Source: a virus
Virus record (IMG/VR): IMGVR_UViG_3300049830_000142
Location: 62,001 to 126,000 of that record
Length of the DNA: 64,000 bases
Direction: 5' to 3' (one strand)
Part shown: positions 1-64,000 of the stretch, piece by piece
Layout: each line of letters begins with the position of its first letter
How positions within the stretch are numbered: position 1 is the first letter of the stretch
Notes under the pieces: generated by a model
Database searches by the model: none
Told to the model about the DNA's origin: nothing
What the model saw: the letters and a program-made list of their open reading frames with translations, nothing else
Position numbers and translations under genes: made by a program

Positions 1-1
1 A

Positions 2-310
2 AGCGCTAGCACAAACACACCTGACGCAAACCGTGAACGTGCTTTAATGTTGCAGGAGTTGGTATCTACCGATCCTATCATCAGTAAATTTCCTACACAT
101 CACGTTGTAGATGCTTATCAGCAGATGCTAAGGATTGCTCCAGAACTAAGTAGTGAAAGAGAAGTCACTCGTGCATTCTTAAGGCAGGCTGGTGCTACAC
201 AAGCTATCGATCCGTTCCAAGCTGAGCAGTTGATTAAGGCTAACACTTCATTGTTTAAGCAACATCAACTACAAAAAGGAATTCAACCGTCACCTGAGAA
301 AATAAGCTAA
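2..310 (+). CDS. 3' end of a protein cut by the window edge
   Basis: The frame is open from base 2, so the gene most likely begins before the window; the internal ATG at 47 is probably not the start. The visible 102 residues are helical and polar, with REKAL-type character around RERALMLQELVSTDP and a further stretch SEREVTRAFLRQAG. I have a general impression of similar tails on large phage head-region proteins but cannot name the family. It ends 2 nt before the next gene, consistent with a head-gene operon. Confidence 0.6.
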   Translation, partial: SASTNTPDANRERALMLQELVSTDPIISKFPTHHVVDAYQQMLRIAPELSSEREVTRAFLRQAGATQAIDPFQAEQLIKANTSLFKQHQLQKGIQPSPEKIS

Positions 311-312
311 TT

Positions 313-678
313 ATGGCAAAGCTACGTATTTTACAGACAATAGTTAACGAGAACTTTAACTTCGTCTTTACTATCGACACTGATAGCATTGGCGATGATG
401 ACTTTGCTCGTGTAAAGAAGTTTGGTGCACCTAGTATTAACTTTGGCGGTGCCTTCACTAACGGTACTCAGTCATATACTTTGCCTGATGCGTTCTACGA
501 TTTCCCTGGTGACTTCCCTGTAAATGTATCATTCTCAGGTACTACACCATTTAACACTGCGGTAGAAGCTAACCTAGATTTGTACAGGACAACGATGACA
601 ACTAGAATCACTACTGCTATCACTACACTAAGAGGTTTGTCAGATGGCTTCACTGGTGAATTTATTACCAATATTTAA
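313..678 (+). CDS. hypothetical protein, probable virion component
   Basis: This 121-residue protein has no motif I recognise. It is rich in Thr, Phe and Asn, lacks a signal peptide or membrane segment, and looks beta-rich in its first 90 residues with a helical end. The start is the ATG in a TAATTATG context 2 nt after the preceding stop, the usual junction style here. Its place ahead of the capsid protease suggests a head or vertex role, but that is inferred from position only. Confidence 0.7.
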   Translation: MAKLRILQTIVNENFNFVFTIDTDSIGDDDFARVKKFGAPSINFGGAFTNGTQSYTLPDAFYDFPGDFPVNVSFSGTTPFNTAVEANLDLYRTTMTTRITTAITTLRGLSDGFTGEFITNI

Positions 679-680
679 TT

Positions 681-1322
681 ATGCCAATGGATCAATCAAC
701 ACAACATTTACTAAGTGGCTTACTAACTGACGCTGGCATTGGTGCTGGTGTAGGTGCGGCAGGTATGGGTGCTGCTGAAGCACTTTCACCTGAACAAGAA
801 GGTCACAAGAAGAGCATTCTAAAAAGCATGCTATTAGGTGGTGCAATGGGAGGTCTTACTGGTGCTGGTACAAGAGCTTTTGCCGATACTGTAAGCCCCG
901 ATCTTCAACACGATCCTCGTACTATGCTAGCTTCAATGTTTGAAAACAAACAGGCTCCTGCTCCAGAAGAACACAGTATCATCGGTAACCTAGGTAATGC
1001 GGCAGCTGGACATCCGGCTATTGCAGGTTTAACTGGTGGTGTATTAGGCGGTGGTCTATCTGCTTATCGTAAGAGCGGTATTAACAAAGAAATGGTTGCA
1101 GGTGGTCAGGTGCCTAAGAGTTTACAAGACTACATCAACACTCCAAGAGGTTTACGCTTAGGGCGTTTCCCAACTATGCATCCAGCATCTCACGGTGCTT
1201 TAGCAGGTGTAGGTACTTATGCTGTAAGCAAGCTTCTAAACCAGAATGAAGTAAACAAAGATTTGTACAGCAAGGTAAACAATCCTAATGCTTTGAGTGA
1301 ACACCTCAGTCAACCACAGTAA
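681..1322 (+). CDS. glycine-zipper protein, candidate internal head or ejection protein
   Basis: The 213-residue product carries two or three Gly/Ala-rich hydrophobic stretches (about residues 18-35, 50-65 and 115-130) typical of glycine-zipper membrane-inserting segments. Between the first two lies a polar link with PEQEGH followed by MLLGG. The same layout (PE-Q-H, then ML-GG, then a second glycine zipper) recurs in the proteins at 3348 and 4425, so the three look like distant paralogues. A role in genome ejection or membrane penetration is inferred from composition and head-operon position. Confidence 0.7.
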   Translation: MPMDQSTQHLLSGLLTDAGIGAGVGAAGMGAAEALSPEQEGHKKSILKSMLLGGAMGGLTGAGTRAFADTVSPDLQHDPRTMLASMFENKQAPAPEEHSIIGNLGNAAAGHPAIAGLTGGVLGGGLSAYRKSGINKEMVAGGQVPKSLQDYINTPRGLRLGRFPTMHPASHGALAGVGTYAVSKLLNQNEVNKDLYSKVNNPNALSEHLSQPQ

Positions 1323-1325
1323 CCT

Positions 1326-2687
1326 ATGATAAAGTTCACCAGCAACAACGACTGGGTATTCAATTGTGAGAGCGTAGCAATACTGCGTGATTTCTCCCGT
1401 GACCTAGTTAAAAGGGCCAGTGCTAAGAATCTTGCGAACTACGAAAAAGATCCTAAGCAAGAGCACCTTCACATTATTGCTGTAGGAGCTTACGAAGGAA
1501 CTGGTTTCAACCGTAATGGTGACGCTTTCCTAGAAGAGGACTGCAAAAAGAACCATCACTATTTTTCTAAGAGTAACAGAGCTGTCCATCGCCACCACAA
1601 GAACAAGCCTAACGATCCTAAGTATGGTAATATCAAAGCTGCATCATACAACGATAAGATGCGCAGAATTGAGTTAGTTGTAGGATTGGACAAAGGCGCT
1701 TGCGCAGACATTTTACATGAGCAGGAGACGACTGGTAACACTAACTGGTCTATGGCTTCTAAGCAAGCCGAAGACATCTGTTCATGGTGTGGTCATCATG
1801 CCAAGACTGACAATGACCGTTGTAACCACTTGCCTACTAACATAGGTGAGTTGAATAAGAAGGGTGAGATGTGCGGTATGATCAATCCAGACCCTAGGTG
1901 GTTTGAGATTAGTTATGTGCGCAGACCTGCTGACAGAATTGGTATGAGCTTAGGAAAGGTAGCTTCTGAGATCACTTACAAGTCAGCCGCTTCTTATCTT
2001 AACATCTATGGTGATCTTTATATCCCGGACGATGTACTACTAAGCAAGAAAGCTAGTGACAAACGTGAGCTTTTGAGCAAGCTAGCTGAGATAGAAAAGC
2101 ATATTGATGCAATATCTCATAGCAATCCAGACAACTCTAAAGATAAGTTCATCAAAGATCATGGACACAAGATTAAGCATTCTCCTAATATTGCTCCTGA
2201 CAATATTGAGTCCCTCAGAACGATGGAGCCTAGCATGGTCCTTAAGACACTTGCTGACCATGGTATCGTATTCAGCCCAGAAGATTTTAGCCGTTACCTG
2301 TTCGACAACCAAGTAAAGCCTGGTCATGTAGAAGGTATGAAGAGTCACTTACCACACATCTTCAATCATCTACATAACGAAGACGCTGGCAAAGCAGTGA
2401 ACGATGAGAAGTTTGATCCTGGAGCCGGTACTCCTCCAGCTGAACTAAAGAACTTGGGCGGCAAACTACATGAAGGACATTCTTTACATGAAGGACCTGC
2501 TATTAGACGTGTCATGCACATTGGTGGAGGTAGTCTATCTCCTCATCACGAAGCAACTAAACAAGCAGCTGACCTAGAATTTGCTAAGCAGTACGCTACA
2601 TATAAGTTGGCTGCCCTTAGCTATATGAACGAACAGGGTAAGCTAACTGATGATGTAATCTTAAACGCAGTATTGCAGAACCAGTAA
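1326..2687 (+). CDS. capsid maturation (prohead) protease
   Basis: This 453-residue protein resembles phage prohead proteases of the HK97/T4 gp21 type, which clear scaffold and trim head proteins. The N-terminal half has the expected pattern: G-x-NRNGDAF near residue 62, a histidine cluster HRHHKNK at 88-94 as the likely catalytic His, and NWSMASK with Ser142 as the probable nucleophile. It is followed by a zinc-knuckle-like C152-x2-C155...C166-x-H168. The C-terminal 200 residues are polar and may be self-cleaved. Position upstream of scaffold-like and capsid genes agrees. The exact protease clan is my inference. Confidence 0.75.
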   Translation: MIKFTSNNDWVFNCESVAILRDFSRDLVKRASAKNLANYEKDPKQEHLHIIAVGAYEGTGFNRNGDAFLEEDCKKNHHYFSKSNRAVHRHHKNKPNDPKYGNIKAASYNDKMRRIELVVGLDKGACADILHEQETTGNTNWSMASKQAEDICSWCGHHAKTDNDRCNHLPTNIGELNKKGEMCGMINPDPRWFEISYVRRPADRIGMSLGKVASEITYKSAASYLNIYGDLYIPDDVLLSKKASDKRELLSKLAEIEKHIDAISHSNPDNSKDKFIKDHGHKIKHSPNIAPDNIESLRTMEPSMVLKTLADHGIVFSPEDFSRYLFDNQVKPGHVEGMKSHLPHIFNHLHNEDAGKAVNDEKFDPGAGTPPAELKNLGGKLHEGHSLHEGPAIRRVMHIGGGSLSPHHEATKQAADLEFAKQYATYKLAALSYMNEQGKLTDDVILNAVLQNQ

Positions 2688-2688
2688 T

Positions 2689-3102
2689 ATGACACGCACT
2701 TATCAGACGATGAACCTAAACAACATAACCGAAAAGTTAGAGTTAGCTGAGATGGTTCAAAATAATGCGTTACTCGCTTCTAGCGCTGGTATTTGGCAAC
2801 TTAATCTAACTACTGACAATGTAATCTGGGATAACCGAATGCTTGAGATCTTTGAGTTTGACGAAGATTATTTCAAAAACAGTTATCACGGTTTTGAGGA
2901 ACTAATTTTACCTGAATATCATGAAGAGATTAGAGCTAAGTTATTGGCATGTCAAACCGGTATTGCTCCATTTTGCTCAGTCTATAAAGTAAAGTCAAAG
3001 AACTCCAAAGGTTACAAGACTGTTTTAGGTAAGGGCAATATTGTAATAGAAGAAGATGAGACTAGGATGATGCACGGTATCTGTGTCGAAATCTTGGAAT
3101 AA
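2689..3102 (+). CDS. stand-alone PAS-domain protein
   Basis: The 137-residue protein matches a single PAS fold of the PAS_3 kind over about residues 28-137. It has GIWQLNLTTDNVIWDNRMLEIF at the start of the fold in pieces such as GIWQ, WDNRM and IFEFDE, then a pro-rich helix LILPEYHEEIRAKL matching the 'HPDD' helix position, and a final strand MHGICVEI. There is no attached kinase, cyclase or DNA-binding domain. PAS domains bind small ligands or mediate protein contacts. It sits 1 nt after the protease gene in the head operon. A PAS protein there is unusual, and the ligand is unknown. Confidence 0.65.
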   Translation: MTRTYQTMNLNNITEKLELAEMVQNNALLASSAGIWQLNLTTDNVIWDNRMLEIFEFDEDYFKNSYHGFEELILPEYHEEIRAKLLACQTGIAPFCSVYKVKSKNSKGYKTVLGKGNIVIEEDETRMMHGICVEILE

Positions 3103-3106
3103 TTTT

Positions 3107-3355
3107 ATGCTTAAGTCAACTATGAGAGTGTTGCGTAGGTATCCGTTAGTTACTGCGGTACTAGACTATTTTCTTGCTAAACTGCAAGTCATTATCATTT
3201 CAGTTGTAGTGGCTCTCATTACCTTAGTCTATCAGCATCACGCTACACATAACCAGATCTGGAATGAGACTGGTAATCATTTTCAAGACTTAGTAAAGAT
3301 CGTTCAGCAACAGGATTTGGTAATCAAAGAGCTAACGAATAACATATATGAATAA
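3107..3355 (+). CDS. small single-pass membrane protein
   Basis: I chose the ATG at 3107, just after the previous stop in the usual TAATTTT-ATG context, over a GTG at 3083 inside the upstream gene. The 82-residue product has a basic N-terminus (MRVLRRYP), one hydrophobic segment around residues 28-46 (IIISVVVALITLVY) and a polar helical tail. It overlaps the next gene by 8 nt. The layout could suit a holin-like, anti-holin or virion membrane protein, but no family is recognisable. Confidence 0.65.
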   Translation: MLKSTMRVLRRYPLVTAVLDYFLAKLQVIIISVVVALITLVYQHHATHNQIWNETGNHFQDLVKIVQQQDLVIKELTNNIYE

Positions 3356-3770
3356 GGAAGCATTTGATCGTGGCTTTGTTAAAGCTGCTCTCGATAACGG
3401 CATAAATATTTTGCAGGCCACTGAACTACTAAAGTTAGCAGACGGCAATCAAGCGTTGATGACAGGTATTGGTGGATTAGCCGGTGGCTTAGGCGGAGGC
3501 CTAGGAGGTGCACTAAAAGGTTTTGGAATGGGTGCGCCAATAGGTGCTATTTATGGTGGACTGCGTGAGCATGAAAAACCTGAAAATCAGAGGCATACGG
3601 TTAAGGCTATGTTAGATAAAGGATTACTTGGTGGTAGCTTAGGAGCAGGCGCAGGTGGATTAGTCGGCGGAGGTATGGGAGCTATAGGTGGTGCAGCTGC
3701 TGGTTACAATATGGGAAACTTTCAGCAGACACTCGAACAGCTAGGACAATTACCTGTGTTAAATAAATAA
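3348..3770 (+). CDS. glycine-zipper internal protein with AFxxGFxKAA motif
   Basis: The 140-residue protein opens with the motif AFDRGFVKAALDNGI...ATELLKLA, shared with the proteins at 4425 (internal) and 5388 (N-terminal). The rest is two long Gly/Ala zippers (about residues 38-70 and 92-122) flanking the polar link EHEKPENQRHTVKAMLDKG. The architecture suggests a capsid-packaged protein whose N-terminal helix directs it into the prohead and whose zippers insert in membranes at ejection. This function is inference. It may be a paralogue of the 681 and 4425 products. Confidence 0.7.
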   Translation: MNKEAFDRGFVKAALDNGINILQATELLKLADGNQALMTGIGGLAGGLGGGLGGALKGFGMGAPIGAIYGGLREHEKPENQRHTVKAMLDKGLLGGSLGAGAGGLVGGGMGAIGGAAAGYNMGNFQQTLEQLGQLPVLNK

Positions 3771-3772
3771 TT

Positions 3773-4441
3773 ATGTCAGAACTGAAATGTAAAAAGTTTG
3801 AATGCTTAGAGTGTAAAAAATCTTTTCAAAAGATAGATTATTTAGGAACGGTGAAATACTGTTCTAGACTTTGTGGTAATATAGCTAAAGCAAAAAATCG
3901 TAATAAAAAAGCTACTGTAAAATGCAAAGAATGCCGCAAACCATTTTTAGCTCAAGAAGGTAGGCTTAAGAGTGGAAAAGGTAAGTTTTGTTCCACCGGA
4001 TGTTTTAGGACATACCAAAATAAAAAGGTACAGTTGCAATGTAAGAATTGCGATAAACTTTACAAAAGAAGTCCTAGTATATCTAAGGTATCTAGATTCT
4101 GCTGTCGTAGGTGCTGTACAATTTATACGCTTAAGAGCATGCCGAACAAAGAAACATCCATAGAAATTAAGATAAGAAAATTTCTAGATGAATCAAAGAT
4201 ACCGTATAAAGCACAGGTAGGTATAGGTAATATCACTGTAGCAGATTTTGTTTCTGGTAAAAATGTTTTTATGGCAGATGGAGACTATTGGCATAATTTA
4301 CCTAGGCGTCAATACCGTGATAAAAAAATCAATGACAAACTAACTAAATTAGGTTATTCTGTACATAGATTTTGGGAACACGACATACATAACAATTTTG
4401 ATCAAGTTAAGGAAAGGATAATGCATGCCAGCTGTCAGTAA
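3773..4441 (+). CDS. free-standing Vsr-like homing endonuclease with zinc knuckles
   Basis: The N-terminal 120 residues hold several CxxC pairs (C11/C14, C30/C34, C51/C54, C73/C77, C90/C93, C110-C115), suggesting tandem zinc-binding units for DNA contact. The C-terminal half, from about residue 128, fits a Vsr/EDxHD-type PD-(D/E)xK nuclease: Glu131 in the first helix, ADF with Asp158, DGDYWHN at 169-175, and RFWEHDI at 199-205. The gene is more A/T-rich than its neighbours and its last 17 nt overlap the next gene, as expected for an intergenic homing insertion. Confidence 0.75.
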   Translation: MSELKCKKFECLECKKSFQKIDYLGTVKYCSRLCGNIAKAKNRNKKATVKCKECRKPFLAQEGRLKSGKGKFCSTGCFRTYQNKKVQLQCKNCDKLYKRSPSISKVSRFCCRRCCTIYTLKSMPNKETSIEIKIRKFLDESKIPYKAQVGIGNITVADFVSGKNVFMADGDYWHNLPRRQYRDKKINDKLTKLGYSVHRFWEHDIHNNFDQVKERIMHASCQ

Positions 4442-5324
4442 AAGTCAACAAAGGTTATTCGGCATGATTCATGCATATCAAACCGGTAAACTAAAAAAGG
4501 CTCCTTCTAAGATCAAGCATGTCGCATCGAATATTTCTATGACAAGCGCAACACATTTTGCAGAGACTAAGCATAAGGGCTTACGTAATAAAGTGAAGAA
4601 GATCGCAAACAATATGGATTTGGTACTAAATCATCCTAGTGCACCAAAATTATCTAAACGCAGACATAACATGTTAAATGACTATGGTAGATATCTTAAC
4701 GGCGAACTAGAAAATGATCCTACAGAAAAAAAGGCAGGTTGGTACGAAGACTTCCGTAGAAACGAAGTTAACCATGTAGTTGGCCACTACTCTCCTAAAG
4801 AATTAAAAGACATGAAAGGACTTGACGTTAAGCATGGTAGTCATCCGGACGAAGCCGAAGACAAACAATTAATTAAGGAAGTTGTGAAACCATCAGCAAT
4901 TAAGAAACAAGCATTTGAAAGAGGATTCATCAAAGCAGCCACTGACTTAGGTGTTAATCCATTACTAGCAGTAAATTTATTGAAGAAGGCATGGAACCTA
5001 CCCGAAGCCGCAAGCGATATAACAGGCATTGCAGATCCAGCTAAACTACAAGCACTTGAAATAGGTGCTGCAGGTCAAGCTGTGGGCGGTGCAGGTTTAG
5101 GTGGACTAGCTGGTGCAGGTTTAGGTGGACTAGCTGGTTACTTTGGCGGTCGCAATAAAGAACATCCGGAACAAGATCATTCAATGCGCGATATGCTATT
5201 GGGCGGTCTAGGTGGTGCCGGTCTTGGTGCGGCTGGTGGTGGACTGTATGGAGGAATGCACGGTGCTAAGCCTTTGCAGGAGTACATTCAAAGTCATCCA
5301 CGCATTATGGATCCACAACAGTAA
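4425..5324 (+). CDS. DUF3008-like / AFxxGFxKAA / glycine-zipper chimera
   Basis: The 299-residue protein joins three parts. Residues 1-55 match the DUF3008 pattern (MPAVSKSQQRLFGM, then THFAETKHKGL). A polar middle region leads to AFERGFIKAATDLGV...VNLLKKA near residues 163-190. The end (about 210-285) is a double glycine zipper interrupted by KEHPEQDHSMRDMLLGG. The ATG at 4425 lies inside the upstream endonuclease gene but gives the canonical DUF3008 N-terminus, so the endonuclease appears to have inserted just ahead of it. Likely a head-internal protein, by the same reasoning as the 3348 product. Confidence 0.75.
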   Translation: MPAVSKSQQRLFGMIHAYQTGKLKKAPSKIKHVASNISMTSATHFAETKHKGLRNKVKKIANNMDLVLNHPSAPKLSKRRHNMLNDYGRYLNGELENDPTEKKAGWYEDFRRNEVNHVVGHYSPKELKDMKGLDVKHGSHPDEAEDKQLIKEVVKPSAIKKQAFERGFIKAATDLGVNPLLAVNLLKKAWNLPEAASDITGIADPAKLQALEIGAAGQAVGGAGLGGLAGAGLGGLAGYFGGRNKEHPEQDHSMRDMLLGGLGGAGLGAAGGGLYGGMHGAKPLQEYIQSHPRIMDPQQ

Positions 5325-5352
5325 AATAACTGTTTACAACACTTAGGAAACT

Positions 5353-5373
5353 CAGTAATATTATAACAACGAC
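5353..5373 (+). promoter_or_regulatory. candidate late promoter (shared 21-nt motif, copy 1)
   Basis: A 21-nt stretch upstream of the 5388 gene matches 19 of 21 positions at 12484-12504 upstream of the sheath gene. The core is TAATATTAT (5356-5364), followed by AACAACGAC-type sequence. A -10-like box without an obvious -35 would fit a phage late promoter. The two copies precede two major structural genes in otherwise rare gaps. Confidence 0.45.
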
Positions 5374-5387
5374 CAACGGATTAATTT

Positions 5388-6218
5388 ATGAACGAACTTT
5401 ACGCACAAGCATTTGTTAAGCAAGCTACAGCTAATGGTCTTCCACAACAGAAGATCGCAGCTATTCTAAGCCGCGCAGAACAAATTGCACAAAGACAGAC
5501 TAAGACTGCTTCAGTTAAGTCAAACCAAAATTTTGACTTAGTTACCAGCCTTCTAAAAGCAGCAGGTATGGAGAAGAACGCTTCTTCAATCAGCTTTACA
5601 CACGGCATCCTTAATGAAGCTTTCATGAACGGTGCTAATCTTAACGAAGCTGTTCAGTTTACCAAAACAGCTCTAGACGCATCTGCAAAGCGCGTACAAT
5701 TTATGCAGAAGGTTGCGGCAATCGCAAACCATCCTACGCTCAGCCAATGGGCTGAAGGTTTTCTCGGCAGTGCAAAACTAGCCGGCATGACACAGGATGA
5801 CGCAGTAGCTCTCATGGTTGACCTCGTCGACAAAGAGAAGCGTGCTGGCGGTGATGACGCAATGTTCAAGCAACCTACTGATGGCGCTCCGGCTCCGGAA
5901 AGTGATCCAGCAGCAGGCGCACCTCCAATGGGCGGCGCAGGTGGTCCTCCTCCAGGAGATCCATCGGGTGGTCAAGGCCAGCCTGGCGGCGGTGATCCTC
6001 AGATCGCTCAAATTTTACAAGAACTCCAGAGCTTGCCTCCGGAAGTTCAGCAACAAGTTATCCAACAGCTTTTATCAGCCATAGGCGGCGGCCAAGGCGG
6101 ACCAGGACCAGCAGGAGCACCTCCGATGGGTGGTCCCGCAGGCGCACCTCCTCCAGGAGCTCCTCCGATGGGTGGCCCAGGTGGCCCACCTCCAGCCGGC
6201 CCTCAAGGTCCTGCCTAA
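5388..6218 (+). CDS. head-region protein with three GFxKAA-like repeats and a Pro/Gly tail
   Basis: The first 155 residues contain three related helical units. They begin near residue 4 (AQAFVKQATANGL...ILSRA), near 68 (THGILNEAFMNGA...FTKTA) and near 121 (AEGFLGSAKLAGM...LMVDL). The last 110 residues are Pro/Gly-rich with repeated PPMGG and GPPP units and one helix LQELQSLPPEVQQQVIQQLL. I infer a prohead core or scaffold-associated protein from the operon. No enzyme motif is present. A promoter-like motif lies 15-35 nt upstream. Confidence 0.7.
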   Translation: MNELYAQAFVKQATANGLPQQKIAAILSRAEQIAQRQTKTASVKSNQNFDLVTSLLKAAGMEKNASSISFTHGILNEAFMNGANLNEAVQFTKTALDASAKRVQFMQKVAAIANHPTLSQWAEGFLGSAKLAGMTQDDAVALMVDLVDKEKRAGGDDAMFKQPTDGAPAPESDPAAGAPPMGGAGGPPPGDPSGGQGQPGGGDPQIAQILQELQSLPPEVQQQVIQQLLSAIGGGQGGPGPAGAPPMGGPAGAPPPGAPPMGGPGGPPPAGPQGPA

Positions 6219-6253
6219 TGATAAATATTAACAAATAACCATCAAATAACTAT

Positions 6254-7432
6254 ATGGGAAAGATCACTAAACACGCCGAATTTATGGAGACACTCCAGAC
6301 TATGATTAGCAAAGAAGCTTCAGGCCCGGCTAAGTCTACTGGTGCAGCAGATGTCACTGGTAAACCCGGCGCTGACACACACTATCAATCAGTACCGAAA
6401 GAGACTGAGCACGTTGACAAGAATAAAGAAGGTCATCCTGAACACAACCCTCAAGAATTTAAGCAAGAGAAGGGCCATAAGGAAGGCGACATTACTGGCA
6501 AGGGTGGCAAGACTGCTGAGGCAACTAAAGAAGCCGCAGCTGTTACTCCTCCTGACACCAAAGCTCCTGCCGCAGCTAAGGAAGATAGTTCAACTACTAT
6601 CTCTCAAACTGAACAGAAGAAGATGGCGTCAGCCGAAGCTCCTGCTCACGAGAAGCTCGCACAACTAGGCGAACAACTATTGGCAGCTATTAGCGAGATG
6701 CAGAAGTCCGCTTCTGGTCCTGCTAAGTCCACTGGTGCCGCAGACGTCACTGGTAAGCCTGGTGCTGATACTCACTACCAATCTGTTTCTAAGGAACACG
6801 AGAAGGTTGACAAGAACAAAGAAGGCAAGCCTGAAAATAATCCTCAAGAATTCAAGCAAGAAAAGGGTCACAAAGAAAAAGATATCACTGGTAAGGGTGG
6901 TAAGACTGCTGAAGAACTTGAACTTGACAAGGAAGCTAGCTTTGCACTTGGTCGCGAATTTGCTCGCTCATACTTGAGCAAGACTGCGTCTGTAGAAGCT
7001 CCTATCTATAAGGAAGCTGGTCGTCGTGACTTCGAGGCTCTGATCGCTCAAGCATCAGCTGAACTTGATACTGAAGGTAAGTCTAAGCAAGCCCAAATTT
7101 CTAAACAAGCTGCTGTTGAAGACGAATCACTTCAGATTAAGCAAGCTGAGGAAGCTGGCGCTCAGTACTTCCAACAGTTGCTAAAGCAAGCTCAGGCAGA
7201 AGAACAGGCAAACTTGGTTAAGTCCGCTTTCGAACAGAAAGTAGCTCAGATCAACGCTGCTAAGGAAGCCGCAGAAAAGAAGGCTAACGAACTTACTGCT
7301 AAGATCGCAGCTTACGAAACTGAAAAAGAAAAAGTAGCTGAAGAAGCTAAGTTGGACGCTAAACTCGCTCAATGGGGTAGGTTCGTCGTAGAAGACGTTA
7401 TCACTCGCCTCAAGAATGAGCCTGTTAAGTAA
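6254..7432 (+). CDS. scaffold-like coiled-coil protein with duplicated 68-residue module
   Basis: The 392-residue, Lys/Glu/Ala-rich protein contains a near-perfect duplication of 68 residues (22-89 and 153-220) with GADTHYQSV, HVDKNKEG and KGHKE-DITGKGGKTAE. Residues 250-392 form a long charged helix or coiled coil (AAKEAAEKKANELTAKIAAYE). Composition, length and place before the decoration and capsid genes suit a scaffold or prohead core protein removed by the protease encoded at 1326. That assignment is inference. The repeats are DNA-level direct repeats that could recombine. Confidence 0.65.
   Translation: MGKITKHAEFMETLQTMISKEASGPAKSTGAADVTGKPGADTHYQSVPKETEHVDKNKEGHPEHNPQEFKQEKGHKEGDITGKGGKTAEATKEAAAVTPPDTKAPAAAKEDSSTTISQTEQKKMASAEAPAHEKLAQLGEQLLAAISEMQKSASGPAKSTGAADVTGKPGADTHYQSVSKEHEKVDKNKEGKPENNPQEFKQEKGHKEKDITGKGGKTAEELELDKEASFALGREFARSYLSKTASVEAPIYKEAGRRDFEALIAQASAELDTEGKSKQAQISKQAAVEDESLQIKQAEEAGAQYFQQLLKQAQAEEQANLVKSAFEQKVAQINAAKEAAEKKANELTAKIAAYETEKEKVAEEAKLDAKLAQWGRFVVEDVITRLKNEPVK
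6317..6520 (+). repeat. direct repeat A of the scaffold-like gene
   Basis: Encodes residues 22-89 of the 6254 product, starting ASGPAKSTGAADVTGKPG. It matches the copy at 6710-6913 along its whole length at the protein level, with a few substitutions (for example HPEHNPQ versus KPENNPQ). Confidence 0.9.
6710..6913 (+). repeat. direct repeat B of the scaffold-like gene
   Basis: Encodes residues 153-220 of the same protein. Synonymous codon differences from copy A show the duplication is not recent. Confidence 0.9.
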
Positions 7433-7589
7433 ATTACAAGGTAGATTACACGGTAAGCCGGAAGATTCGAAACCTTCCGGCGAACCAAAGACTGTAAGCT
7501 CTTTAGAGAGCCTACCTGAGGACGAGCAACTGAAGGTTCTCGATTACCTGAACACAGTCAAAGATTTACATAAAGAACATGGACAATAA
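7416..7589 (+). CDS. small protein bridging scaffold and next gene
   Basis: A 57-residue frame fills what otherwise looks like a 146-nt gap. It starts with ATG at 7416 inside the end of the scaffold-like gene (17-nt overlap) and ends 11 nt inside the next gene. The product begins MSLLSKLQGRLHGKPED and is polar with a C-terminal helix LPEDEQLKVLDYLNTVKDL. Such staggered overlaps are the norm in this genome, which supports its being real. Function unknown; possibly a prohead accessory protein. Confidence 0.55.
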   Translation: MSLLSKLQGRLHGKPEDSKPSGEPKTVSSLESLPEDEQLKVLDYLNTVKDLHKEHGQ

Positions 7590-7974
7590 ATTCTTGCATC
7601 AAGCAGCGATGTTCGTTAAACTAGCAATAGAAGTTAACGAGGATCTGCAAGATAAGCTCTTGACGAAAGTCAAAGAAGCAACCGTTCGTGAGTTAGACAA
7701 GGAGAAATACCGTGTCGCACTAACTAAAGCTGCAGACGCTCTTTATGATTCGGATTTCCTAACGGACGAACACGAAAAAAGAACTTTTCTAAGGAAGGCA
7801 GCAGAAGACCCAGTCTATGTGTTGCGTACATTAGAAAAAGTTTGCGAGGCGGCAGACGTTGCCCAGATCGGCAAGCCTGCGCGAGTAGCAGCCAGACCCA
7901 AGGAAGCAGAGTACGATCCAGTTTATGAAGCTGCATTCGGATTTTCCGGAAGCAGAGGTATCGTAGACGAATAA
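7579..7974 (+). CDS. hypothetical helical head protein
   Basis: The 131-residue, charged, mostly helical protein opens FLHQAAMFVKLAIEV, which faintly recalls the FVKxA motif of the neighbouring internal proteins. It ends with an aromatic patch YEAAFGFSGSRG. No catalytic motif or membrane segment is visible. Position between scaffold-like and decoration-like genes suggests a prohead component. Confidence 0.65.
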   Translation: MDNKFLHQAAMFVKLAIEVNEDLQDKLLTKVKEATVRELDKEKYRVALTKAADALYDSDFLTDEHEKRTFLRKAAEDPVYVLRTLEKVCEAADVAQIGKPARVAARPKEAEYDPVYEAAFGFSGSRGIVDE

Positions 7975-8002
7975 CTCTAATAACAACAAATTAAGGACAA
8001 AT

Positions 8003-8671
8003 ATGATTAACGTAAAGAAAGGACCAGCTCACTCACTAGGTCAGTCAGACCTAAGAGGTGCTATCACTTCCAATACTGGTACTGTTATCGCTGGTGCTCT
8101 ATGCTACTTGGCAAACGGTACTACTTATAACAGCATTACTCCAGCAGCCGGCTCAGTTGCCTTGGCTGGTGGTGCTGCCGCAGTATCTGCAACCCAAGGT
8201 TGCCCAGGTATTCGTGGATTCGCAATCAATAGCATCACCGATGGTGACGTAATTGAAAGCGGTAAACTCGCTCTATACCTACTCGATGGTCAGTCAATCA
8301 TCGAAACAGATCAGGTAGACTATACTGGTGACAGCGGCACACTTACTGCCACTACATATCCAATTGGTACACCTCTTTACCAAAGCCAGACCGCTGCAGG
8401 TAAAGTATCTAAACTAACATCAGGCACACCTGGTCCAGTTATTGGATACGTCGAAGGTATTCGCTACTTGCAACTTTCACAGCCCGGCGCTACGAATGCA
8501 AGTGCAGGTACCCAAAGCTATACATCCGCAACTGAAGCTGCAGCTTACAACGCTGCTAACGCTTCTGGTGCAACTAACTTCCCAGTTTACACAGCAACCA
8601 CTGGTACTGCGTCATTCAAGCCGCAAACCAACGTCGCTGTTCTAGCCATCAAGTTGGCTTCAGGTAACTAA
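8003..8671 (+). CDS. probable capsid decoration protein
   Basis: This 222-residue Ala/Thr/Gly/Ser-rich, beta-looking protein lies 17 nt before the major capsid gene, the classic place for a capsid-stabilising decoration protein. Segments such as VIESGKLALYLLDGQ and GPVIGYVEGIRYLQL suggest a small beta fold. AAG-GACA about 9 nt before the ATG is one of the better ribosome-binding sites here, as expected for an abundant protein. Family assignment is by position and composition only. Confidence 0.55.
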   Translation: MINVKKGPAHSLGQSDLRGAITSNTGTVIAGALCYLANGTTYNSITPAAGSVALAGGAAAVSATQGCPGIRGFAINSITDGDVIESGKLALYLLDGQSIIETDQVDYTGDSGTLTATTYPIGTPLYQSQTAAGKVSKLTSGTPGPVIGYVEGIRYLQLSQPGATNASAGTQSYTSATEAAAYNAANASGATNFPVYTATTGTASFKPQTNVAVLAIKLASGN

Positions 8672-8688
8672 TCTATAAAGGAATAATT

Positions 8689-9651
8689 ATGTCACTAGAA
8701 AAAATCGCAGATATCAAGGTGTTCAATGATACCTTCGTAGATATGTTGGAAGGTGGTAACGAGAAGAAGGCTGCTCAATCAGCTCTAACTTTTACCCGCA
8801 ACAAGCTACGTGAAAACTCATTCTCTGAGAAGATCCTAACTCCTATCGACATCGCTAACGATGAACTCGATAAGAGCGAGAATCCTGAGCTCCATGTTAA
8901 GTGGTGCGACAGGGAACCAGATCAGCCGCCCGCAGTAACTGTGCCTTTGGGTAACGTTCCTGATGGCTACCAGTTCTCTGGTACGCGCTATCCTGTGTAC
9001 TTCTCACGTTTAATGAGCCCAGTATTCCAGAAGGACATCGACAAATTGCGTGGTTACGACTACGACATTCGCCAAATCCTCTTGGAGAACAGCACCAAAG
9101 ACTTGGCTACCGAAGTCGATAGCAAGTTCTTGGAAAAAGTTAACCAGGTTCTCGGTGTTGCTAACACAGCTAACACCTTCACTGCAACCGGTCTTCCTAG
9201 CTACATCACCCTATCCGGTGGTCTAACTCGTACCAACATGGTAGAAGCTGTTAAGGCTTACCAGCGCCTACGCGTTCCGTTTGGTCCGATGCAGCCTGAT
9301 GGTGGTGCAAGCAAGGGTATCATGCTCTTGAACAACGTAACCGCAGCTGACCTACTCAAACTAGAACGTAGCGAAGTCGGTGGTGACGAAGCTCAGAGGG
9401 CTTACCTAGAAGGTACTACTCCAGCCACCGTGCTCGGTCTCAAGTCAATCTTGACCATCAAGCGCGAATTGGTACCGGATGGTACTATCTACTTCTTCTC
9501 TTCTGAGGAGTTCCTAGGTAAGTATTTCCGCCTACAGCCTTTGACTGTATTCATGGAAACTAAGGCGTTCTTCCTACAGTTCTTCCAGTACATGAACATA
9601 GGTATGAGCATCGGTAACCCTAAGGGTGCCTTCCGTGTAGACTTCAACTAA
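8689..9651 (+). CDS. major capsid protein (HK97 fold)
   Basis: The 320-residue protein matches the myovirus type of major capsid protein, with an N-terminal helical arm, a central P/A-domain region and the end pattern FFSSEEFLGKYFRLQP...FFLQFFQYMNIGMSIGNPKGA. This closing pattern (a strand-rich region then I/V-G-x-x-I-x-N-P) is what I know from HK97-fold capsid proteins of this class. AAGGA 8 nt before the ATG is a good ribosome-binding site. An intrinsic terminator follows 20 nt after the stop, consistent with high, separately controlled expression. Confidence 0.85.
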   Translation: MSLEKIADIKVFNDTFVDMLEGGNEKKAAQSALTFTRNKLRENSFSEKILTPIDIANDELDKSENPELHVKWCDREPDQPPAVTVPLGNVPDGYQFSGTRYPVYFSRLMSPVFQKDIDKLRGYDYDIRQILLENSTKDLATEVDSKFLEKVNQVLGVANTANTFTATGLPSYITLSGGLTRTNMVEAVKAYQRLRVPFGPMQPDGGASKGIMLLNNVTAADLLKLERSEVGGDEAQRAYLEGTTPATVLGLKSILTIKRELVPDGTIYFFSSEEFLGKYFRLQPLTVFMETKAFFLQFFQYMNIGMSIGNPKGAFRVDFN

Positions 9652-9670
9652 GCTACTAATCAGATTCACA

Positions 9671-9700
9671 ACCCTCGTAAGGAAACTTGCGAGGGTTTTT
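9671..9700 (+). terminator. intrinsic terminator after the capsid gene
   Basis: Positions 9671-9681 pair with 9686-9696 (one G-U pair) around a GAAA tetraloop at 9682-9685, followed at once by a run of five T. This is a textbook rho-independent terminator ending the capsid transcript. Confidence 0.92.
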
Positions 9701-9709
9701 AGTTTATGG

Positions 9710-9718
9710 TAATATTGA
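9710..9718 (+). promoter_or_regulatory. weak promoter-like box before the GIY-YIG gene
   Basis: TAATATTGA lies just after the capsid terminator and 4 nt before the next ATG. It resembles the core of the motifs at 5356 and 12487, but the very short distance would make any transcript leaderless. Confidence 0.25.
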
Positions 9719-9721
9719 TAT

Positions 9722-10324
9722 ATGGCCAGAGGTGACTACAGGTACGCAGGAATATATATAATTACTAACTTAGTAAACAGCAAAGTTTACGTAGGTAGTA
9801 GTATAAATATAGCTGATAGAATTCATTGTCATCAGTCTCACTTCCGATCAAAAATTCATCATAACAAGCATTTATTGGCGGCAGTAATACAATACGGTAT
9901 AGAAAATTTTAGTTTTGAGTTGTGGGAAAAATGTGATGTTAAGATATTACAAACCCGAGAAGCTTACTGGATTTCCGCATTTAACGCATCTGATAAAGAA
10001 TTTGGATATAACAATAGTACTGATACTAATTGTCCAGCCAGAGGAAGAAAACAGCCTAAGGAGGAAATACAAAGACGATTGGACAACGGTATACTGAAAA
10101 CAAGAAAATTTGTTGATTCCATAGGCAAAATATTTGAAACTAATAATACTAAGAATTTTGCAGCAAAACAAAACTTAAAGTATGAGTCATTAACATCTGT
10201 AGCCAATGGTAATAGATACTCATACTTAGGTTGGAGAGTAGCAACTAATAATACTATAGGAATACCCTATAAGGATATAAGAATCGGTAAACCTAAATTT
10301 GGTCGTAAAATACCTACATTATAA
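9722..10324 (+). CDS. GIY-YIG homing endonuclease (SegA-like)
   Basis: The 200-residue protein has the GIY-YIG nuclease core at residues 10-100: AGIYIITNLVNSKVYVGSS (GIY and YVG), Arg near 33, His in HCHQSHF, the HHNKHLLAAVIQYGIENF helix, and Glu of REAYWISAF. The later PARGRKQPKEEIQRRL fits a NUMOD3-type DNA-binding helix, and the end (ESLTSVANGNRYSYLGWRV) a small DNA-binding module. The gene is A/T-richer than its neighbours and sits alone after the capsid terminator, so it is probably a mobile insertion. Confidence 0.88.
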   Translation: MARGDYRYAGIYIITNLVNSKVYVGSSINIADRIHCHQSHFRSKIHHNKHLLAAVIQYGIENFSFELWEKCDVKILQTREAYWISAFNASDKEFGYNNSTDTNCPARGRKQPKEEIQRRLDNGILKTRKFVDSIGKIFETNNTKNFAAKQNLKYESLTSVANGNRYSYLGWRVATNNTIGIPYKDIRIGKPKFGRKIPTL

Positions 10325-10327
10325 ATT

Positions 10328-10768
10328 ATGGCAGCCACAAAGCTTGATGAAACTTCGATAAGATTATTCCTCATGGACCGCAAGGAACTTAATCCATTAC
10401 TAAGAGGTGTACGCTGGGATTCGCCTGATATAGATGGTGCTATAGCTCGTTGCTGTGACTACTTTAACGAGACACCGCCATTCGTTGTCTCATACAATCC
10501 AATCAATTTTCCTTACAGATACACTCTATTGTTAGGAGTAGCAGGCCATCTATTGAAGAGCGCAAGTATTAATGAAGCCAGCAATCAACTAGACTATGCT
10601 GCGGATGGCATCACTATTCAAGACAAGAACAAGGCTGAGATCTTCGCTAAACTAGGAGGCCTTATGTGGGACGAATTCAAAGAAAAGGTTCAAGCTATCA
10701 AAATCGCTGCAAATGTTGGTATGGCTTTTGGTACTGAGTTTAGTGAACTAATCTATGTCGCACACTAA
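10328..10768 (+). CDS. putative head-tail connector (neck) protein
   Basis: The 146-residue helical protein contains SPDIDGAIARCCDYFNETPP then FPYRYTLLLGVAGHLLKSA. I associate this pattern with small connector or adaptor proteins that follow the capsid gene in myoviruses. Gene order (capsid, this protein, two further neck-type proteins, then sheath) supports the reading. No enzymatic motif is seen. Confidence 0.55.
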   Translation: MAATKLDETSIRLFLMDRKELNPLLRGVRWDSPDIDGAIARCCDYFNETPPFVVSYNPINFPYRYTLLLGVAGHLLKSASINEASNQLDYAADGITIQDKNKAEIFAKLGGLMWDEFKEKVQAIKIAANVGMAFGTEFSELIYVAH

Positions 10769-11012
10769 TGCCAAAGATATTCTTAATGAACGCTTTGCAC
10801 TTAACCTAAAGAAATGGGTTAACCAGCGAAAGATTAAGAGTGAATTGGCAGGTCTAGATTTGTTTAATAAAGACAAAGCTGTAAACGTTATTCTCCAAGT
10901 CGTAAAGGAAAACCCTAGATGGTTCTATCACGAAAAGTCTGACAACAAATCTAATTGGGAGATAGCATACGAGTATTTCAAAAGGTTAGGATCATATGTC
11001 CACAAACGTTAA
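10755..11012 (+). CDS. small hypothetical protein between neck genes
   Basis: The 85-residue basic, aromatic-rich product begins 14 nt inside the previous gene and ends 17 nt inside the next. No family is recognised. FYHEKSDNKSNWEIAYEYFKRL near its end looks helical (shown here as two adjoining pieces FYHEKSDNK and SNWEIAYEYF). Location suggests a neck or tail-completion accessory. Confidence 0.6.
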   Translation: MSHTNAKDILNERFALNLKKWVNQRKIKSELAGLDLFNKDKAVNVILQVVKENPRWFYHEKSDNKSNWEIAYEYFKRLGSYVHKR

Positions 11013-11802
11013 TCCATTTAAGAACATCCAGATTTCATTGACTCGTAAAGAAGTCATTGTTCAGTATTCTATTGATCCAGCTTTTCCAGGTAGAGCTCCT
11101 TTCAAATATGAGTTACTAGCCTTTGAAGATGAAACGTTCGACAAGATCATCTATACCATTCCTAGCTCCACGTTCTATGTAGTTGACGATACGAACCAGA
11201 GGCAGAACGCAGAGCCTAGCTACTTCTACAAACTTAGATTGACTGACAAAAACAACGTTCAGTATCTTAGTAATTTCTTTGGCTGGCATCCTTCTGACAG
11301 CATTACTCAGCATCACTATTTGATCGCATCTGAGATTAGTAGAAGAGAGCGAATTAGGTTTAACTATGCCGGACTATTCGCCTACATCTTAAAACGCAAA
11401 GACTATTCTGCAGCTCAAGCTTGTGAAGTGGATGACATTACTGGTGAACCTATAACAGATGGCACCGATACGTATGGCGTCGGAACTTTAGGAGGTTACT
11501 ACGCACCAGTCTTAACTAGGCTAAGTATTGAGAATAGAGATTCTAAGCAAGACTATGACGAGAATGGTAGAGGTACGCAGAATACGGAAGTCGTCACTGC
11601 TCGAAGTGCTGGGTTCCCTTTCATAGACCAGCACGATCTCATAGTTACACCTGATGGCAAGCGATTCACTGTCACCAACCCTAACAGCAAATACTTCCCA
11701 GGCACTACACTAATCATTTTACAGATGGCGGAGTTTAGGTTAATACCGGTAACCGACACGACCTATAACATCCCGGTTCCACCATTCCCTATCAATGAGT
11801 AA
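10996..11802 (+). CDS. virion protein of the neck/tail junction
   Basis: The 268-residue protein has an N-terminal beta sandwich-like half (fibronectin-like alternation around QYSIDPAF and YFYKLRLTDKN) and a central ISRRERIRF...AYILKRKDY. Then comes a DDITGEPITDGTDTYGVGTLGGYYAPV segment. I associate this last pattern with a phage structural family that usually carries cysteines here (C-x2-C-x-DP-TG). Those cysteines are mostly absent in this copy, so metal binding seems lost. Ends 8 nt inside the next gene. Confidence 0.5.
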   Translation: MSTNVNPFKNIQISLTRKEVIVQYSIDPAFPGRAPFKYELLAFEDETFDKIIYTIPSSTFYVVDDTNQRQNAEPSYFYKLRLTDKNNVQYLSNFFGWHPSDSITQHHYLIASEISRRERIRFNYAGLFAYILKRKDYSAAQACEVDDITGEPITDGTDTYGVGTLGGYYAPVLTRLSIENRDSKQDYDENGRGTQNTEVVTARSAGFPFIDQHDLIVTPDGKRFTVTNPNSKYFPGTTLIILQMAEFRLIPVTDTTYNIPVPPFPINE

Positions 11803-12445
11803 CATAATCGAAAAGTGTGATGAAGATGACTGCAAGATTGTTCTAAGCAATTATACGGTGCCTAGGATAGTTTACCAGATCCTCAAACTTTACATGATGA
11901 ATAACAAGCCTGAGGATGTAGGTGTGATCCTAAAACAAAAGTTCGATCCCGACCAAACTAAATCAGACATCTTGCTAGACATCGGCTTTAACTGGAAGAG
12001 TCAGGTTATGGGTAAGGTTCCTGCAATCTTCGTACAAAGGGAAGACGCTACTTACAAGACTCCTACATTTGGTGAAGGTGTAGCAACTGATCAACAGACT
12101 GGTCGAGATACTAGGGTAGCAATTGTATCGTTGCCCGTCATAATAACTTGTGTAGCCGCTGAACCTGTAGCTGTCGTAGAACAGTTAGCGGAGTACATGA
12201 AGCAACCTTTGCTTTACTTTAGGAGAGAAATTCAGGTAGACTATGGTATAAGATCTTTCATTCTAGAGAAGGTGACAGCTCCTAAACTGTTGCCTGAAGG
12301 AAAGAACAACTTTTACGTGAATTTACAAGTGAACGTCGACTATAACGATGGCTGGACTATAAGCAGAAACAGCCTGAAGTTAAAAAGAATCGACTTAACT
12401 TTGTTCGATCAACTAAACACCTTCCTTCAAGAGGTTAGAGTGTAA
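11795..12445 (+). CDS. putative tail-completion / tail terminator protein
   Basis: The 216-residue alpha/beta protein lies directly before the sheath gene, the normal place of a tail terminator. It has TRVAIVSLPVIITCVAAEP then VVEQLAEYM and a strand pair FYVNLQVNVDYNDGW, compatible with the tail-terminator fold in which a beta sheet packs on helices. This is a structural guess plus gene order. Confidence 0.5.
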   Translation: MSNIIEKCDEDDCKIVLSNYTVPRIVYQILKLYMMNNKPEDVGVILKQKFDPDQTKSDILLDIGFNWKSQVMGKVPAIFVQREDATYKTPTFGEGVATDQQTGRDTRVAIVSLPVIITCVAAEPVAVVEQLAEYMKQPLLYFRREIQVDYGIRSFILEKVTAPKLLPEGKNNFYVNLQVNVDYNDGWTISRNSLKLKRIDLTLFDQLNTFLQEVRV

Positions 12446-12483
12446 ACTATGATAAAAAAACAGTTGCCTAAGAACAAATAACA

Positions 12484-12504
12484 CAGTAATATAATAATAA
12501 CGAC
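12484..12504 (+). promoter_or_regulatory. candidate late promoter (shared 21-nt motif, copy 2)
   Basis: This copy has core TAATATAAT at 12487-12495 and agrees with 5353-5373 at 19 of 21 positions. It lies in a 95-nt non-coding gap before the sheath gene, whose start is preceded by AGGAGA (12526-12531), an unusually good ribosome-binding site for this phage. Confidence 0.5.
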
Positions 12505-12540
12505 AGCGAATAACACATTCAACTAGGAGACAAATAATTT

Positions 12541-13950
12541 ATGGCATACTACGTACCATCACTGCTAATCAACCAGGAATTCACACAAATTCCTACGTTT
12601 ACGCAGAGCCCGCTTTCAGCTTTGATCATTGGTCCCATTTTTACAATTAATGGTGTCAATACGATTACTGTAGGCGCAGGCGGAACAGGTTACACTTCAG
12701 CACCTACTGTAGTCATCACTGACACAACTGGTCATGGTGCTACCGCAACAGCTTCTGTTACTTCAGGCGCTGTAACAACGATCACAGTCAACAACAAAGG
12801 TTTCAACTATACTAACCCTACGATTACTTTTGTAGGTGCAGGTACTGGTGCAACTGCAACTGCTGCACTATCAACTACTCGCTCTTCAACGGTATTTACT
12901 GAAAATTCAATTACCACAGCAATCGGTGCAGTAAATAGTCATGCAGATATTTTGACACAGCTCGGTGATATCGCTCCAGGAAATCCATTGGCATACGCAT
13001 GCTATATGGCACTCCTCAATTCTAACAACACTACCGTATACTACGGTGCTGTTGGTACTAACGACTTGTCCGGTTACACGACTGTACTAAGCAATCTCGC
13101 AACTAAGAGCAACAACTACTACGGTATCGTTCCTCTCAGCACTGACTCAACAATCACAGCAGCGGTCATTGGTCACGTAAATGCAATGAGCGCAGCTTCA
13201 GCAGCTAAATGGAGAACTTGCTGGTTGACTGCCTCACTATCTGGTTCAGGTAGTATTCAATCTCAGGTAGATGCTCTAGCAGCTTCTATCACAACTGTAA
13301 ACAGTGCACAGACTGTAATCAGCAGCGCAAATGGGAACACTGGCCCTCGTCGTATCCATTACGTATTCCCTGACACATTCTATGTCGATCCAACTACTTC
13401 AGTAGCTGGTTATTTCCTATCTGCTGCACTAGCCGGTCTTCGTAGCGGATCTGTTCCTCATCAGAGCTTGACTAACACTCAAGTCATTGGACCTTATTAT
13501 CTAGACAAATGTGTAACTACTTTGACATCCACTCAGTTGGATACGCTAGCTGCCGCTGGTACATGGATCGTTACCCAGAATGCAAAGGGTGGCGTCGCTT
13601 ATACTCGTCAACAGCTAACCGCTGACAACTCTGGCAACCTTAACTTCGCTGAAGACAGCGTCGTAGCTAACGTAGACAGCATTAGCTATGGTTTGCAAGC
13701 CGCTCTCGCACCTTTCGTAGGTGTATACAACATTACTCCAGCCTCTGTTCTCAAGATCAAGGCTGCTGTCGATGCTGAACTAAATTATCGTCTAACTAGC
13801 ACTTACACTGAACGTGCAGGTAACCAGTTGAATGGTTACACTATCGTAAAAGTTGTGCAGAATGCGACGATTCTGGACCAGGTTGACGTTGTAGTTCAAC
13901 TACAAGTCCCATATCCAGCTAACTTTATCACAATTACGTTGAGCATCTAA
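12541..13950 (+). CDS. contractile tail sheath protein
   Basis: The 469-residue protein has the sheath C-terminal pattern: AAAGTWIVTQNAKGGVAYTR, then a helix KIKAAVDAELNYRLT, and the final strands VDVVVQLQVPYPANFITITLSI (here split as VDVVVQLQVPYP and ANFITITL). It is followed by a tube gene, as in all contractile tails. Residues about 38-115 hold an inserted beta-repeat with two GxGYT-type units (GGTGYTSAPTVV and KGFNYTNPTITF). The insert interrupts the normal N-terminal sheath domain and is probably exposed on the tail surface. Confidence 0.88.
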   Translation: MAYYVPSLLINQEFTQIPTFTQSPLSALIIGPIFTINGVNTITVGAGGTGYTSAPTVVITDTTGHGATATASVTSGAVTTITVNNKGFNYTNPTITFVGAGTGATATAALSTTRSSTVFTENSITTAIGAVNSHADILTQLGDIAPGNPLAYACYMALLNSNNTTVYYGAVGTNDLSGYTTVLSNLATKSNNYYGIVPLSTDSTITAAVIGHVNAMSAASAAKWRTCWLTASLSGSGSIQSQVDALAASITTVNSAQTVISSANGNTGPRRIHYVFPDTFYVDPTTSVAGYFLSAALAGLRSGSVPHQSLTNTQVIGPYYLDKCVTTLTSTQLDTLAAAGTWIVTQNAKGGVAYTRQQLTADNSGNLNFAEDSVVANVDSISYGLQAALAPFVGVYNITPASVLKIKAAVDAELNYRLTSTYTERAGNQLNGYTIVKVVQNATILDQVDVVVQLQVPYPANFITITLSI

Positions 13951-14150
13951 TGCGAATTATAGTAGCGGGAGGATTGAAAAAGCCAATCCTCCTAGATACA
14001 ACTGAGGCTACAGCATTACTAATTTCAGATGAGGAAGGAAGACCAAACGTGATCTTCAAACTCCTCGAAAATGGAACAGGCTGGATTCGTTATACTAAGG
14101 GTGAAGACGCAAACTTCGCCGAAGTAGCGAGAGACTTAGGACTTATTTAA
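13950..14150 (+). CDS. small hypothetical protein between sheath and tube
   Basis: The 66-residue protein starts in a TAATG overlap with the sheath stop, implying translational coupling. It looks like a small beta fold (IIVAGGLKKPILL ... VIFKLLENGTGWIRYT). Unknown function; coupling suggests a tail-assembly accessory. Confidence 0.65.
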   Translation: MRIIVAGGLKKPILLDTTEATALLISDEEGRPNVIFKLLENGTGWIRYTKGEDANFAEVARDLGLI

Positions 14151-14164
14151 CAACAATATAACAT

Positions 14165-14638
14165 ATGGCAAATCAAGATATTTTCGGTAAACCGAATTTT
14201 AAGCAAGTATACCCTGTAACAGCAGATCAAGTTCAAATTATTTGGGCTGGTGTCTCAGTTATGCAGGCTACTAACGTGCAGATTCAGTACCAACAGAACG
14301 TCACCCGCAGGTACACACTATCTAGCCCTCAGAACCAAGCAGCAATCATCCCAGGACGTCCTATTGGTACGCTCACTATGGGACGCTTGTTTGTTACTGC
14401 GGAACAAGATCTATTCAAACTACCTGGTTGGAACGTCTGTCAACCGCCTGCTACACTTTGGATTAAGTGCGCGGCAGCTAACACCGGAAGTTGCACTACA
14501 GTATCACCTGTAGAGTACACTCTCTATGGTGCTTATGCGACAGGCTATTCATTCTCAGCTAATGCAGATGACTTGCAGGTTATCGACAACATCACTGTAG
14601 AGTTCCTACAGATGAATGCTTCCGGTTTCACGTCCTAA
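14165..14638 (+). CDS. tail tube protein
   Basis: The 157-residue beta-rich protein follows the sheath gene and matches tube proteins in size and layout. It has an N-terminal region, RRYTLSSPQNQAAIIPGRPIG, a central LFVTAEQDLF and closing strands DLQVIDNITVEFLQM. A strong terminator follows the stop. Tube identity rests on order and fold appearance; the protein at 21278 has a similar length and may be a tube-like hub partner. Confidence 0.75.
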   Translation: MANQDIFGKPNFKQVYPVTADQVQIIWAGVSVMQATNVQIQYQQNVTRRYTLSSPQNQAAIIPGRPIGTLTMGRLFVTAEQDLFKLPGWNVCQPPATLWIKCAAANTGSCTTVSPVEYTLYGAYATGYSFSANADDLQVIDNITVEFLQMNASGFTS

Positions 14639-14667
14639 GTTATAAAGTCCTAGCTCTAAGTTTGCGC

Positions 14668-14706
14668 TTAGCCCTGTCTAAAAACGATTAGACAGGGCTA
14701 ATTTTT
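14668..14706 (+). terminator. intrinsic terminator after the tube gene
   Basis: A perfect 14-bp stem (14668-14681 with 14688-14701), loop AAACGA and then TTTTT form a very stable rho-independent terminator. It separates the sheath/tube unit from the spike/tape-measure unit. Confidence 0.93.
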
Positions 14707-14707
14707 C

Positions 14708-14716
14708 TGATATACT
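14708..14716 (+). promoter_or_regulatory. promoter-like box after the tube terminator
   Basis: TGATATACT resembles the core of the 5356 and 12487 boxes and lies between a terminator and the ATG at 14723. Transcription of the spike operon must restart here or read through. The 6-nt gap to the ATG would give a leaderless message. Confidence 0.35.
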
Positions 14717-14722
14717 AACTCC

Positions 14723-17059
14723 ATGCCACAAGGACAACAAGAAGCAGGTAAGAACTACGCGCCCTATGTTAACAGTGACTTGTTCATAGGCACTGTAACT
14801 AGCTGTGACCCGGCAACGCATTGTGTAGTTGTATCTCCTGACGGTGAATCTGGACTACTCCATTATCAAGCCCACTGTTTAGCCAGCACTTATTCTAGTG
14901 CTTTAGGTTTCGTAGAATCAATTTTGCCTGGCGTAGGTACTAGAGTACTATGCTTTGGTAGAGGTGACAGCACGGCAGTAATCGGTGCATTTCCTAACCA
15001 TGAAGCGCATGGAACGTTATCTGCCGCAGCGTTAGCGAACAAAACAGTATTAGCTTCATCAGAACCTATTAACGACTCTGTACATAGTTTTGGTTATGCC
15101 TCACACATCACTAAAGCGGCTGTACATAACAACAATCTTCCAACCGACACTATACAGGGTGAAAAAGTTATAGCCAACGAATTTGGTGTAATGATGGGGT
15201 TGTTCAAACTCTTTGCTACACTAAGAGCATCTGAACTCTCTCAAGTACAATGTCATTTTTTAGATGACTTAGTACGTATCATTAGTCATAACTTCCAGCA
15301 CTATACAGCATTAGGGGAACTGAAAGTATTTCACGATGGCAAAGGCATACATTTGGAAGTCGGGGCAACACATAGCCCTGATGAAAGTATGGGTAATGCA
15401 CAAGATCCAAGCATTATTCAAATCGGTAAAGAAACTGATACGGACTATCAAAGGTTCTATAAGTTAAACGATTCTCAAGCAAACATGCTTGAGCGTATGA
15501 AACTCTTCGTAGGTAAACTCGGAGATTTTATTAACCTGCTCATAGTCAAGCCAGCTAACGTATCACATGCGTTTAATGGTAACGTACCTACACAACCTGA
15601 CACTGGTCTTCTACAAGTCAAAGCTAGCTTAGACGGTACATTAGTTATACGAAGTGCTAACGGTATCTATTTGGAAAAGACTGACTGGATCAGAGTACCG
15701 ACTAGGATTAGGACAGCCGAAGATCCAAACGGTGATGATGGTGCTACACTAGGCTATACTGAGAAGACTGACTACACTTTTGACGAGACTTACGTAACGG
15801 CTGATGCAGCTTATAACGATACTGCATTTCTCTATTACTTGCAGCTTAGGGATTACTTAGCCTACATAAACGAAGAGATCGGTTACAGTAATTTCAAGAA
15901 GCATGAAAAGGATTTCTACGTAAACGATGACATAGCTAAGGAAGCTGACTTAGCTAACATGACTTTTGTTGATCCTTTGACTGGTAGTACATTTAAGAAA
16001 AACAAAAGTTGGATAGCATTGATGAAGAACGGTGGTGTTAGTTTAGCTGATGCTTGGGGAAGTTCTATCAATATGGAGGGTGGTAACATTTACATCCAAC
16101 CAGCCAAAGATCTCATAGTTCAGCCTAATCGTAACCTCATAGCTAAGGTAGGCAAGAACGTTAGTATTGCAGCACAGAACGAACTAGACTTGAGCAGCAC
16201 ATCTGGAGGTCTAAGAGTCAAAACTAATCTAAGCCAGTATTTCTACAGTGATAAGAGCGGTATCGTATTGCATGCTAATGGTCCAGACCTTTCAGAAAAT
16301 ACTTATCCTTATCCTGACAGTGATGCAATAGCTGGTGTAGCAGGTGTAGTGTTTAACGCACCTAAATCATCTGTTAGTGCCTATGGTCAGCAAGTTAATC
16401 TGCAAGCCAAGTTTCAATTAGTAGAACAAGCCGCTGAGATCATTAGTCATAGTACATCCAGGACTCGTATACTAAGCGATCAACAGGCACTAGTTTCCGC
16501 TCCTTTTGCGGGGGTCTTCGCTAAGCAAGAGCTGACTATCTTTAGTGATGGCGGTTGCATAGCCATGGGTCTAGGCAGCACTACCGTAGGCTTAGAAGGA
16601 CAAGTTACAGGTATTGTGAACTTTATGGGAGGACAGATTCCTGTAAACGGATACATCAAGTCCTCAGACCAATTTATTACCGACATTAAGAAAACAGAAA
16701 AAGATGTCAACGATTTCAAGCCTGCTGAAGTTCTGCAAGTATTTCAGAGCAAGGACGATTTCAATTTACTTCAATTTAAGTTCCTTCCTACTTCATTATA
16801 CAACCTCGAAGACTCGGACGTTATCCCACAAACCCTATCACAACAGAACGACACAAAGATGAACGGATTGTTGCAGAAATGGGTTGAAACTCCGATCAAT
16901 GATTCATATCCTTATCCAGGCAGTGACAAAGCAGAGTCTTATGTTACCGCAGAGAGCAAGAACGTTTCTGACATGACCTTGGCTAACAAAGCCGTGGATC
17001 TGTTGAATAACTCAACACTAGCTGTCAAAAACGTGTTCTCGGATTACAAGTCATACTAA
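14723..17059 (+). CDS. baseplate spike protein (OB fold plus beta-helix)
   Basis: The 778-residue protein has an N-terminal OB-fold-like domain of the gp5/gpV/VgrG type (about residues 18-95: DLFIGTVTSCDPATHCVVV ... GVGTRVLCFGRGDSTAVIG). The C-terminal part contains a repetitive strand region typical of a spike beta-helix (NIYIQPAKDLIVQPNRNLI, then AKVGKNVSIAAQNELDLSS). The middle is a long insertion of unknown role. It probably forms the membrane-piercing needle under the tube. I see no lysozyme domain. Confidence 0.7.
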   Translation: MPQGQQEAGKNYAPYVNSDLFIGTVTSCDPATHCVVVSPDGESGLLHYQAHCLASTYSSALGFVESILPGVGTRVLCFGRGDSTAVIGAFPNHEAHGTLSAAALANKTVLASSEPINDSVHSFGYASHITKAAVHNNNLPTDTIQGEKVIANEFGVMMGLFKLFATLRASELSQVQCHFLDDLVRIISHNFQHYTALGELKVFHDGKGIHLEVGATHSPDESMGNAQDPSIIQIGKETDTDYQRFYKLNDSQANMLERMKLFVGKLGDFINLLIVKPANVSHAFNGNVPTQPDTGLLQVKASLDGTLVIRSANGIYLEKTDWIRVPTRIRTAEDPNGDDGATLGYTEKTDYTFDETYVTADAAYNDTAFLYYLQLRDYLAYINEEIGYSNFKKHEKDFYVNDDIAKEADLANMTFVDPLTGSTFKKNKSWIALMKNGGVSLADAWGSSINMEGGNIYIQPAKDLIVQPNRNLIAKVGKNVSIAAQNELDLSSTSGGLRVKTNLSQYFYSDKSGIVLHANGPDLSENTYPYPDSDAIAGVAGVVFNAPKSSVSAYGQQVNLQAKFQLVEQAAEIISHSTSRTRILSDQQALVSAPFAGVFAKQELTIFSDGGCIAMGLGSTTVGLEGQVTGIVNFMGGQIPVNGYIKSSDQFITDIKKTEKDVNDFKPAEVLQVFQSKDDFNLLQFKFLPTSLYNLEDSDVIPQTLSQQNDTKMNGLLQKWVETPINDSYPYPGSDKAESYVTAESKNVSDMTLANKAVDLLNNSTLAVKNVFSDYKSY

Positions 17060-17060
17060 T

Positions 17061-17561
17061 ATGGAAGAAACTAAAGTAGAACAGACAGTCGTTGATCCTC
17101 TTAAAGAGGTCAAGGCTAAGTTAACGGACGCGGAGAAGGAATCCTTCTTCAAAGCATTTTTAGCAGATGCACCTTATGAAGCTGAGGAATCTCTCTTCAA
17201 CGGTAAGCTCATCGTCAAGTTTAAGACGCTAAGCGTAGGTGAAAATAACTTGGTGATGCAGCAGTTACAGTTTGATAGAGACAACGGTACAGCTAAGAAT
17301 AGTGATGCCTATCTTATTCAAGTCATCCAATATAGGATAGCGGCTAGCATGACACATTTCGACAAGCAACCGTTCGCTATTGAGATCAACGAAGAAACAA
17401 GTCCTACCGACGTAAAGGCTGGACAGACTTATCTTATCAAGAGATTGGAAGTAATGAAGGAATGGCCTACATTTAAGGTCAGCTCTTTGACAGATGCTTT
17501 CAACAGGTTTGAGAAGAAGGTCAGGGCTTTGACAGAGGAGAGCTTCAAAGAAAATTTTTAA
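17061..17561 (+). CDS. tail assembly chaperone, upstream frame
   Basis: The 166-residue acidic helical protein lies two frames upstream of the tape-measure gene, the position of lambda gpG-like tail chaperones. Its last codons read GAA-AAT-TTT-TAA and contain the heptamer AAATTTT at 17552-17558. From there the -1 frame is open into the 17597 gene without a stop. Both the 166-residue form and a 287-residue frameshift fusion are therefore expected. Confidence 0.75.
   Translation: MEETKVEQTVVDPLKEVKAKLTDAEKESFFKAFLADAPYEAEESLFNGKLIVKFKTLSVGENNLVMQQLQFDRDNGTAKNSDAYLIQVIQYRIAASMTHFDKQPFAIEINEETSPTDVKAGQTYLIKRLEVMKEWPTFKVSSLTDAFNRFEKKVRALTEESFKENF
17552..17558 (+). other. -1 ribosomal frameshift site joining the two chaperone frames
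   Basis: A-AAT-TTT is a canonical X-XXY-YYZ slippery heptamer in register with the upstream frame, 1 nt before its TAA. A -1 slip continues as Leu-Thr-Gly-Arg-Arg into the frame of the 17597 gene, with no stop before 17923. Short G/C-rich complementarities downstream (for example GGGC 17563-17566 with GCCC 17579-17582) could stimulate slipping; that structure is only a suggestion. Confidence 0.7.
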
Positions 17562-17596
17562 CGGGCCGCCGTGTTAACGCCCTTACTAGAGGGTAC

Positions 17597-17923
17597 ATGA
17601 GCGGCAAGTTGACCTTCCAATACCCTAGGCCACTAAGTAAGCTTAGGGAAGAATTCCTAGTCACTTACCTAGACAACCAAGTGGTGGCAGACCTCAGGAA
17701 AACTGAGGCATTGCTAACCGCTCATCTCATTCCTTTGCCTATTAAAGGCAAGAACATAGGTAAAGAGGTATATGAGATATTCAAGACTTATACCGAAATA
17801 CTTTTGCCAATTGCCAAAAAACAAGCTAAAATTGATAATATAAGCAAAGATGACTTGAAGGCTATTAGCGCAAACCTCCGTCAACTCACAAAAAGTCTTA
17901 AAAAGAAGAAGCCCACTAAATAA
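17597..17923 (+). CDS. tail assembly chaperone, downstream frame (frameshift partner)
   Basis: The 108-residue basic helical region, ending KKKKPTK, sits just before the tape-measure gene like lambda gpT. It has an ATG at 17597, but its frame is open back to the slippery heptamer. It is probably made mainly as the C-terminal part of a fusion running from 17061 to 17923. Independent initiation cannot be excluded. Confidence 0.7.
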   Translation: MSGKLTFQYPRPLSKLREEFLVTYLDNQVVADLRKTEALLTAHLIPLPIKGKNIGKEVYEIFKTYTEILLPIAKKQAKIDNISKDDLKAISANLRQLTKSLKKKKPTK

Positions 17924-17925
17924 CC

Positions 17926-20900
17926 ATGGACGACCACTTTATAAATTTGCCGGGTGAGATGCCTAATACGCTAGACCCTTACGCAGGTCAGCACCAGTAT
18001 TCTCCTAACCCATTCATGGGTGGTGGTAGGATGCCGTTCGGTATTGGTAGCATCTTGATGTCGGCCTTCGGCAATAAGATGTGGCCTATCCCAATGCCGG
18101 GCACATCACAAGGTGTTTACGATGCGGTATGGCAGCGTGAGCATGATATGCAGATGATGCATGTCGCTCGTCAAACGGTGTCTAGTTGGTATCCATTTCA
18201 AAACATGGGTGGCATGAACCAAAACAGCATGCTCACTCAAGCAGTATCTTCTTTGATGAGTCAGCCTGATGGTTTGGCTGCTACTATTATGAGCCCAGTG
18301 CTGGGAGGTAATCCTGTGCAAGCTCAGATGGCCGCCTATGCTAATCTACAAGGTATTGGTGCCGCTGGTCTAGGAACTGTCGCTGGTGTGACAGGAACTC
18401 AGATTAGAGGTGGTGCCGACGCATTTGAATCCCAATTCTATAACCAGGACATCAAGAAGATCAATAAAGATTTGGGTGACAAAAAGAAAGCCGCAATATT
18501 GGCCAACATTAAACGAGCTAATATCTTAGGTTTGTCAGATCAACAAGGCACTGACCTATTCAATGAAAGCCGTAACAATGAGATTGTTCCCGGCACTACA
18601 GCCTATAGTAGGATTAACAGAGCTGGTATTACACTAGACGGTCTACAAAGCAAGATCTCTAGTATGGAAAGTACTGGCGATATCCAGAAGTATTTAGAAG
18701 GTGCTGACTTAGGTGACATGACTAGCAGGTTCAAGGAGCAGTTCGGCTCTGCTGTATCAGGTAGTGCAGAAGACCGTGCTAAAGCTTTTGCTGAAGGAAT
18801 ATCTGGTGTAGGTGAAAGTTTGAAAGGTAAGACGTCAGATGTTCAGGCTGTTGTAGACGCTCTCAAACAACTGCAGACCGAAGGCAAGTCTAAGGAGCAA
18901 GTCATGAAAGACGTAGATGCTCTTAAAGATAAATTTAAGTTAGATGACTCTGCAGCTGACATAGTTAGAAAAGGTGTAGAGGAAGGTATGCAGAAGGGTA
19001 GTCAGATACTTTCTAAAGCTGTGGGAGAGAAACTACAGCAGAAGCCTATTAGCGAAGCTGCAAAAGATATTCAGTCTGTGGCTAACTCAATGCTGATGCA
19101 GAAGATCACTAGAGGTGTCAACTATGCTAATACATTAGGATTCAACTACGAAGATTTAGTAGGTGCTAGAGATGAAGCTATTAGACAAAGGTTTGTTGGT
19201 GGCCCTGGTACTGACTTAAATAAACTAAGCGCTCAATTTGGTGGTGGCCAGATGGTTAAGACAATGGACGCTATGAGAAGCGCTTTTGGTAATGACCTCA
19301 CCGGTAAACAGCTTATACAAAAAGCAAATGAGTTCGTAGGTTATAGCAATTATGATCTTAACAAGACCGAAGATCAGAAGGACTTGGAAGATAATTTAAG
19401 AACATTGAAAGCTACAGCTAGAGTTACTGGTATTGACTTTGACACTATCATGAATGTTGAAGGTCAGGCTCAGAATGCTGCAGCTATGAACCCTTTGACC
19501 GCTCACTTAGGCGGTCGTGAGCTAGGTCCGATGGTTAGCCAAGCTGCACAACAGGTATTAGCTATGTCATCTCAGATGTCTAGTGAAGACGTCAGATACT
19601 TGGGTGGGCCTGCCAACATGTTTAGAAGTGCTGTCGAAGGGCAGATCTTAAGCTCTCAACAGCCTATCGCTACACAACTAGCTGCGATGGATACTTACTT
19701 TGTAGGAAATGACAAAGCTCAAGAAGCTGTCAGAAGCTATGCTAAGAACGGCGATATGACGGCCGGCGGTTGGGCTAGATTCCAGGAAGACTTGGCTAAT
19801 CAAACTGGTGTTAACGGCGTAGACTTACAACGCTACTCACAGTATAATCCGTCAGCTACTAGAAAAGGATTCCAGGGAGAAGGTGGAGCGGCATTTAGAA
19901 AAGCTGGTGGGCAAGCTACGGTACAGGGAATTCTACAAGGCTTAGACTTTTATTACGGTGGTGGTGAAGCTGGTGCCTCGATGAAGGATGAAGCTCAGAA
20001 GCTTATCCAAACAGGTCAATTCGGAAAGCTATTGACTGACAAGCGCTTTAATATGGCTGAGTTTGCTCCAGCTTGGGAAGATGCTTTGAAGAAGAACTAC
20101 CTCTACGATTACGCTGTCGGAAACAACAGCAAATTCAAAGCTGCTGATGACCAGGTTCAGGAGAGAGTCAAATCTTCTGTAGAGCTAGAGAAGATAGTAT
20201 CCTACAAAATGGGTAAGCTAAACGCTCCAACTATACAACGTGTCGTTCAGGCTATTGCTAGTGGTGACATGAGCCGAGATGGTCTTAAACCCTTAGCTTC
20301 AGCACTAGGCATTGGTGATGAATTTTTACAGAACGCAGATCTAGTCAAGAACACAGACTATATCCAGAAGATGACAGCAGCTGGTAGTGTTGAAGACTTG
20401 TTAAATATATCTCAGGATGTCTTACATAAGTCCGGTGTATCTACCCAGACTACTAGAGAGTTAGGTGCATTCAGTGAGTTAGCTAAGAAGTACAATATCA
20501 ATAGTGATGACGTAACGAAGATTAGAGCTAGTGGTGGTACTCTGAATGAGCTAAAAAAGATCATTGGTAATAAGTCTGCCATGACTACTGAAGATCAAGC
20601 CAGAGAATTTTATAGGTTAGCCGGTACAGCTGATCAGCAAATGGCTTCAGGTGGTTTGCTTGATAAGTACTCAGGAGATTTCTCCAAAGATAGTTTGACG
20701 GCAGCTATGAAGAAGCCACTAGTTGACCAGGTTGTTGACTATGTCGGTGGTACTGATGAACGCGCTAAAGCCTTCAATGATTGGATGCAGAAGACTGGTG
20801 AACAGCTAAGCAGCGGTCAAGTGATGGAAGGAGATGCAGGCAGTGCTAACCGAGTAAAACTAGGTAAGGCTATCCAAGCATTGGGTGGTAAGAAAGGTGA

Positions 20901-21276
20901 AACTGAAGGCAAAGTATTTGATGTTTTGGCTGGTGTCGCTGGTCAAGGTGACTCTGGATTCCAGAACATAGATGGTACTTATAAACTTACTGGTGCATTA
21001 GGCCAGTTTGGTCAGGCAGTCTATGGTAAGGAAGAGACATTCACTTCTGAGGATGATGCAAAGAAAGCTGTTAGTTCTCTAAGAGCTATCGCTGATTCAG
21101 ACTCAACAGTAACTGGCATCGTGTCTGAAAAGGGTGCGGCTGACGAGACTGTGAAGCAAATGAAGGAGCAATCTGAGGCAGCAATCACTACAGCTTCAGG
21201 CGTAACAAAGATCTTAGGTAGCATCACTGAAATGACAGCTGCACTAAACCGTATCAACGGAACACTAAGCAAATAA
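17926..21276 (+). CDS. tape-measure protein
   Basis: At 1116 residues this is the longest protein in the window. It directly follows the chaperone pair, precedes the hub genes and is largely helical and Gln/Ala/Lys-rich with Met/Gly-rich N-terminal stretches. These are the hallmarks of a tail-length ruler. No peptidase or lysozyme motif is obvious. The middle contains hydrophobic Ala/Gly-rich patches (LQGIGAAGLGTVAGVTGTQI, residues about 140-160) that may enter the host membrane. Confidence 0.82.
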   Translation: MDDHFINLPGEMPNTLDPYAGQHQYSPNPFMGGGRMPFGIGSILMSAFGNKMWPIPMPGTSQGVYDAVWQREHDMQMMHVARQTVSSWYPFQNMGGMNQNSMLTQAVSSLMSQPDGLAATIMSPVLGGNPVQAQMAAYANLQGIGAAGLGTVAGVTGTQIRGGADAFESQFYNQDIKKINKDLGDKKKAAILANIKRANILGLSDQQGTDLFNESRNNEIVPGTTAYSRINRAGITLDGLQSKISSMESTGDIQKYLEGADLGDMTSRFKEQFGSAVSGSAEDRAKAFAEGISGVGESLKGKTSDVQAVVDALKQLQTEGKSKEQVMKDVDALKDKFKLDDSAADIVRKGVEEGMQKGSQILSKAVGEKLQQKPISEAAKDIQSVANSMLMQKITRGVNYANTLGFNYEDLVGARDEAIRQRFVGGPGTDLNKLSAQFGGGQMVKTMDAMRSAFGNDLTGKQLIQKANEFVGYSNYDLNKTEDQKDLEDNLRTLKATARVTGIDFDTIMNVEGQAQNAAAMNPLTAHLGGRELGPMVSQAAQQVLAMSSQMSSEDVRYLGGPANMFRSAVEGQILSSQQPIATQLAAMDTYFVGNDKAQEAVRSYAKNGDMTAGGWARFQEDLANQTGVNGVDLQRYSQYNPSATRKGFQGEGGAAFRKAGGQATVQGILQGLDFYYGGGEAGASMKDEAQKLIQTGQFGKLLTDKRFNMAEFAPAWEDALKKNYLYDYAVGNNSKFKAADDQVQERVKSSVELEKIVSYKMGKLNAPTIQRVVQAIASGDMSRDGLKPLASALGIGDEFLQNADLVKNTDYIQKMTAAGSVEDLLNISQDVLHKSGVSTQTTRELGAFSELAKKYNINSDDVTKIRASGGTLNELKKIIGNKSAMTTEDQAREFYRLAGTADQQMASGGLLDKYSGDFSKDSLTAAMKKPLVDQVVDYVGGTDERAKAFNDWMQKTGEQLSSGQVMEGDAGSANRVKLGKAIQALGGKKGETEGKVFDVLAGVAGQGDSGFQNIDGTYKLTGALGQFGQAVYGKEETFTSEDDAKKAVSSLRAIADSDSTVTGIVSEKGAADETVKQMKEQSEAAITTASGVTKILGSITEMTAALNRINGTLSK

Positions 21277-21277
21277 T

Positions 21278-21769
21278 ATGGCTGCATACTACTACACTCT
21301 CTCAAGTTCTAACAGTGACGTGTTCCATGGTAACCAAGTGGTTCACCACGGTATCAATATTCCTTTCTTGGAGAACCTTATCAATGCTAACTCCATGGTT
21401 ATCGTGAATGAGGTGACTATCCAGAACAGGGATACCGTTCAATACTTTTTGACTTTCAATGATGTAGTCTCATGGTTCTACTTTGGTAAAGGTCTAGGCT
21501 CTCTTTCAGTGAGCGGTGTGGTCTTGGCTGGTTGTCATAGCGCCGCCAATGATTTTCCAGGTGTGCAGGACCTATACAACGCTATAGGTAAGATCAGAGG
21601 TAAGGCACAGACTATTTTATTTGGTGGGTTCTCATTCAAGTGTGTTCTATCAAACTATACTTTCAGGGCTAATGCAGATGAAGCTTCGGTCAATATGATC
21701 GACTTCAATCTACAGATGGAAATCGTCGACCATCAGATCCCTGGTCCTTCCTATAACCCTAGCTGCTAA
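21278..21769 (+). CDS. tube-like baseplate hub / tail-tube initiator
   Basis: The 163-residue beta-rich protein has the size of a tube protein and lies between tape measure and hub. Contractile phages often encode a tube-fold initiator there. The N-terminal NANSMVIVNEVTIQNRDTVQ and end strands MIDFNLQMEIVDHQ are consistent. No motif proves it. The stop overlaps the next ATG by 1 nt. Confidence 0.6.
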   Translation: MAAYYYTLSSSNSDVFHGNQVVHHGINIPFLENLINANSMVIVNEVTIQNRDTVQYFLTFNDVVSWFYFGKGLGSLSVSGVVLAGCHSAANDFPGVQDLYNAIGKIRGKAQTILFGGFSFKCVLSNYTFRANADEASVNMIDFNLQMEIVDHQIPGPSYNPSC

Positions 21770-23481
21770 TGAATTCAAATATCAGCATTGAGCTAACCAC
21801 AACAGACGCTGGTTTGGCTACACTAATCAAAAACGTACGTATTACCGGTGCTACGTTATCCTATGGCATCAATAAGCTGCCTATAGCTCACGTACATATT
21901 GATACAACAGTTAGCGATGATTTGACTAGCTCACTACAGATCCTTTGTGACTTCGATAAGTTTAGAAGAAAAACACTGTCGTTGACTGTCAAGACCGGTG
22001 GGCTAGTATATGACGCAGGTTGTCTAGAGTTTGACGGTATACTAGACGGTATTAGCATCTCACAACAACCTGGAGGTTTGAGCGCTTCATTAGTCATCAA
22101 ACACCAATTTGTATTACTGAATGAGGTCTACCCTAGATTGCTTGGTCTAAGCGCTGGTAGTTCCAATATGTTCTCAGTAATGAGACCTATACTCTATGAT
22201 CCGAACCAGTTTGGTCCTGGCTCAGAAAATAACCATTTCCTCATACCTGACATGCAGTTGTATGGATTGATCACTGGTAAAGACCCGAACAACAAAGTTA
22301 ACACTGGTCTACCTCTGATACCGTTCATCATCGAAGTATTCAAGGCTGTAGTAAAAAATCAATCACTCTACAACATCGGTCCTAACACGCCAGCATTCCA
22401 AAGTATCAGTAACGCTTTGCGAGATGTGATCAAAGAGCAACAGATCAACGCAGATAAGACTGGTGAGCTATTTAAGCTAGTAATGAAACTACTTGGACAG
22501 GTCAACACAGAGTATAGCAGTCTGTTATCACTGTCAGGTAATGACCATTTGCTTAGCGCAGCTAGCCCAACGATCGCAGCTAAAGTAATAGGTGACATAG
22601 CTCAGTTAGACGACACTATCTACAATTCAATGGTTCGTTACGTAGGTCAATATGGTTGCTGTTTTGTAGTGTCTAACGACACTGCTTATGTAGTGCCTGA
22701 TGCATCTTTTCTTAGAGTTGAAGTAGACCCATCATTGATTAAAAACAGTAGGTCTTTACAAACTAATATAGCTTACCCAGCAGACTACGAAACTTTCTCC
22801 TTCAACGATACTGGTGAGAACACTATCAAAGGTGTATATGTTGTTCCTGAACCACTAGGTATGAACGGTACCTGGGCTGTGGGTGGTATCAATGTCATGA
22901 GTGGTAGATACGTTGATCCTAATCCAGGTGTAAAGGGAAACATTGTTGTAAAGACTTTGCCTCAAATAGCTTGTTCTTATATTAGCAGGATAGCTTCACA
23001 AGGTAGTATGGGTGTACAGAAGATAGTCCATACTGGTAACAGCTTGATTGATGGAGCAATTGATACTGTAGAAGCTTATGCTAGTATGCAGCTTCACAAA
23101 ATACAAACTGCTTTAGAGTATGGACAGATGCAGGCGTTCATCAATGCCTGGGCTCAGTCTGAGTATTGCAGGATCAAGTACGAAGATAGAACTGGTTATC
23201 TATCAATGCCATTTAACAACAACTGGGTGCCTGGAGCTCCTGGTGCTGCGCTAGCCAAACATCCTGGTACTTGGGTCCAGTTCTACGTCACTGACGTAAC
23301 ACATACTTTCAACCTAATGCCTAACAACTCCGGCACAGCTACTACCAACGTATCATTCAAAGGTGGTAGACCAGGACTTGTAGCAGGATATACTGGACTA
23401 ACGACTGTCCCTCTGTATAATTACAGTTACGCGCTTAGTCAGAACTTTGCAGACCAGTTCTTGGCTGACATAACACCATGA
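21769..23481 (+). CDS. baseplate hub protein (gp27/gpD-like)
   Basis: The 570-residue protein opens with strands typical of a hub domain (KNVRITGATLSYGINKLPIA) and a second beta domain (GCLEFDGILDGISISQQPGG). It ends in another strand-rich region (VTHTFNLMPNNSGTATTNVSF). Its place after tape measure and tube initiator is that of T4 gp27 or Mu gp44. Identification is by order and domain appearance. Confidence 0.65.
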   Translation: MNSNISIELTTTDAGLATLIKNVRITGATLSYGINKLPIAHVHIDTTVSDDLTSSLQILCDFDKFRRKTLSLTVKTGGLVYDAGCLEFDGILDGISISQQPGGLSASLVIKHQFVLLNEVYPRLLGLSAGSSNMFSVMRPILYDPNQFGPGSENNHFLIPDMQLYGLITGKDPNNKVNTGLPLIPFIIEVFKAVVKNQSLYNIGPNTPAFQSISNALRDVIKEQQINADKTGELFKLVMKLLGQVNTEYSSLLSLSGNDHLLSAASPTIAAKVIGDIAQLDDTIYNSMVRYVGQYGCCFVVSNDTAYVVPDASFLRVEVDPSLIKNSRSLQTNIAYPADYETFSFNDTGENTIKGVYVVPEPLGMNGTWAVGGINVMSGRYVDPNPGVKGNIVVKTLPQIACSYISRIASQGSMGVQKIVHTGNSLIDGAIDTVEAYASMQLHKIQTALEYGQMQAFINAWAQSEYCRIKYEDRTGYLSMPFNNNWVPGAPGAALAKHPGTWVQFYVTDVTHTFNLMPNNSGTATTNVSFKGGRPGLVAGYTGLTTVPLYNYSYALSQNFADQFLADITP

Positions 23482-24116
23482 AACACGACAAACTAATAGA
23501 AGACCACAAAAAGCTCATAGCCTATGAGGCTGGCAAATACAGTAAATTCGTGCCCTATGACGTTGTGTTAGCTGAGGCCTATAAACTGGCTTGGAAAGCT
23601 GCTGAAGGGTTTGATCCTAAAAAGGATACTAAGTTTAGCACTCACCTCACTAACCAGCTTAAGAAGCTGAGCCGTATTTCAACGATGTATGGCAGTACTG
23701 TAAGATTGCCGGAAAACAAGCAATTTAAGCTACAGCATATCAATAATGCTGAAAAGGAGTTGGAGGATCAGCTAGGTAGGCCACCGTCAGCATTGGAGAC
23801 TAGTGAGTATACTCACATACCACTAGTACACTTAAACAAGATTAAGCAGGGTAGAGCTCACGAAGTCAATATAAGCTCTCTACAACATACTCCAGTATTC
23901 GTTAATAATACGAATGACGACTGGCTACATTTCGTGTATCACGATCTAACTGATATAGATCGTATTATTTTTGAGCACAAGACTGGGTTCAATGGTAAAG
24001 AAGTGTTAAACAACGAAGCAATCGCTAAACTACTCAACATATCACCTAGTGCAGTTGGAAACAGAGCTAAGATGATAACAGACAAAGTTCAGAAGGGTTG
24101 GGAAGGTGATGACTAA
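23478..24116 (+). CDS. sigma-70-like factor, candidate late sigma
   Basis: The 212-residue protein resembles a compact group 3/4 sigma factor. Region 2-like is AYKLAWKAAEGFDPKKDTKF (STHLTNQLKKLSRI follows). Region 3-like is RLPENKQFKLQHINNAEKEL with LGRPPSALE next to it. Region 4-like at the end has LNNEAIAKLLNISPSAVGNR as a helix-turn-helix. It starts 4 nt inside the hub gene. It is plausibly the specificity factor for late promoters such as the 5353 and 12484 motif; that link is a hypothesis. Confidence 0.75.
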   Translation: MKHDKLIEDHKKLIAYEAGKYSKFVPYDVVLAEAYKLAWKAAEGFDPKKDTKFSTHLTNQLKKLSRISTMYGSTVRLPENKQFKLQHINNAEKELEDQLGRPPSALETSEYTHIPLVHLNKIKQGRAHEVNISSLQHTPVFVNNTNDDWLHFVYHDLTDIDRIIFEHKTGFNGKEVLNNEAIAKLLNISPSAVGNRAKMITDKVQKGWEGDD

Positions 24117-24624
24117 GGAAGAGCGCCAGAACTATAATAGGGCTTACAGAAATAAGCATAAAGAAGAATTAGATCGAAAATCTAAGGCTTATAGGTTAAT
24201 CTATAATAAAGAACATAGAGAAGAGATACGTAGTCGAAATAGGCTATGGAAAGAAAAGAATAAAGATAAATGTAGAATATCAAATACAGCGTATGTAAAG
24301 GCTAGGATAAAAATTGATCCAACATTCAAGCTACTACGATATGCACGTACTCGAATCTATATTGCTTTGAAGAGACAATTAGCTGGTAAAGAGTTATCAA
24401 CGTTAAATTTAACTGGTTGTTCAACTGAAGATCTAAAGTCACATATTGAGAAACAATTTAAGGAAAACATGGCTTGGACAAACTATGGTACTTGGCATGT
24501 TGATCATATCAAACCTTGTTGTAAATTTGATTTGTCAAATCGATTAGAGCAACAAAAGTGTTTTCACTATTCTAATTTACAACCACTGTGGGCAAAAGAT
24601 AACTTAGAAAAACGAGGAAAATAA
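24109..24624 (+). CDS. HNH homing endonuclease 1
   Basis: I use the ATG at 24109 (8-nt overlap with the sigma gene) over a GTG one codon earlier. The 171-residue product has a basic helical N-terminus, then TFKLLRYARTRIYIALKR and LTGCSTEDLKSHIEKQF. The HNH core is WHVDHIKPCCKFDLS...CFHYSNLQPLWAKDN. It is clearly related to the 29322 protein. The A/T-rich insertion between sigma and baseplate genes indicates a mobile homing gene. Confidence 0.85.
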   Translation: MTKEERQNYNRAYRNKHKEELDRKSKAYRLIYNKEHREEIRSRNRLWKEKNKDKCRISNTAYVKARIKIDPTFKLLRYARTRIYIALKRQLAGKELSTLNLTGCSTEDLKSHIEKQFKENMAWTNYGTWHVDHIKPCCKFDLSNRLEQQKCFHYSNLQPLWAKDNLEKRGK

Positions 24625-25028
24625 TGGCTGACAAGACATACAAAGATCATGCTGAAGGTGTCAGAGGTTGGATGAGTGAGACGGCTGACGCTGAACTTAC
24701 TGACCCAGGTTCAAGGAAGTGGTGTATCTTAGAGTTGACAAGTTTAACTCCTAGTGAAGTGGGCACTTACTTTAGTAGTGCAAAACCGAACCAAGATTTC
24801 AAAGATGAAGTAGACAAGGATCAGGTAACTGGTATCCCGGTCGCACAACATCAGATTGAGTCAGACCAGTTGTATTCTTTGGCTAAGTGTATGGCTTACC
24901 GCCATCAACCTAGACTAAGGCATTACAGGGATGACATAGAGAACAAAGATATCAGGACTAGGACGTCTATCGCCTTTGCTTTGGCGAAGATGAACCTGTT
25001 AACTGATTCAATGAAGAATAGCACATAA
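24624..25028 (+). CDS. hypothetical baseplate-region protein
   Basis: The 134-residue acidic helical protein overlaps both neighbours by 1 nt. It has no motif I know. TRTSIAFALAKMNLLTDSM near the end looks like an amphipathic helix. Tight coupling to the gp25-like gene suggests a baseplate assembly role. Confidence 0.65.
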   Translation: MADKTYKDHAEGVRGWMSETADAELTDPGSRKWCILELTSLTPSEVGTYFSSAKPNQDFKDEVDKDQVTGIPVAQHQIESDQLYSLAKCMAYRHQPRLRHYRDDIENKDIRTRTSIAFALAKMNLLTDSMKNST

Positions 25029-25471
25029 TGGCTATACAAGGAACATCAACGGATTACACTGGCAGGCTCAGGGATATTTACATCTCTGGCACTCTAAACC
25101 CATTGTCAACCGCTACGCAAACAGTGCACTATAGTTTTGGCAAGCCTAGCAAGTTTGTCGCTGGTGTGCAGAAGTTGATTCAGAGATATTTAATTTCTTT
25201 GGTCAACTCAGGATTCGTTGAACAGCTGCAATCAATTAGCGGTAGCAACGTCTATACTGCTAAGAAGCTGTTCGGACTATACAACGCTGAGGTAGTAGAC
25301 TCTTTTAGGAATTATCAGAACAGCAATCCTTCAACTTTTTTGGACGAACAACTTGATACTGTACAGTTGACTAATTTGACTAGTACAGGAGCTAGTGTAA
25401 ACATTTCATTGCAGTTGAATACTAAAGCAGGCAGTAGCGTAACTTTCTTGTTACCGTTACCATTAAATTAA
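25028..25471 (+). CDS. baseplate wedge protein, gp25-like position
   Basis: The 147-residue protein precedes the J-like wedge gene, where T4 gp25 or P2 gpW homologues lie. It contains VQKLIQRYLISLVNSGFVEQ, AEVVDSFRNYQ and an end region VNISLQLNTKAGSSVTFLLP, i.e. helix-then-strand like the gp25 fold. The characteristic ER motif of gp25 is not obvious, so it may be a divergent functional equivalent. Confidence 0.5.
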   Translation: MAIQGTSTDYTGRLRDIYISGTLNPLSTATQTVHYSFGKPSKFVAGVQKLIQRYLISLVNSGFVEQLQSISGSNVYTAKKLFGLYNAEVVDSFRNYQNSNPSTFLDEQLDTVQLTNLTSTGASVNISLQLNTKAGSSVTFLLPLPLN

Positions 25472-25472
25472 T

Positions 25473-27062
25473 ATGAGCGAGACCGCATCACAAACGTTGG
25501 CAAGACTAACCGCCTTTATTCAGGCGAACGCACCTACCATAGATCTATCTCCTGGCAGTGTACTGAACGAATTGATACTTGGCCTAGAAACACAAATACA
25601 GAACCAAGTGTATAATGACATTAACGCCATTTCACAAGGTAACGCCATCAGTTTTGCTTTGGCTAGTTTAGCTGACACTTACTCACCCATCATCGACAAC
25701 ATTGCTAGCAACTACAATGTTACTCGAACTGCCGGTGCTTACTCTGTCGGAAACATCAAGGCGTATGTAACGTCAAACTCTGCAACCTATACACTACCTT
25801 CCGGAACGTCATTCAATCAACCTGCATTAGGTTACACTTACCAGACTACGGCTCCCATCTCAATCACAAGCTTGTCATATAGCTCAGAAGTGAGTGGCTA
25901 TTCAATCATTGTACCAGTCACATCTACTGACATTGGTCTGCATACTATTTTGACTAACGGTGCTCCATTTGAACTGGGTACTGGTTCAGCTATTCCAGGT
26001 TTTGTACAAGCCTCAGCCTACGGTTCATTCTCAGCTGGTGTAAACGTCGAGACTGATAGAAAACTCATCACAAGATTTAGATCAGGCTTGGCTACGTCTA
26101 ACCTATTGACAGCAGCAAGCATCAACAATTATTTGACTAACAAGTATCCTAGCTTTAGTGGTGCGTATATCGCTGATGCTACTTCACCTGTCAACAACCG
26201 TTGTCAGAATAACTTGCTTAACCTTAAGATTCCTGGTGCTGTAGATGTATATGTAAAAACAAACGTAAACATCCCACAAGTCCCTGTATCTTTGCCAGGT
26301 ACATATCTAGGTTCTACCGATTTTTCAGCTAACACTTGGCAAGTCACTTTAGACAACAACGTTTCTGGTGGTTCTTATCTAGGCTTCTATCGCGTCGTTA
26401 GTGTGCAAGACGCTACCAGTGCTAACCTAGTCAACTTACCTTTCAATGTCACCTACAGCTATGACAGCCTAGCTTCCAACGTAATCACTGACGCAGCACA
26501 AGCTAGATACTCACCCTATCAAACAGCAACGATCAATATAGGTTATACTGGTGTGACCTCACCTAGCGGTAGACAGTTTTTGGTAACTGTATTGGCTCCA
26601 TACCAGTTACGTGCAATCCAAGAGACTTTCTTAGATAACAACAATCGAATCCCGGCAGCAGACTATCTGGTAAAAGGTGTAGTGCCTTGCATGGTTACTA
26701 TGTCTCTATCGTTAGTTGCGAACAAGACCGGACCTTTGGTTGATACAGTTGCGTTACAACGTGACTTATTCAACTATGTCAACAGCTTAGGTATTGGCGA
26801 GTCTATCGTCGTAAGTCAGATCGTAAACCTTTGTCACAAATATAACGTGGCTAGAGTAGATTTGCCTATCGTATTAAATGGTAGGATCTTGGCCCCATAT
26901 AACACTACGGGCGCTGCTGATCAAGATATCTTCATTGAGGGTAACGACTTTCTGCAAATACCAGATTATGAGCAGTATGGTGTGACTCAAGACAACACCG
27001 CGTTTTTCCTTAACTATTTCACAGATAACGGCAAGCCTAACATCAACCTGTCTGTCAAGTAA
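25473..27062 (+). CDS. baseplate J-like wedge protein (gp6-like)
   Basis: The 529-residue protein has the J-like layout: an N-terminal helix with DLSPGSVLNELILGLETQI, then the beta domain with YTLPSGTSFNQPALGYTYQT. It then has the ETDRKLITRFRSGLATSNLL segment, and later a region LVDTVALQRDLFNYVNSLGIGE followed by RVDLPIVL (given in adjoining pieces). These match Baseplate_J family proteins, which form the inner baseplate ring. Confidence 0.78.
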   Translation: MSETASQTLARLTAFIQANAPTIDLSPGSVLNELILGLETQIQNQVYNDINAISQGNAISFALASLADTYSPIIDNIASNYNVTRTAGAYSVGNIKAYVTSNSATYTLPSGTSFNQPALGYTYQTTAPISITSLSYSSEVSGYSIIVPVTSTDIGLHTILTNGAPFELGTGSAIPGFVQASAYGSFSAGVNVETDRKLITRFRSGLATSNLLTAASINNYLTNKYPSFSGAYIADATSPVNNRCQNNLLNLKIPGAVDVYVKTNVNIPQVPVSLPGTYLGSTDFSANTWQVTLDNNVSGGSYLGFYRVVSVQDATSANLVNLPFNVTYSYDSLASNVITDAAQARYSPYQTATINIGYTGVTSPSGRQFLVTVLAPYQLRAIQETFLDNNNRIPAADYLVKGVVPCMVTMSLSLVANKTGPLVDTVALQRDLFNYVNSLGIGESIVVSQIVNLCHKYNVARVDLPIVLNGRILAPYNTTGAADQDIFIEGNDFLQIPDYEQYGVTQDNTAFFLNYFTDNGKPNINLSVK

Positions 27063-28729
27063 TGAGCTTTCTTAGTTACGATCCTAATAGCAATCCAGGC
27101 AACCAAGCCACGGATAGCGTTTATCTATTCAATACCCTAGGCTACTTTTGGAGAAGAGCATTCAAAGACGTCAATGTAATCTCAGGCTTGATACAGGGAC
27201 AAGTTGAAGCAGCGAAACAAGCGTACACCCAAATGTTTCAATTGATCGATAGTTACAGCACTACCGACATCCCTGTATTTGAAAGACGTAACTGGTATCC
27301 TTTGACTATCAAGCTATCTGATCTAGACAACAACACTTTGCTATTTGGTGAAGGTGTCAAGTTTGGTGATACAGTTTCTTCCCAGAGCTATAAGTTTGGT
27401 ACGACTATACCGGCCGCCCCTAACACATACAGCGTAGTCATTGGTGATACTGTTAAACAAGCCACTTTTATCGTAGATCAGGTGGTCTCTCCCAACATGA
27501 CCTGGATGCCTGGTGTAGACTATGATATCATCAACGGTCGTGTTTTCTTCTACGCCAATCCATTTACCAGACCTAATGTAACTTCAGCGACCATCTACAA
27601 CTCTGATGGTACCGCAACTTCAGACAAGGTGATGATTCTATGGATCTACAATGCGGATCTAAACAGTGATAACTTAAAGAACAACATTGGCTTCATGTTT
27701 GGTGTAGATGTTCCTCACAATAGCCAAGGCAAATCAATTTTAGGCAGAGCTGTTAAACTCTATACTAACGGGCCTACAATCAATGACATCAAAGCCGTGG
27801 CTTTAGCTAGCCTAGGATTGCCCATCATAGATGAAGTATCTACCATTGCTAGTATCGCTATAGTAGGCAGCAATCGAGTCTTCACTACAGATACGGGTGT
27901 TTACAGCTATCCTACGAGCTACCAGCTAAAAAGTGGTATCACAACCGGTACGGTCCTACAGATAGGCGACGTACCGGTTAAAGCAGTTGAATTGTTTGAC
28001 CAAGTCAATAAAGCTAATTGGTGGCAAACTGAGCTAGGAGTCGATATAAGCACACCAAACGCCAGAACAGTGATTGACCCGACTGGAGCTTCATCTTCGC
28101 TTACAGTGCAATCTGGACGCGCTCTAGTACCTTTGGAGCTACCACCGTCAATGCTACTCATTTCCTCTGACTACGCGCTCAGGTTTATGAACACAGCTGA
28201 GCCAGTCTCATTAGATGGTGATCATCAGCTAGTGTTTCCTGTCCATGGCTCGTACTATGATGTCAAAAGGTTTCAGAATTCCTTGAAAAACAACGGAATG
28301 CTGGCTTTGGTGAACAGTCAAATTAGTCCAATACTATCACCAAGCAATCCAGTCAACGTAATTAACCCAGTTGACTTCATATTCAAAGCTTTCTTGAAGA
28401 GTGCTTCTGCGCTTCTTCGTGTTAAATTCTTAGATATCAATCAGTTAGGTATTTTTGAGGAGTTCTTTGGTGTTATCTACGACATGCTTCCACCCAACGT
28501 ATTGTTAATAGTCTTGTGTGATGTGGTCGTACCTGGAGATACATACCAAATGAACACAAATACTCTCGACAACAGTATGAGTACTTATTATCCTCTGCAA
28601 AAGACTAATGATGTAGTATCATTTAATTCAGGTTCAGGGTTAGTCATTAAGGACATGGCGACGAGCAGAGTCATCGTAGCCGACCCTATCACAGAAATAC
28701 GCCAAATCAGCCTTGTAGTTCCATCTTAA
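27062..28729 (+). CDS. baseplate wedge protein, gp7/I-like position
   Basis: The 555-residue protein is coupled to the J-like gene by a 1-nt overlap. The opening helical part (YLFNTLGYFWRRAFKDVNVI) is followed by mixed beta domains. A partner of the J-like protein in the wedge is the natural reading. No finer family call is possible from sequence alone. Confidence 0.55.
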   Translation: MSFLSYDPNSNPGNQATDSVYLFNTLGYFWRRAFKDVNVISGLIQGQVEAAKQAYTQMFQLIDSYSTTDIPVFERRNWYPLTIKLSDLDNNTLLFGEGVKFGDTVSSQSYKFGTTIPAAPNTYSVVIGDTVKQATFIVDQVVSPNMTWMPGVDYDIINGRVFFYANPFTRPNVTSATIYNSDGTATSDKVMILWIYNADLNSDNLKNNIGFMFGVDVPHNSQGKSILGRAVKLYTNGPTINDIKAVALASLGLPIIDEVSTIASIAIVGSNRVFTTDTGVYSYPTSYQLKSGITTGTVLQIGDVPVKAVELFDQVNKANWWQTELGVDISTPNARTVIDPTGASSSLTVQSGRALVPLELPPSMLLISSDYALRFMNTAEPVSLDGDHQLVFPVHGSYYDVKRFQNSLKNNGMLALVNSQISPILSPSNPVNVINPVDFIFKAFLKSASALLRVKFLDINQLGIFEEFFGVIYDMLPPNVLLIVLCDVVVPGDTYQMNTNTLDNSMSTYYPLQKTNDVVSFNSGSGLVIKDMATSRVIVADPITEIRQISLVVPS

Positions 28730-28752
28730 TCATTGAGATAGACTAACAAAGG

Positions 28753-28761
28753 TGATATTAT
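28753..28761 (+). promoter_or_regulatory. promoter-like box before the 28769 gene
   Basis: TGATATTAT resembles the core of the 5356 and 12487 boxes and lies in the only non-coding gap of this stretch (28730-28768), 7 nt before the ATG. Confidence 0.35.
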
Positions 28762-28768
28762 CAATTAT

Positions 28769-29320
28769 ATGGATCATCTCGACAAACCTTATGTTGTCAA
28801 CCATGACGCTTTCGGCCACGTAAAGATCTGGAAGCACAACGTCAAGGATGGCAGCACGCAACTAGTAGTAGAAAAACCGAACATGATAGTTTATGGTGGC
28901 GCGGATGTCGCGGCCAAGGCTCTAAGCGGTCAGCCTAACACAGGTATTACGCATATGTATGTGGGCATTAGCTCATCCAACACTGCAGCTACCGCCGCTC
29001 AGTTAACGGACAGCATTACTACATTTGGTACAATCAACACCAACTTCGTAAAGCTACCTATCGCTTTCTCACCCAGTTTCTCAAACGAGGCGAACTACAC
29101 CTCGAACCTAGTTTACTTCAGTGTATACATCACAGGTTCAACAGTGACCAATGGCTATTACATCAATTCTCTAGGGCTGGTCAACGCCAGCATTCCTACC
29201 ACCAATCCTAACACAACGGTTGGTGATAAACTATTCTCACGTATCACGTTCACACCTATCGCCTACGACAGCTCACATGGTCTCGCAATTTGTTGGGGGG
29301 TTACTTTTAGAGCATCATAA
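28769..29320 (+). CDS. baseplate/tail fibre connector-type protein
   Basis: The 183-residue beta-rich protein has GHVKIWKHNVKDGSTQLVVE near the start and a final GLAICWGVTFRAS. I associate this pattern with phage tail proteins that sit between baseplate and fibres. Stretch GITHMYVGISSSNTAATAAQ reads as a strand-turn. Function inferred from position. Confidence 0.5.
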   Translation: MDHLDKPYVVNHDAFGHVKIWKHNVKDGSTQLVVEKPNMIVYGGADVAAKALSGQPNTGITHMYVGISSSNTAATAAQLTDSITTFGTINTNFVKLPIAFSPSFSNEANYTSNLVYFSVYITGSTVTNGYYINSLGLVNASIPTTNPNTTVGDKLFSRITFTPIAYDSSHGLAICWGVTFRAS

Positions 29321-29321
29321 T

Positions 29322-29900
29322 ATGACTAAAAAAGAGCAAGACCACAGATATTACTTAAAAAATAAAGAAAAGATAATAAAACAAGTAAAAGAGTATAGAA
29401 TTAACAACTCGGCAGTAGTTAAGGAGTATCAAAAGAAAAAGTATAGATTGAACAAAGAAACATATTTGGCTAAGAATAAAATTTATCGAGTGAAGAACCA
29501 TAAAAAAATTCTAGAAGGTAAAAAAAGATATAGGTTAGCAAATAAAAATAAAATTCTAGCGTATCAATCAAAGTACGAAGAACTACAAAGAAAGATTAAT
29601 CCAAAATTTAGAATAAAGGCAGCATTAAGAACTAGGATTCATAACGCAGTGAGAAAAGGATATAAAAGTGCTTCGACTGTACAACTGTTGGGCTGCACCG
29701 TTAAAGATCTAAAGAATCACCTAGAATTACAATTTCAACCAAACATGTCTTGGAGTAACTATGGAGAGTGGCATATTGATCATCGTAAACCCTGTGCCTC
29801 ATTTGATTTAACTAAAGAATCTGAACAAAGAAAGTGTTTTAATTACACTAATCTCCAGCCGCTTTGGGCAGAAGATAATTTAAGAAAAGGAGCAAGCTAA
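29322..29900 (+). CDS. HNH homing endonuclease 2
   Basis: I take ATG 29322 (TAATATG context), not the longer frame that would overlap the upstream gene by 101 nt. The 192-residue product has a repetitive Lys/Tyr-rich N-terminus and the core GCTVKDLKNHLELQF, WHIDHRKPCASFDL and CFNYTNLQPLWAEDNL, a close paralogue of the 24109 protein. Strong A/T bias and insertion between two structural genes mark a homing gene. Confidence 0.87.
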   Translation: MTKKEQDHRYYLKNKEKIIKQVKEYRINNSAVVKEYQKKKYRLNKETYLAKNKIYRVKNHKKILEGKKRYRLANKNKILAYQSKYEELQRKINPKFRIKAALRTRIHNAVRKGYKSASTVQLLGCTVKDLKNHLELQFQPNMSWSNYGEWHIDHRKPCASFDLTKESEQRKCFNYTNLQPLWAEDNLRKGAS

Positions 29901-29901
29901 T

Positions 29902-31752
29902 ATGTCAACGTGGAATCCTAGTGTATCTCAATTCACAGACGGTACGAGTCAAGTAAATGCCTCTACCGTAAATAACGTGGTCAACCAATTGGCTGCGAGG
30001 GATGAGTATCTATTCGAGATGCTGAACAACCAGTCTGACAAGACTGTGATGATTAGCTTTAACCAGCCTATCGTAGAAGGTCTTATCCCAGGCACTCCTG
30101 TATTCTTTGACAACAGCGCAGGTCAGGCTGTGCTAAAGTCTGCAAAGGCTGGATATGACTCTGGCATTGGAGGTCACCTTATTCCTAAGACTTCAGCCTT
30201 CGTATTTGGTATCATAGGAAATGTTTACAGCAACCAAAGCAATCCAGTTGTTTATGGTGACATCTATTTGCGTGGTCTGATCGATGGTAACGATGCTTCA
30301 AGACCTATCAATTTTAACGATTTGCTAGATGCTCAAAGCAGTCTACAAGGTATTGCTCCTGGTCCGCTGTACTTGTCTAGCACTGAAGCTGGCAAGTTAT
30401 CTATCTATGCTACCGGTGCTTCAATCTTTATTGGATACTACATCGGTTCAAACAAAGTTGTACTAGCTCCGAATATTGATTCTCTTAACCAGCTTTATTT
30501 TAACTACAAGGTATTCTTAAAATCCACACCTTGTGGAACTGCAACAAATACTTCTGGCACACTTTGGTCAATCACACATAACGTATCAGCTGCAGCAGAT
30601 ATGACGTCTACTGTAGGTTGGGTAAACGCTAGTGACGCAGCTACAGTATTATCTTTGACACCGCCTTCTGGTGCAGCGTTCTACTACAATCTTCCTTCTG
30701 ATGCAGCAATCAATGCATCAGGTTCAGGTTTGACTACGGAGCAGCAACAACATGCGCTACAACTAAAGAACGCATTGCCAGCTAATCCTGCCGCTTACAC
30801 GATGTTGTTTGTGAACGGTATTTTGCAGACTCAATATGATACTGACCACACAGATGGTAGCTATATCATCAACGAGAATGGTATTTGGTGGATGGTCAAT
30901 CAAACCAACTATGTTCCTTGGGCTGGTAGTCCAGGTAATGTAGAAATACAGCTACTGATTACTAAGCTCAACCCAGATTTTGCAGACAGTGTTGTCACTA
31001 GCTTAGAAAGCTCAAACTCAGCTTTAGTAGTGACTGGTAGTGATGGTCAGGCTGCAGCTCATGGTAACTTGACTATTGAGTTGGCTCTACCCATCGTCAA
31101 CGTTAATACTACTGGCAATGGTTACACTGTACAGCAACTTAGCTATAACAGCTCTTCAGGTATAACCACAGCTGAGGTAGCTCCAGTCGTCAATACACTT
31201 TCTACAGGCCCAGGACTAAGTCTTACATCAACTTCTCCAGGTCAGTACTCACTTTCACTAAACAATTTTTCATTGAGCGGTGAAGTGGCTGACATTGAAC
31301 CAGAAGAAGCTGATTACGTCTATAAAGGTTTGCATGCTTACCTAAGGATGAAGAATCCTCAGCCTAACCAAAAGTTAGGGTTCATAGGAAAACTTAGAAT
31401 TCCGGCTAGCGTACCTTCAGGAGCTAAACTAAACATCCAGCTAGTCTGCTTCTGTGACGCTGCAACAACTCAGCCAGGTTCTACAGCCAATTTTAGTTTT
31501 GAGTATAGCGTTAGCAACAACGGAACTGCTATCTCTAGCTCCACTACCTCCGCTACAGTTGGTGTAGCTGGAACCGTTCTAGCACCAGCACTTACTCAAG
31601 TGACGCTGTATAAGAATGGCAGCACACCTTACTTTAGCATTCCAAGTTCAGCATTCAGTGCCAACTCATACGTCAATTTTCGTATCTCTCGTGTAAACTC
31701 GACTTACACTAATCCGATATCTGTAATAGGTGTGCTATGGGCAATAGAATAA
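29902..31752 (+). CDS. tail fibre / adhesin-like structural protein
   Basis: The 616-residue Ser/Asn/Thr-rich, beta-looking protein begins STWNPSVSQFTDGTSQVNAS with a helix NVVNQLAARDEYLFEMLNN, a plausible trimerising baseplate anchor. It ends in a compact beta domain (SYVNFRISRVNSTYTNPISV). No enzyme motif. Position starts the fibre region. Confidence 0.6.
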   Translation: MSTWNPSVSQFTDGTSQVNASTVNNVVNQLAARDEYLFEMLNNQSDKTVMISFNQPIVEGLIPGTPVFFDNSAGQAVLKSAKAGYDSGIGGHLIPKTSAFVFGIIGNVYSNQSNPVVYGDIYLRGLIDGNDASRPINFNDLLDAQSSLQGIAPGPLYLSSTEAGKLSIYATGASIFIGYYIGSNKVVLAPNIDSLNQLYFNYKVFLKSTPCGTATNTSGTLWSITHNVSAAADMTSTVGWVNASDAATVLSLTPPSGAAFYYNLPSDAAINASGSGLTTEQQQHALQLKNALPANPAAYTMLFVNGILQTQYDTDHTDGSYIINENGIWWMVNQTNYVPWAGSPGNVEIQLLITKLNPDFADSVVTSLESSNSALVVTGSDGQAAAHGNLTIELALPIVNVNTTGNGYTVQQLSYNSSSGITTAEVAPVVNTLSTGPGLSLTSTSPGQYSLSLNNFSLSGEVADIEPEEADYVYKGLHAYLRMKNPQPNQKLGFIGKLRIPASVPSGAKLNIQLVCFCDAATTQPGSTANFSFEYSVSNNGTAISSSTTSATVGVAGTVLAPALTQVTLYKNGSTPYFSIPSSAFSANSYVNFRISRVNSTYTNPISVIGVLWAIE

Positions 31753-32123
31753 AAAAAGGAAGAGATAAAAAGAAAATACAAAAAAGAATGCAGCAATATT
31801 ATCTTGATAATAAAGATAAGATAACAAAGTACAAGCAGCAATGGAGATCAGAAAATAAAGAAAAAGTTAAATGGTATCATATTAAGCAAACTTATGGTTT
31901 GACAGAAAAAGAATATAAACAATTACTAGACGACCAAGGTAGCAGTTGTAAACTTTGTAAAAAATTGTTCGATATAACTAATATAATTTGTGTAGACCAC
32001 TGTCATAAAACTGGAAAAATCAGAGGGTTACTTCATAAGAAATGTAATTCCATTATTGGCTTAGCAGATGATAGTATAGAACTGTTAGAGCTAAGTATTG
32101 GTTACCTCAAGAACACAAAATAA
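31737..32123 (+). CDS. endonuclease VII-like homing endonuclease
   Basis: The 128-residue protein matches the Endonuclease_7 family: YGLTEKEYKQLLDDQGSSCK, a CxxC pair (CKLCKK), CVDHCHKTGKIRGLLHKKCN and a closing helix. These are the zinc cysteines and the DHCH/RG-L-CN catalytic region. The basic N-terminus probably binds DNA. It overlaps the preceding gene by 16 nt. Context favours a free-standing mobile nuclease over a true resolvase. Confidence 0.85.
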   Translation: MGNRIKKGRDKKKIQKRMQQYYLDNKDKITKYKQQWRSENKEKVKWYHIKQTYGLTEKEYKQLLDDQGSSCKLCKKLFDITNIICVDHCHKTGKIRGLLHKKCNSIIGLADDSIELLELSIGYLKNTK

Positions 32124-32124
32124 T

Positions 32125-32994
32125 ATGAATACTCTAGACTTTTTGAACCAAAATTCGTTGAGAAACTACCCCATAAAAGATGATTTAGGTAGAGTCAGTG
32201 ACGACGGAATTTTCACGATTCCGAATACCCTCATTGTCGACATCGCGTTGTGTGCACCAGGTCACGATACACTTAGCCTATACATCTCAAAAGTAAATGT
32301 TAGTTCTAAGAGTTTGTCTATCGAGTTAAGCGCAAATGGTGTTGGTATCTTTGGTGTGTTTCAAACTAATCTACCACTAAGCGGATACAACAACGATATT
32401 ACACTGACACCTGGAGTTCTATTTCCTCTAGCAGCTGGAGCAATCACCATAGGTTCTACAGATGACTTGATTGACTTACCATCTGGCAACTTTGCATTTA
32501 GTTACAGCAGCACAGCACTCTTGATGCGTACTTATGGTCCTAGCAGCCCTGGTCTATCATGGCTATCCTTTACAGACACAAAAGGTAACACATCTACTCT
32601 CACAGGCTATGTACAGGTAAACGGTCACAGCAATATTCAATTTAGGAATGGTAGCAACGTAGTATACGTAGATGCTGGTGAAAACTTAGGTCTAAATAAG
32701 GTTTGTATCAGCACCAAGACTCCGATAACTTCTATTAATGGAGTACCGCCGGACGCTACCGGTAATTTCACTTTAATACCTGAACAATGTGTTTCACTGA
32801 CACCAGCACAGAACGGTTTGTTTGTAGGCGACAACTGCGGACAGCCTTGTATGGGTTGCACTGAGATGGCTACATTAACTACACAAGTAAATAGCTTGGA
32901 GACCAGCATTATTGATATACGCAACTTTACCAATAATCTACAAGCCGCCATCACTCAAGCCACAACTCTACTTAATTATCAATGCCAGTGCTAA
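32125..32994 (+). CDS. fibre-array protein 1 with N-terminal YP anchor
   Basis: I start at ATG 32125 right after the nuclease stop. The 289-residue protein begins MNTLDFLNQNSLRNYPI, the fullest form of an anchor motif shared by five successive genes. It has TSINGVPPDATGNFTL at about residues 202-217, then a Cys-rich stretch (CGQPCMGC) and a helical end. The shared ends with divergent middles suggest a family of baseplate-attached adhesins. Confidence 0.65.
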   Translation: MNTLDFLNQNSLRNYPIKDDLGRVSDDGIFTIPNTLIVDIALCAPGHDTLSLYISKVNVSSKSLSIELSANGVGIFGVFQTNLPLSGYNNDITLTPGVLFPLAAGAITIGSTDDLIDLPSGNFAFSYSSTALLMRTYGPSSPGLSWLSFTDTKGNTSTLTGYVQVNGHSNIQFRNGSNVVYVDAGENLGLNKVCISTKTPITSINGVPPDATGNFTLIPEQCVSLTPAQNGLFVGDNCGQPCMGCTEMATLTTQVNSLETSIIDIRNFTNNLQAAITQATTLLNYQCQC

Positions 32995-34647
32995 ATGAAC
33001 ACAATCGACTACCAGCAGCAATGTGGGTTAACCCGTTATCCTTTTCGTGATAATGCTACGTTAGTATGGACCTCAGGTTCTACTCACGGGGAACTCCCTA
33101 ATTCCATTTTTAGAGATGCGAAGCTAACAGTGTTTAGTGGAAGCATTTCTGCTCCTCAGTTAACTGCGATCTCATTCGACGGTGCAAATGCTATTGTGTC
33201 TTTAGGTGGATATACTTTAGTAGTTCCGGCTACTATCGGTATCAACACCTATACAGCCAAAAACTCAACTGCACTTCTTTGTGTAGACATCGACAATGAT
33301 GAGCTGACCAACTACTTCACTACAATTGGAGCGGGAGCTTATACATTTGATGCTTCATGCACATTATGCTTGTCATGCATAAAGGTTCTTCCTCCTAACA
33401 TCACCAGGTTTAAGCTGATCAATACTTTGCCCGCTTCAACAGCGACTATCTACGATAACAGTGTTGTTGGTAGTGGTGTACCGTTAGTAGAGGGAACAAA
33501 TGTAGGATTTACTGTTACTGATAATTTGTGTAACGTAGACGTGAACCGTGGTTTGGGGGCAGGTCAATACGATGGCTGTGGTAATGACTCTTCAAATCTT
33601 CTTACCATCAACACGCTAAGTCCAGACGCAAAAGGAAATTACTTAATTGGTAACGACTTCTGCTATTCAACTTATAGGACACCTGAAGGCTTACACTTAA
33701 AGAACACCTGCAAACCTCAGTGCACTTCTGATGACATACTTAACACAGCCGACTACTATAATAGAGTAGGTGATTTGACTAACCAGCTGTCCACATATGT
33801 AGGTGCAACTAACAACGGATACAATAGCTGGCTATCTACGATCGAGACTTTGGAATCTAACAAAAACACATATGCGCTTGGCTATGTATTGGCCAATGCA
33901 TCTACATCTGCTAATCGAGCAAAGCAATATCATAACATAGGCATTGGACTATATTATCCGCATTTCAAGTCACCAAGCAGTGTTCTTAAAGCTTCTTACA
34001 ACACATCAGAGTTTCAACTAGTACCTGGAACGTATTACAATAACGAAGAGAATACTAAACGTGTGTTGCCTGATTTCACACCTAACACAAACATAGCCTC
34101 AGAACTAGTCAATTGCCAATCAACAAAGTTTTATGGTTTTGTGCTACAGCAGAACATTGCCTCAGGTCTATTACATAATAACCTAGGTTCTAGCTTATAC
34201 GATTTGCATCTAAACTTAAGATCAACGAACGTAGGCAACAGTGGATTTGTATTACCGATCAATCCTAAGTCCTTTAACTTTACGGTCAAATACAGTATAC
34301 AGAATATACACCAGAACCCAAGCAATCTGTCATCAGCAGTATTGTCTAGGTTAGTCAAGTTTGACTTGATGTTTATAGATCCAACAGGTGCAACTAGTAA
34401 CGTGACATTGAACACTAATGTAAGTAGCCTCGGTAGTATACTGACTAACCAGACAAAGTGTAATAACGTCGTTGCCAGCTATATCAGCCCTGGGTTTGTT
34501 AATGTCAGTATGAATGGTTTGAAAGATAACCACTATTACCTGACGTTAAGCTGCCCTGTTACAGTGTATAGTGCTCAAACCATCAATTTTTCAGCTTCCG
34601 GAATTTCAGGTTCAGCAAACAAGTCAATCATAGTCCACTTTTTATAA
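32995..34647 (+). CDS. fibre-array protein 2 with YP anchor
   Basis: The 550-residue protein begins MNTIDYQQQCGLTRYPFRD, related to the start of the previous product. It carries LLTINTLSPDAKGNYLI in its middle, the counterpart of the INGV-P-GN motif, followed by a Cys-containing stretch (CYST, CKPQC) and a long helix-then-beta C-terminal half not found in the others. It starts directly after the upstream TAA. Confidence 0.65.
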   Translation: MNTIDYQQQCGLTRYPFRDNATLVWTSGSTHGELPNSIFRDAKLTVFSGSISAPQLTAISFDGANAIVSLGGYTLVVPATIGINTYTAKNSTALLCVDIDNDELTNYFTTIGAGAYTFDASCTLCLSCIKVLPPNITRFKLINTLPASTATIYDNSVVGSGVPLVEGTNVGFTVTDNLCNVDVNRGLGAGQYDGCGNDSSNLLTINTLSPDAKGNYLIGNDFCYSTYRTPEGLHLKNTCKPQCTSDDILNTADYYNRVGDLTNQLSTYVGATNNGYNSWLSTIETLESNKNTYALGYVLANASTSANRAKQYHNIGIGLYYPHFKSPSSVLKASYNTSEFQLVPGTYYNNEENTKRVLPDFTPNTNIASELVNCQSTKFYGFVLQQNIASGLLHNNLGSSLYDLHLNLRSTNVGNSGFVLPINPKSFNFTVKYSIQNIHQNPSNLSSAVLSRLVKFDLMFIDPTGATSNVTLNTNVSSLGSILTNQTKCNNVVASYISPGFVNVSMNGLKDNHYYLTLSCPVTVYSAQTINFSASGISGSANKSIIVHFL

Positions 34648-35456
34648 TGCAACTGAATTTCATACAAAGCAACTGGCATAGACTGTACCCGTTTAGAGCT
34701 GGCCATGGTAGTGTAGACCTATACAACAACGACATGCCCACAGATATAATAGTGGCATTGCGTGTTACCTGTGCTTCTACTGAACTAGAGCTCTATGTCA
34801 GCAAAGTCATAACCAATAATGGCGTGGTCAGCATTACTGTAAATGGTGCGAGTGGGCCTATTGGATTTGCAAATGGTACTATCGTCATGCCTAATCAGTC
34901 GCTACTCATCTATAACCAAAGCAAAGGTGTGATTGGTACCGTCACGATAGGCAACGTTGATGCTGTATCAAGTAAACAGACCTTTGTCTTTGATAACACA
35001 AATGGTTTGGTTGAACCTAGTGTAGTAACAGTTTTAAGTGCTCCTAGTGTAACCAGTTTGAATGTAAAAGGAGTAAAGCTTGTAGGTGCAATAAAGCTGA
35101 CGAGTAATACTGCTGGTATCACGGCAGGTGGTACAATAGGTCTGAACGTTACTAGGCCTGACGACATACAATCACGTAACGATATTTCAGCAAACAGGCT
35201 TACATGTGGTAACAATGTAATAGGTGGCATCAATACAGTTACTCCTGATGAGAACGGTAACATTGACATTTACGCCGTAATACCAGTTCAAGTATCTATT
35301 GTAAGTGGTAACATTAAGCTAGACTCGCCTGGAACGCCGTTAACTAAGATTTGTAAAACATTGAACCTGCCTCCTACAGATAGTACGCAGACTTCACATC
35401 AAAGTATTTCAGTAATCACAACACCTGAGTGGAGTGGCTGGCCGCAATATCAATAA
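34647..35456 (+). CDS. fibre-array protein 3 with YP anchor
   Basis: The 269-residue protein begins with FIQSNWHRLYPFRAG and contains IGGINTVTPDENGNIDIYAV near residue 200, again the array signature. A TAATG overlap couples it to the previous gene. The middle is beta-rich. Its end looks truncated relative to protein 2. Confidence 0.65.
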   Translation: MQLNFIQSNWHRLYPFRAGHGSVDLYNNDMPTDIIVALRVTCASTELELYVSKVITNNGVVSITVNGASGPIGFANGTIVMPNQSLLIYNQSKGVIGTVTIGNVDAVSSKQTFVFDNTNGLVEPSVVTVLSAPSVTSLNVKGVKLVGAIKLTSNTAGITAGGTIGLNVTRPDDIQSRNDISANRLTCGNNVIGGINTVTPDENGNIDIYAVIPVQVSIVSGNIKLDSPGTPLTKICKTLNLPPTDSTQTSHQSISVITTPEWSGWPQYQ

Positions 35457-35458
35457 CT

Positions 35459-36883
35459 ATGAATGGAATAGGAATAACAGAGTGGCAAAACAACGAAACA
35501 GGGTATCCGTTAGTCAGTGCTGGACAACTAAGCGGATTATTTTGTGATGCCTCATTTGTTAGTTACGACAGCTTCATACCTGTCTTGACTAATGTTGCGG
35601 TATCTACAACTCAGCTTATATTAACTATCCAGATGGATGATGGACTACACCAGTTCTCATTTCCGATAACCAGCATAGTACAAGGTTATGGAACTAGACT
35701 ACGCACAGCTACTAGGAGTTATGGTAGTGTTGTCTTTGGTAGATTATCTGAAGACTTGGTTTCTGGTACACTTGGGAATAACATCACAGCTAACTGCAGG
35801 TTTGATTCTTCTACAGTCAGAACTATCGACTCTACTAATGGTGTCTATAGTGTTGCAGGTTTGAGCGGTACCGTGTCTGTTTTGCTAGATGGTAACTTCA
35901 TGTACAATGCTAGCTCATTGTTTGGTTACCCTACACTGTCAGCTGTAAGTTTGCCTAACAGTCTTGAAGTATTACAAACAGATTCAAACAACAGTTATGC
36001 CTTAAACTCTAATCGTGTTTTACAAAGAGTAGATAACTCAGGCTTGGTTGATTTGACTGTGCTAGACAAAACTTACTATCAAGTCATTTCACATGGAGCT
36101 TATTTGATTGGTGCAAATATACAAAGCAGCATCACTAGCTTATATGACTTGGCTACACAACCTTCAACTAAGAAGCTCTCAGGCATACCAGGCAGGATTA
36201 CGGCGTTGACTGTAAATGGTAGTGGAGATCTAGTAGCTTTGATAGGAGACAAGCTATTTAACTTAGGAGGCTATCCTTATACATACAATCCATCAAACGG
36301 CATACCAACTGGTGTAGTTAATGGTGTAGGCATGGTATTCTACAATGGTGTCTATCTAATCTATACTAACGGTATGAGAGATTACTCAGCATCAGGCACC
36401 GTGTATCTTAGTAACTTTGTCTACGCTGTTACTGTATCCGGTTCATCCGCTACAAGTGATTTTCTAGGTCTGCTAGTCGATCCTACAATAGATAATTCAA
36501 GCAATTTCACAGATAACCAACATGTGCCTTGGTTGAACGGTATGTTTATCTCAGGCAGTCAAATTTATGGCTGGTCAGCTATAGATGGCAACTATCTATT
36601 GTTTAGCATCGATCCAAATAGCTTGAACGTGACTACCGTACACTCATGTCAGTATAGTCCTGCCGTATATCAAAACGCTACATTTGTAGGTGGATCAAGC
36701 ATCATACTTAATTCAGTGACACCATTGAAGACCATCAACAATCTTAGCCCAACTGACAATCAAATCAACTTCATGGGTTCAGATACAGTCTCGATTAACC
36801 CAAGCGCATCAGATACCATTAAAGTGAACTTAGCGGTAAATGATGCACAACTGAATGTGTTTAGATCCACTACTTACGAATAA
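35459..36883 (+). CDS. fibre-array protein 4, divergent anchor, propeller-like repeats
   Basis: I start at ATG 35459, 2 nt after the upstream stop. The 474-residue product opens with ITEWQNNETGYPLVSAGQ. Its middle has irregular 40-50-residue strand repeats that could form a propeller (for example SLYDLATQPSTKKLSGIPGR and LFNLGGYPYTYNPS). It ends with KTINNLSPTDNQINF, a weak form of the INGV motif. Probable adhesin. Confidence 0.6.
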   Translation: MNGIGITEWQNNETGYPLVSAGQLSGLFCDASFVSYDSFIPVLTNVAVSTTQLILTIQMDDGLHQFSFPITSIVQGYGTRLRTATRSYGSVVFGRLSEDLVSGTLGNNITANCRFDSSTVRTIDSTNGVYSVAGLSGTVSVLLDGNFMYNASSLFGYPTLSAVSLPNSLEVLQTDSNNSYALNSNRVLQRVDNSGLVDLTVLDKTYYQVISHGAYLIGANIQSSITSLYDLATQPSTKKLSGIPGRITALTVNGSGDLVALIGDKLFNLGGYPYTYNPSNGIPTGVVNGVGMVFYNGVYLIYTNGMRDYSASGTVYLSNFVYAVTVSGSSATSDFLGLLVDPTIDNSSNFTDNQHVPWLNGMFISGSQIYGWSAIDGNYLLFSIDPNSLNVTTVHSCQYSPAVYQNATFVGGSSIILNSVTPLKTINNLSPTDNQINFMGSDTVSINPSASDTIKVNLAVNDAQLNVFRSTTYE

Positions 36884-36885
36884 TT

Positions 36886-37671
36886 ATGAGCTTTAGCACT
36901 GTAGTTGAATGGTTGAATGAAAATTCTTTGAGAAGTTATCCTTTGGTAGAGGGTAGCCCTAGAACTATCATGAGTGGACAAGTTAGTCTAGATCTGCATA
37001 GTCTAATCCTTGATGCGTCGCTATTCTATGATATAGCACCGGATGAAGTAAAACTCGTGTCAGTGCAGACTAGTGGATCAACGTTGACTATACAAGTAAC
37101 TGGACAAGCTAACTTCGTTCTAGCCAACTATAACACAACCAGTTATCCGCAGTATGTCCGTAACACTAACCACAGTTTGTTAGTGCTAGGAGATGCGACT
37201 GGTATACCTACTAACCTGACCTTTCAAGCTAACGCACTATTTGAACTTAGCGCTACTACTGAAGTATATCCCAATACCAAAGGACTCTCCAGTTTAACAA
37301 TTGACGGTACGACTTTAACTGGTAACATCTCATTGAGTGATGGTTATCAGTGTAGCTTAATTCCTAGCGGTAACACTTTACAGATCGAGGTAGGTAAAGG
37401 AGAAGGTCAGCCATTACCTTGTGTATCTATCAAAGGTGTGACCAATGATTGTGATGACGTCGTTAGCTCTTTGAACGGTGTCACTCCTACATCAACTGGT
37501 GGTATACTAAAGATTGTAGCCGGCAATCATGTAAAGGTGATTGATGACCCAGACAACAACCGAATATTCATAGGCTTTGACTTTGTTGACGGACAATTTG
37601 AAGCTGCTATCAGTGGTTCAAACGTCTCAAGTTACGTAGACTATTACTCACAACGATATGGTTCCAGCTAA
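36886..37671 (+). CDS. fibre-array protein 5 with YP anchor
   Basis: The 261-residue protein begins VVEWLNENSLRSYPLVEG, close to protein 1, and carries VSSLNGVTPTSTGGILKI near residue 205. It overlaps the protease gene downstream by 14 nt, so the protease may act on or be carried with this adhesin set. Confidence 0.65.
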   Translation: MSFSTVVEWLNENSLRSYPLVEGSPRTIMSGQVSLDLHSLILDASLFYDIAPDEVKLVSVQTSGSTLTIQVTGQANFVLANYNTTSYPQYVRNTNHSLLVLGDATGIPTNLTFQANALFELSATTEVYPNTKGLSSLTIDGTTLTGNISLSDGYQCSLIPSGNTLQIEVGKGEGQPLPCVSIKGVTNDCDDVVSSLNGVTPTSTGGILKIVAGNHVKVIDDPDNNRIFIGFDFVDGQFEAAISGSNVSSYVDYYSQRYGSS

Positions 37672-38482
37672 TACTGCAAAGTCACTTTATACACCAGGGC
37701 AAGCCACTACTAGAAATCCGGATTTCTGGTTGAAGGACGTTGACTTTACTTGCTGCGCCGCGAACTTGATATCTTACAACAGTACGCTAATCAGTCCTAG
37801 ACATTTGATTTGGTCAGCTCATGCAGGCACAGCTAGAACTGCTGTATCCTTTGTTACAAATGATAACCAAGTCATAACTAGAAATGTGGTCAATGAAATC
37901 TACCATCCATATTTTCAACCCTACTTCCCAGATATAGGTGTTTCGATATTAGACGCAGACGTACCAGATACTATCAAGTTTGCAAAGGTTCTACCAAAAA
38001 ACTGGCCTACCTATTTTCCAATTACAGTAGGAGACTATGGATTAAATACAGTAGGCAGAGTTGGAGCTATAGGTTTTACACAAGATAGGTATGCTACAGC
38101 TCGTGATTGGAGATATGTGGTTCGTAATAATATAACCATACCGAATGTACCAAACCCTTATTCACTGTCATTCTCAGCACCAATTGGAGCTTTGAAAAAT
38201 TCACTATACCAAGATGTCCGTGGTGGTGACTCAAGTAGTCCAGCGTTCATCATAATCAATAACGAACCGGTGCTTCTTACTACCTGGACTTACGGTGGTG
38301 GTGGCGCTGGAACTTCCATAGCTGAACAAGCTGATTACATCAACGCAATGATGACTACGCTAGGTGGTGGATATCAGTTGACTACTGTAGATTTGACCAT
38401 TAAGATGACACTTAAGTCTCAAGTTTATCAAAACAGCCAAGTGCTGTCTCAAAAGTTACCTAGGCCTAGTCGAAGTGTATGA
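37658..38482 (+). CDS. trypsin-like serine protease
   Basis: The 274-residue protein shows the chymotrypsin-fold triad: His55 in LISPRHLIWSAHAG (equivalent of the TAAHC motif), Asp92 in FPDIGVSIL, and Ser192 in RGGDSSSPAF (equivalent of GDSGGP), with a following strand VLLTTWTYGGGGAG. There is no signal peptide, and it begins inside a fibre gene. It may ride on the tail to cut host surface proteins or mature a fibre. All three catalytic residues are present, so activity is likely. Confidence 0.8.
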   Translation: MVPANTAKSLYTPGQATTRNPDFWLKDVDFTCCAANLISYNSTLISPRHLIWSAHAGTARTAVSFVTNDNQVITRNVVNEIYHPYFQPYFPDIGVSILDADVPDTIKFAKVLPKNWPTYFPITVGDYGLNTVGRVGAIGFTQDRYATARDWRYVVRNNITIPNVPNPYSLSFSAPIGALKNSLYQDVRGGDSSSPAFIIINNEPVLLTTWTYGGGGAGTSIAEQADYINAMMTTLGGGYQLTTVDLTIKMTLKSQVYQNSQVLSQKLPRPSRSV

Positions 38483-38787
38483 AGCAGTATACGATATCTG
38501 GAATAGACCATGTGATCAGGATACTAAATCAGTATCCTCAGCTAATGTCCTTATCAAGCTTAACTCCTATTCGTGAGATAGGTAGACAAGCTCAAGAGGC
38601 TGTGGCTAAAAGTGGCTGTGGTTGTAGCGCTGGGCCTATCTATAATCAAAATAAGGCTGTGTTTGAAAGGGCTTTAGACATGATGGGTTGTGGTGATCAT
38701 CTTATGGTCAAGAACGTCTTGAAAGTGGACAAGCTTTGCTATTACGCTAAGGATAATACTGGTCAGAATAAGCTGAAGTGTGTATAA
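38479..38787 (+). CDS. small Cys-containing hypothetical protein
   Basis: The 102-residue protein starts by ATGA overlap with the protease. It contains KSGCGCSAGPIYNQNK, GCGDH and two further Cys near the end, suggesting metal or disulfide bonding. No family recognised. Coupling to the protease hints at a partner or inhibitor, which is speculative. Confidence 0.65.
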   Translation: MKQYTISGIDHVIRILNQYPQLMSLSSLTPIREIGRQAQEAVAKSGCGCSAGPIYNQNKAVFERALDMMGCGDHLMVKNVLKVDKLCYYAKDNTGQNKLKCV

Positions 38788-38794
38788 TACGAAT

Positions 38795-39247
38795 ATGGAC
38801 TTGCCTGATTATTTGCCTGGAAACCCGCCTATGTATGGCGTTAAGCAAGCCAGCACATCATTCTACCAAGGAGACTGTATTGAGATTGCCATCCCAATTA
38901 CAGTAGATCCACGCTGCACTTTAGTGGCCTATGTCAAGGATGACTTAGCCTCTTCCACTTTCCTTTGGGTAGGTAAACAAGGCAATGGTGTTGATGTGAA
39001 TTTGGGACGTGTTACTGTGAAGATCAAAAGTAGCGTAGCTCAAGGATTTCCATCCGGCATCTATTATTTGACAGTAGCAGGTCAATGGCCTTCGGATATT
39101 AACGCTTACCAAGTGCTCTATAATATTTCATTTTCGATCAATGCCGCAGCTAGTAGCCCTTATCCAGTAGTGCAGCCAACGATTGTCATTGTTAGCTCTG
39201 CTCCACCTCCAGGTGTAGCTTACATCCCAATTTCTTATTTCGGCTAA
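38795..39247 (+). CDS. beta-sandwich hypothetical protein
   Basis: The ATG at 38795 is preferred to a GTG at 38780 that overlaps the previous gene. The 150-residue product has an Ig-like look (YQGDCIEIAIPITVDPRC ... SGIYYLTVAGQWPS ... LYNISFSI) and a Pro-rich C-terminal tail. Probably a tail-surface or neck decoration protein. Confidence 0.6.
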   Translation: MDLPDYLPGNPPMYGVKQASTSFYQGDCIEIAIPITVDPRCTLVAYVKDDLASSTFLWVGKQGNGVDVNLGRVTVKIKSSVAQGFPSGIYYLTVAGQWPSDINAYQVLYNISFSINAAASSPYPVVQPTIVIVSSAPPPGVAYIPISYFG

Positions 39248-39624
39248 TGAACAAGACAGCATTACATGCACATGACAGAGGTGCAGAAAGATTAAACCTC
39301 AGTCCGCAAACCATTGATGAGATCCAGAAGTCTGTCGATCGTATGTGGTATGGTGGAGGTCATAAGAAGCTGACTGGTTCACACTATTATAGTGATATCC
39401 GCGATCCTAAGCGTAATCTATTGGGATATGCAGCCTACAAGCGTATTGGCAACCTAAAACAAAAGCCAAGACTTATCCTAGCTTCAATCTTGAATAAAGA
39501 GATGAAGCCTAAAGGTAACAACATTTCAAATTTCTTCCATACCTCAGTCAAAGACAACGGTGTAAAAATTCATATTCCTAAGGTGCACGACAAGTTCGAC
39601 GATGTGCCTAATAATAACAATTGA
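39247..39624 (+). CDS. hypothetical basic protein
   Basis: The 125-residue protein begins HAHDRGAERLNLSPQTIDE, then has YYSDIRDPKRNLLGYAAYKR and LILASILNKEMKPKGNN. The pattern of a helix followed by a small sheet and conserved-looking His/Arg recalls small phage proteins near tail genes, but I cannot name a family. Confidence 0.6.
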   Translation: MNKTALHAHDRGAERLNLSPQTIDEIQKSVDRMWYGGGHKKLTGSHYYSDIRDPKRNLLGYAAYKRIGNLKQKPRLILASILNKEMKPKGNNISNFFHTSVKDNGVKIHIPKVHDKFDDVPNNNN

Positions 39625-39648
39625 CTCCTGACTTAGCTCAGGCATAAT
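39621..39648 (+). promoter_or_regulatory. sigma-70-like promoter before the 39655 gene
   Basis: TTGACT (39621-39626), a 16-nt spacer and CATAAT (39643-39648) match the vegetative consensus well. The spacer itself is a 5-bp hairpin (CCTGA 39627-39631 with TCAGG 39638-39642), so the site could be under operator or attenuation control. Confidence 0.45.
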
Positions 39649-39654
39649 TGCTAC

Positions 39655-39894
39655 ATGGAAAAATATTTGACTACCGTACCAGATAGTACTCAGATGACCC
39701 CTGAGATCTTCATTAACTTAATGAGGAAGTTCAAGCATCACAGAAATGTCAGCTATGGCTTTAGCAAGAAACATACTGCTGATATCCAGGAGTATAGAAG
39801 GAAGCAAGGACTCTCAAAGAATGAGAGTTCTATACCTGGCAATCTCTACAATTTGCCTGTAGTTTGGAACACTGACGTAACTTATGTTAAGTAA
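39655..39894 (+). CDS. small hypothetical protein ending the + strand arm
   Basis: The 79-residue basic protein (FINLMRKFKHHRNVSYGFSK) has its own promoter-like sequence and precedes the structured spacer. No family known. It could be a small regulator, judging only from size and charge. Confidence 0.55.
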   Translation: MEKYLTTVPDSTQMTPEIFINLMRKFKHHRNVSYGFSKKHTADIQEYRRKQGLSKNESSIPGNLYNLPVVWNTDVTYVK

Positions 39895-39911
39895 TAGTTC
39901 TGTCTTCTACG

Positions 39912-39962
39912 AATCGCCGCAAGCCCCTTGAAATTAACAATGGTGGTATGCGGCGGTTTATT
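39912..39962 (+). terminator. possible terminator of the + strand arm
   Basis: AATCGCCGCA pairs with TGCGGCGGTT around a 27-nt loop and is followed by a short T/A-rich stretch (TTATTT). The long loop makes it an atypical intrinsic terminator, but it lies 17 nt after the last + strand gene. Confidence 0.4.
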
Positions 39963-40047
39963 TGCGCTTTGAATTCGGCTGTAACAGTTCACGGACTTCA
40001 CAGAATGCCTTTGAGCGGAGTTAGGGCTTTTCCACAGCGGTTGACCA

Positions 40048-40110
40048 GCCAGACATAGTCCAGTGTAACCTGGTAGAACATTAGTCGTAGAAGGACTAAT
40101 AGAATCTGGC
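40048..40110. ncRNA. candidate structured RNA: three-way junction
   Basis: A 6-bp closing stem (GCCAGA/TCTGGC) encloses a 4-bp hairpin and a 7-bp hairpin with a 7-nt loop. On the - strand the 7-nt loop reads CTTCTAC, identical to a tRNA-Arg(UCU) anticodon loop. However, a D arm and a proper T arm are missing, so it is not a normal tRNA. The strand and function are unknown. Confidence 0.3.
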
Positions 40111-40196
40111 GCTCCTAGTTCAACTTGTCCGAAGGGTTGGTTACCAAACATAGATTAAGGTGATTATCCCTCATGACACGTAGTCGAAAGGATTTG

Positions 40197-40616
40197 TTAT
40201 TTTGAATATTCGGGTTTGGTTTTATTTACGAAAATGTCCTCGAAGTCTTTGGAACTGATATCTTTAAGGTATTCACCTTGATAGCCCGAACAAGTGCTAA
40301 TCATAGCTACACCAGCATTGCGTAATTTATCCTCTGGATGCCAAACCGCTGCCATGTCCAAATAAACACCAAGGAAGTTTGTTCCGCTACGTCTGGCGAG
40401 TGCGCTGACCCAGTTTGTGTCAACTCTGTTATCACAGTCCTTGTAAATAATTATAGGCGTTGGGGCGACTACTGATTTCGTTAAGCATTCTTCCACCTCA
40501 ACATTCTGGTGCTGACGCCATACCACCGCGAGCGGATGTCCTATTAGCGATTTGAACGCCGAGCATCCGGTCAACGAAGAAACCAATAAGGCCAGTGTGA
40601 TAATTTTAGTTTTCAT
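40197..40616 (-). CDS. phage lipoprotein
   Basis: The 139-residue protein has a signal peptide and lipobox (MKTKIITLALLVSSLTGC, cleavage before Cys18), so it should be lipid-anchored in the envelope. The mature part has four further cysteines and no recognised domain. It is the last gene of the - strand fibre unit. Possible roles are superinfection exclusion or lysis, both inferential. Confidence 0.7.
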   Translation of the reverse strand: MKTKIITLALLVSSLTGCSAFKSLIGHPLAVVWRQHQNVEVEECLTKSVVAPTPIIIYKDCDNRVDTNWVSALARRSGTNFLGVYLDMAAVWHPEDKLRNAGVAMISTCSGYQGEYLKDISSKDFEDIFVNKTKPEYSK

Positions 40617-40650
40617 ATTTGTTATGTGTCGTCATAGGTGCCAAGTTTTA

Positions 40651-43077
40651 TTAAGCTGGTATAAACTGAACAAATCCTTCACTTGCTGTGATTTGATTTG
40701 ATGCGCCACCAGCTCCTCCTGCTTGACCAGTAATCTTTAAGATTTGGGCGTTAGTTAATGTAAGACTTGTAATTTTTGTATACTTAGACGATGCCATTAA
40801 AGTAGCAAAGCTAGTCGTAAGTACAGCGCTACAACGAACGATAGTACTACTTTCACGAATACAAGTTACGTCAATGTTCCAGTAAGTAGTACCAGTACCT
40901 ACTCCAAGTGCACCTGAACTAAATATATTTGTGCCACCAAAATATGCTTTTAGAGTTTGGTTAGAAGTAGCTCCACCAGCAAATGTTCCACCATACTGTG
41001 CAACTAGCTTATCACCATTGTTTAATAATTGATTAGCTGCAACACTATCACTATAAAGATCTGTTTCAGTAGTGGAAGTATTATTTACATCTGCATAGTG
41101 GTTGAACAACGTTTTAGTTATATTCGCTGTTAAAACATTCGCAGTAGTAAGAATAGTGCCTGTTGACCCATCCTGTGTTAATGCGATGTTAGTTCCATTA
41201 GATCTAAAATGACCATTAGTAGAAGCACCAGAATAAGTTTCAGAACTTTCTAACCAAAGTTGAGGAGCATCAGCAGTAGCAGGGCGAATCTGACACCAAG
41301 CTGGTAGTTTGATATCAATAGTATGCTCAGATTCAGGGTTATTACCAATACCAACGTGACCATAACCGTCTAGTACTAAGTTATGATTAAAATTTCCAGA
41401 CGCATTTGAATAACTACTTGCACGCTTAGTTAAAAGCTCAAACTTAGAACCATATACACCGCCTGCGCCGAATACTGTACAGACGCCAACTGCATATCTA
41501 TTATCGCCGCCTATTGATGATGAGCATAGATTCCAAGCGTAGGAGTATAAGCCAGCGCCACCTGTGTTATCTGATGTAGTTGGAACATAGGCGTTGGTTG
41601 GTTCAGCAAAATGTCTAGGAGGGCTAAAGTCTTGTGTGCTTGTATGAGTATATTCTTGAGACCACAGCGTATTTGTACCATTTGTATTTTTAAGATACAC
41701 TGAGCTAGAGTTTGGGTTAGCTGGGTTTATAATCAAACCAGTCAACGATAGTGGTGATGTCACTCCACCACCTGTAGTGTATAACGTAGCGATTTGAGTT
41801 GGACTTAGCGCAAAATCCCAAATAGTTAATTCATCGAAGTTACCAGTGTAAGCTCCAGTATTGTCAGCGCGCGTACCTACAAATAGTGTAGAACTTGCTG
41901 TGCTTAATGATACTGTAGTACTGGCGACGGCAACCCCATCAATATACAAAATGAGAGTAGTGCCATCATAAGTACCAGTAACCATGTGTAAGTTCCCATC
42001 GACTGGATTAAACCCATTACCAGTATCCCATATTACTTGAGTACCCAATACGTGTAACCAGATTGAATGTACACTGTCATCGTTGAGTAAAAACTCAAAA
42101 ACATTGCCAGGACTACTATAATCGCCATAACTTAAAAGGCCAATACCGTCTAAACCAATAGCCGCAGAACTAAACCAAAAATTAATAGTTCTTGCTGTAG
42201 CCTCTAATGGAATATCTGATACAGTTGCAGTAAGTTGTCCTGAAGTATTTACCTCTATGAAACCACTATCTCCAGCTCCGTTGCTACTTGAATAGCTTGG
42301 GCTATTTGCTGAGCTAAAGTTGGCGGTGCCAATGCTGTCATCAAGGCTATTGTCAAAATGATAAGCATGTATAGCATCTCTTGATACTTTGGTGCCGGAG
42401 CTGCCAGATAATGATACGGCAACACCATTATGCTTTAATGAACCAGTAAAATTAAGATCCCCGTTTACATCTAACAAATACTTAGGGCTACTTTGACCTA
42501 CGCCTACTTTACCGTTAGATTCACTTAGCACACTAAATACAGTACCGAAGTTAACAGGTGAGCCGTTGTTGTTTAATGTACCTGTATAATTGATATCGCC
42601 TGCTACGTCTAATGTATAATCTGGTGAGGTATTATTAATACCAACTTTCTGATCAGCAATAGTATCTGAAATATCTGGTGTTATACCAGTTGAATTACTA
42701 GTAACAACTGCGGATAATGTAAATGAGTTAGCACAAATGTCATTAGTTAACCAACAATATAAATACTGACCTGATAAAGACAGGTTTATAGGTGGCAGCG
42801 AAACACTAAAGGTATTTGTCGCATTAGCATTACCATGTACATTGAATACAAAAATACCACTTGCTTCCAATCCTACGGTAGTAGGTGTTGATCCTAAATC
42901 AGTATTACTTACTAGATAATGTAACGTAAGCTCAGCACCTTGAGTTGGAGGTCTAGAACCATTTACTAGAGTAAAGTCTATGGTAAAATTACTCCAATTA
43001 CCAGTCACTTGAACAGCTGTTGAATCTGTTGCATAAGAAGGACCTACAGTTTTATTACTAAAAATTGTTTGACTCAT
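40651..43077 (-). CDS. tail fibre with LamG-like lectin domain
   Basis: The 808-residue fibre has an N-terminal beta domain (1-130) and two fibre modules of the form SPDYTLDVAGDINYTGTL and SPKYLLDVNGDLNFTGSL. It then carries a concanavalin/LamG_3-like domain at about residues 235-435 (ARTINFWFS, HMVTGTYDGTTLILYIDGV, FVGTRADNTGAYTGNFDEL). The C-terminal knob (FNHYADVNNTSTTETDLYSD onward) resembles fibre-tip domains. LamG-like domains bind sugars, so this is a good receptor-binding candidate. Confidence 0.75.
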   Translation of the reverse strand: MSQTIFSNKTVGPSYATDSTAVQVTGNWSNFTIDFTLVNGSRPPTQGAELTLHYLVSNTDLGSTPTTVGLEASGIFVFNVHGNANATNTFSVSLPPINLSLSGQYLYCWLTNDICANSFTLSAVVTSNSTGITPDISDTIADQKVGINNTSPDYTLDVAGDINYTGTLNNNGSPVNFGTVFSVLSESNGKVGVGQSSPKYLLDVNGDLNFTGSLKHNGVAVSLSGSSGTKVSRDAIHAYHFDNSLDDSIGTANFSSANSPSYSSSNGAGDSGFIEVNTSGQLTATVSDIPLEATARTINFWFSSAAIGLDGIGLLSYGDYSSPGNVFEFLLNDDSVHSIWLHVLGTQVIWDTGNGFNPVDGNLHMVTGTYDGTTLILYIDGVAVASTTVSLSTASSTLFVGTRADNTGAYTGNFDELTIWDFALSPTQIATLYTTGGGVTSPLSLTGLIINPANPNSSSVYLKNTNGTNTLWSQEYTHTSTQDFSPPRHFAEPTNAYVPTTSDNTGGAGLYSYAWNLCSSSIGGDNRYAVGVCTVFGAGGVYGSKFELLTKRASSYSNASGNFNHNLVLDGYGHVGIGNNPESEHTIDIKLPAWCQIRPATADAPQLWLESSETYSGASTNGHFRSNGTNIALTQDGSTGTILTTANVLTANITKTLFNHYADVNNTSTTETDLYSDSVAANQLLNNGDKLVAQYGGTFAGGATSNQTLKAYFGGTNIFSSGALGVGTGTTYWNIDVTCIRESSTIVRCSAVLTTSFATLMASSKYTKITSLTLTNAQILKITGQAGGAGGASNQITASEGFVQFIPA

Positions 43078-43101
43078 ATTATTAATTATTACACTTTCTT
43101 A

Positions 43102-44883
43102 TTAAATTCTGATGTAACCACCTGAAGTATTAAACGCTTGATAAGAGATCGTTTGTCCTGCAGTCATGGAGGTTACTGATGAATCAGCAAATGAACCACC
43201 AGTAACAGAAAGAGTGGTTACTATTGATTTTGAATGAATCCTGAGTATCTGTCCCATCACAGTTGTTGTAGGTAATGCAATGGTTACAGAAGAAATTGTT
43301 GAGCTGCTAGACAAGTAAATTGTCTCGGTCAAATAAGCTGTAGAAGCTGTAACAGTACCACTCGTAGCTGTTGATACAGTTAAATGCGGCTGTAGTACTA
43401 GACCATTTACTTTGAAGCTAGTTGACGTGTTGATGTCACCTACAACATCTAGTACATAAGCTGGTGTTGATGTAAGTATACCGAACTTAGTACTACCTAT
43501 TCCGTTTACGTAGACAACATCATTAAATGGATCAACAACTAGTACAGTATCATCGTTATTGTTGTTATAATCTCCTAATGTAACTTTACCATCCAATATT
43601 GATTCACCAATTGCATGCAGAGTTGCTAGGGGATACACATTTATACCTACATTACCATTTAACAATTGAATAGTGCCTGCAGCAACAGCACCATTTTCAG
43701 CACCAGCAGAAATGATTACATTACCTGAAGTAAATGTACTGTTAGGTCCGGCGGCGCTAGCTGTACCGGCCGTAATGTTAATGCTACCGCCAGTGTAGTT
43801 ATGTTGATGACCTGATACACTTCCAGCACCACCGTTAGCTGCTACGATACTGATATCTCTACCTGTGTACGGTGCGGTAGTAGGCGTACTTGAGTTTATG
43901 ATGACATCACCAGTGCTATTTCCGATGATACCATTTACATCAAGAGTATAAGCTGGAGTTGTTGTGTATACACCAATCCTATGGTTAGTGTTGTCATCGG
44001 TGATGTCAGGAAAAGTAGGAACAGCTGTACCACTCTTTCTTAGAGTACCAGTAAAGTTTAAGTCACCAGCAACATCTAATGTATAGGCAGGTGTTGACGT
44101 AAGAATACCAATTCTATGGTTAGTCGCGTCATCAGTGATATCACTGTAAGTTGGTGGAGTAGCTGTAGATACTGCGGTAACCAATCCCTTAGCGTTGACC
44201 GTGACAACAGGAATGTGAGTAGTGTCACCAAATGAACCTACGTTAGAATTGACTGTAGCAAGTGTTGTAGCACCTGATCCTGCGCTAGCTGTAACGTCGC
44301 CAGTCAAAGCTCCGATAGATACGCTAGAGGCAGCAGTAACCAAACCCTTAGCATTTACTGTAACTGCTGCGACATGCCTAGAGTCGCCAAATGAACCTAC
44401 GTTAGAATTGACCGTAGCTAATGTAACGTTGTTTGATCCTGCAGAAGATGAAACGTCACCACCTAAAGCTGGTAAGTGAGTGCTACCAAGAATACCTGTA
44501 GTAATGACTGCAGCATCTAAGTTAGCTATGCTAGACTGTACCGTGTTAACTGCGTCTTCAATGTCTTTCAAACACTTGGCAGTAATGACTAAACTTACAT
44601 TGTCGCCTACAATGATAGACCTGACAGTGCTGTTTTCAGCCCCACGAACAATAGTCATGGTATCCGTAGACAACGCAGTAACCGTCACGACTTCAGAATT
44701 AAGCTGGTTCGGGAACGTATTGTTAGGGTACACGATTACGCTATAGTTATGCGTTGACGGTGATGGAAATGATGCTCCAGAACCAGAGGCCAGCACTAAT
44801 GTCGTGCCGGAGGTTGCTGGTGATGGTGCTGTCAAAACAGTTGATGTCACCAAGTTCTTGTGTGGGGCAAATAAAATAGGCAT
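43102..44883 (-). CDS. tail fibre with repeated modules
   Basis: The 593-residue fibre starts with a baseplate-type beta domain (PHKNLVTSTVLTAPSPATSG) and has two copies of an ATVNSNVGSFGDxxH...VNAKGLVTA unit near residues 155-250. It also has LDVAGDLNFTGTLRKSG modules shared with the downstream 808-residue fibre. The end is a small beta domain with helix (SYQAFNTSGGYIRI). Shared modules allow recombination between the two fibres. Confidence 0.72.
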   Translation of the reverse strand: MPILFAPHKNLVTSTVLTAPSPATSGTTLVLASGSGASFPSPSTHNYSVIVYPNNTFPNQLNSEVVTVTALSTDTMTIVRGAENSTVRSIIVGDNVSLVITAKCLKDIEDAVNTVQSSIANLDAAVITTGILGSTHLPALGGDVSSSAGSNNVTLATVNSNVGSFGDSRHVAAVTVNAKGLVTAASSVSIGALTGDVTASAGSGATTLATVNSNVGSFGDTTHIPVVTVNAKGLVTAVSTATPPTYSDITDDATNHRIGILTSTPAYTLDVAGDLNFTGTLRKSGTAVPTFPDITDDNTNHRIGVYTTTPAYTLDVNGIIGNSTGDVIINSSTPTTAPYTGRDISIVAANGGAGSVSGHQHNYTGGSINITAGTASAAGPNSTFTSGNVIISAGAENGAVAAGTIQLLNGNVGINVYPLATLHAIGESILDGKVTLGDYNNNNDDTVLVVDPFNDVVYVNGIGSTKFGILTSTPAYVLDVVGDINTSTSFKVNGLVLQPHLTVSTATSGTVTASTAYLTETIYLSSSSTISSVTIALPTTTVMGQILRIHSKSIVTTLSVTGGSFADSSVTSMTAGQTISYQAFNTSGGYIRI

Positions 44884-44884
44884 A

Positions 44885-45271
44885 TTACTTAATTACGATT
44901 GAATGAGATACATCCGCACCTTGTGAAGTCTTTGCAGTGTAACCCAAAATATATTTAACGGTCGTTGCTCTGTTGTCTTCTTCGATATTGATTACTACTC
45001 TACGATAATGTAGTAGTTTTACATCCTTCAAATCTTCTGTTGTCAAATAGAAAGTTGGGCCACCATTGACTGAGAACCCACCGTCTGACATATCAAGCAT
45101 CCATGAATTAATTCCATCACTAAGGAGGAAGTAGTTGACATCATTGACTTTAACATCAGAATAGCAACTTTTGTCGTTATTTACCACTGATATATCATCA
45201 GGGTTTTGATCATAGTGCGTACCGTCTTTGTAAATAACTCGATACAAATACTTTAGCTTATATTTCGTCAT
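44885..45271 (-). CDS. small structural protein of the fibre unit
   Basis: I choose ATG 45271 (MTKYKLKYLYRVIYKDG), giving 128 residues and a 14-nt overlap with the upstream gene, over a longer frame starting at 45316. The protein looks like a compact beta fold (NYFLLSDGINSWMLDM). No family recognised; probably a baseplate or fibre adaptor. Confidence 0.6.
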   Translation of the reverse strand: MTKYKLKYLYRVIYKDGTHYDQNPDDISVVNNDKSCYSDVKVNDVNYFLLSDGINSWMLDMSDGGFSVNGGPTFYLTTEDLKDVKLLHYRRVVINIEEDNRATTVKYILGYTAKTSQGADVSHSIVIK

Positions 45272-45809
45272 AGGAAATTTGAAGTGATACGTTCGACAAA
45301 TCACCTGTTTGTGCATTTGCAGCTACTTGTAATTGTGTGACTAAATATGAACTGTAAATTGGTTGGCCAGTATTTGAAGCTGATGTGCCCTTACCATCGT
45401 AACCTGCCCCATCTTGACCGGAGGGTGCGTTACCAACCATTAGCTGGACGGAGGCCCCGAGTGAAGTCAAATCAGTTGTAGCAACGCCTGACGTCGTTCT
45501 AACTGGTTTGGTATAAACTACGCGCTGAGAGCTATCGGCTATAGTTGGGCTAGCATAAAGTTTGATACCTTGACCAAAAGTACCACCACTATGAGTTACA
45601 TTCACATTTGCTATAGTTGTGAATGAACCTGAAAACTTTAAGTAGTTGTAGACTGTGTAGCTGTTTGTGCCTAAGCCCAAGACAGCACGATACAAGTCAT
45701 AAGGAGTAAGTACATCATCTACTGCTTTCCAAGCAATAGCTGGTACATTCTCCATGACATTACCAGGAACATTCCCGGTTCGCTGACAAAGTGTTACAGT
45801 GGCTGGCAT
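45258..45809 (-). CDS. first structural protein of the - strand fibre unit
   Basis: The 183-residue beta-rich protein begins MPATVTLCQRTGNVPGNVME and has strands SYTVYNYLKFSGSFTTIANV and LVTQLQVAANAQTGDLSNVS. A promoter-like sequence precedes it. It may connect the fibres encoded downstream to the tail. Confidence 0.6.
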   Translation of the reverse strand: MPATVTLCQRTGNVPGNVMENVPAIAWKAVDDVLTPYDLYRAVLGLGTNSYTVYNYLKFSGSFTTIANVNVTHSGGTFGQGIKLYASPTIADSSQRVVYTKPVRTTSGVATTDLTSLGASVQLMVGNAPSGQDGAGYDGKGTSASNTGQPIYSSYLVTQLQVAANAQTGDLSNVSLQISYDEI

Positions 45810-45815
45810 ATAACT

Positions 45816-45844
45816 ATACTAACGAGAACGCTATGTAAACTCAA
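45816..45844 (-). promoter_or_regulatory. promoter-like sequence of the - strand fibre unit
   Basis: On the - strand TTGAGT (45844-45839) is separated by 17 nt from TAGTAT (45821-45816), a fair vegetative-type promoter. It lies between the terminator at 45859-45890 and the ATG at 45809; the start codon would be about 6 nt past the -10. Confidence 0.4.
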
Positions 45845-45858
45845 GATAATTGATAGCT

Positions 45859-45890
45859 AAAAAAAGGAATTGGAGGAGCTTTCGCCCCTC
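45859..45890 (-). terminator. intrinsic terminator after the SEC-C gene
   Basis: On the - strand, a 7-bp stem (45890-45884 with 45879-45873, one G-U) caps a GAAA tetraloop and is followed after 7 nt by seven T (45865-45859). It separates the accessory genes from the fibre unit. Confidence 0.6.
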
Positions 45891-45897
45891 TAAACCT

Positions 45898-46242
45898 TTA
45901 ATCCTTAGGATCATAGCACCGACAAGTCAACAAGTCTGCTTTGTTCTTCATGACCTTCACTTCTTTGTGGCAATGAGGGCACATAAAAGGCTTCTCATTT
46001 TTAGTAGGTAATGATTTGCAGCACTTCTTGTATTTCTTGCCACTCTTACAGTAGCAAGGTTCATTCGGTCCTATTTCCTTAACTCGCCTAATTGAACCAT
46101 TCTTCATAATCAGAGTCGTACCACGTGAATCAAGATTCATAGACTTGATGTCCTTATGAACTCCACGTGCCACTTCTAAGAGTAGAGCGGCTAGTACTGG
46201 GTCTGTTTCTTCCAATGGCTTAGGGTTAGGCTCCCAGCTCAC
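45898..46242 (-). CDS. SEC-C zinc-motif protein
   Basis: The 114-residue protein has a textbook SEC-C motif (GPNEPCYCKSGKKYKKCC, about residues 58-75) and a second zinc pair CPHCHKEVK...CRC near the end. SEC-C motifs bind zinc and serve protein or nucleic-acid contacts, as at the tail of SecA. Stand-alone phage versions have no set function. Starts by ATGA overlap. Confidence 0.75.
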   Translation of the reverse strand: MSWEPNPKPLEETDPVLAALLLEVARGVHKDIKSMNLDSRGTTLIMKNGSIRRVKEIGPNEPCYCKSGKKYKKCCKSLPTKNEKPFMCPHCHKEVKVMKNKADLLTCRCYDPKD

Positions 46243-46421
46243 AGTTCGTTGCCTTTCATATCAACCCTTTTATAACGGAGGTTACTGCGGTTGAGTGCGT
46301 AAGCATAGTTTAGCTGTGTCGCGTCTACAACAGACATAATTGAAGGTTTGCCTGTCTTCTTGTTGGTTACGGTGTCTGTCAGGACATAGCGTACTTCACG
46401 TTTTGGTTCTGCTGCGTTCAT
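46239..46421 (-). CDS. small hypothetical protein
   Basis: The 60-residue product (TQLNYAYALNRSNLRYKRVD near its end) begins 26 nt inside the upstream cREC gene and overlaps the downstream gene by 4 nt. No motif. Its reality rests on the overlap pattern. Confidence 0.5.
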   Translation of the reverse strand: MNAAEPKREVRYVLTDTVTNKKTGKPSIMSVVDATQLNYAYALNRSNLRYKRVDMKGNEL

Positions 46422-46788
46422 ATGATTCGATATAACTTTTCATGTTTTGAGCACCTACTGGATTCATAGTATGGAGGTAGTACTCAGGAAAAGCAGCGTC
46501 GTGAGTAATACAATACTCAACTAGCCACTTAACGCAATCCATACCAGTTTTGTCTTCAAAGGAATCGTAGTCTATTTCCTTACCGTCTATCAAGCTTTGC
46601 TTGATGGCTTGATCGTAATGTTCTGCTGCCAAGTCGTGGTCAAAGGCTATTCTGATCGGCAGGCCTTGGGCAGTTATCATCGCTACAAATTGGTCGTAGT
46701 TTCTCGCTATCTTCCACTCGACTAACGGCAGTACGACCCAAGTTATCTTGCTCGGGATTCGTACGTCGTCTAAAAAAAGGTTGTACAT
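46396..46788 (-). CDS. cREC (cyclic-phosphate processing receiver) domain protein
   Basis: The 130-residue form from ATG 46788 begins MYNLFLDDVRIPSK, the usual start of cREC-type receiver-like proteins. It continues with IAFDHDLAAEHYD, MDCVKWLVEYC and YYLHTMNPVGAQNMKS. The acidic LDDVR and the FDHDL and HTMNPVG sites are those I associate with this family, thought to act on cyclic phosphate or related substrates. A longer start at 46809 would overlap the upstream gene more. Confidence 0.7.
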   Translation of the reverse strand: MYNLFLDDVRIPSKITWVVLPLVEWKIARNYDQFVAMITAQGLPIRIAFDHDLAAEHYDQAIKQSLIDGKEIDYDSFEDKTGMDCVKWLVEYCITHDAAFPEYYLHTMNPVGAQNMKSYIESYERSRTKT

Positions 46789-46879
46789 AAGGACAATTAA
46801 GGCAGCCATTGTTACAACAGCTGCCTCGTTTAAGTAGGAATTCCCTTGTAAGCGGTTTACTTTGGCTGGCGTTTTGCAC
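46640..46879 (-). CDS. DUF5522-like Cys-rich protein, overlapping the cREC gene
   Basis: A 79-residue frame starts with GTG at 46879 (23-nt overlap with the patatin gene). It contains PLTREFLLKRGSCCNNGCLN followed by CPY, the hallmark of the DUF5522-type Cys-rich motif (RG-CC-x-GC-x2-CPY). The remaining 45 residues overprint the cREC gene and look non-native. Just after the CPY codons lies CCTTTTTTTAG, where a +1 slip or a single-base indel would fuse this motif to the cREC domain. Confidence 0.6.
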   Translation of the reverse strand: MQNASQSKPLTREFLLKRGSCCNNGCLNCPYVQPFFRRRTNPEQDNLGRTAVSRVEDSEKLRPICSDDNCPRPADQNSL

Positions 46880-47843
46880 GTTTAAGGGTTGGATTTGGTA
46901 CAGGGCTATGAACTAACATAGCGCGGTAACGAAGATCAATGATCTTATCTAGGATAGGTTTTCCTGGTCCTGTGATATAAGCATGCCATATTTGAGTCAT
47001 GGCATCTTGTGTTTTCTTTGAAGCATCATCAATGGCAAACCCTTGCCCTAAGTCAGCTTCAAGTCTGAGATACTTGTCTCCTAAATTACGACTAGCTAAA
47101 TAAGTGCTGTTCGTTTCACCACCAGCAAATACGATAGTGATAGTTCGAATAGCAGCCATTAGTACGCATGGATTAAGCATACCGGTAGGACTAATAGTCC
47201 ACTTAGTATTGCCTGAACCGATGCTTAGCATATAGGCCAGGGCTTTTTCTTCCAAAGTCAACTCAGAGTATAGCAAGATATCTGGAGCATTATCGCCTAT
47301 ATTGCCTCCATCAATCAAAACCATACCCTTGTATTGATAACCTGGGAAATAGGTTTGAGCAGCGGAACTAGCTCTACAAACCTGCCATAACTTAATTGGG
47401 TCGTCGTAGCCTATAGTCACGGTGCCATCACCTGATACACTAGACTTCTCATAACTTTTGAACAGGACATTTCGCCCAGTAACAGTATCGAATGCAGTCG
47501 ATAAAAATTTGGTTTTGCAATCTGCCAACGTCTTGTCCCCTAACATTTTTTGTAGAGAGAGTTCAAGATTAGTAGTGCTATACTTAGAGCCCCACAATTG
47601 ACTGATCGTATTCAAGATACTGCCTGAGAAAATATTCCCGGCGTCTTGAGTAAAGAAATTGAGCACTTCGCTAGCTGGAACACCAGTAGCCAAGCCTGCA
47701 CCAATAATACTACCAACGGATGTGCCTGCGATATAGGTAAAGAGATCGCCACTTTTAGTTTTGATACGACGTTCTAGCTCGGCCAGAGCAACTGTCTGGC
47801 CGAGCCCTAGCATACCTCCGCCTTGGAGCGCTAGTGTAATCAT
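46857..47843 (-). CDS. patatin-like phospholipase
   Basis: The 328-residue protein has all patatin hallmarks: the oxyanion-hole loop QGGGMLGLG (residues 7-15), the nucleophile elbow GTSVGS with Ser42, and the DGG motif with Asp178 (VLIDGGN). Patatins hydrolyse acyl chains of membrane lipids. No signal peptide, so it would act on the inner membrane from inside or after lysis begins. It sits with a lipoprotein and a barrel-like protein, suggesting an envelope-attack module. The family also includes bacterial CapV effectors. Confidence 0.88.
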   Translation of the reverse strand: MITLALQGGGMLGLGQTVALAELERRIKTKSGDLFTYIAGTSVGSIIGAGLATGVPASEVLNFFTQDAGNIFSGSILNTISQLWGSKYSTTNLELSLQKMLGDKTLADCKTKFLSTAFDTVTGRNVLFKSYEKSSVSGDGTVTIGYDDPIKLWQVCRASSAAQTYFPGYQYKGMVLIDGGNIGDNAPDILLYSELTLEEKALAYMLSIGSGNTKWTISPTGMLNPCVLMAAIRTITIVFAGGETNSTYLASRNLGDKYLRLEADLGQGFAIDDASKKTQDAMTQIWHAYITGPGKPILDKIIDLRYRAMLVHSPVPNPTLKRAKRQPK

Positions 47844-47844
47844 A

Positions 47845-48333
47845 TTATTTGTTAAGCTTCAAGAACTTAACAGAGCGAACTTGATTAGTGGACGCTTTAG
47901 CTGCTGGTGTTGTTGCAGCCAAACCTGCTTGAATACCGCTATCCAACGCTACGACATATGGTCGAATGTTAGTAAGGTTGGTATTCTGCTCAGTGTAACT
48001 CTGGATAATGGTCAATGAGTCAGCCAATCCTAGTGCGATTAGTGCTGCATATTGATCGTTAGCTTCGATTGCATTGATAGCTTGAGACACTTCAGCAAAG
48101 CTCACAGTGTTACTCGTGACCAATGCTTGCAGAGTTTTGTCCGTCAATACAAAGTAAGGACGTGTCTCAGGATACGTAGAAATCGCATACTGAGTACCGA
48201 TAGCTGAGGCTGTTTCTACAACAGCAGTGGCTACGGCAGGATTTACAGGATTATTACCACCAGTAGTGGCGCAGCCTGTTGCAATTAAGCTAATAAGGCC
48301 TGCTAAGCAGAACCATTTGATTGATTTATTCAT
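47845..48333 (-). CDS. phage lipoprotein 2
   Basis: The 162-residue protein has a lipobox (MNKSIKWFCLAGLISLIATGC, signal given here as MNKSIKWFCLAG plus LISLIATGC). The mature Ala/Thr-rich part is helical (SFAEVSQAINAIEANDQYAA). It ends 1 nt before the patatin start, so the two are co-translated. Possible spanin-like or membrane-targeting partner of the lipase, by context only. Confidence 0.7.
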   Translation of the reverse strand: MNKSIKWFCLAGLISLIATGCATTGGNNPVNPAVATAVVETASAIGTQYAISTYPETRPYFVLTDKTLQALVTSNTVSFAEVSQAINAIEANDQYAALIALGLADSLTIIQSYTEQNTNLTNIRPYVVALDSGIQAGLAATTPAAKASTNQVRSVKFLKLNK

Positions 48334-48346
48334 GTGTGTTATGTGG

Positions 48347-48946
48347 TTAATAGGTGAAGCCTGTCTCTACATATAGTGCTGGGTCATTATTGAAAGGCCC
48401 TTTAGAATACCAGGGCAATGACAAACCAGTCGAAACAAATGTATTTTGAGTAAGCTTCTTCTTTAGGAAAATACACGGCTCAACCACGAAGGAATCTTGA
48501 TTCCAATCCCAACCGGATCTAACCTGTATTTCTAGTTTAGTGTCGTAGAACACAACCGCGCCAACCCCGAGGCTAGCTTCAAGTGCATTTAGGGGTGACC
48601 CTACACCTGAAAATTGTGCTGCTCCGCCTAAACTAAATCTTGGTGTGATGTTGTACTGTCCATCTAGTGTCATTGAACTACCTACAGTCGTTACTTTCTT
48701 GTAACCAGTGGCCAGTTCAAACTTAGTGAGCGACCAATTGTAGTTAGTGTTGACCGCCGTAAAATACGACTTAGCACTGTCAAAGAACATTACCTTGTCT
48801 TTGTGTGGTGCTACTGCCTTAAGTTTGCCATGTTCAACAGTCAATGGCTGTGGCGCTGGGGGCTGCACAGACCATATACTGTTGGTTTGTGCAAAACTGG
48901 AGAGCATTAAGAGGCTGACGGCTAATGTAGTCAAAAACTTCTTCAT
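48347..48946 (-). CDS. secreted, probable outer-membrane beta-barrel protein
   Basis: The 199-residue protein has a clear signal peptide (MKKFLTTLAVSLLMLSSFAQ, cleavage after Ala-Gln region). After a proline-rich linker it has alternating strands (SMTLDGQYNITPRFSLGGAA, KLEIQVRSGWDWN, NTFVSTGLSLPWY) and ends in LYVETGFTY. A C-terminal aromatic preceded by alternating hydrophobics is the usual barrel-insertion signal. A phage-encoded barrel could block receptors or weaken the outer membrane. Confidence 0.65.
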   Translation of the reverse strand: MKKFLTTLAVSLLMLSSFAQTNSIWSVQPPAPQPLTVEHGKLKAVAPHKDKVMFFDSAKSYFTAVNTNYNWSLTKFELATGYKKVTTVGSSMTLDGQYNITPRFSLGGAAQFSGVGSPLNALEASLGVGAVVFYDTKLEIQVRSGWDWNQDSFVVEPCIFLKKKLTQNTFVSTGLSLPWYSKGPFNNDPALYVETGFTY

Positions 48947-48953
48947 GCCCTTA

Positions 48954-49040
48954 TTATAGCTTACTTGTGGATTTAGTAGAAGCCTTTTTCTTCCTAAGTT
49001 TATCCAGCCTTTTTTTGCCTAATGGTGACAACGGTATCAT
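48954..49040 (-). CDS. possible 28-residue basic peptide
   Basis: ATG 49040 opens a frame for MIPLSPLGKKRLDKLRKKKA plus eight more residues. The stop lies 7 nt before the barrel gene. The ATG directly abuts a strong hairpin (49041-49093), which could control its translation. The short length makes it uncertain. Confidence 0.3.
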   Translation of the reverse strand: MIPLSPLGKKRLDKLRKKKASTKSTSKL

Positions 49041-49093
49041 ACTAGCCAGCTGCTCCAAAGCCTCTAATTCAGAGGCAGGAGCAGCTGGCTAGT
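49041..49093. repeat. long inverted repeat forming a stable hairpin
   Basis: A perfect 16-bp stem (49041-49056 with 49078-49093) encloses an AAA bulge and a second 6-bp hairpin (GCCTCT 49060-49065 / AGAGGC 49071-49076). There is no T run on either side, so it is not a simple terminator. It lies between the 49115 gene and the envelope genes. A transcript-processing or regulatory site is likely. Confidence 0.75.
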
Positions 49094-49114
49094 CTACCTG
49101 CTAATGTTGGCTAC

Positions 49115-49357
49115 TTAGAGTTTGTGCTGCTCATACTGTGCTAACAACTGCTCAAGCTCAGCTCTACGTTGCTTACCTTCCTCAATCATTTCAGGAGGGA
49201 ATTGAAAGCCATGAGAGAACAATAGACCTATGACTCGTGACTCAGCATTGCCAAGGAACGTGATGTAATCTTGGTATGCTTTGATGAGTGTGTCTGGAGT
49301 AAAGCACTGGACCGTTATGGTTTGGCCTTGTCCTGTACTGGTGGTTGTGGTTGACAT
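49115..49357 (-). CDS. small hypothetical protein
   Basis: The 80-residue protein has a Thr/Ser-rich start and a helical end (EEGKQRRAELEQLLAQYEQH). It overlaps the upstream gene by 43 nt. No recognised domain. It precedes the hairpin at 49041-49093. Confidence 0.55.
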   Translation of the reverse strand: MSTTTTSTGQGQTITVQCFTPDTLIKAYQDYITFLGNAESRVIGLLFSHGFQFPPEMIEEGKQRRAELEQLLAQYEQHKL

Positions 49358-49755
49358 TCTTTGATTGTAACTTCAACTCGCTTCAGTTGGCAATGAGTAA
49401 ATTTACGGTCTCTTGCCCTCTCCATCTCCCCTATCTCAACTTGGTTAGAGGCTAAGTAAGGTATGTTGGAGTCGGTGTGCATATAGTCACCTTCAGTAAT
49501 GACTCGGCAATCAGTTGGGTCATATAGACACGATAGTTTGAATGTGTGCATGAATGGTTCTGTTCTTGGTATTTTATTCTCGTTCCAATACTTGATGGCT
49601 CCTTTAGTTCCATAACAATTAGGAGTAGTCCGATCACACCTAGGACAATGAACGTCTGCATCGCAGTCATCACCCATTACCTTAGGATGTTGAAATCCAC
49701 AGATGCAAGGATTGATATGTAGCTTATGGTCATTGTGTTCTTGGTCTTCGTTCAT
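49315..49755 (-). CDS. Lar-like zinc-ribbon protein
   Basis: The 146-residue protein has INPCICGFQHPKVM ... VHCPRCDRTTPN ... GAIKYWNEN in its first 62 residues, i.e. C-x-C and C-x2-C pairs followed by an aromatic A-x2-WN-x-N. This matches the Lar-type (restriction alleviation) zinc ribbon common in phages. Lar of Rac modulates type I restriction, but most family members are untested. The rest is a beta domain of unknown role. Confidence 0.55.
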   Translation of the reverse strand: MNEDQEHNDHKLHINPCICGFQHPKVMGDDCDADVHCPRCDRTTPNCYGTKGAIKYWNENKIPRTEPFMHTFKLSCLYDPTDCRVITEGDYMHTDSNIPYLASNQVEIGEMERARDRKFTHCQLKRVEVTIKECQPQPPVQDKAKP

Positions 49756-50015
49756 AGCGCGATTAGGTTGTATCTGTTGGTGACCTTAGATACATGCTTC
49801 TCATCTACTCTACCCATTGAATCGATATGGTTTATCTCGATCGTGTATTTGTAGGTGGTTGTAGAACTGTAAGAGAATGACTCACGTTTCTTTCTAAGAA
49901 TACGCTTCACCACGCCCTTTGCTACTTGTCCAGAATAGTTGTAGGCTACTAGCGTGCCTATGCCGACCACTTTACCATAATTATCTGTGAAATGTTCAAC
50001 TACTTCTTGTGCCAT
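49752..50015 (-). CDS. small beta-barrel-like hypothetical protein
   Basis: The 87-residue protein looks like an SH3-type barrel (YGKVVGIGTLVAYNYSGQVA, then KGVVKRILRKK) and could bind nucleic acid or protein. It is joined to the downstream gene by ATGA overlap. Confidence 0.6.
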   Translation of the reverse strand: MAQEVVEHFTDNYGKVVGIGTLVAYNYSGQVAKGVVKRILRKKRESFSYSSTTTYKYTIEINHIDSMGRVDEKHVSKVTNRYNLIAL

Positions 50016-50016
50016 A

Positions 50017-50211
50017 TTAGCTTAGTCCGCAAGTTATTCTTGGAAAACATGGGCAGCGTGAGTTACCACAGCAATAGCCCATCACTCGTTTCATTTCGAG
50101 TCCGCATTCACCACACACCGCTACGGTCGGGTTAGGATCGTAGTTAGGTGTGGGGTCCGGTAATTTAGGGATAACCGGTATTCCCCTTTCTCTCGCTTCT
50201 TCTGGTGTCAT
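50017..50211 (-). CDS. small zinc-ribbon protein
   Basis: The 64-residue protein has two Cys pairs (CGECGLEMKR, then YCCGNSRCPC), consistent with one zinc ribbon. Its ATG overlaps the stop of the upstream gene, whose C-terminal tag codons supply it. Confidence 0.6.
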   Translation of the reverse strand: MTPEEARERGIPVIPKLPDPTPNYDPNPTVAVCGECGLEMKRVMGYCCGNSRCPCFPRITCGLS

Positions 50212-50561
50212 AGATCTGTGTCTAGCCTACGTTCTTCAGTAGGCTTTGGTGGTTTAGGTGGTACAGCCATTTTAGTTGTCACCATGTACCAGGCTGTGAT
50301 GAGTTGTTCATACGCTAAATCTGCCGCAGCCTGGCATCTGCTATGATACTGTTCCTTTTCCTCCATACTAGGATTGCCAAAGTAAGCAGGCATATTATCA
50401 GGTAACTCACAAAGTGACTGACCATCACCGTCAATGGTGATTGCAATATTCATGACCCACATCCCATCGCCAGTATTGACATAAGGTTTAGATATGTACT
50501 TTACCTTAGTCAAATCAATAACACCATCTTTCAATGGGTATAACGGTAATCCTATATTCAT
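50208..50561 (-). CDS. hypothetical protein ending in the ERRLDTDL tag
   Basis: The 117-residue protein has a beta start (GLPLYPLKDGVIDLTKVKYI), a helix YHSRCQAAADLAYEQLITAW and a Pro-rich linker (VPPKPPKPT). It ends EERRLDTDL, the C-terminal peptide shared by at least seven other proteins of this region. The tag looks appended to the fold by the linker. Confidence 0.65.
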   Translation of the reverse strand: MNIGLPLYPLKDGVIDLTKVKYISKPYVNTGDGMWVMNIAITIDGDGQSLCELPDNMPAYFGNPSMEEKEQYHSRCQAAADLAYEQLITAWYMVTTKMAVPPKPPKPTEERRLDTDL

Positions 50562-51058
50562 GGTACTACTAAGTGACCGGCTCTATTCTCGTATTTCGCG
50601 AAGAACAGACTTCCGAGCACGTATTTGTTTGGATGACTAACAGCCCAGAATGCTTCCTTCAGCGCATAGCCATGAGCTATGTGAAGATAGAGGCAGATTG
50701 CTGAACTACGACTGATACCAGCTGCACAGTGAATAATGAAGTCTTTGCCTTCATACTTCTTTATGAATTCAAGGACTCTATAGGTGTCCTCGATCAAGAT
50801 TGGATGATGCCATTGACCTTTATGCTCTAGCCTAGCTGTAATGTCAGTGAACTTTAGAGTTAGGATCTTATCAGAAGCACGGTCAAGCTTAAGTGGATAC
50901 AAAGGCTCGTGTTCTTCATTGATAGAGATCATGACTGCGTTGTCAGGTAAAGACTCAATCTCTCCTGCCATTTGTGCGTTGATGTTGACAGCTTTAGGGG
51001 TTTTAGGGGTTTTACCTTTAGGCTTCAAATCTCTTAGTGCTATTTCTTGTAATGTCAT
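50558..51058 (-). CDS. cysteine-based phosphatase (DSP/PTP-like)
   Basis: The 166-residue protein has the phosphatase P-loop HCAAGISRS with Cys111 and Arg117 (C-x5-R). It is preceded by strand KDFIIH and followed by helix SAICLYLHIAHGYALKEAFW, as in dual-specificity phosphatases. An upstream Asp in the WHHPILIEDTYRVLEF region may be the general acid. Substrate unknown: phosphoprotein, RNA cap-like or phosphoinositide are all possible. Confidence 0.8.
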   Translation of the reverse strand: MTLQEIALRDLKPKGKTPKTPKAVNINAQMAGEIESLPDNAVMISINEEHEPLYPLKLDRASDKILTLKFTDITARLEHKGQWHHPILIEDTYRVLEFIKKYEGKDFIIHCAAGISRSSAICLYLHIAHGYALKEAFWAVSHPNKYVLGSLFFAKYENRAGHLVVP

Positions 51059-51248
51059 GATATTTTCTTATTAACTGGTCGGTCTTCCATTGTTCTTTTG
51101 CCCATTGACTGGCTGGCCTCGAACCAAATTTAAGGTTACCTTTTATTGCTTTTTTAATAAGCTTTAATCTACCCTCATCAATATAAAATAATCGATGAAT
51201 AAGTAACGGCAGATTATCAGTGAAAACTACATTAGGTGTTAAACTCAT
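51018..51248 (-). CDS. small basic hypothetical protein
   Basis: The 76-residue protein (LPLLIHRLFYIDEGRLKLIK) starts by ATGA overlap with the 44-residue gene upstream and overlaps the phosphatase start by 41 nt. No motif identified. Confidence 0.55.
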   Translation of the reverse strand: MSLTPNVVFTDNLPLLIHRLFYIDEGRLKLIKKAIKGNLKFGSRPASQWAKEQWKTDQLIRKYHDITRNSTKRFEA

Positions 51249-51379
51249 GGTAGTGATCCAACTGGAATTAGTAACCCAGCTTTGATGTTCTTCTTGGTAG
51301 GTTTGACGTTACGAACCGTAATATACTTGGTTTCTACTACGTTCTTGTCTGTCAGAATCTTCTTGTTTCTTCGCTTCAT
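51245..51379 (-). CDS. very small protein in a staggered overlap
   Basis: A 44-residue frame (MKRRNKKILTDKNVVETKYI, ending AGLLIPVGSLP) starts inside the upstream gene and ends by ATGA overlap with the next. The coupling supports it, but the 71-nt overlap with the upstream frame leaves doubt over which frame is native in that stretch. Confidence 0.4.
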   Translation of the reverse strand: MKRRNKKILTDKNVVETKYITVRNVKPTKKNIKAGLLIPVGSLP

Positions 51380-51515
51380 TTGGGTTCCATGCGTTTATTG
51401 GTTGAGGGATGTGTCGAGGCTGCATACCGATGTGTTGCCAATACTGTCCGGTAAACAACAGCTCTCGTCCACAGTCTTTGCATGTGGATCTGTTGCCGAA
51501 TATTTCTTCATTCAT
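51309..51515 (-). CDS. small CxxC protein
   Basis: I start at ATG 51515 (MNEEIFGNRSTCKDCGRELL), because that ATG overlaps the stop of an untranslated copy of the tag sequence, the usual junction. The 68-residue product has one CxxC and a His-containing stretch (QHIGMQPRHIPQP) that may complete a zinc site. Confidence 0.6.
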   Translation of the reverse strand: MNEEIFGNRSTCKDCGRELLFTGQYWQHIGMQPRHIPQPINAWNPNEAKKQEDSDRQERSRNQVYYGS

Positions 51516-51543
51516 AGTTGTGGGTCTAATCTTCGTTCTTCTG

Positions 51544-51804
51544 TTACACCTGATCTGCTTTGTGGTCTGACAATACAGTAGACCAAGCATCTATCAAGTC
51601 ATTTCGTATTTTTTCTGCTACCTTGCTCATGTCATATCGTTCAGTGCTGCTAACATAGTCTGTCAAACTAATGTCTTTGCCATCTACCTCTACCGTAAAC
51701 TTTCTAATAGATGGATTATAACAAGCCGGACCAACGTTCTTAAGTTGCTGTAGGTTAAGTGTGTAACCTACGAAGTTGTAGAGTGGTAGTTTTAATTCAC
51801 TCAT
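51544..51804 (-). CDS. hypothetical protein with probably frameshifted tag
   Basis: The 86-residue protein (LPLYNFVGYTLNLQQLKNVG, helix SKVAEKIRNDLIDAWSTV) resembles the 50208 product in layout. It stops at TAA (51544), but a shifted frame just beyond spells V-T-EERRLDPQL-stop at 51512-51541. A one-base change near its end would restore the tag. It may be a decayed paralogue of the 50208 product. Confidence 0.55.
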   Translation of the reverse strand: MSELKLPLYNFVGYTLNLQQLKNVGPACYNPSIRKFTVEVDGKDISLTDYVSSTERYDMSKVAEKIRNDLIDAWSTVLSDHKADQV

Positions 51805-52070
51805 AAGTCTGTGTCTAGTCTACGTTCATTGGTGTGCTTACTCGGCTTGTAACCGCCTACTAACGCATACTTGTAGACTTGGAAGTTGTAGTTAGGGTAT
51901 TGCAGCTGCGCCTTAGTCCGGCATTCCTCAGCACCTTCAAAGCTGTAGAATAACCGAGCTTTATGCAGCATAGTTAATGTATGAGTTGGGCTAGCGTTTT
52001 GGTCAAACTTAACAAAGTGACCGTCTGCCCAATCAGTGTCGACCGCACCGACTAAATAAAGTTCATTCAT
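51801..52070 (-). CDS. small tagged protein, array member 1
   Basis: The 89-residue protein begins MNELYLVGAVDTDW, has a helix AEECRTKAQLQYP then a strand NFQVYKYALV, and ends NERRLDTDL. Layout (short strand, Ser/Phe-x-Ser or -Phe helix, strand, linker, tag) is like the next three genes. Function unknown. Confidence 0.6.
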   Translation of the reverse strand: MNELYLVGAVDTDWADGHFVKFDQNASPTHTLTMLHKARLFYSFEGAEECRTKAQLQYPNYNFQVYKYALVGGYKPSKHTNERRLDTDL

Positions 52071-52360
52071 AGGTCTGGTTCAATGTTTCGTTCGTTGTCT
52101 TCCTCCCTAGGTATAATACGTTGGGTAGGCTGTTCATGAAATACTACTATCTCATAAGTATTCTCTGGTCTCTTTTCCTGCATGTAATCTCTCAAAGCTT
52201 CAGCAGAAGATACAGTCGCCATGAATTTACATCTAGGAAATGTACCATGTGAAGGAATAGCCATTATGTTAGTTCCATCAGAATTTCGTCTCCATTGTAA
52301 TGTTGCAAACTTGTCTTTGTTAGAACCGGCTGCAACTTTAACACAGTAGAGTACTCTCAT
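52067..52360 (-). CDS. small tagged protein, array member 2
   Basis: The 97-residue protein begins MRVLYCVKVAAGSNKDKFAT and has helix SSAEALRDYMQEKRP, strand TYEIVVF and a divergent tag NERNIEPDL. The tag keeps the ER, acidic and final Leu positions but has drifted. Confidence 0.6.
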   Translation of the reverse strand: MRVLYCVKVAAGSNKDKFATLQWRRNSDGTNIMAIPSHGTFPRCKFMATVSSAEALRDYMQEKRPENTYEIVVFHEQPTQRIIPREEDNERNIEPDL

Positions 52361-52707
52361 AAGTGTGTGTCTAATCTACGTTCAGGCAAGTCGGCTCTAG
52401 CTTGTGATTTACTAGTCCTAGGTTTCCGTCTACGATTAAGAACTATCTTAGTAACAAACTTAACAGTCTTAAACTCTCGTAAAGGAAATAGCTTACCTAG
52501 ATAGTATACTACATGTCTAGCCTGGCTTTCTGACAGGAAGTGAGTTGCAAAGTTTACACTAGTTACTCCGACGTCCTCGTTCTTCAGTTCTGAAGCAGTG
52601 GGAACAGGTCTAACATTTACCCACCTATCCATGTAAACTCTAGGCGATAGCTCGTAACCGTCTGTTGTCCCAGCATCGTGGACAACCCATATTTTGTAGT
52701 GATTCAT
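52357..52707 (-). CDS. small tagged protein, array member 3
   Basis: The 116-residue protein begins MNHYKIWVVHDAGTTDGYEL and has helix SESQARHVVYYLGKLFPLRE, strand KTVKFVTKIVL, a basic linker (NRRRKPRTSKSQARADL) and tag PERRLDTHL. Linked to both neighbours by ATGA overlaps. Confidence 0.6.
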   Translation of the reverse strand: MNHYKIWVVHDAGTTDGYELSPRVYMDRWVNVRPVPTASELKNEDVGVTSVNFATHFLSESQARHVVYYLGKLFPLREFKTVKFVTKIVLNRRRKPRTSKSQARADLPERRLDTHL

Positions 52708-53003
52708 AGTTGTGTGTCTAACCTCCGTTCATCCAAGTCATGTCGTGTTTCACCTGGTGTATGAACTTCTAGATTAACTTCGATGACCTCAGTTTCCAAT
52801 GTTTCGTTGACCTGTGTTGATTGTTGTATCTTCACTACCTCATCTCGCGAAGTAGTGAAGAATGCTTTCGCTAGTTCATTACCACTGTAACACCAGCCTT
52901 TGTAAGGCTGTTCAGTGTTGAAGAACTCGACAAACATACCAGCACGGTCTCCAACAATGTGCTCTATTTTATCCTTTGTTATTTTTAGGCAATACAGTCT
53001 CAT
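52704..53003 (-). CDS. small tagged protein, array member 4
   Basis: The 99-residue protein begins MRLYCLKITKDKIEHIVGDR and has helix SRDEVVKIQQST, an acidic strand ETEVIEVNLEV and tag DERRLDTQL. It overlaps the upstream membrane-protein gene by 35 nt. Confidence 0.6.
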   Translation of the reverse strand: MRLYCLKITKDKIEHIVGDRAGMFVEFFNTEQPYKGWCYSGNELAKAFFTTSRDEVVKIQQSTQVNETLETEVIEVNLEVHTPGETRHDLDERRLDTQL

Positions 53004-53214
53004 TGCGATTCCAGTTCCATAGTCCGTATATGTTCACTGCAAGAAATACAGTGTTAGTGATGATCATTGGCCAGTTGTGCATTTTCAACGATGCTATTGT
53101 CCAGAGTATGCTACCAACCATAAACCAAGGCCAGCACCACTTATGCTTTCTTGCAGCTAGAATGGCACCGATGACGGAAGCACCGGTGCCAAGCCAGCTT
53201 AATAACATGATCAT
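52969..53214 (-). CDS. PnuC-like small membrane protein
   Basis: The 81-residue protein has three hydrophobic segments: LLSWLGTGASVIGAILAA, FMVGSILWTIASL, and ITNTVFLAVNIYGLWNW. The Trp/Asn-rich pattern W...N.....G...W recalls small PnuC/SWEET-like proteins, which move nicotinamide riboside or other metabolites. This is a weak resemblance, noted because NAD-related genes lie nearby. Confidence 0.55.
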   Translation of the reverse strand: MIMLLSWLGTGASVIGAILAARKHKWCWPWFMVGSILWTIASLKMHNWPMIITNTVFLAVNIYGLWNWNRNETVLPKNNKG

Positions 53215-53564
53215 CGATCAAACAACACTGTCATGATGAAGGCAACAATAGCAGAGCCAACTAACATCACTAATAGATGCCAGGCTGGGATACCACGCCT
53301 ACACAGTTTTCTTTTGATCTCAGCTACTATAGCGTTTGTTCCAATCCTACCATTGGGCGGATCTTGCAACCCAGAGATCTTCAACAAGTCATCACACAAC
53401 TTATTGCTGACTTCCATATGAGCGTCTAACAGTGCTGGCCAACTAGGATAGCAGCGCTGACATTCATAGTGACCGTCATCTCGATGAGCACTGCAGATTC
53501 CACTAGCTTTAAGGTCTGGATAGTTTCTCTTAGCCAGCACCTCGTAATCGTTTGCTGTAGGCAT
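53211..53564 (-). CDS. C-terminally anchored membrane protein with a Cys/His cluster
   Basis: The 117-residue protein has CSAHRDDGHYECQRC (residues 24-38) as a probable metal site, an amphipathic middle, and one C-terminal transmembrane helix (WHLLVMLVGSAIVAFIMTVL). The topology would put the metal site in the cytoplasm. Unknown family. Confidence 0.6.
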   Translation of the reverse strand: MPTANDYEVLAKRNYPDLKASGICSAHRDDGHYECQRCYPSWPALLDAHMEVSNKLCDDLLKISGLQDPPNGRIGTNAIVAEIKRKLCRRGIPAWHLLVMLVGSAIVAFIMTVLFDR

Positions 53565-53565
53565 A

Positions 53566-54051
53566 TTAGTGTGTGAGTATGTATTCAGACAAAGCGTATT
53601 TGTCTTTGAGCGATCCAGGAGGTAACGTAGCTGAGTTATGCTTAAGATCCGACAACTTAGCTAATGTTGTCCAGTTCTTGAGATGATAGATGTTGATGAT
53701 GTAAGTGTCATAGGAAGTAAAGTTTTTCCTATTCAACGCTTGCAAACCATCAATCAGCATATCAACTACAAACCTAGGGAACTCTTCTAAGTCTTTTCTT
53801 AACTGTGCTTCAGTCACCCTATCATCTTCCATAGCGTCGTGGAGATTGCAGCCAGCCTCGATAATGGGTAGCTCTTGTCCTAAGGGTAACCCCGTTCCGT
53901 AGTTCTTGGTAGGATCATACATCGTGACAGCAATCTTACGGACTGCTCTAGGATGCGTGATGTATTCCTGTCCATCTTTTCTCATCTGACCTTTATGGTA
54001 GCGTTCAGCTAGCATATCGGTGTAGTCCGGTAGTTCTTGTATTGTTCTCAT
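53566..54051 (-). CDS. alarmone hydrolase, SpoT/MESH1-type HD domain
   Basis: The 161-residue protein matches small alarmone hydrolases. It has GQMRKDGQEYITHP with His33, NLHDAMED with His71-Asp72 and Glu75-Asp76, and AKLSDLKHN with Asp135 and Asn139. All metal and catalytic positions known from MESH1/SpoT HD domains appear present. There is no synthetase domain. It should remove (p)ppGpp or related toxic alarmones, keeping the host permissive or countering alarmone-based defence. Confidence 0.8.
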   Translation of the reverse strand: MRTIQELPDYTDMLAERYHKGQMRKDGQEYITHPRAVRKIAVTMYDPTKNYGTGLPLGQELPIIEAGCNLHDAMEDDRVTEAQLRKDLEEFPRFVVDMLIDGLQALNRKNFTSYDTYIINIYHLKNWTTLAKLSDLKHNSATLPPGSLKDKYALSEYILTH

Positions 54052-54353
54052 TTCATGTATTCGTCGAATGCCTGTTTCAGCATCGCTCGTTTTAGTAACT
54101 GCCTACCACGCTTTTGAATAGCACGGTTAGCGTTACGAATTGTTTCTTTGGATAGTGGTCGTGAGTGAGCACCAGCCGTCTTATCCACGCCTACACTACC
54201 ATCGCTTCTCGTAAATGGTTTGGGAGTAGGAGTGGCCATCCAGTCTTTGCTGAATGTATGGTTGCGATAGAAGGCTGCAGTCTTAGCGTTGTTCTTTTGA
54301 GTGCTTAACTTGCGTTCTGACGGCTTACCAGCTTCTTGGTTCAATGTCTTCAT
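54048..54353 (-). CDS. small basic hypothetical protein
   Basis: The 101-residue, Lys/Arg-rich protein (IQKRGRQLLKRAMLKQAFDE at its end) is joined to both neighbours by ATGA overlaps. The charge suggests nucleic-acid contact; no motif proves it. Confidence 0.6.
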   Translation of the reverse strand: MKTLNQEAGKPSERKLSTQKNNAKTAAFYRNHTFSKDWMATPTPKPFTRSDGSVGVDKTAGAHSRPLSKETIRNANRAIQKRGRQLLKRAMLKQAFDEYMK

Positions 54354-54478
54354 CGCATCAGTATTAGGGTTGCGACACCCAATGTCAACATGATCAACGC
54401 TACATTAAGGTAACGTCGAGCTATTGATTGACGAGTACCCAGCATTTCTGCCTTAGCCTCGTAGTATTGTTTGTTCAT
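54350..54478 (-). CDS. 42-residue membrane peptide
   Basis: This frame fills the gap between its neighbours with ATGA-type overlaps at both ends. The product has a polar start (MNKQYYEAKAEMLGTRQS) and one transmembrane helix (YLNVALIMLTLGVATLILM). Unknown function. Confidence 0.6.
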   Translation of the reverse strand: MNKQYYEAKAEMLGTRQSIARRYLNVALIMLTLGVATLILMR

Positions 54479-54888
54479 GGTTTGTATTCTAACAGTGTTG
54501 TAGGAGCTCCGATAGCAGTCCTAAGATAAGGTGTAGGATCAATGAGTATGTCGAACTTGTCTGGATTAGATCCCTGCTCCTCCATAGCTGCGTCTAAGGC
54601 TGCTTGAGTAATGTTGAACTTCTGGAACAGTGTTTGGTATAGTAATGCTTTCCAAGATTCATGCTCTTCAGTCATGAATAGATCTGCTGGTGTAGTCAAC
54701 GCCCAAGTGATAAAGCAGTCTATTACTCGTTCAGTAGTCGAGTCTAACCAACCAGCACAAGCAGTTTCAGCTGAGTAAGAGCGATACAGTGATGCAATCG
54801 CCCTATCATCGTATTGGTTTAGCCTAGTATTGCGAGCTCTGATTTGTGCTATCGTTTTGATCTGATAGTCTTCGAATTTGTCATCCAT
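54475..54888 (-). CDS. hypothetical helical protein
   Basis: The 137-residue helical protein has ACAGWLDSTTERVIDCFITW near the middle and no metal or catalytic motif that I know. Overlaps the next gene by 4 nt. Confidence 0.6.
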   Translation of the reverse strand: MDDKFEDYQIKTIAQIRARNTRLNQYDDRAIASLYRSYSAETACAGWLDSTTERVIDCFITWALTTPADLFMTEEHESWKALLYQTLFQKFNITQAALDAAMEEQGSNPDKFDILIDPTPYLRTAIGAPTTLLEYKP

Positions 54889-55292
54889 TATATTGTCTTT
54901 CCACAGTCGTCACAGGTATAAACCAAATAGTCTAAACCAGTAATGCCATGTGTTTGGTTGCGATGTTGACAGGTTTTAGGCCAGTCTTTGATCGTTGCTT
55001 TCATTCCGTCAGTCACCTTCATCAGTTTAGACATGAGGTGTGTTAATTCCTCAGCTCTGATAACTAAACCATCTTGCCAACTCGAACTCCAAATAGGACC
55101 AAATTGATTAAATCCTTTAAGGTGTCGAGGGTATTCTTGTCTACTGATGACAAAGCCTAATTCCGGTGGCTGAGCTGTAGTACTAGCAGCTCCTTCCAAT
55201 TCCGTAATCTTGCCATATCGCCAGTCGTTATACTCTTGAGTTGTTTTGAAGAGGGGTTCTCCCTCAGGTAATCTGTCGGTGTGAGTGCTCAT
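54888..55292 (-). CDS. hypothetical protein with C-terminal zinc site
   Basis: The 134-residue protein ends with CQHRNQTHGITGLDYLVYTC followed by DDCGKTI, so a C-x-H plus CxxC arrangement may bind zinc. The remainder has no clear motif. Confidence 0.6.
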   Translation of the reverse strand: MSTHTDRLPEGEPLFKTTQEYNDWRYGKITELEGAASTTAQPPELGFVISRQEYPRHLKGFNQFGPIWSSSWQDGLVIRAEELTHLMSKLMKVTDGMKATIKDWPKTCQHRNQTHGITGLDYLVYTCDDCGKTI

Positions 55293-55438
55293 TGTGTTTT
55301 GTTTGCGTTAAATGCTACTGACGTGAAGCAGAAAACTGCTCCAGCTAAACAGAACTGCCAGTTATGCTTAGCTAAACCAACAGCTACGCACATAATACCG
55401 GCTAAGCCCCAGAACAGGGCCAATTGATTTCTTGTCAT
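55289..55438 (-). CDS. 49-residue membrane peptide
   Basis: This frame has a 4-nt overlap with the next gene and directly follows the 55440 gene. The product has two hydrophobic helices (ALFWGLAGIMCVAVGLA and FCLAGAVFCFTSVAF) separated by a short KHNWQ turn, a small hairpin membrane protein. Confidence 0.6.
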   Translation of the reverse strand: MTRNQLALFWGLAGIMCVAVGLAKHNWQFCLAGAVFCFTSVAFNANKTQ

Positions 55439-55439
55439 A

Positions 55440-55640
55440 TTACCACCTAATTCCTTTGTTGCGGTTTTCTTGTATCCACTCCACTACTAGTATAATCACT
55501 AGAATAGGTCCAATGATAATGGATAATATCAAAGCTAGAATGTCTTCTAAAACTAATTTACGGCGCTGGTATGTTCTTTGTAAAAATACCAGCATTCCTA
55601 GAACTAGCCAAGTCAACGCTATGTATTTGAATATTGTCAT
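55440..55640 (-). CDS. small membrane protein with basic loop
   Basis: The 66-residue protein has two hydrophobic segments (YIALTWLVLGMLVFL and ILALILSIIIGPILVIILVV) joined by a basic loop QRTYQRRK. Size and topology would suit a holin-like or small transport protein, without further evidence. Confidence 0.6.
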   Translation of the reverse strand: MTIFKYIALTWLVLGMLVFLQRTYQRRKLVLEDILALILSIIIGPILVIILVVEWIQENRNKGIRW

Positions 55641-55891
55641 AAGTTGTCTGCGAGTCTAGCTAACACATCTCCATGACAAGCTTGAGGACTACACCAGCAG
55701 CCTAAGATCTTGTCCTTTAATAGAGGTAGTTGAGCTAGTAACTCAGGTTTTGTCTTGATCCATTCTTCGTATTTCTGGATCACTTCTTCCCTAGTACCGT
55801 CCTTACCTATCTCGAACGGATTTCCCCATTGTGTTCTTCGATCTATCAAAACATCGAATTTACTTCGCTTGCAATGTACCACTTTTGTCAT
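55637..55891 (-). CDS. DUF4326 protein
   Basis: The 84-residue protein fits DUF4326: VVHCKRSKFDVLIDR, WGNPFEIGKDGTREEVIQKY and a final GCWCSPQACHGDVLARLAD. The family is common in phages and linked by others to nucleotide or nucleoside processing; no reaction is certain. It is one gene away from the macrodomain, which makes a nucleotide-related role attractive. Confidence 0.8.
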   Translation of the reverse strand: MTKVVHCKRSKFDVLIDRRTQWGNPFEIGKDGTREEVIQKYEEWIKTKPELLAQLPLLKDKILGCWCSPQACHGDVLARLADNL

Positions 55892-56359
55892 TTGGTTTAT
55901 CCTTCAAATATGTGTAAGCTTTCAAAACTAAATTATAATCATCCATCAACATACCTATCCCGCTATTACAGTTAGAGCATAAAGTGCCTCTAAACTTACC
56001 AGTTTGATGCGAATGATCCCAACATAATTTTTCTTTGCTTCCGCATATCTCACAACTGTCATTCAGCTGTTCTTTCTTTGCTTGTCGGTAAGCTTGTTTA
56101 TAAACCTTTGATCGATTTCTGGTTTCAATACTACAACGCCACTGTGTTTTAGTATCGTTTCTGGGATATACTTTAACTGGACCACAAGTGTTACATACAG
56201 CTGTTTGAGTTGTACTATTTATGTTAGTCAATCGATGTAACCATTTTGAGGTGACAGATCTAGAAATGACTGTACCGTGTCTAAGTTGCTTATAATAACA
56301 AGCTGCACAAAATCCACGTGCTGTAACTGGTTTAGGGCTGCAATTTCTTCAGTTGTCAT
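55860..56359 (-). pseudogene. endonuclease VII-like homing gene, N-terminally frameshifted
   Basis: The downstream part contains the full core CEICGSKEKLCWDHSHQTGK then RGTLCSNCNSGIG. The same frame extends upstream through TARGFCAACYYKQLRHG, a typical N-terminal zinc finger, but meets TGA before any ATG. An ATG at 56359 (MTTEE) is in another frame. Adding one A at the AAA run 56344-56346 would join MTTEE to NCSPKPVTARGFC and restore a full gene of about 167 residues. So it is a recent pseudogene, uses recoding, or carries a sequence error. Confidence 0.7.
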
Positions 56360-56525
56360 TGGTCTTAGTGTATTTGACTACGATTGGGTCGAAGAGGTGG
56401 AATGGGAACGTTAGCTGTTGAATGTTCTTATCCGTGAATGCAGCATTGTTGTGCCACATTAGTGAGCGATCGAAATGTAGTTTATAAGCTACGTATTTCT
56501 TAGCTGCCGTTATCAGGGAGCGCAT
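56349..56525 (-). CDS. small hypothetical protein after the macrodomain
   Basis: From ATG 56525 (26-nt overlap with the macrodomain gene) the product is 58 residues, with KYVAYKLHFDRSLMWHNNAA and FPFHLFDPIVVKYTK. It is aromatic-rich and beta-looking. A longer start at 56561 is possible. Confidence 0.5.
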   Translation of the reverse strand: MRSLITAAKKYVAYKLHFDRSLMWHNNAAFTDKNIQQLTFPFHLFDPIVVKYTKTNDN

Positions 56526-56985
56526 ATAGGTTGATGTTGATTGGTAATTTGTTGAATACATGCTTGATCATCTCAAGCACGATAGGCCAGTGTCCACCTG
56601 CCCTATCACTAGCTATCTTGTAAGGCATGGAAATGGAAGTTAGTTTAAGTTCCAATACCTGCTTTCTTAGTTCTTCCAGAGATTGGTAGAACGCTTCATA
56701 GTTCATGTATCTTGCGCCTTCGTAGCCATAGTTAGGCTGGCCGTATAGGTTAGACACATATTTGATTGGGCTAGTCTTGTCACTTACTTCAACGATGATG
56801 CTCTTACCCAACAACTCTTTGCCGTGAGTAATGTAAGCTCGGGTATCCTCTCCATAAACTTCCGGATATTGCATCCTCAAAGCTTTGGCTACACCTGAGT
56901 TCATCGTGTTTCTTGTATTGCAGCAATGGGCTACTAACTCATCCTTTGAGTCTAGTATGTTGCCCGTTATGTTTGTTATTGTCAT
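56500..56985 (-). CDS. macrodomain protein (TARG1/OARD1-like)
   Basis: The 161-residue protein is a single macrodomain: GNILDSKDELVAHCCNTRNT, SGVAKALRMQYP, NLYGQPNYGYEGARYMNYEA and MPYKIASDRAGGHWPIVLEM. The pattern is closest to the TARG1/ALC1-type group, which binds ADP-ribose and removes it from proteins or nucleic acids. The SDRAGG segment may hold the catalytic Asp. It could reverse ADP-ribosylation used in antiphage defence or handle NAD breakdown products. Confidence 0.85.
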   Translation of the reverse strand: MTITNITGNILDSKDELVAHCCNTRNTMNSGVAKALRMQYPEVYGEDTRAYITHGKELLGKSIIVEVSDKTSPIKYVSNLYGQPNYGYEGARYMNYEAFYQSLEELRKQVLELKLTSISMPYKIASDRAGGHWPIVLEMIKHVFNKLPININLYALPDNGS

Positions 56986-57275
56986 AAATCAGTGTCTAAT
57001 CTTCTGGTAGGTAATGGTAAATCTACTTCAGGAGCTAGCGAGCCTTCCAAGTCATCACCTTCCCTGCATAGCATCCATTCAGTTGAGAATGTAGCTGCTT
57101 TCTTTGCCGGTGTTCCAATTAAGCTGTCGTGTACTATTCGCATAATACTGTTACAAGCAAATGGTCCTACGTTAGCCATAGCATATCGCTTTGGAACTCT
57201 GTCGTCCGTTCTTTTCACCCACACATCATTTGACATGACTCTTTCGTCTAACCTTAGTTTTCTAAATTTTTTCAT
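56982..57275 (-). CDS. hypothetical protein with RRLDTDL tag
   Basis: The 97-residue basic protein (DVWVKRTDDRVPKRYAMANV, IMRIVHDSLIGT) has an acidic-proline linker (LAPEVDLPLPT) ending RRLDTDL. The fold is unknown and unlike the other tagged proteins. ATGA overlap with the macrodomain gene. Confidence 0.6.
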   Translation of the reverse strand: MKKFRKLRLDERVMSNDVWVKRTDDRVPKRYAMANVGPFACNSIMRIVHDSLIGTPAKKAATFSTEWMLCREGDDLEGSLAPEVDLPLPTRRLDTDL

Positions 57276-57508
57276 GTTGATCCTGATATCTTATCCCACA
57301 TGTCAGTGAATGTAGGATCTGGTTTTGCCTCAGTTACTACTCGCCTAAGCAAAGTCTCAGCTACCCAGTAACCTTCTTTGTTGTTCAGCTCATAGGAGTT
57401 CATACTCCAGTCCTTGTCATATTGTCTATTAGTGACAACACGTTCTACCTCACCGTTATTCCAGGTAGTATAAAGCACCTTGTCTCCGACTTTGTATAGA
57501 AAGCTCAT
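57272..57508 (-). CDS. small SH3/Tudor-like protein
   Basis: The 78-residue protein has KVGDKVLYTTWNNGEVERVV and YELNNKEGYWVAETLLR, the strand-turn-strand pattern of small SH3/KOW-like barrels. Likely a binding module; partner unknown. Confidence 0.6.
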   Translation of the reverse strand: MSFLYKVGDKVLYTTWNNGEVERVVTNRQYDKDWSMNSYELNNKEGYWVAETLLRRVVTEAKPDPTFTDMWDKISGST

Positions 57509-58398
57509 TTAGCCTCCAATAGTTTTGCGAACTCCCAGAACTTAGGCCAGCTCTTGGTTACGCAGTTTGGATTAGTGCAAGTGTACTTCATGTTGTTTAG
57601 GATCGCAAAGATCACCAATGCCTGGACTATCCTGTGATCATTCGAATCGATCACTCCAGTAGCCTGGAATTGTGCCTTAGCTCTATCCGTCTCAACCAGT
57701 CTATTCGACTCATGATTGGCTAAACTAGGGAATCTAGCTGCTCCATCCTCAACTGTAATCCTGTCAAACACCCTAGCTAAACAATACTCCTCAGAATGAT
57801 AAACGTAGACATACATCATACGAGTACCTTTGCAGGCCTTATAGTTTACAGCCGCCATCGCTTGGTTCAGGATAGTACGATCGAGGGGAGCGACCCATCT
57901 ATTGTATTTCCAGAGCTCAATACGGTAATCATCAACAGCTGTTTTAGTAACTCTAAGCTTGTGAGGTGATACTCTAGGCAATCTAGCTGAATCCGCTCTA
58001 AACAGATAAGCTGCGCTAGCCCATTGAGATGTTCCACCATCAAGAGTCAGTAACTTCGTCAAGCTGTTAGTCAATATCTTGGCCTTGTCATTGCTGATAG
58101 CTCTATCCTGTAGCGTACCATGAATTTCAAATTCCTTGCCAGCGTCAGTCTGCCAGTTATAGTAGGTTAGGAAACGCAGCAATGTTCCGCTCTCCCCTAC
58201 ATTGATTGTAGTAGACTTATCCCAAGATAGCCTAGCATTTAGTGCAGCAGTAACGTCATCACCTAGATTTTCACCCATGTTCTCTTTGATGAAGCTATTC
58301 GTTCCATGCCAGTTACCATTCTTAAGGTCTAGCATTAGGTAACGAATAACAATACTCTTGTCGAATGGGATTGTGTTTCTTATTGCGTCGTTCTTCAT
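57505..58398 (-). CDS. AroA (EPSP synthase)-like protein
   Basis: The 297-residue protein carries the ordered motifs of the enolpyruvyl transferase family. These are PFDKSIVIRYLML (Lys14, Ser15, Arg19, like the PEP-site K-S-x-x-x-R), VGESGTLLRF (68-75), GGTSQWASAAYL (121-132), and NDHRIVQA (253-260, like NDHRMAM of EPSP synthase). It is about 130 residues shorter than AroA, so part of one domain is missing. It may be a minimal transferase or a repurposed binding protein. Host shikimate or cell-wall metabolism are possible targets. Confidence 0.7.
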   Translation of the reverse strand: MKNDAIRNTIPFDKSIVIRYLMLDLKNGNWHGTNSFIKENMGENLGDDVTAALNARLSWDKSTTINVGESGTLLRFLTYYNWQTDAGKEFEIHGTLQDRAISNDKAKILTNSLTKLLTLDGGTSQWASAAYLFRADSARLPRVSPHKLRVTKTAVDDYRIELWKYNRWVAPLDRTILNQAMAAVNYKACKGTRMMYVYVYHSEEYCLARVFDRITVEDGAARFPSLANHESNRLVETDRAKAQFQATGVIDSNDHRIVQALVIFAILNNMKYTCTNPNCVTKSWPKFWEFAKLLEAK

Positions 58399-58619
58399 AG
58401 TTCTCCTAAGTTCTTATCGTAATCCATCTCCTTGTCATAGGCTTGTAATGCCTCGATTAGGACCTCTTTGATTTCAAGTATCTTTGTTATTAGCTGCGGT
58501 TTGCACCCTTTGCAGCAATAGATTATGCCTACAGGTCTTTTCTCTCCTCTAATCGGAAGCTTCAGACTCATCAAGTCAGGTTCCGGGGAGTCGCAAACCA
58601 CACATTTGAATTCACTCAT
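58395..58619 (-). CDS. small zinc-binding protein
   Basis: The 74-residue protein has two Cys pairs (CVVCDS near the start, YCCKGC near residue 36) and a C-terminal helix (LITKILEIKEVLIEALQAYD). The layout resembles a treble-clef zinc module. It sits before the AroA-like gene by ATGA overlap. Confidence 0.65.
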   Translation of the reverse strand: MSEFKCVVCDSPEPDLMSLKLPIRGEKRPVGIIYCCKGCKPQLITKILEIKEVLIEALQAYDKEMDYDKNLGEL

Positions 58620-58996
58620 TTAATGTCATTTGGATATAGCGTAACGATCTTGCACGGGATCCAGGCTTCCTCATCATAATGGTAGAGGGCACAGGTCCTA
58701 TGGTAACCGTCAGCTATGATTACTTTGTTAGTCCGGATATCCCGAATCAACAGGATAGGTGATATAACTTTGGCAGCTTTGGTAGTTGTATTGATCTCGA
58801 TTTGGACTGTCTTCATATCCTTGAGATACAACTGCAGTGTTTCCATGATCTCGTCAAACACCCTGCCTTCAAGTATTTCCATCTCTACCAAAGATAAGCC
58901 AGGCGTATCTTTAGTAAACTGCTGTGCCTTAGACCTGGCCAGGCGCTCTATCTGTTGTTGAGTTTTGCTGGTCGTTACGTTGATTGCTAGTATCAT
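58616..58996 (-). CDS. ParB/sulfiredoxin-fold protein
   Basis: From ATG 58996 the 126-residue product has a helical N-terminus and SPILLIRDIRTNKVIIADGY followed by HRTCALYHYDEEAWIPCKIV. This matches the ParB/Srx N-terminal fold (P-I-x-(V/L)-(R/K)-D ... ADGxHR). ParB-fold proteins can use nucleotides or DNA. There is no helix-turn-helix, so a role other than partition is likely. Confidence 0.65.
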   Translation of the reverse strand: MILAINVTTSKTQQQIERLARSKAQQFTKDTPGLSLVEMEILEGRVFDEIMETLQLYLKDMKTVQIEINTTTKAAKVISPILLIRDIRTNKVIIADGYHRTCALYHYDEEAWIPCKIVTLYPNDIK

Positions 58997-59501
58997 TTTG
59001 TATTGTTTCGATTGGTGTCTCAGTACTCTCAATAGGCGTGAACGGTTGTGGACACAGCATATCGAGAATAGAGACTAGTTGTTTGTGTATCTCACCATCT
59101 TTAGGAAACCCGTATCTTTTAGGCATGTGATTGTTGATAAAGTCACGAGAAGAAGTAGCCATTTCGCTGCCTCTAGCTGTGATATCCGCAATCATCTCGT
59201 ACCTATAGATCAACGGCATCTCTTTGATAGTTCCCCAATACTCTGGGTGGTGAGGGTTAGTGCGCTGGTGATGCTCGATAGCATACTTGAGTCCAGCTCT
59301 ATTAGTTGTGTTTGGATCGGTCAAGAACTGCCATTCAATTCCAGAGAACTTGCTGTTGTCATGCAGAAAGCTGTTTTTCAACAACCCTCTAGCCAACTCA
59401 ACTTCTCCTTTATCAGCTAATTTCTCAGCCAATATTGAACAATGCTCCCTTACTAAGTTTATGTGTCTTAGTAATCCATCCATTCTCTCATGCTCTGTCA
59501 T
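58929..59501 (-). CDS. DUF5662-like HD-type protein
   Basis: The 190-residue protein has LKNSFLHDNSKFSGIEWQFL, HHQRTNPHHPEYWG and YRYEMIADITARG, the pattern of DUF5662, which places HD-x2-SK and HH...NPHHPEYW together as a probable metal site. The last 50 residues are polar and overlap the next gene by 68 nt. Possible phosphohydrolase. Confidence 0.7.
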   Translation of the reverse strand: MTEHERMDGLLRHINLVREHCSILAEKLADKGEVELARGLLKNSFLHDNSKFSGIEWQFLTDPNTTNRAGLKYAIEHHQRTNPHHPEYWGTIKEMPLIYRYEMIADITARGSEMATSSRDFINNHMPKRYGFPKDGEIHKQLVSILDMLCPQPFTPIESTETPIETIQNDTSNQRNDQQNSTTDRAPGQV

Positions 59502-59504
59502 AGG

Positions 59505-59684
59505 TCACTTTCTCGGTACACTCATATCACGATCTAGTTGCATATGAATAGCAACCATAGTGTGATGCGAGTATTTGGTCACTGGGTCAATCCATAGGAA
59601 GTTTTCATCGCCAACCCAGCCTGCAGCTTCAAGGTATTTGGCCATGACTTCACAATGTTGATCTGCTAATTCTCGTCTACTCAT
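59505..59684 (-). CDS. 59-residue hypothetical protein
   Basis: ATG 59684 (ATGA overlap with the upstream gene) opens a frame MSRRELADQHCEVMAKYLEA continuing with GWVGDENFLWIDPV and ending SVPRK. Mixed helix and strand; the stop lies 3 nt before the DUF5662 start. No family known. Confidence 0.6.
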   Translation of the reverse strand: MSRRELADQHCEVMAKYLEAAGWVGDENFLWIDPVTKYSHHTMVAIHMQLDRDMSVPRK

Positions 59685-59899
59685 GGCGTTACTTGTAATC
59701 TCATTAGTTGTTCAGCCTTAACTTCGCACATCCAACCGCTCAATGCGTATTTCCAGCAATTGTCAGCCTTATGCCAGACCACATATTCTATGGTCACAAT
59801 AGCATGCTTATACTTGCTGCCTTTGGATAGCTTCATTACAACTTGCTGTCCAGGCCAAAACTCAGGTTTGTCTTTGGCCTTTATCTTAAATATTTTCAT
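59681..59899 (-). CDS. small beta-barrel-like hypothetical protein
   Basis: The 72-residue protein (FWPGQQVVMKLSKGSKYKHA, then VWHKADNCWKYALSGW) looks like an SH3-type module. Its ATG overlaps the stop of the upstream tagged gene. Confidence 0.6.
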   Translation of the reverse strand: MKIFKIKAKDKPEFWPGQQVVMKLSKGSKYKHAIVTIEYVVWHKADNCWKYALSGWMCEVKAEQLMRLQVTP

Positions 59900-60168
59900 A
59901 GGTCTGGGTCTAACTGTCGTGCTGAATGCTCTAGTCTAATAGGAGCCTTCAAGTTTCCGGCTGGTTCAGTTAACTTACCTTCCCAGCTACATTTGCACTT
60001 ATACTGGTAAGTGCCTTTGATCCTGGTTATGCCTGTCTGTCTACAACTAGGGCATACTGGACCATACATCTGCACACCGTCAATGTAGCCGCAGAACCTA
60101 TTTTGACAGACATCGCCTAAGCTAGTCCTCATTAAGGGTGCGCCACATCCTGGACATTCGTTTTCCAT
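59896..60168 (-). CDS. double zinc-ribbon protein with ARQLDPDL tag
   Basis: The 90-residue protein has CPGCGAPLMR...CQNRFCG and CPSCRQTGITRIKGTYQYKC followed by KC, i.e. two zinc ribbons. A linker is followed by SARQLDPDL, a variant of the regional C-terminal tag. Confidence 0.65.
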   Translation of the reverse strand: MENECPGCGAPLMRTSLGDVCQNRFCGYIDGVQMYGPVCPSCRQTGITRIKGTYQYKCKCSWEGKLTEPAGNLKAPIRLEHSARQLDPDL

Positions 60169-60169
60169 A

Positions 60170-60343
60170 TTAGCCTGCTTTCAATAGTTTTAGTACGAGC
60201 TTAGCTTTCTTTAGCTTAGCCTCGGTTTTGTTGAATTCTTCTTTAGAGACGTTTGCCTTGAAATTAGAGCTATTCACCCTTTTAGTCAAGAACTCTATGT
60301 ACGTCTCTTCGTGTTTGATCCGTTTAGTTTGTTCTGCGTTCAT
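60170..60343 (-). CDS. 57-residue helical protein
   Basis: ATG 60343 overlaps the upstream stop (ATGA). The frame runs MNAEQTKRIKHEETYIEFLT to LKKAKLVLKLLKAG and is highly charged and helical. It fits exactly between its neighbours, which supports it. Confidence 0.6.
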   Translation of the reverse strand: MNAEQTKRIKHEETYIEFLTKRVNSSNFKANVSKEEFNKTEAKLKKAKLVLKLLKAG

Positions 60344-60441
60344 TCGTCATCCCTTAAACTGATGATCATAGCAATCACGTCTATCAATACGATGATTACT
60401 AAAACAGTTATCCAAGCGATTTTCAGCACATTATGTATCAT
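60340..60441 (-). CDS. 33-residue membrane peptide
   Basis: The ATG at 60441 is formed by the last Leu codon and stop of the tagged gene upstream. The product is one transmembrane helix (VLKIAWITVLVIIVLIDVIA) with short polar ends. It ends by ATGA overlap with the next gene. Confidence 0.55.
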   Translation of the reverse strand: MIHNVLKIAWITVLVIIVLIDVIAMIISLRDDE

Positions 60442-60767
60442 AGGTTTGGATCCAGTCTCCTATCCTCGTCCTTAGCATCCGGTGTTATTGTAACCGGTTT
60501 AGTATTCCGAGGATGTGCCCCACTCTTTAACCTAAATAGAGTCATATCCTTATGCTCGCTCAGCCATACAACTGCCATTACTGAGGTAGCTATTGGAGCA
60601 AAGAAGATAATGACCGGTATCCAGTATAAGTGTTCTAGCTTTACATACCCATCAGTGTAGGCTTGATCGCATATACCAATGATGCAACCGATAACACCAT
60701 ACAATACCCAGAGTGTGAGAATATAGTGTGTTGTGCAAAAGTCGTAAATTGATGCTAGCATATTCAT
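60438..60767 (-). CDS. membrane protein with DRRLDPNL tag
   Basis: The 109-residue protein has two or three hydrophobic segments (YILTLWVLYGVIGCIIGI and WIPVIIFFAPIATSVMAVVW) and a polar C-terminal linker that ends EDRRLDPNL. The tag is therefore present on a membrane protein as well as on soluble ones. Confidence 0.65.
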   Translation of the reverse strand: MNMLASIYDFCTTHYILTLWVLYGVIGCIIGICDQAYTDGYVKLEHLYWIPVIIFFAPIATSVMAVVWLSEHKDMTLFRLKSGAHPRNTKPVTITPDAKDEDRRLDPNL

Positions 60768-60907
60768 TTCTTTTTGAGTTTGTTTGGGTCTATGGCTTCG
60801 ATGTCAAATGTCCTGCCACTAGGTAGCTTGAAGTGAACTGTTACTTTAGCATCCTGTTCAACATTACGTTTCTTCCACCAACCTTTGATTTTGTTTAATA
60901 TGTTCAT
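60764..60907 (-). CDS. 47-residue basic protein
   Basis: ATG 60907 opens MNILNKIKGWWKKRNVEQDA, then a strand pair KVTVHFKLPSGRTFDIEAI. It ends by ATGA overlap with the tagged membrane protein. The basic, Trp-containing start suggests a membrane-surface helix. Confidence 0.55.
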   Translation of the reverse strand: MNILNKIKGWWKKRNVEQDAKVTVHFKLPSGRTFDIEAIDPNKLKKK

Positions 60908-60944
60908 AAATGGATGCCCGTTTTTAATTTTATCGGGCTTTGAT

Positions 60945-61613
60945 TTACTTCTTTGGTAGCGCCTTTAGATAAGCGTCTACCTTAGGCCACCTATTTTTTA
61001 GGTATCTGTTGTAGATCTTCTCCTCTTGCTTAGTAAAGTTGACTGCTTTCTTAGACTTAACTATGAGGTCAATGCGTTTATCGAGTTGTTCAATCAACCA
61101 CTCTAATGGGCTAGAACTAAGATACCAAGCTATTGAGTTGGCATGTCGCTTTTCCCTTCTCTGACTAAAGTGCTTTAATACATCAACTTTGTTCAATGGT
61201 TTTCCAGAGTTTTCTCCACTCACTAATTCGTTAGTATGAAGAATGTTTAATGCAGTATCCAAGCCACTGCCGTAGTAATTACCATGGTAGCATACAGCCT
61301 CTCCCAAAGCATAGGTTGAGCACTGGTCCATGTTAATAGTACAATACTGCCAGCCATCACTAAGAGTCATTCGCATAGTTAATGGATAACCTTTGTAACT
61401 GACTAATCCAGCAGGTGTGTGAGAATAACGATTACCAAATACAGGCCAGTGAGTATTGGCATTCTCATTCCAAGCGTTTAACCTAGATACCATTTCATCA
61501 TCTATTTGGAATCCTTCTACAGTACGTAGCTCATTGATAAGTGCATTCCAGATTATAGATATGGACTCTAAATAAGCTCGATTGATGGTTAGACTAATTT
61601 GTGGTTTGTTCAT
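60945..61613 (-). CDS. hypothetical protein, possible paralogue of the next upstream gene
   Basis: The 222-residue protein has a helical N-terminus, AGLVSYKGYPLTMRMTLSDG then WQYCTINMDQ, and a basic C-terminal third. The (G)L-x2-YKG-x2-L pattern also occurs in the 61610 product (GLLKYKGSDLNITISRHGD), suggesting a shared small domain. Function unknown. Confidence 0.6.
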   Translation of the reverse strand: MNKPQISLTINRAYLESISIIWNALINELRTVEGFQIDDEMVSRLNAWNENANTHWPVFGNRYSHTPAGLVSYKGYPLTMRMTLSDGWQYCTINMDQCSTYALGEAVCYHGNYYGSGLDTALNILHTNELVSGENSGKPLNKVDVLKHFSQRREKRHANSIAWYLSSSPLEWLIEQLDKRIDLIVKSKKAVNFTKQEEKIYNRYLKNRWPKVDAYLKALPKK

Positions 61614-62317
61614 AGCTTGATTGCTTCAGGAACGGGCTTTTGGGTTATCCTCCACCTATCATAGGCCGGGATTCCCCTTAGCTTAGCATATTGTGCGACC
61701 ACTAGTTCCTTAGTTCTTTCTTTACTACCATTGACTCTCTTAGTCGAAGACATGTATTTCTTGTAAGCATCCTCAATCTTATCAAGCAAATCAGAACTGT
61801 CTAGGCTAACTGTGCAACTGTTATAGAACGTTTTGCGGTTATCCTTTACAGTACCACACATAGACTGGATCTCTTCGAAGGTAGGTAGTCTGTGTAGCAT
61901 GAACGCTTTTAACTCAACACTATCAGGCTGCTCAGGTGTATGATATTGAGGACGGTCGATCTGTCTCTTCCATTGCCTTTTCTCCCTAGAATAGATCTCA
62001 AACACCTCTAGTTCTACAGTAGGGAACTTGAGATAGATGTCTCCATGCCTTGATATCGTTATATTGAGGTCTGAACCCTTATACTTCAGCAACCCTTTGA
62101 CAGTGCTAATATCATCCAAGTTATCGTTTAATCTAGTAGGCCATCCAGACTTAGTAGCGGCGTCAAGTGCTAGTATTGCCTCTTGTTTGACTTCGATGTG
62201 AGGAGATAAGGCTGCTAAGAAATGGAGTGTCTCGATGTAAACATTTCGACACATCCTTTCTTGGGCAACCTTGAACTTACTCATGATCTCACCAAAAGCA
62301 GTTTCTCTTAATCTCAT
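61610..62317 (-). CDS. hypothetical protein with YKG pattern
   Basis: The 235-residue protein shares the short region GLLKYKGSDLNITISRHGDI with its downstream neighbour and has a helical N-terminus and a basic C-terminus. ATGA-type overlaps on both sides. Confidence 0.6.
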   Translation of the reverse strand: MRLRETAFGEIMSKFKVAQERMCRNVYIETLHFLAALSPHIEVKQEAILALDAATKSGWPTRLNDNLDDISTVKGLLKYKGSDLNITISRHGDIYLKFPTVELEVFEIYSREKRQWKRQIDRPQYHTPEQPDSVELKAFMLHRLPTFEEIQSMCGTVKDNRKTFYNSCTVSLDSSDLLDKIEDAYKKYMSSTKRVNGSKERTKELVVAQYAKLRGIPAYDRWRITQKPVPEAIKL

Positions 62318-62616
62318 AGATCATCTCGAAGTGTAGTTTCCATGGTAGCGGCTTCAGTGCTACGACTAGTGCCATCTCCGGTCACTGGCCTTTCTTCTTC
62401 TTTAGGAGCCTGGATCTTTAGGATTGCTCGGATCTGCTCTAACTCATCAGAGAAAGCAGGTCTATCCAAAGACATGTGTGCGTTATAGACTAAGCTACCG
62501 CCGAAGCCTACTCTCGAACCAGTAGTTTCGTCAATAGATTCTAGTCTAGCTAAGATAGCCCAAAGAACTGCGTCTTTAGGGTCATCAACTCGTGGTGGTA
62601 TTGGTGTTGTGGCCAT
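62314..62616 (-). CDS. hypothetical protein with LRDDL end
   Basis: I choose ATG 62616 (MATTPIPPRVDDPKDAVLWA), giving 100 residues and a 32-nt overlap, over a longer frame that starts deep in the upstream gene. The C-terminus TTLRDDL may be a worn form of the regional tag. The rest is helical. Confidence 0.55.
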   Translation of the reverse strand: MATTPIPPRVDDPKDAVLWAILARLESIDETTGSRVGFGGSLVYNAHMSLDRPAFSDELEQIRAILKIQAPKEEERPVTGDGTSRSTEAATMETTLRDDL

Positions 62617-63139
62617 TTGTTTGATTGTATTTTGCTGCTTGTTGTTCTGCCAACTCTTTAGACTTAGCTTCTCTCCTTTTTCCTTGTTTATAGGAACGGA
62701 GCAATGACTTGAACATTTTTGAAATCTGATAGTCCATGTCGATATAGCTAGGTGTGTCCTGTAACGAATTACAGTGAAAGGTATAATCCCTACCCTTCTT
62801 ATGATTGTCGTAACTTGCAACTTCGTATTTGACTCCAGGTCTAGGATTGTAAACACTGTTAAATCCGTTCTGTTCTCTCACCCAATATGACTTGATGACG
62901 TATTTACCTGTATCCAAACTCATCCAACCATCATAGAACATCAAGTATAGGTTTAGCTCAGGATTGTCATTGTACTGAGCTATTTTGATTCCTTTAGTAT
63001 GGGTTAGCTCAGGAATGCCATAGTCTAATAAAGGATCGTGACTGACAGCTGACAGAGATTGCACTAATTGATGAGCGAATATCATCCTAGCATCTTGTTC
63101 AGCTTTCCTTAGCTGTATTGTAGCGTCGAATAAGTTCAT
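62585..63139 (-). CDS. hypothetical protein
   Basis: The 184-residue protein has a helical start (FDATIQLRKAEQDARMIFAH), a beta middle (NLYLMFYDGWMSLDTGKYVI) and a basic, then Asn/Thr-rich tail. It may be distantly related to the 60945 and 61610 products by layout. No motif identified. Confidence 0.6.
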   Translation of the reverse strand: MNLFDATIQLRKAEQDARMIFAHQLVQSLSAVSHDPLLDYGIPELTHTKGIKIAQYNDNPELNLYLMFYDGWMSLDTGKYVIKSYWVREQNGFNSVYNPRPGVKYEVASYDNHKKGRDYTFHCNSLQDTPSYIDMDYQISKMFKSLLRSYKQGKRREAKSKELAEQQAAKYNQTNGHNTNTTTS

Positions 63140-63759
63140 TTCTTTTTAGCCTTGGGTTTTTGCAACTCTTTTAACTCAGCTTGTAACTTAACTAGCTTAG
63201 CTTTGTGCTTATCACCAAATGCTTTCCAATCAGGTATCCTAGACATATAGTCTTCGGCAAACTCACTGATTGAAACATAATTGAGGTTGAACCCATCACC
63301 TGCAAATCCACCAACAGATAGCCCTGGAGTATTACCATAACCAGACCTGCCATTCGGATTTTCTATCCATCTATAAGCATCCTCAATCTTAGGTGGTTTA
63401 GTACCTTTGTAAGTCACTTCCAAGATAACCATTTCGTGGCGTTCAGTTAAGTCTGGAATAGTGCTAGGCAAGGTTAGGTGTGCTGATTGAATACAGTTAG
63501 TACCTAATCCTTTGATAGGCGCGATCAAGTCAGTGAAATAAACGTGGTCAGCATCGTCACAATGATAGCTGTCTGGATCAATGTCCTGTGTCATTGACTT
63601 GAATTTATCTTTGGAGATGGTGAAACCAGCAGCATGTAAGTCTTCTGCCAAAGTTTTCACTACATTGACATAAGCCTGTTGTTTAGCTTTTCTAAGAGTC
63701 AGACCTAATGTATGGTATGAATTTAGTTGAAACGGTCCAGTTGATAGCTCAATTGACAT
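63136..63759 (-). CDS. hypothetical protein with Lys-rich tail
   Basis: The 207-residue protein has a helical start (LRKAKQQAYVNVVKTLAEDL), a beta middle with MVILEVTYKGTKPP, and ends in a charged helix (KLVKLQAELKELQKPKAKKK). No known family. The first helix resembles that of the previous gene. Confidence 0.6.
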   Translation of the reverse strand: MSIELSTGPFQLNSYHTLGLTLRKAKQQAYVNVVKTLAEDLHAAGFTISKDKFKSMTQDIDPDSYHCDDADHVYFTDLIAPIKGLGTNCIQSAHLTLPSTIPDLTERHEMVILEVTYKGTKPPKIEDAYRWIENPNGRSGYGNTPGLSVGGFAGDGFNLNYVSISEFAEDYMSRIPDWKAFGDKHKAKLVKLQAELKELQKPKAKKK

Positions 63760-63951
63760 AGACTACATTAGGATCGACTTTAAGGTTTAGTTCTTTCATC
63801 TCATCAAACACTTCGATAACGTGCTTAAAACGTTCGGCATTGAATGAGCGATAGCCACCCTCAACACTCTCGACGCTTAGTCTTACAGTATCCTCGGGTT
63901 TGATGTTTAGATCTTTGATAGCTTTCTTGTTAGTTACAGCTAAAAAGTCAT
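63749..63951 (-). pseudogene. small gene with disturbed start
   Basis: A frame ending at 63749 encodes LAVTNKKAIKDLNIKPEDTV and on to FDEMKELNLKVDPNVVYVN, which reads like real protein, but it has no start codon after the in-frame stop upstream. ATG 63951 (MTF then TAG) is one base out of frame. One more T in the TTTTT run after ATGAC would give a 67-residue protein. Either a damaged gene or a sequence error. Confidence 0.45.
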
Positions 63952-64000
63952 TGGTTCGTTGATTAGGTTAGGAGTAGTGCTTCCTAAGTTTTGGTGATTG

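What the first reader, a model, noticed from the sequence alone, without database searches (positions are those of the whole stretch)
50208..60464. A shared C-terminal peptide (E-R-R-L-D-T-x-L) on at least eight unrelated accessory proteins
The genes ending at 50208, 51801, 52067, 52357, 52704, 56982, 59896 and 60438 close with EERRLDTDL, NERRLDTDL, NERNIEPDL, PERRLDTHL, DERRLDTQL, PTRRLDTDL, SARQLDPDL and EDRRLDPNL. A ninth copy (EERRLDPQL, 51512-51541) sits out of frame just past a stop. The bodies differ: zinc ribbon, membrane protein, basic protein, small alpha/beta proteins. Pro- or acid-rich linkers join body and tag. Codons vary synonymously (CGT, CGA, CGG, AGA for Arg; CTA, TTA, CTG for Leu), which favours selection on the peptide. 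The last Leu codon plus TGA (YTATGA) always contains the next ATG. The tag could be a sorting, complex-recruitment or stability signal. Alternatively the DNA may be a junction cassette for translational coupling or gene shuffling.
Basis: partly seen in the sequence, partly recalled or inferred. Interest (0 to 1): 0.88.

Follow-up and report, generated by a model that had tools for sequence, protein, structure and literature searches.

The report
Shared C-terminal tag on phage proteins
A group of uncultured large phages ends dozens of otherwise unrelated small proteins with the same short peptide, the peptide that also ends their own AAA+ machine, which suggests a general 'dock here' tag that gives a first handle on many phage genes of unknown function.

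Summary
Eight window genes end in [DE]-x-R-R-L-D-x-x-L, a ninth copy lies out of frame, and three more tagged genes lie elsewhere in the 134.6-kb phage contig. Relatives carry 12-29 tagged ORFs each, about 27 body families in all. The window's tagged bodies have no homologues in the relatives, although about 100 kb of core genome is collinear: bodies turn over, the tag stays. Selection acts on the peptide. In G001 codon choice equals random back-translation; between orthologues pN/pS in the tag is about 0.23.

In distant phages both still end R-[KR]-[LIV]-[DES]-[LIV] (tail Arg in 39/39 DUF3150, 41/43 ATPases), on a tail predicted as disordered or weakly ordered. A third operon gene carries it too, and the tails co-vary.

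Best reading: a C-terminal docking motif of an AAA+/DUF3150/DUF1257 module, spread in this clade onto many accessory proteins to bring them to one shared partner. The partner and the outcome (remodelling, virion loading or turnover) are not shown. Closest working analogues: T4 capsid-targeting sequence, PVC signal peptide with Pvc15.

The parts
50208..50561 (-). tagged gene, 117 aa, ends PPKPPKPTEERRLDTDL; tag codons 50211-50237
   Evidence: no Pfam match; no homologue in relatives
51512..51541 (-). orphan ninth copy (EERRLDPQL plus stop), -1 frame relative to ORF 51544-51804, whose stop precedes it
   Evidence: probably a frameshifted or relic tag; similar orphans in G001 at 73878 and 74824
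51544..51804 (-). 86-aa ORF whose own tag is now out of frame
51801..52070 (-). tagged gene, 89 aa, ends HTNERRLDTDL; tag codons 51804-51830
52067..52360 (-). tagged gene, 97 aa, ends EEDNERNIEPDL (diverged tag); tag codons 52070-52096
52357..52707 (-). tagged gene, 116 aa, basic C-terminal half, ends DLPERRLDTHL; tag codons 52360-52386
52704..53003 (-). tagged gene, 99 aa, ends HDLDERRLDTQL; tag codons 52707-52733
56982..57275 (-). tagged gene, 97 aa, ends LPLPTRRLDTDL; tag codons 56985-57011
59896..60168 (-). tagged gene, 90 aa, Cys-rich zinc-ribbon-like body, ends EHSARQLDPDL; tag codons 59899-59925
   Evidence: only sub-threshold zinc-ribbon matches
60438..60767 (-). tagged gene, 109 aa, hydrophobic (membrane-type) N-terminal half, ends AKDEDRRLDPNL; tag codons 60441-60467

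Best explanation
The peptide is a C-terminal docking tag (a short linear motif on a flexible linker). SHOWN: it is selected as a peptide; it sits on about 27 mutually unrelated bodies; the bodies turn over completely between related phages while the tag stays; the same motif is the conserved C-terminal tail of the phage's own Ycf46-like AAA+ ATPase and DUF3150 protein, which lie in an operon with DUF1257 and DUF2997 genes in many distant phages. INFERRED: one receptor reads all these tails, either inside the AAA+/DUF3150/DUF1257 complex or a partner that this complex also binds. In most phages only the ATPase, DUF3150 and one extra protein carry the tail. In this clade the tail was copied onto dozens of small, fast-evolving accessory proteins, which are thereby brought to the same machine or place as clients, adaptors or cargo, so that any new body becomes usable once it has the tag.
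For: Tag counts against controls. Peptide-level selection: same-codon fraction in G001 0.437 against 0.440 +- 0.042 simulated; pS 0.094 and pN 0.021 over 30 orthologue pairs; 97 of 107 sites end an ORF. Body turnover: no window-tagged body has a blastp homologue in G001, G003 or G006 while the core is largely collinear with G003; 27 body families. Same motif on core proteins: DUF3150 (PF11348) ends TRRLDTEGI, TRRLDFDEL, TRRLDLEL or FRKLSI; the AAA+ protein (PF00004) ends NRRLDEKFS, DRALDPFN, RELDIS or MRKLSIAIGNEE. In distant phages the tail Arg is kept in 39/39 DUF3150 and 41/43 ATPases. The ATPase tail is predicted disordered (pLDDT below 50). A third operon gene carries the tail and co-varies with DUF3150 (permutation p = 0.011); L191 has RSMEI, RALEI, RDLEI and RALEI on four proteins. 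Some cellular Ycf46-like proteins also end RHLDI, RKLEL or RRLDI, cyanobacterial ones QR[LM]EF.
Against: No receptor is identified and no binding was tested. Tail presence on the ATPase is not explained by any one neighbour: it occurs with DUF1257 in most loci but also in loci where none was found. Core-protein tails differ in length from the accessory tag (R-x-L-D-hydrophobic against R-x-L-[DE]-x-x-L), so identity of the receptor is an inference. The co-variation test is small and not corrected for phylogeny. DUF1257 and DUF2997 have no solved relative that would show a peptide groove (only DUF1257 was searched).
Confidence: 0.6

Rival explanations
1. Cargo-loading signal: the tag sends accessory proteins into the virion (head or tail tube), with the AAA+ module as loader, so that they are injected at the next infection, as with T4 internal proteins or PVC payloads.
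For: Same evolutionary pattern as T4 internal proteins (highly diverse bodies, only the capsid targeting sequence conserved; PMC3012670). PVC payloads share a terminal peptide used by the AAA ATPase Pvc15 (PMC11495950). A Treponema Ycf46-like AAA with tail RQLEL lies inside a contractile-injection operon with CIS_tube PF19266 and Phage_base_V PF04717, followed by DUF2997.
Against: In G001 tagged genes are interleaved with replication/repair genes, and no structural-region protein of G000 carries the tag. No virion proteome exists for this clade. Most AAA/DUF3150 phages have only about three tailed proteins.
Confidence: 0.17
2. C-degron: the tag makes early accessory proteins short-lived through a host or phage protease, possibly fed by the AAA+ protein.
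For: Strictly C-terminal, disordered linker, hydrophobic last residue; an AAA+ protein is in the same system.
Against: The motif also ends the ATPase and DUF3150 across distant phages, which should not be degraded constitutively. Internal R and acidic residues are conserved, not only the end. In ATPases the motif may lie several residues inside (MRKLSIAIGNEE).
Confidence: 0.08
3. Nucleotide-level cassette at gene junctions (translational coupling or recombination site) that happens to be translated.
For: In G000 tags share codons more than expected (0.524 against 0.350); most tagged genes overlap the next start as ATGA; orphan copies exist at 51512 and at G001 73878 and 74824.
Against: G001 tags show no codon excess; D/E exchange and third positions are free while second positions are fixed; tags occur with TAA/TAG stops and without overlap; 97 of 107 sites end an ORF; pN/pS about 0.23.
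Confidence: 0.04
4. The core-protein tails and the accessory tag are convergent and unrelated; the accessory tag has its own separate receptor.
For: Different spacing after the acidic residue.
Against: Within each genome the core tails resemble that genome's tags (G000 RRLDT-; G001 RALDPF- and RRLDFD-; G009 DUF3150 RRLDLEL is a perfect tag); four proteins share the tail in L191.
Confidence: 0.11

Closest known systems
T4 capsid targeting sequence on internal proteins
   Same: One conserved terminal peptide on a set of highly diverse, fast-changing phage proteins (PMC3012670)
   Different: N-terminal in T4 (own knowledge); here C-terminal with R-x-L-[DE]; no evidence of packaging or cleavage; same motif on an AAA+ ATPase and DUF3150
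PVC/eCIS payload signal peptides with the AAA ATPase Pvc15
   Same: Terminal peptide shared by diverse cargos and linked to an AAA ATPase (PMC11495950)
   Different: PVC peptides are 50-70 aa and N-terminal; Pvc15 has tandem AAA domains; here about 7-9 aa, C-terminal, one PF00004 match, and the ATPase itself carries the motif
Ycf46-like AAA+ / DUF3150 (PF11348) / DUF1257 (PF06868, Ycf35) / DUF2997 (PF11211) operon
   Same: The motif is the C-terminal tail of the first two members
   Different: I found no paper on this operon in phages and no described tail; its spread onto accessory proteins was seen only in this clade
Phage-nucleus import (ChmA/PicA)
   Same: Selective recruitment of phage proteins in large phages
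   Different: The PicA paper reports a recognition surface and no N- or C-terminal signal sequence (PMC11087766)

Membership tests
Tail of the Ycf46-like AAA+/DUF3150 module | C-terminal R-x-[LIV]-[DEST]-hydrophobic kept across divergent homologues | tested here: met
   Arg 39/39 in DUF3150, 41/43 in ATPases
Tail of the Ycf46-like AAA+/DUF3150 module | Accessory tag and core tails bind the same receptor | not testable with these tools
   only lineage-specific resemblance
T4-type capsid targeting sequence | Diverse bodies with one conserved terminal peptide | tested here: met
   27 body families, full turnover between relatives
T4-type capsid targeting sequence | Peptide is N-terminal | tested here: not met
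   always C-terminal
T4-type capsid targeting sequence | Protein is found inside the virion and the peptide is cleaved | not testable with these tools
   no virion proteome of this clade
eCIS/PVC signal peptide | 50-70 residue N-terminal disordered peptide | tested here: not met
   7-9 residue C-terminal peptide
Phage-nucleus import signal | Genome encodes chimallin | not tested
   ten large unannotated proteins had no chimallin-named Pfam match, not a full test
DNA junction cassette | Nucleotide conservation beyond what the peptide needs, regardless of frame | tested here: not met
   G001 codon test and frame test; mild excess only in G000 and G014

The most novel reading that the evidence does not exclude
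A universal C-terminal address code for a Ycf46-like AAA+ machine, kept in phages and in part in cellular operons; one phage clade uses it as a plug-in system in which any acquired small protein becomes a client of the machine by gaining a 7-9 residue tag.
Probability: 0.35. Interest if true: 0.92.

Novelty: new variant of a known kind. Interest (0 to 1): 0.8.

Why it matters
Most accessory genes of large phages have no known function and no homologues. A shared tag groups dozens of them as users of one receptor, so one pull-down could assign a common partner to all. It also gives a handle on the AAA+/DUF3150/DUF1257/DUF2997 operon, which is widespread in phages, partly shared with cyanobacteria (Ycf46, Ycf35), and for which I found no described mechanism. 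If the tag is a portable address, it could be used to send chosen proteins to a phage machine or compartment.

Tried and rejected
Near DNA search of the window region in phage records: no match. A window tagged protein in viral contigs: no match, so dN/dS could not be computed for G000's own tags. VWA protein as receptor through its MIDAS site: dropped, because the VWA gene (G000 126550-127446) has no homologue in the sampled relatives. DUF1257 as sole receptor: not supported, since tails also occur in loci where no DUF1257 was found. Intramolecular docking of the tail: the ATPase tail is predicted disordered and the DUF3150 tail follows the last helix at moderate confidence. DUF3150 fold search in PDB: no significant match. 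Cys-repeat family outside the clade: no hit in phage records or cellular genomes; one distant viral homologue lacks the tag (G023). PADLOC: the ATPase matches IetA only over its AAA domain. Nucleus-import reading: literature reports no terminal signal.
Full report
WHAT WAS CHECKED. The window is positions 62001-126000 of a 134,588-bp viral contig with a phage terminase and multisubunit RNA polymerase genes. All eight C-terminal copies and the ninth out-of-frame copy exist as described. Scanning the rest of the contig added three tagged genes, one of them on the plus strand with a TAA stop (133707, EERRMDTDL), and the same core near the ends of two neighbouring genes at the left end: 857-1861 (TRRLDTEGI) and 1915-3579 (NRRLDEKFS). 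By the interior rate of the loose motif, 1.07 ORFs should have it in the last 14 residues; 14 do.

RELATIVES. The terminase found relatives in IMG/VR: G001, G003, G010, G002 and G007 (77% identical), G008 (80%) and G006 (49%). An end-anchored comparison of all ORF C-termini, made without the motif in mind, recovered the tag in the G001 group: 29 of 156 ORFs in G001, 12 in G003, 16 in G010 by the strict pattern R-x-[LIM]-[DE]-x-x-[LI] (one short ORF in each, ending VIESRL, is probably not a tag). Further contigs found through a tagged Cys-repeat family add 22 (G012), 17 (G014) and 15 (G016). Pattern hits against the reversed control are 36:1, 30:1, 27:1 and 19:3. In the G001 group the tag reads DRKLEPDL or similar and often extends upstream as R-x-E.

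BODIES TURN OVER, THE TAG STAYS. Positions 1 to about 101 kb of G000 are largely collinear with G003, but no window-tagged protein has a blastp homologue in G001, G003 or G006. The tagged ORFs sampled fall into 27 body families, counting one DUF3150 and not the gene at 56982, which an overlapping ORF displaced: a 65-member family of Cys-triplet repeat proteins, small proteins opening MNEYxVGDxV, a zinc-ribbon-like protein, a membrane-type protein and others. A distant Cys-repeat protein in another virus (G023) has no tag.

PEPTIDE, NOT DNA. In 24 non-redundant G001 tags the chance that two equal residues use the same codon is 0.437, against 0.440 +- 0.042 for random back-translation with the genome's own codon use; in G000 it is 0.524 against 0.350 +- 0.046 and in G014 0.648 against 0.446 +- 0.059, which points to recent copying of some tags. 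Between orthologues in the G001 group the last eight codons show pS 0.094 and pN 0.021 (30 pairs, not all independent). In five genomes 97 of 107 motif-plus-stop sites end an ORF of at least 55 aa; the exceptions include orphan tags such as 51512 and G001 73878 and 74824, which look like relics left by body loss.

THE LINK TO AN AAA+ MODULE. The two core proteins with the motif are a Ycf46-like AAA+ ATPase (PF00004) and a DUF3150 protein (PF11348). Their operon in G001 also holds DUF2997 (PF11211, 38.9 bits) and a DUF1257 relative (PF06868, 20.1 bits, just below the 22.2 cut-off). In G006, which has no accessory tags by the strict pattern, the ATPase (MRKLSIAIGNEE), DUF3150 (FRKLSI) and a third gene (HRKLSI) share RKLSI. 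Profile searches gave 42 DUF3150 and 80 ATPase loci in IMG/VR. Most of their C-termini keep R-[KR]-[LIV]-[DES]-[LIV] or a close variant: the Arg is present in 39 of 39 aligned DUF3150 and 41 of 43 aligned ATPases, where the flanking tail barely aligns. The ATPase tail is predicted disordered and the DUF3150 tail follows the last helix, as expected of a linear docking motif. The third gene carries the tail in many loci and matches the DUF3150 tail of its own contig better than chance (10 loci, p = 0.011, no phylogenetic correction). In L191 four proteins end RSMEI, RALEI, RDLEI and RALEI. Among cellular Ycf46-like proteins some end RHLDI, RKLEL or RRLDI, and cyanobacterial ones end QR[LM]EF, a similar but register-shifted end. 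One Treponema copy sits in a contractile-injection operon.

MECHANISM. The simplest account is one receptor for this tail, part of or bound to the AAA+/DUF3150/DUF1257 module, and a clade that reuses the tail as a portable tag on accessory proteins. The receptor is unknown; co-occurrence did not single out one neighbour. What follows docking (remodelling, virion loading, turnover) is open. T4 internal proteins and PVC payloads show that 'diverse bodies, one terminal peptide' can mean cargo loading. Nucleus import in Chimalliviridae is reported to use a surface and not a terminal signal.

LIMITS. All relatives are metagenomic contigs, many incomplete. No close relative of G000 itself was found. 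ORFs were called mechanically, so ORF totals include some spurious ones. The identification of the ATPase as Ycf46-like rests on its cyanobacterial best matches and on general knowledge of that family. No binding data exist. The literature search covered open-access full text only.

Noticed in passing
L036:7674-8069, L038:7087-7539 and others (G001); alignment A1: A large family of tagged proteins with a fixed N-terminus (MTITKRxxRWYDENNNSW) and a Cys-every-third-residue repeat of very variable length, up to 14 copies per genome; looks like a Cys-cored solenoid with shuffled repeats.
   Followed up: partly
L036:1270-1560 (G001 21270-21560) and the same place in G003: The AAA+ ATPase gene is split into two ORFs by about 290 bases just before the Walker A motif, a likely intron or insertion; other loci (L163, L166, L144) also have split ATPase ORFs.
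   Followed up: no
L270:3711-9865: Treponema contractile-injection operon containing a Ycf46-like AAA with tail RQLELNK, a radical SAM protein and DUF2997.
   Followed up: partly
window 56500-56985 (-): Macro-domain protein (PF01661, above cut-off) with a PADLOC DarG match, next to a tagged gene; possibly counters ADP-ribosylation.
   Followed up: no
window 50558-51058 (-): Dual-specificity-phosphatase-like protein, sub-threshold to PF00782; a similar protein follows the tailed third gene in G006 (71507-72058).
   Followed up: no
L011:1051-1947 (G000 126550-127446): VWA-like protein with an apparently intact DxSxS MIDAS motif, directly downstream of two tagged genes; no homologue in the sampled relatives.
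   Followed up: partly
L007:9522-11933 (G000): 803-aa protein matching ribose-phosphate pyrophosphokinase and nicotinamide phosphoribosyltransferase families in one chain.
   Followed up: no
L118:10484-11011 (G014) and L011:2522-3400 (G000): Two tagged proteins with an amphipathic or hydrophobic N-terminus, coiled-coil-like middle and RNLD tag; no blastp match between them, but similar in build.
   Followed up: no
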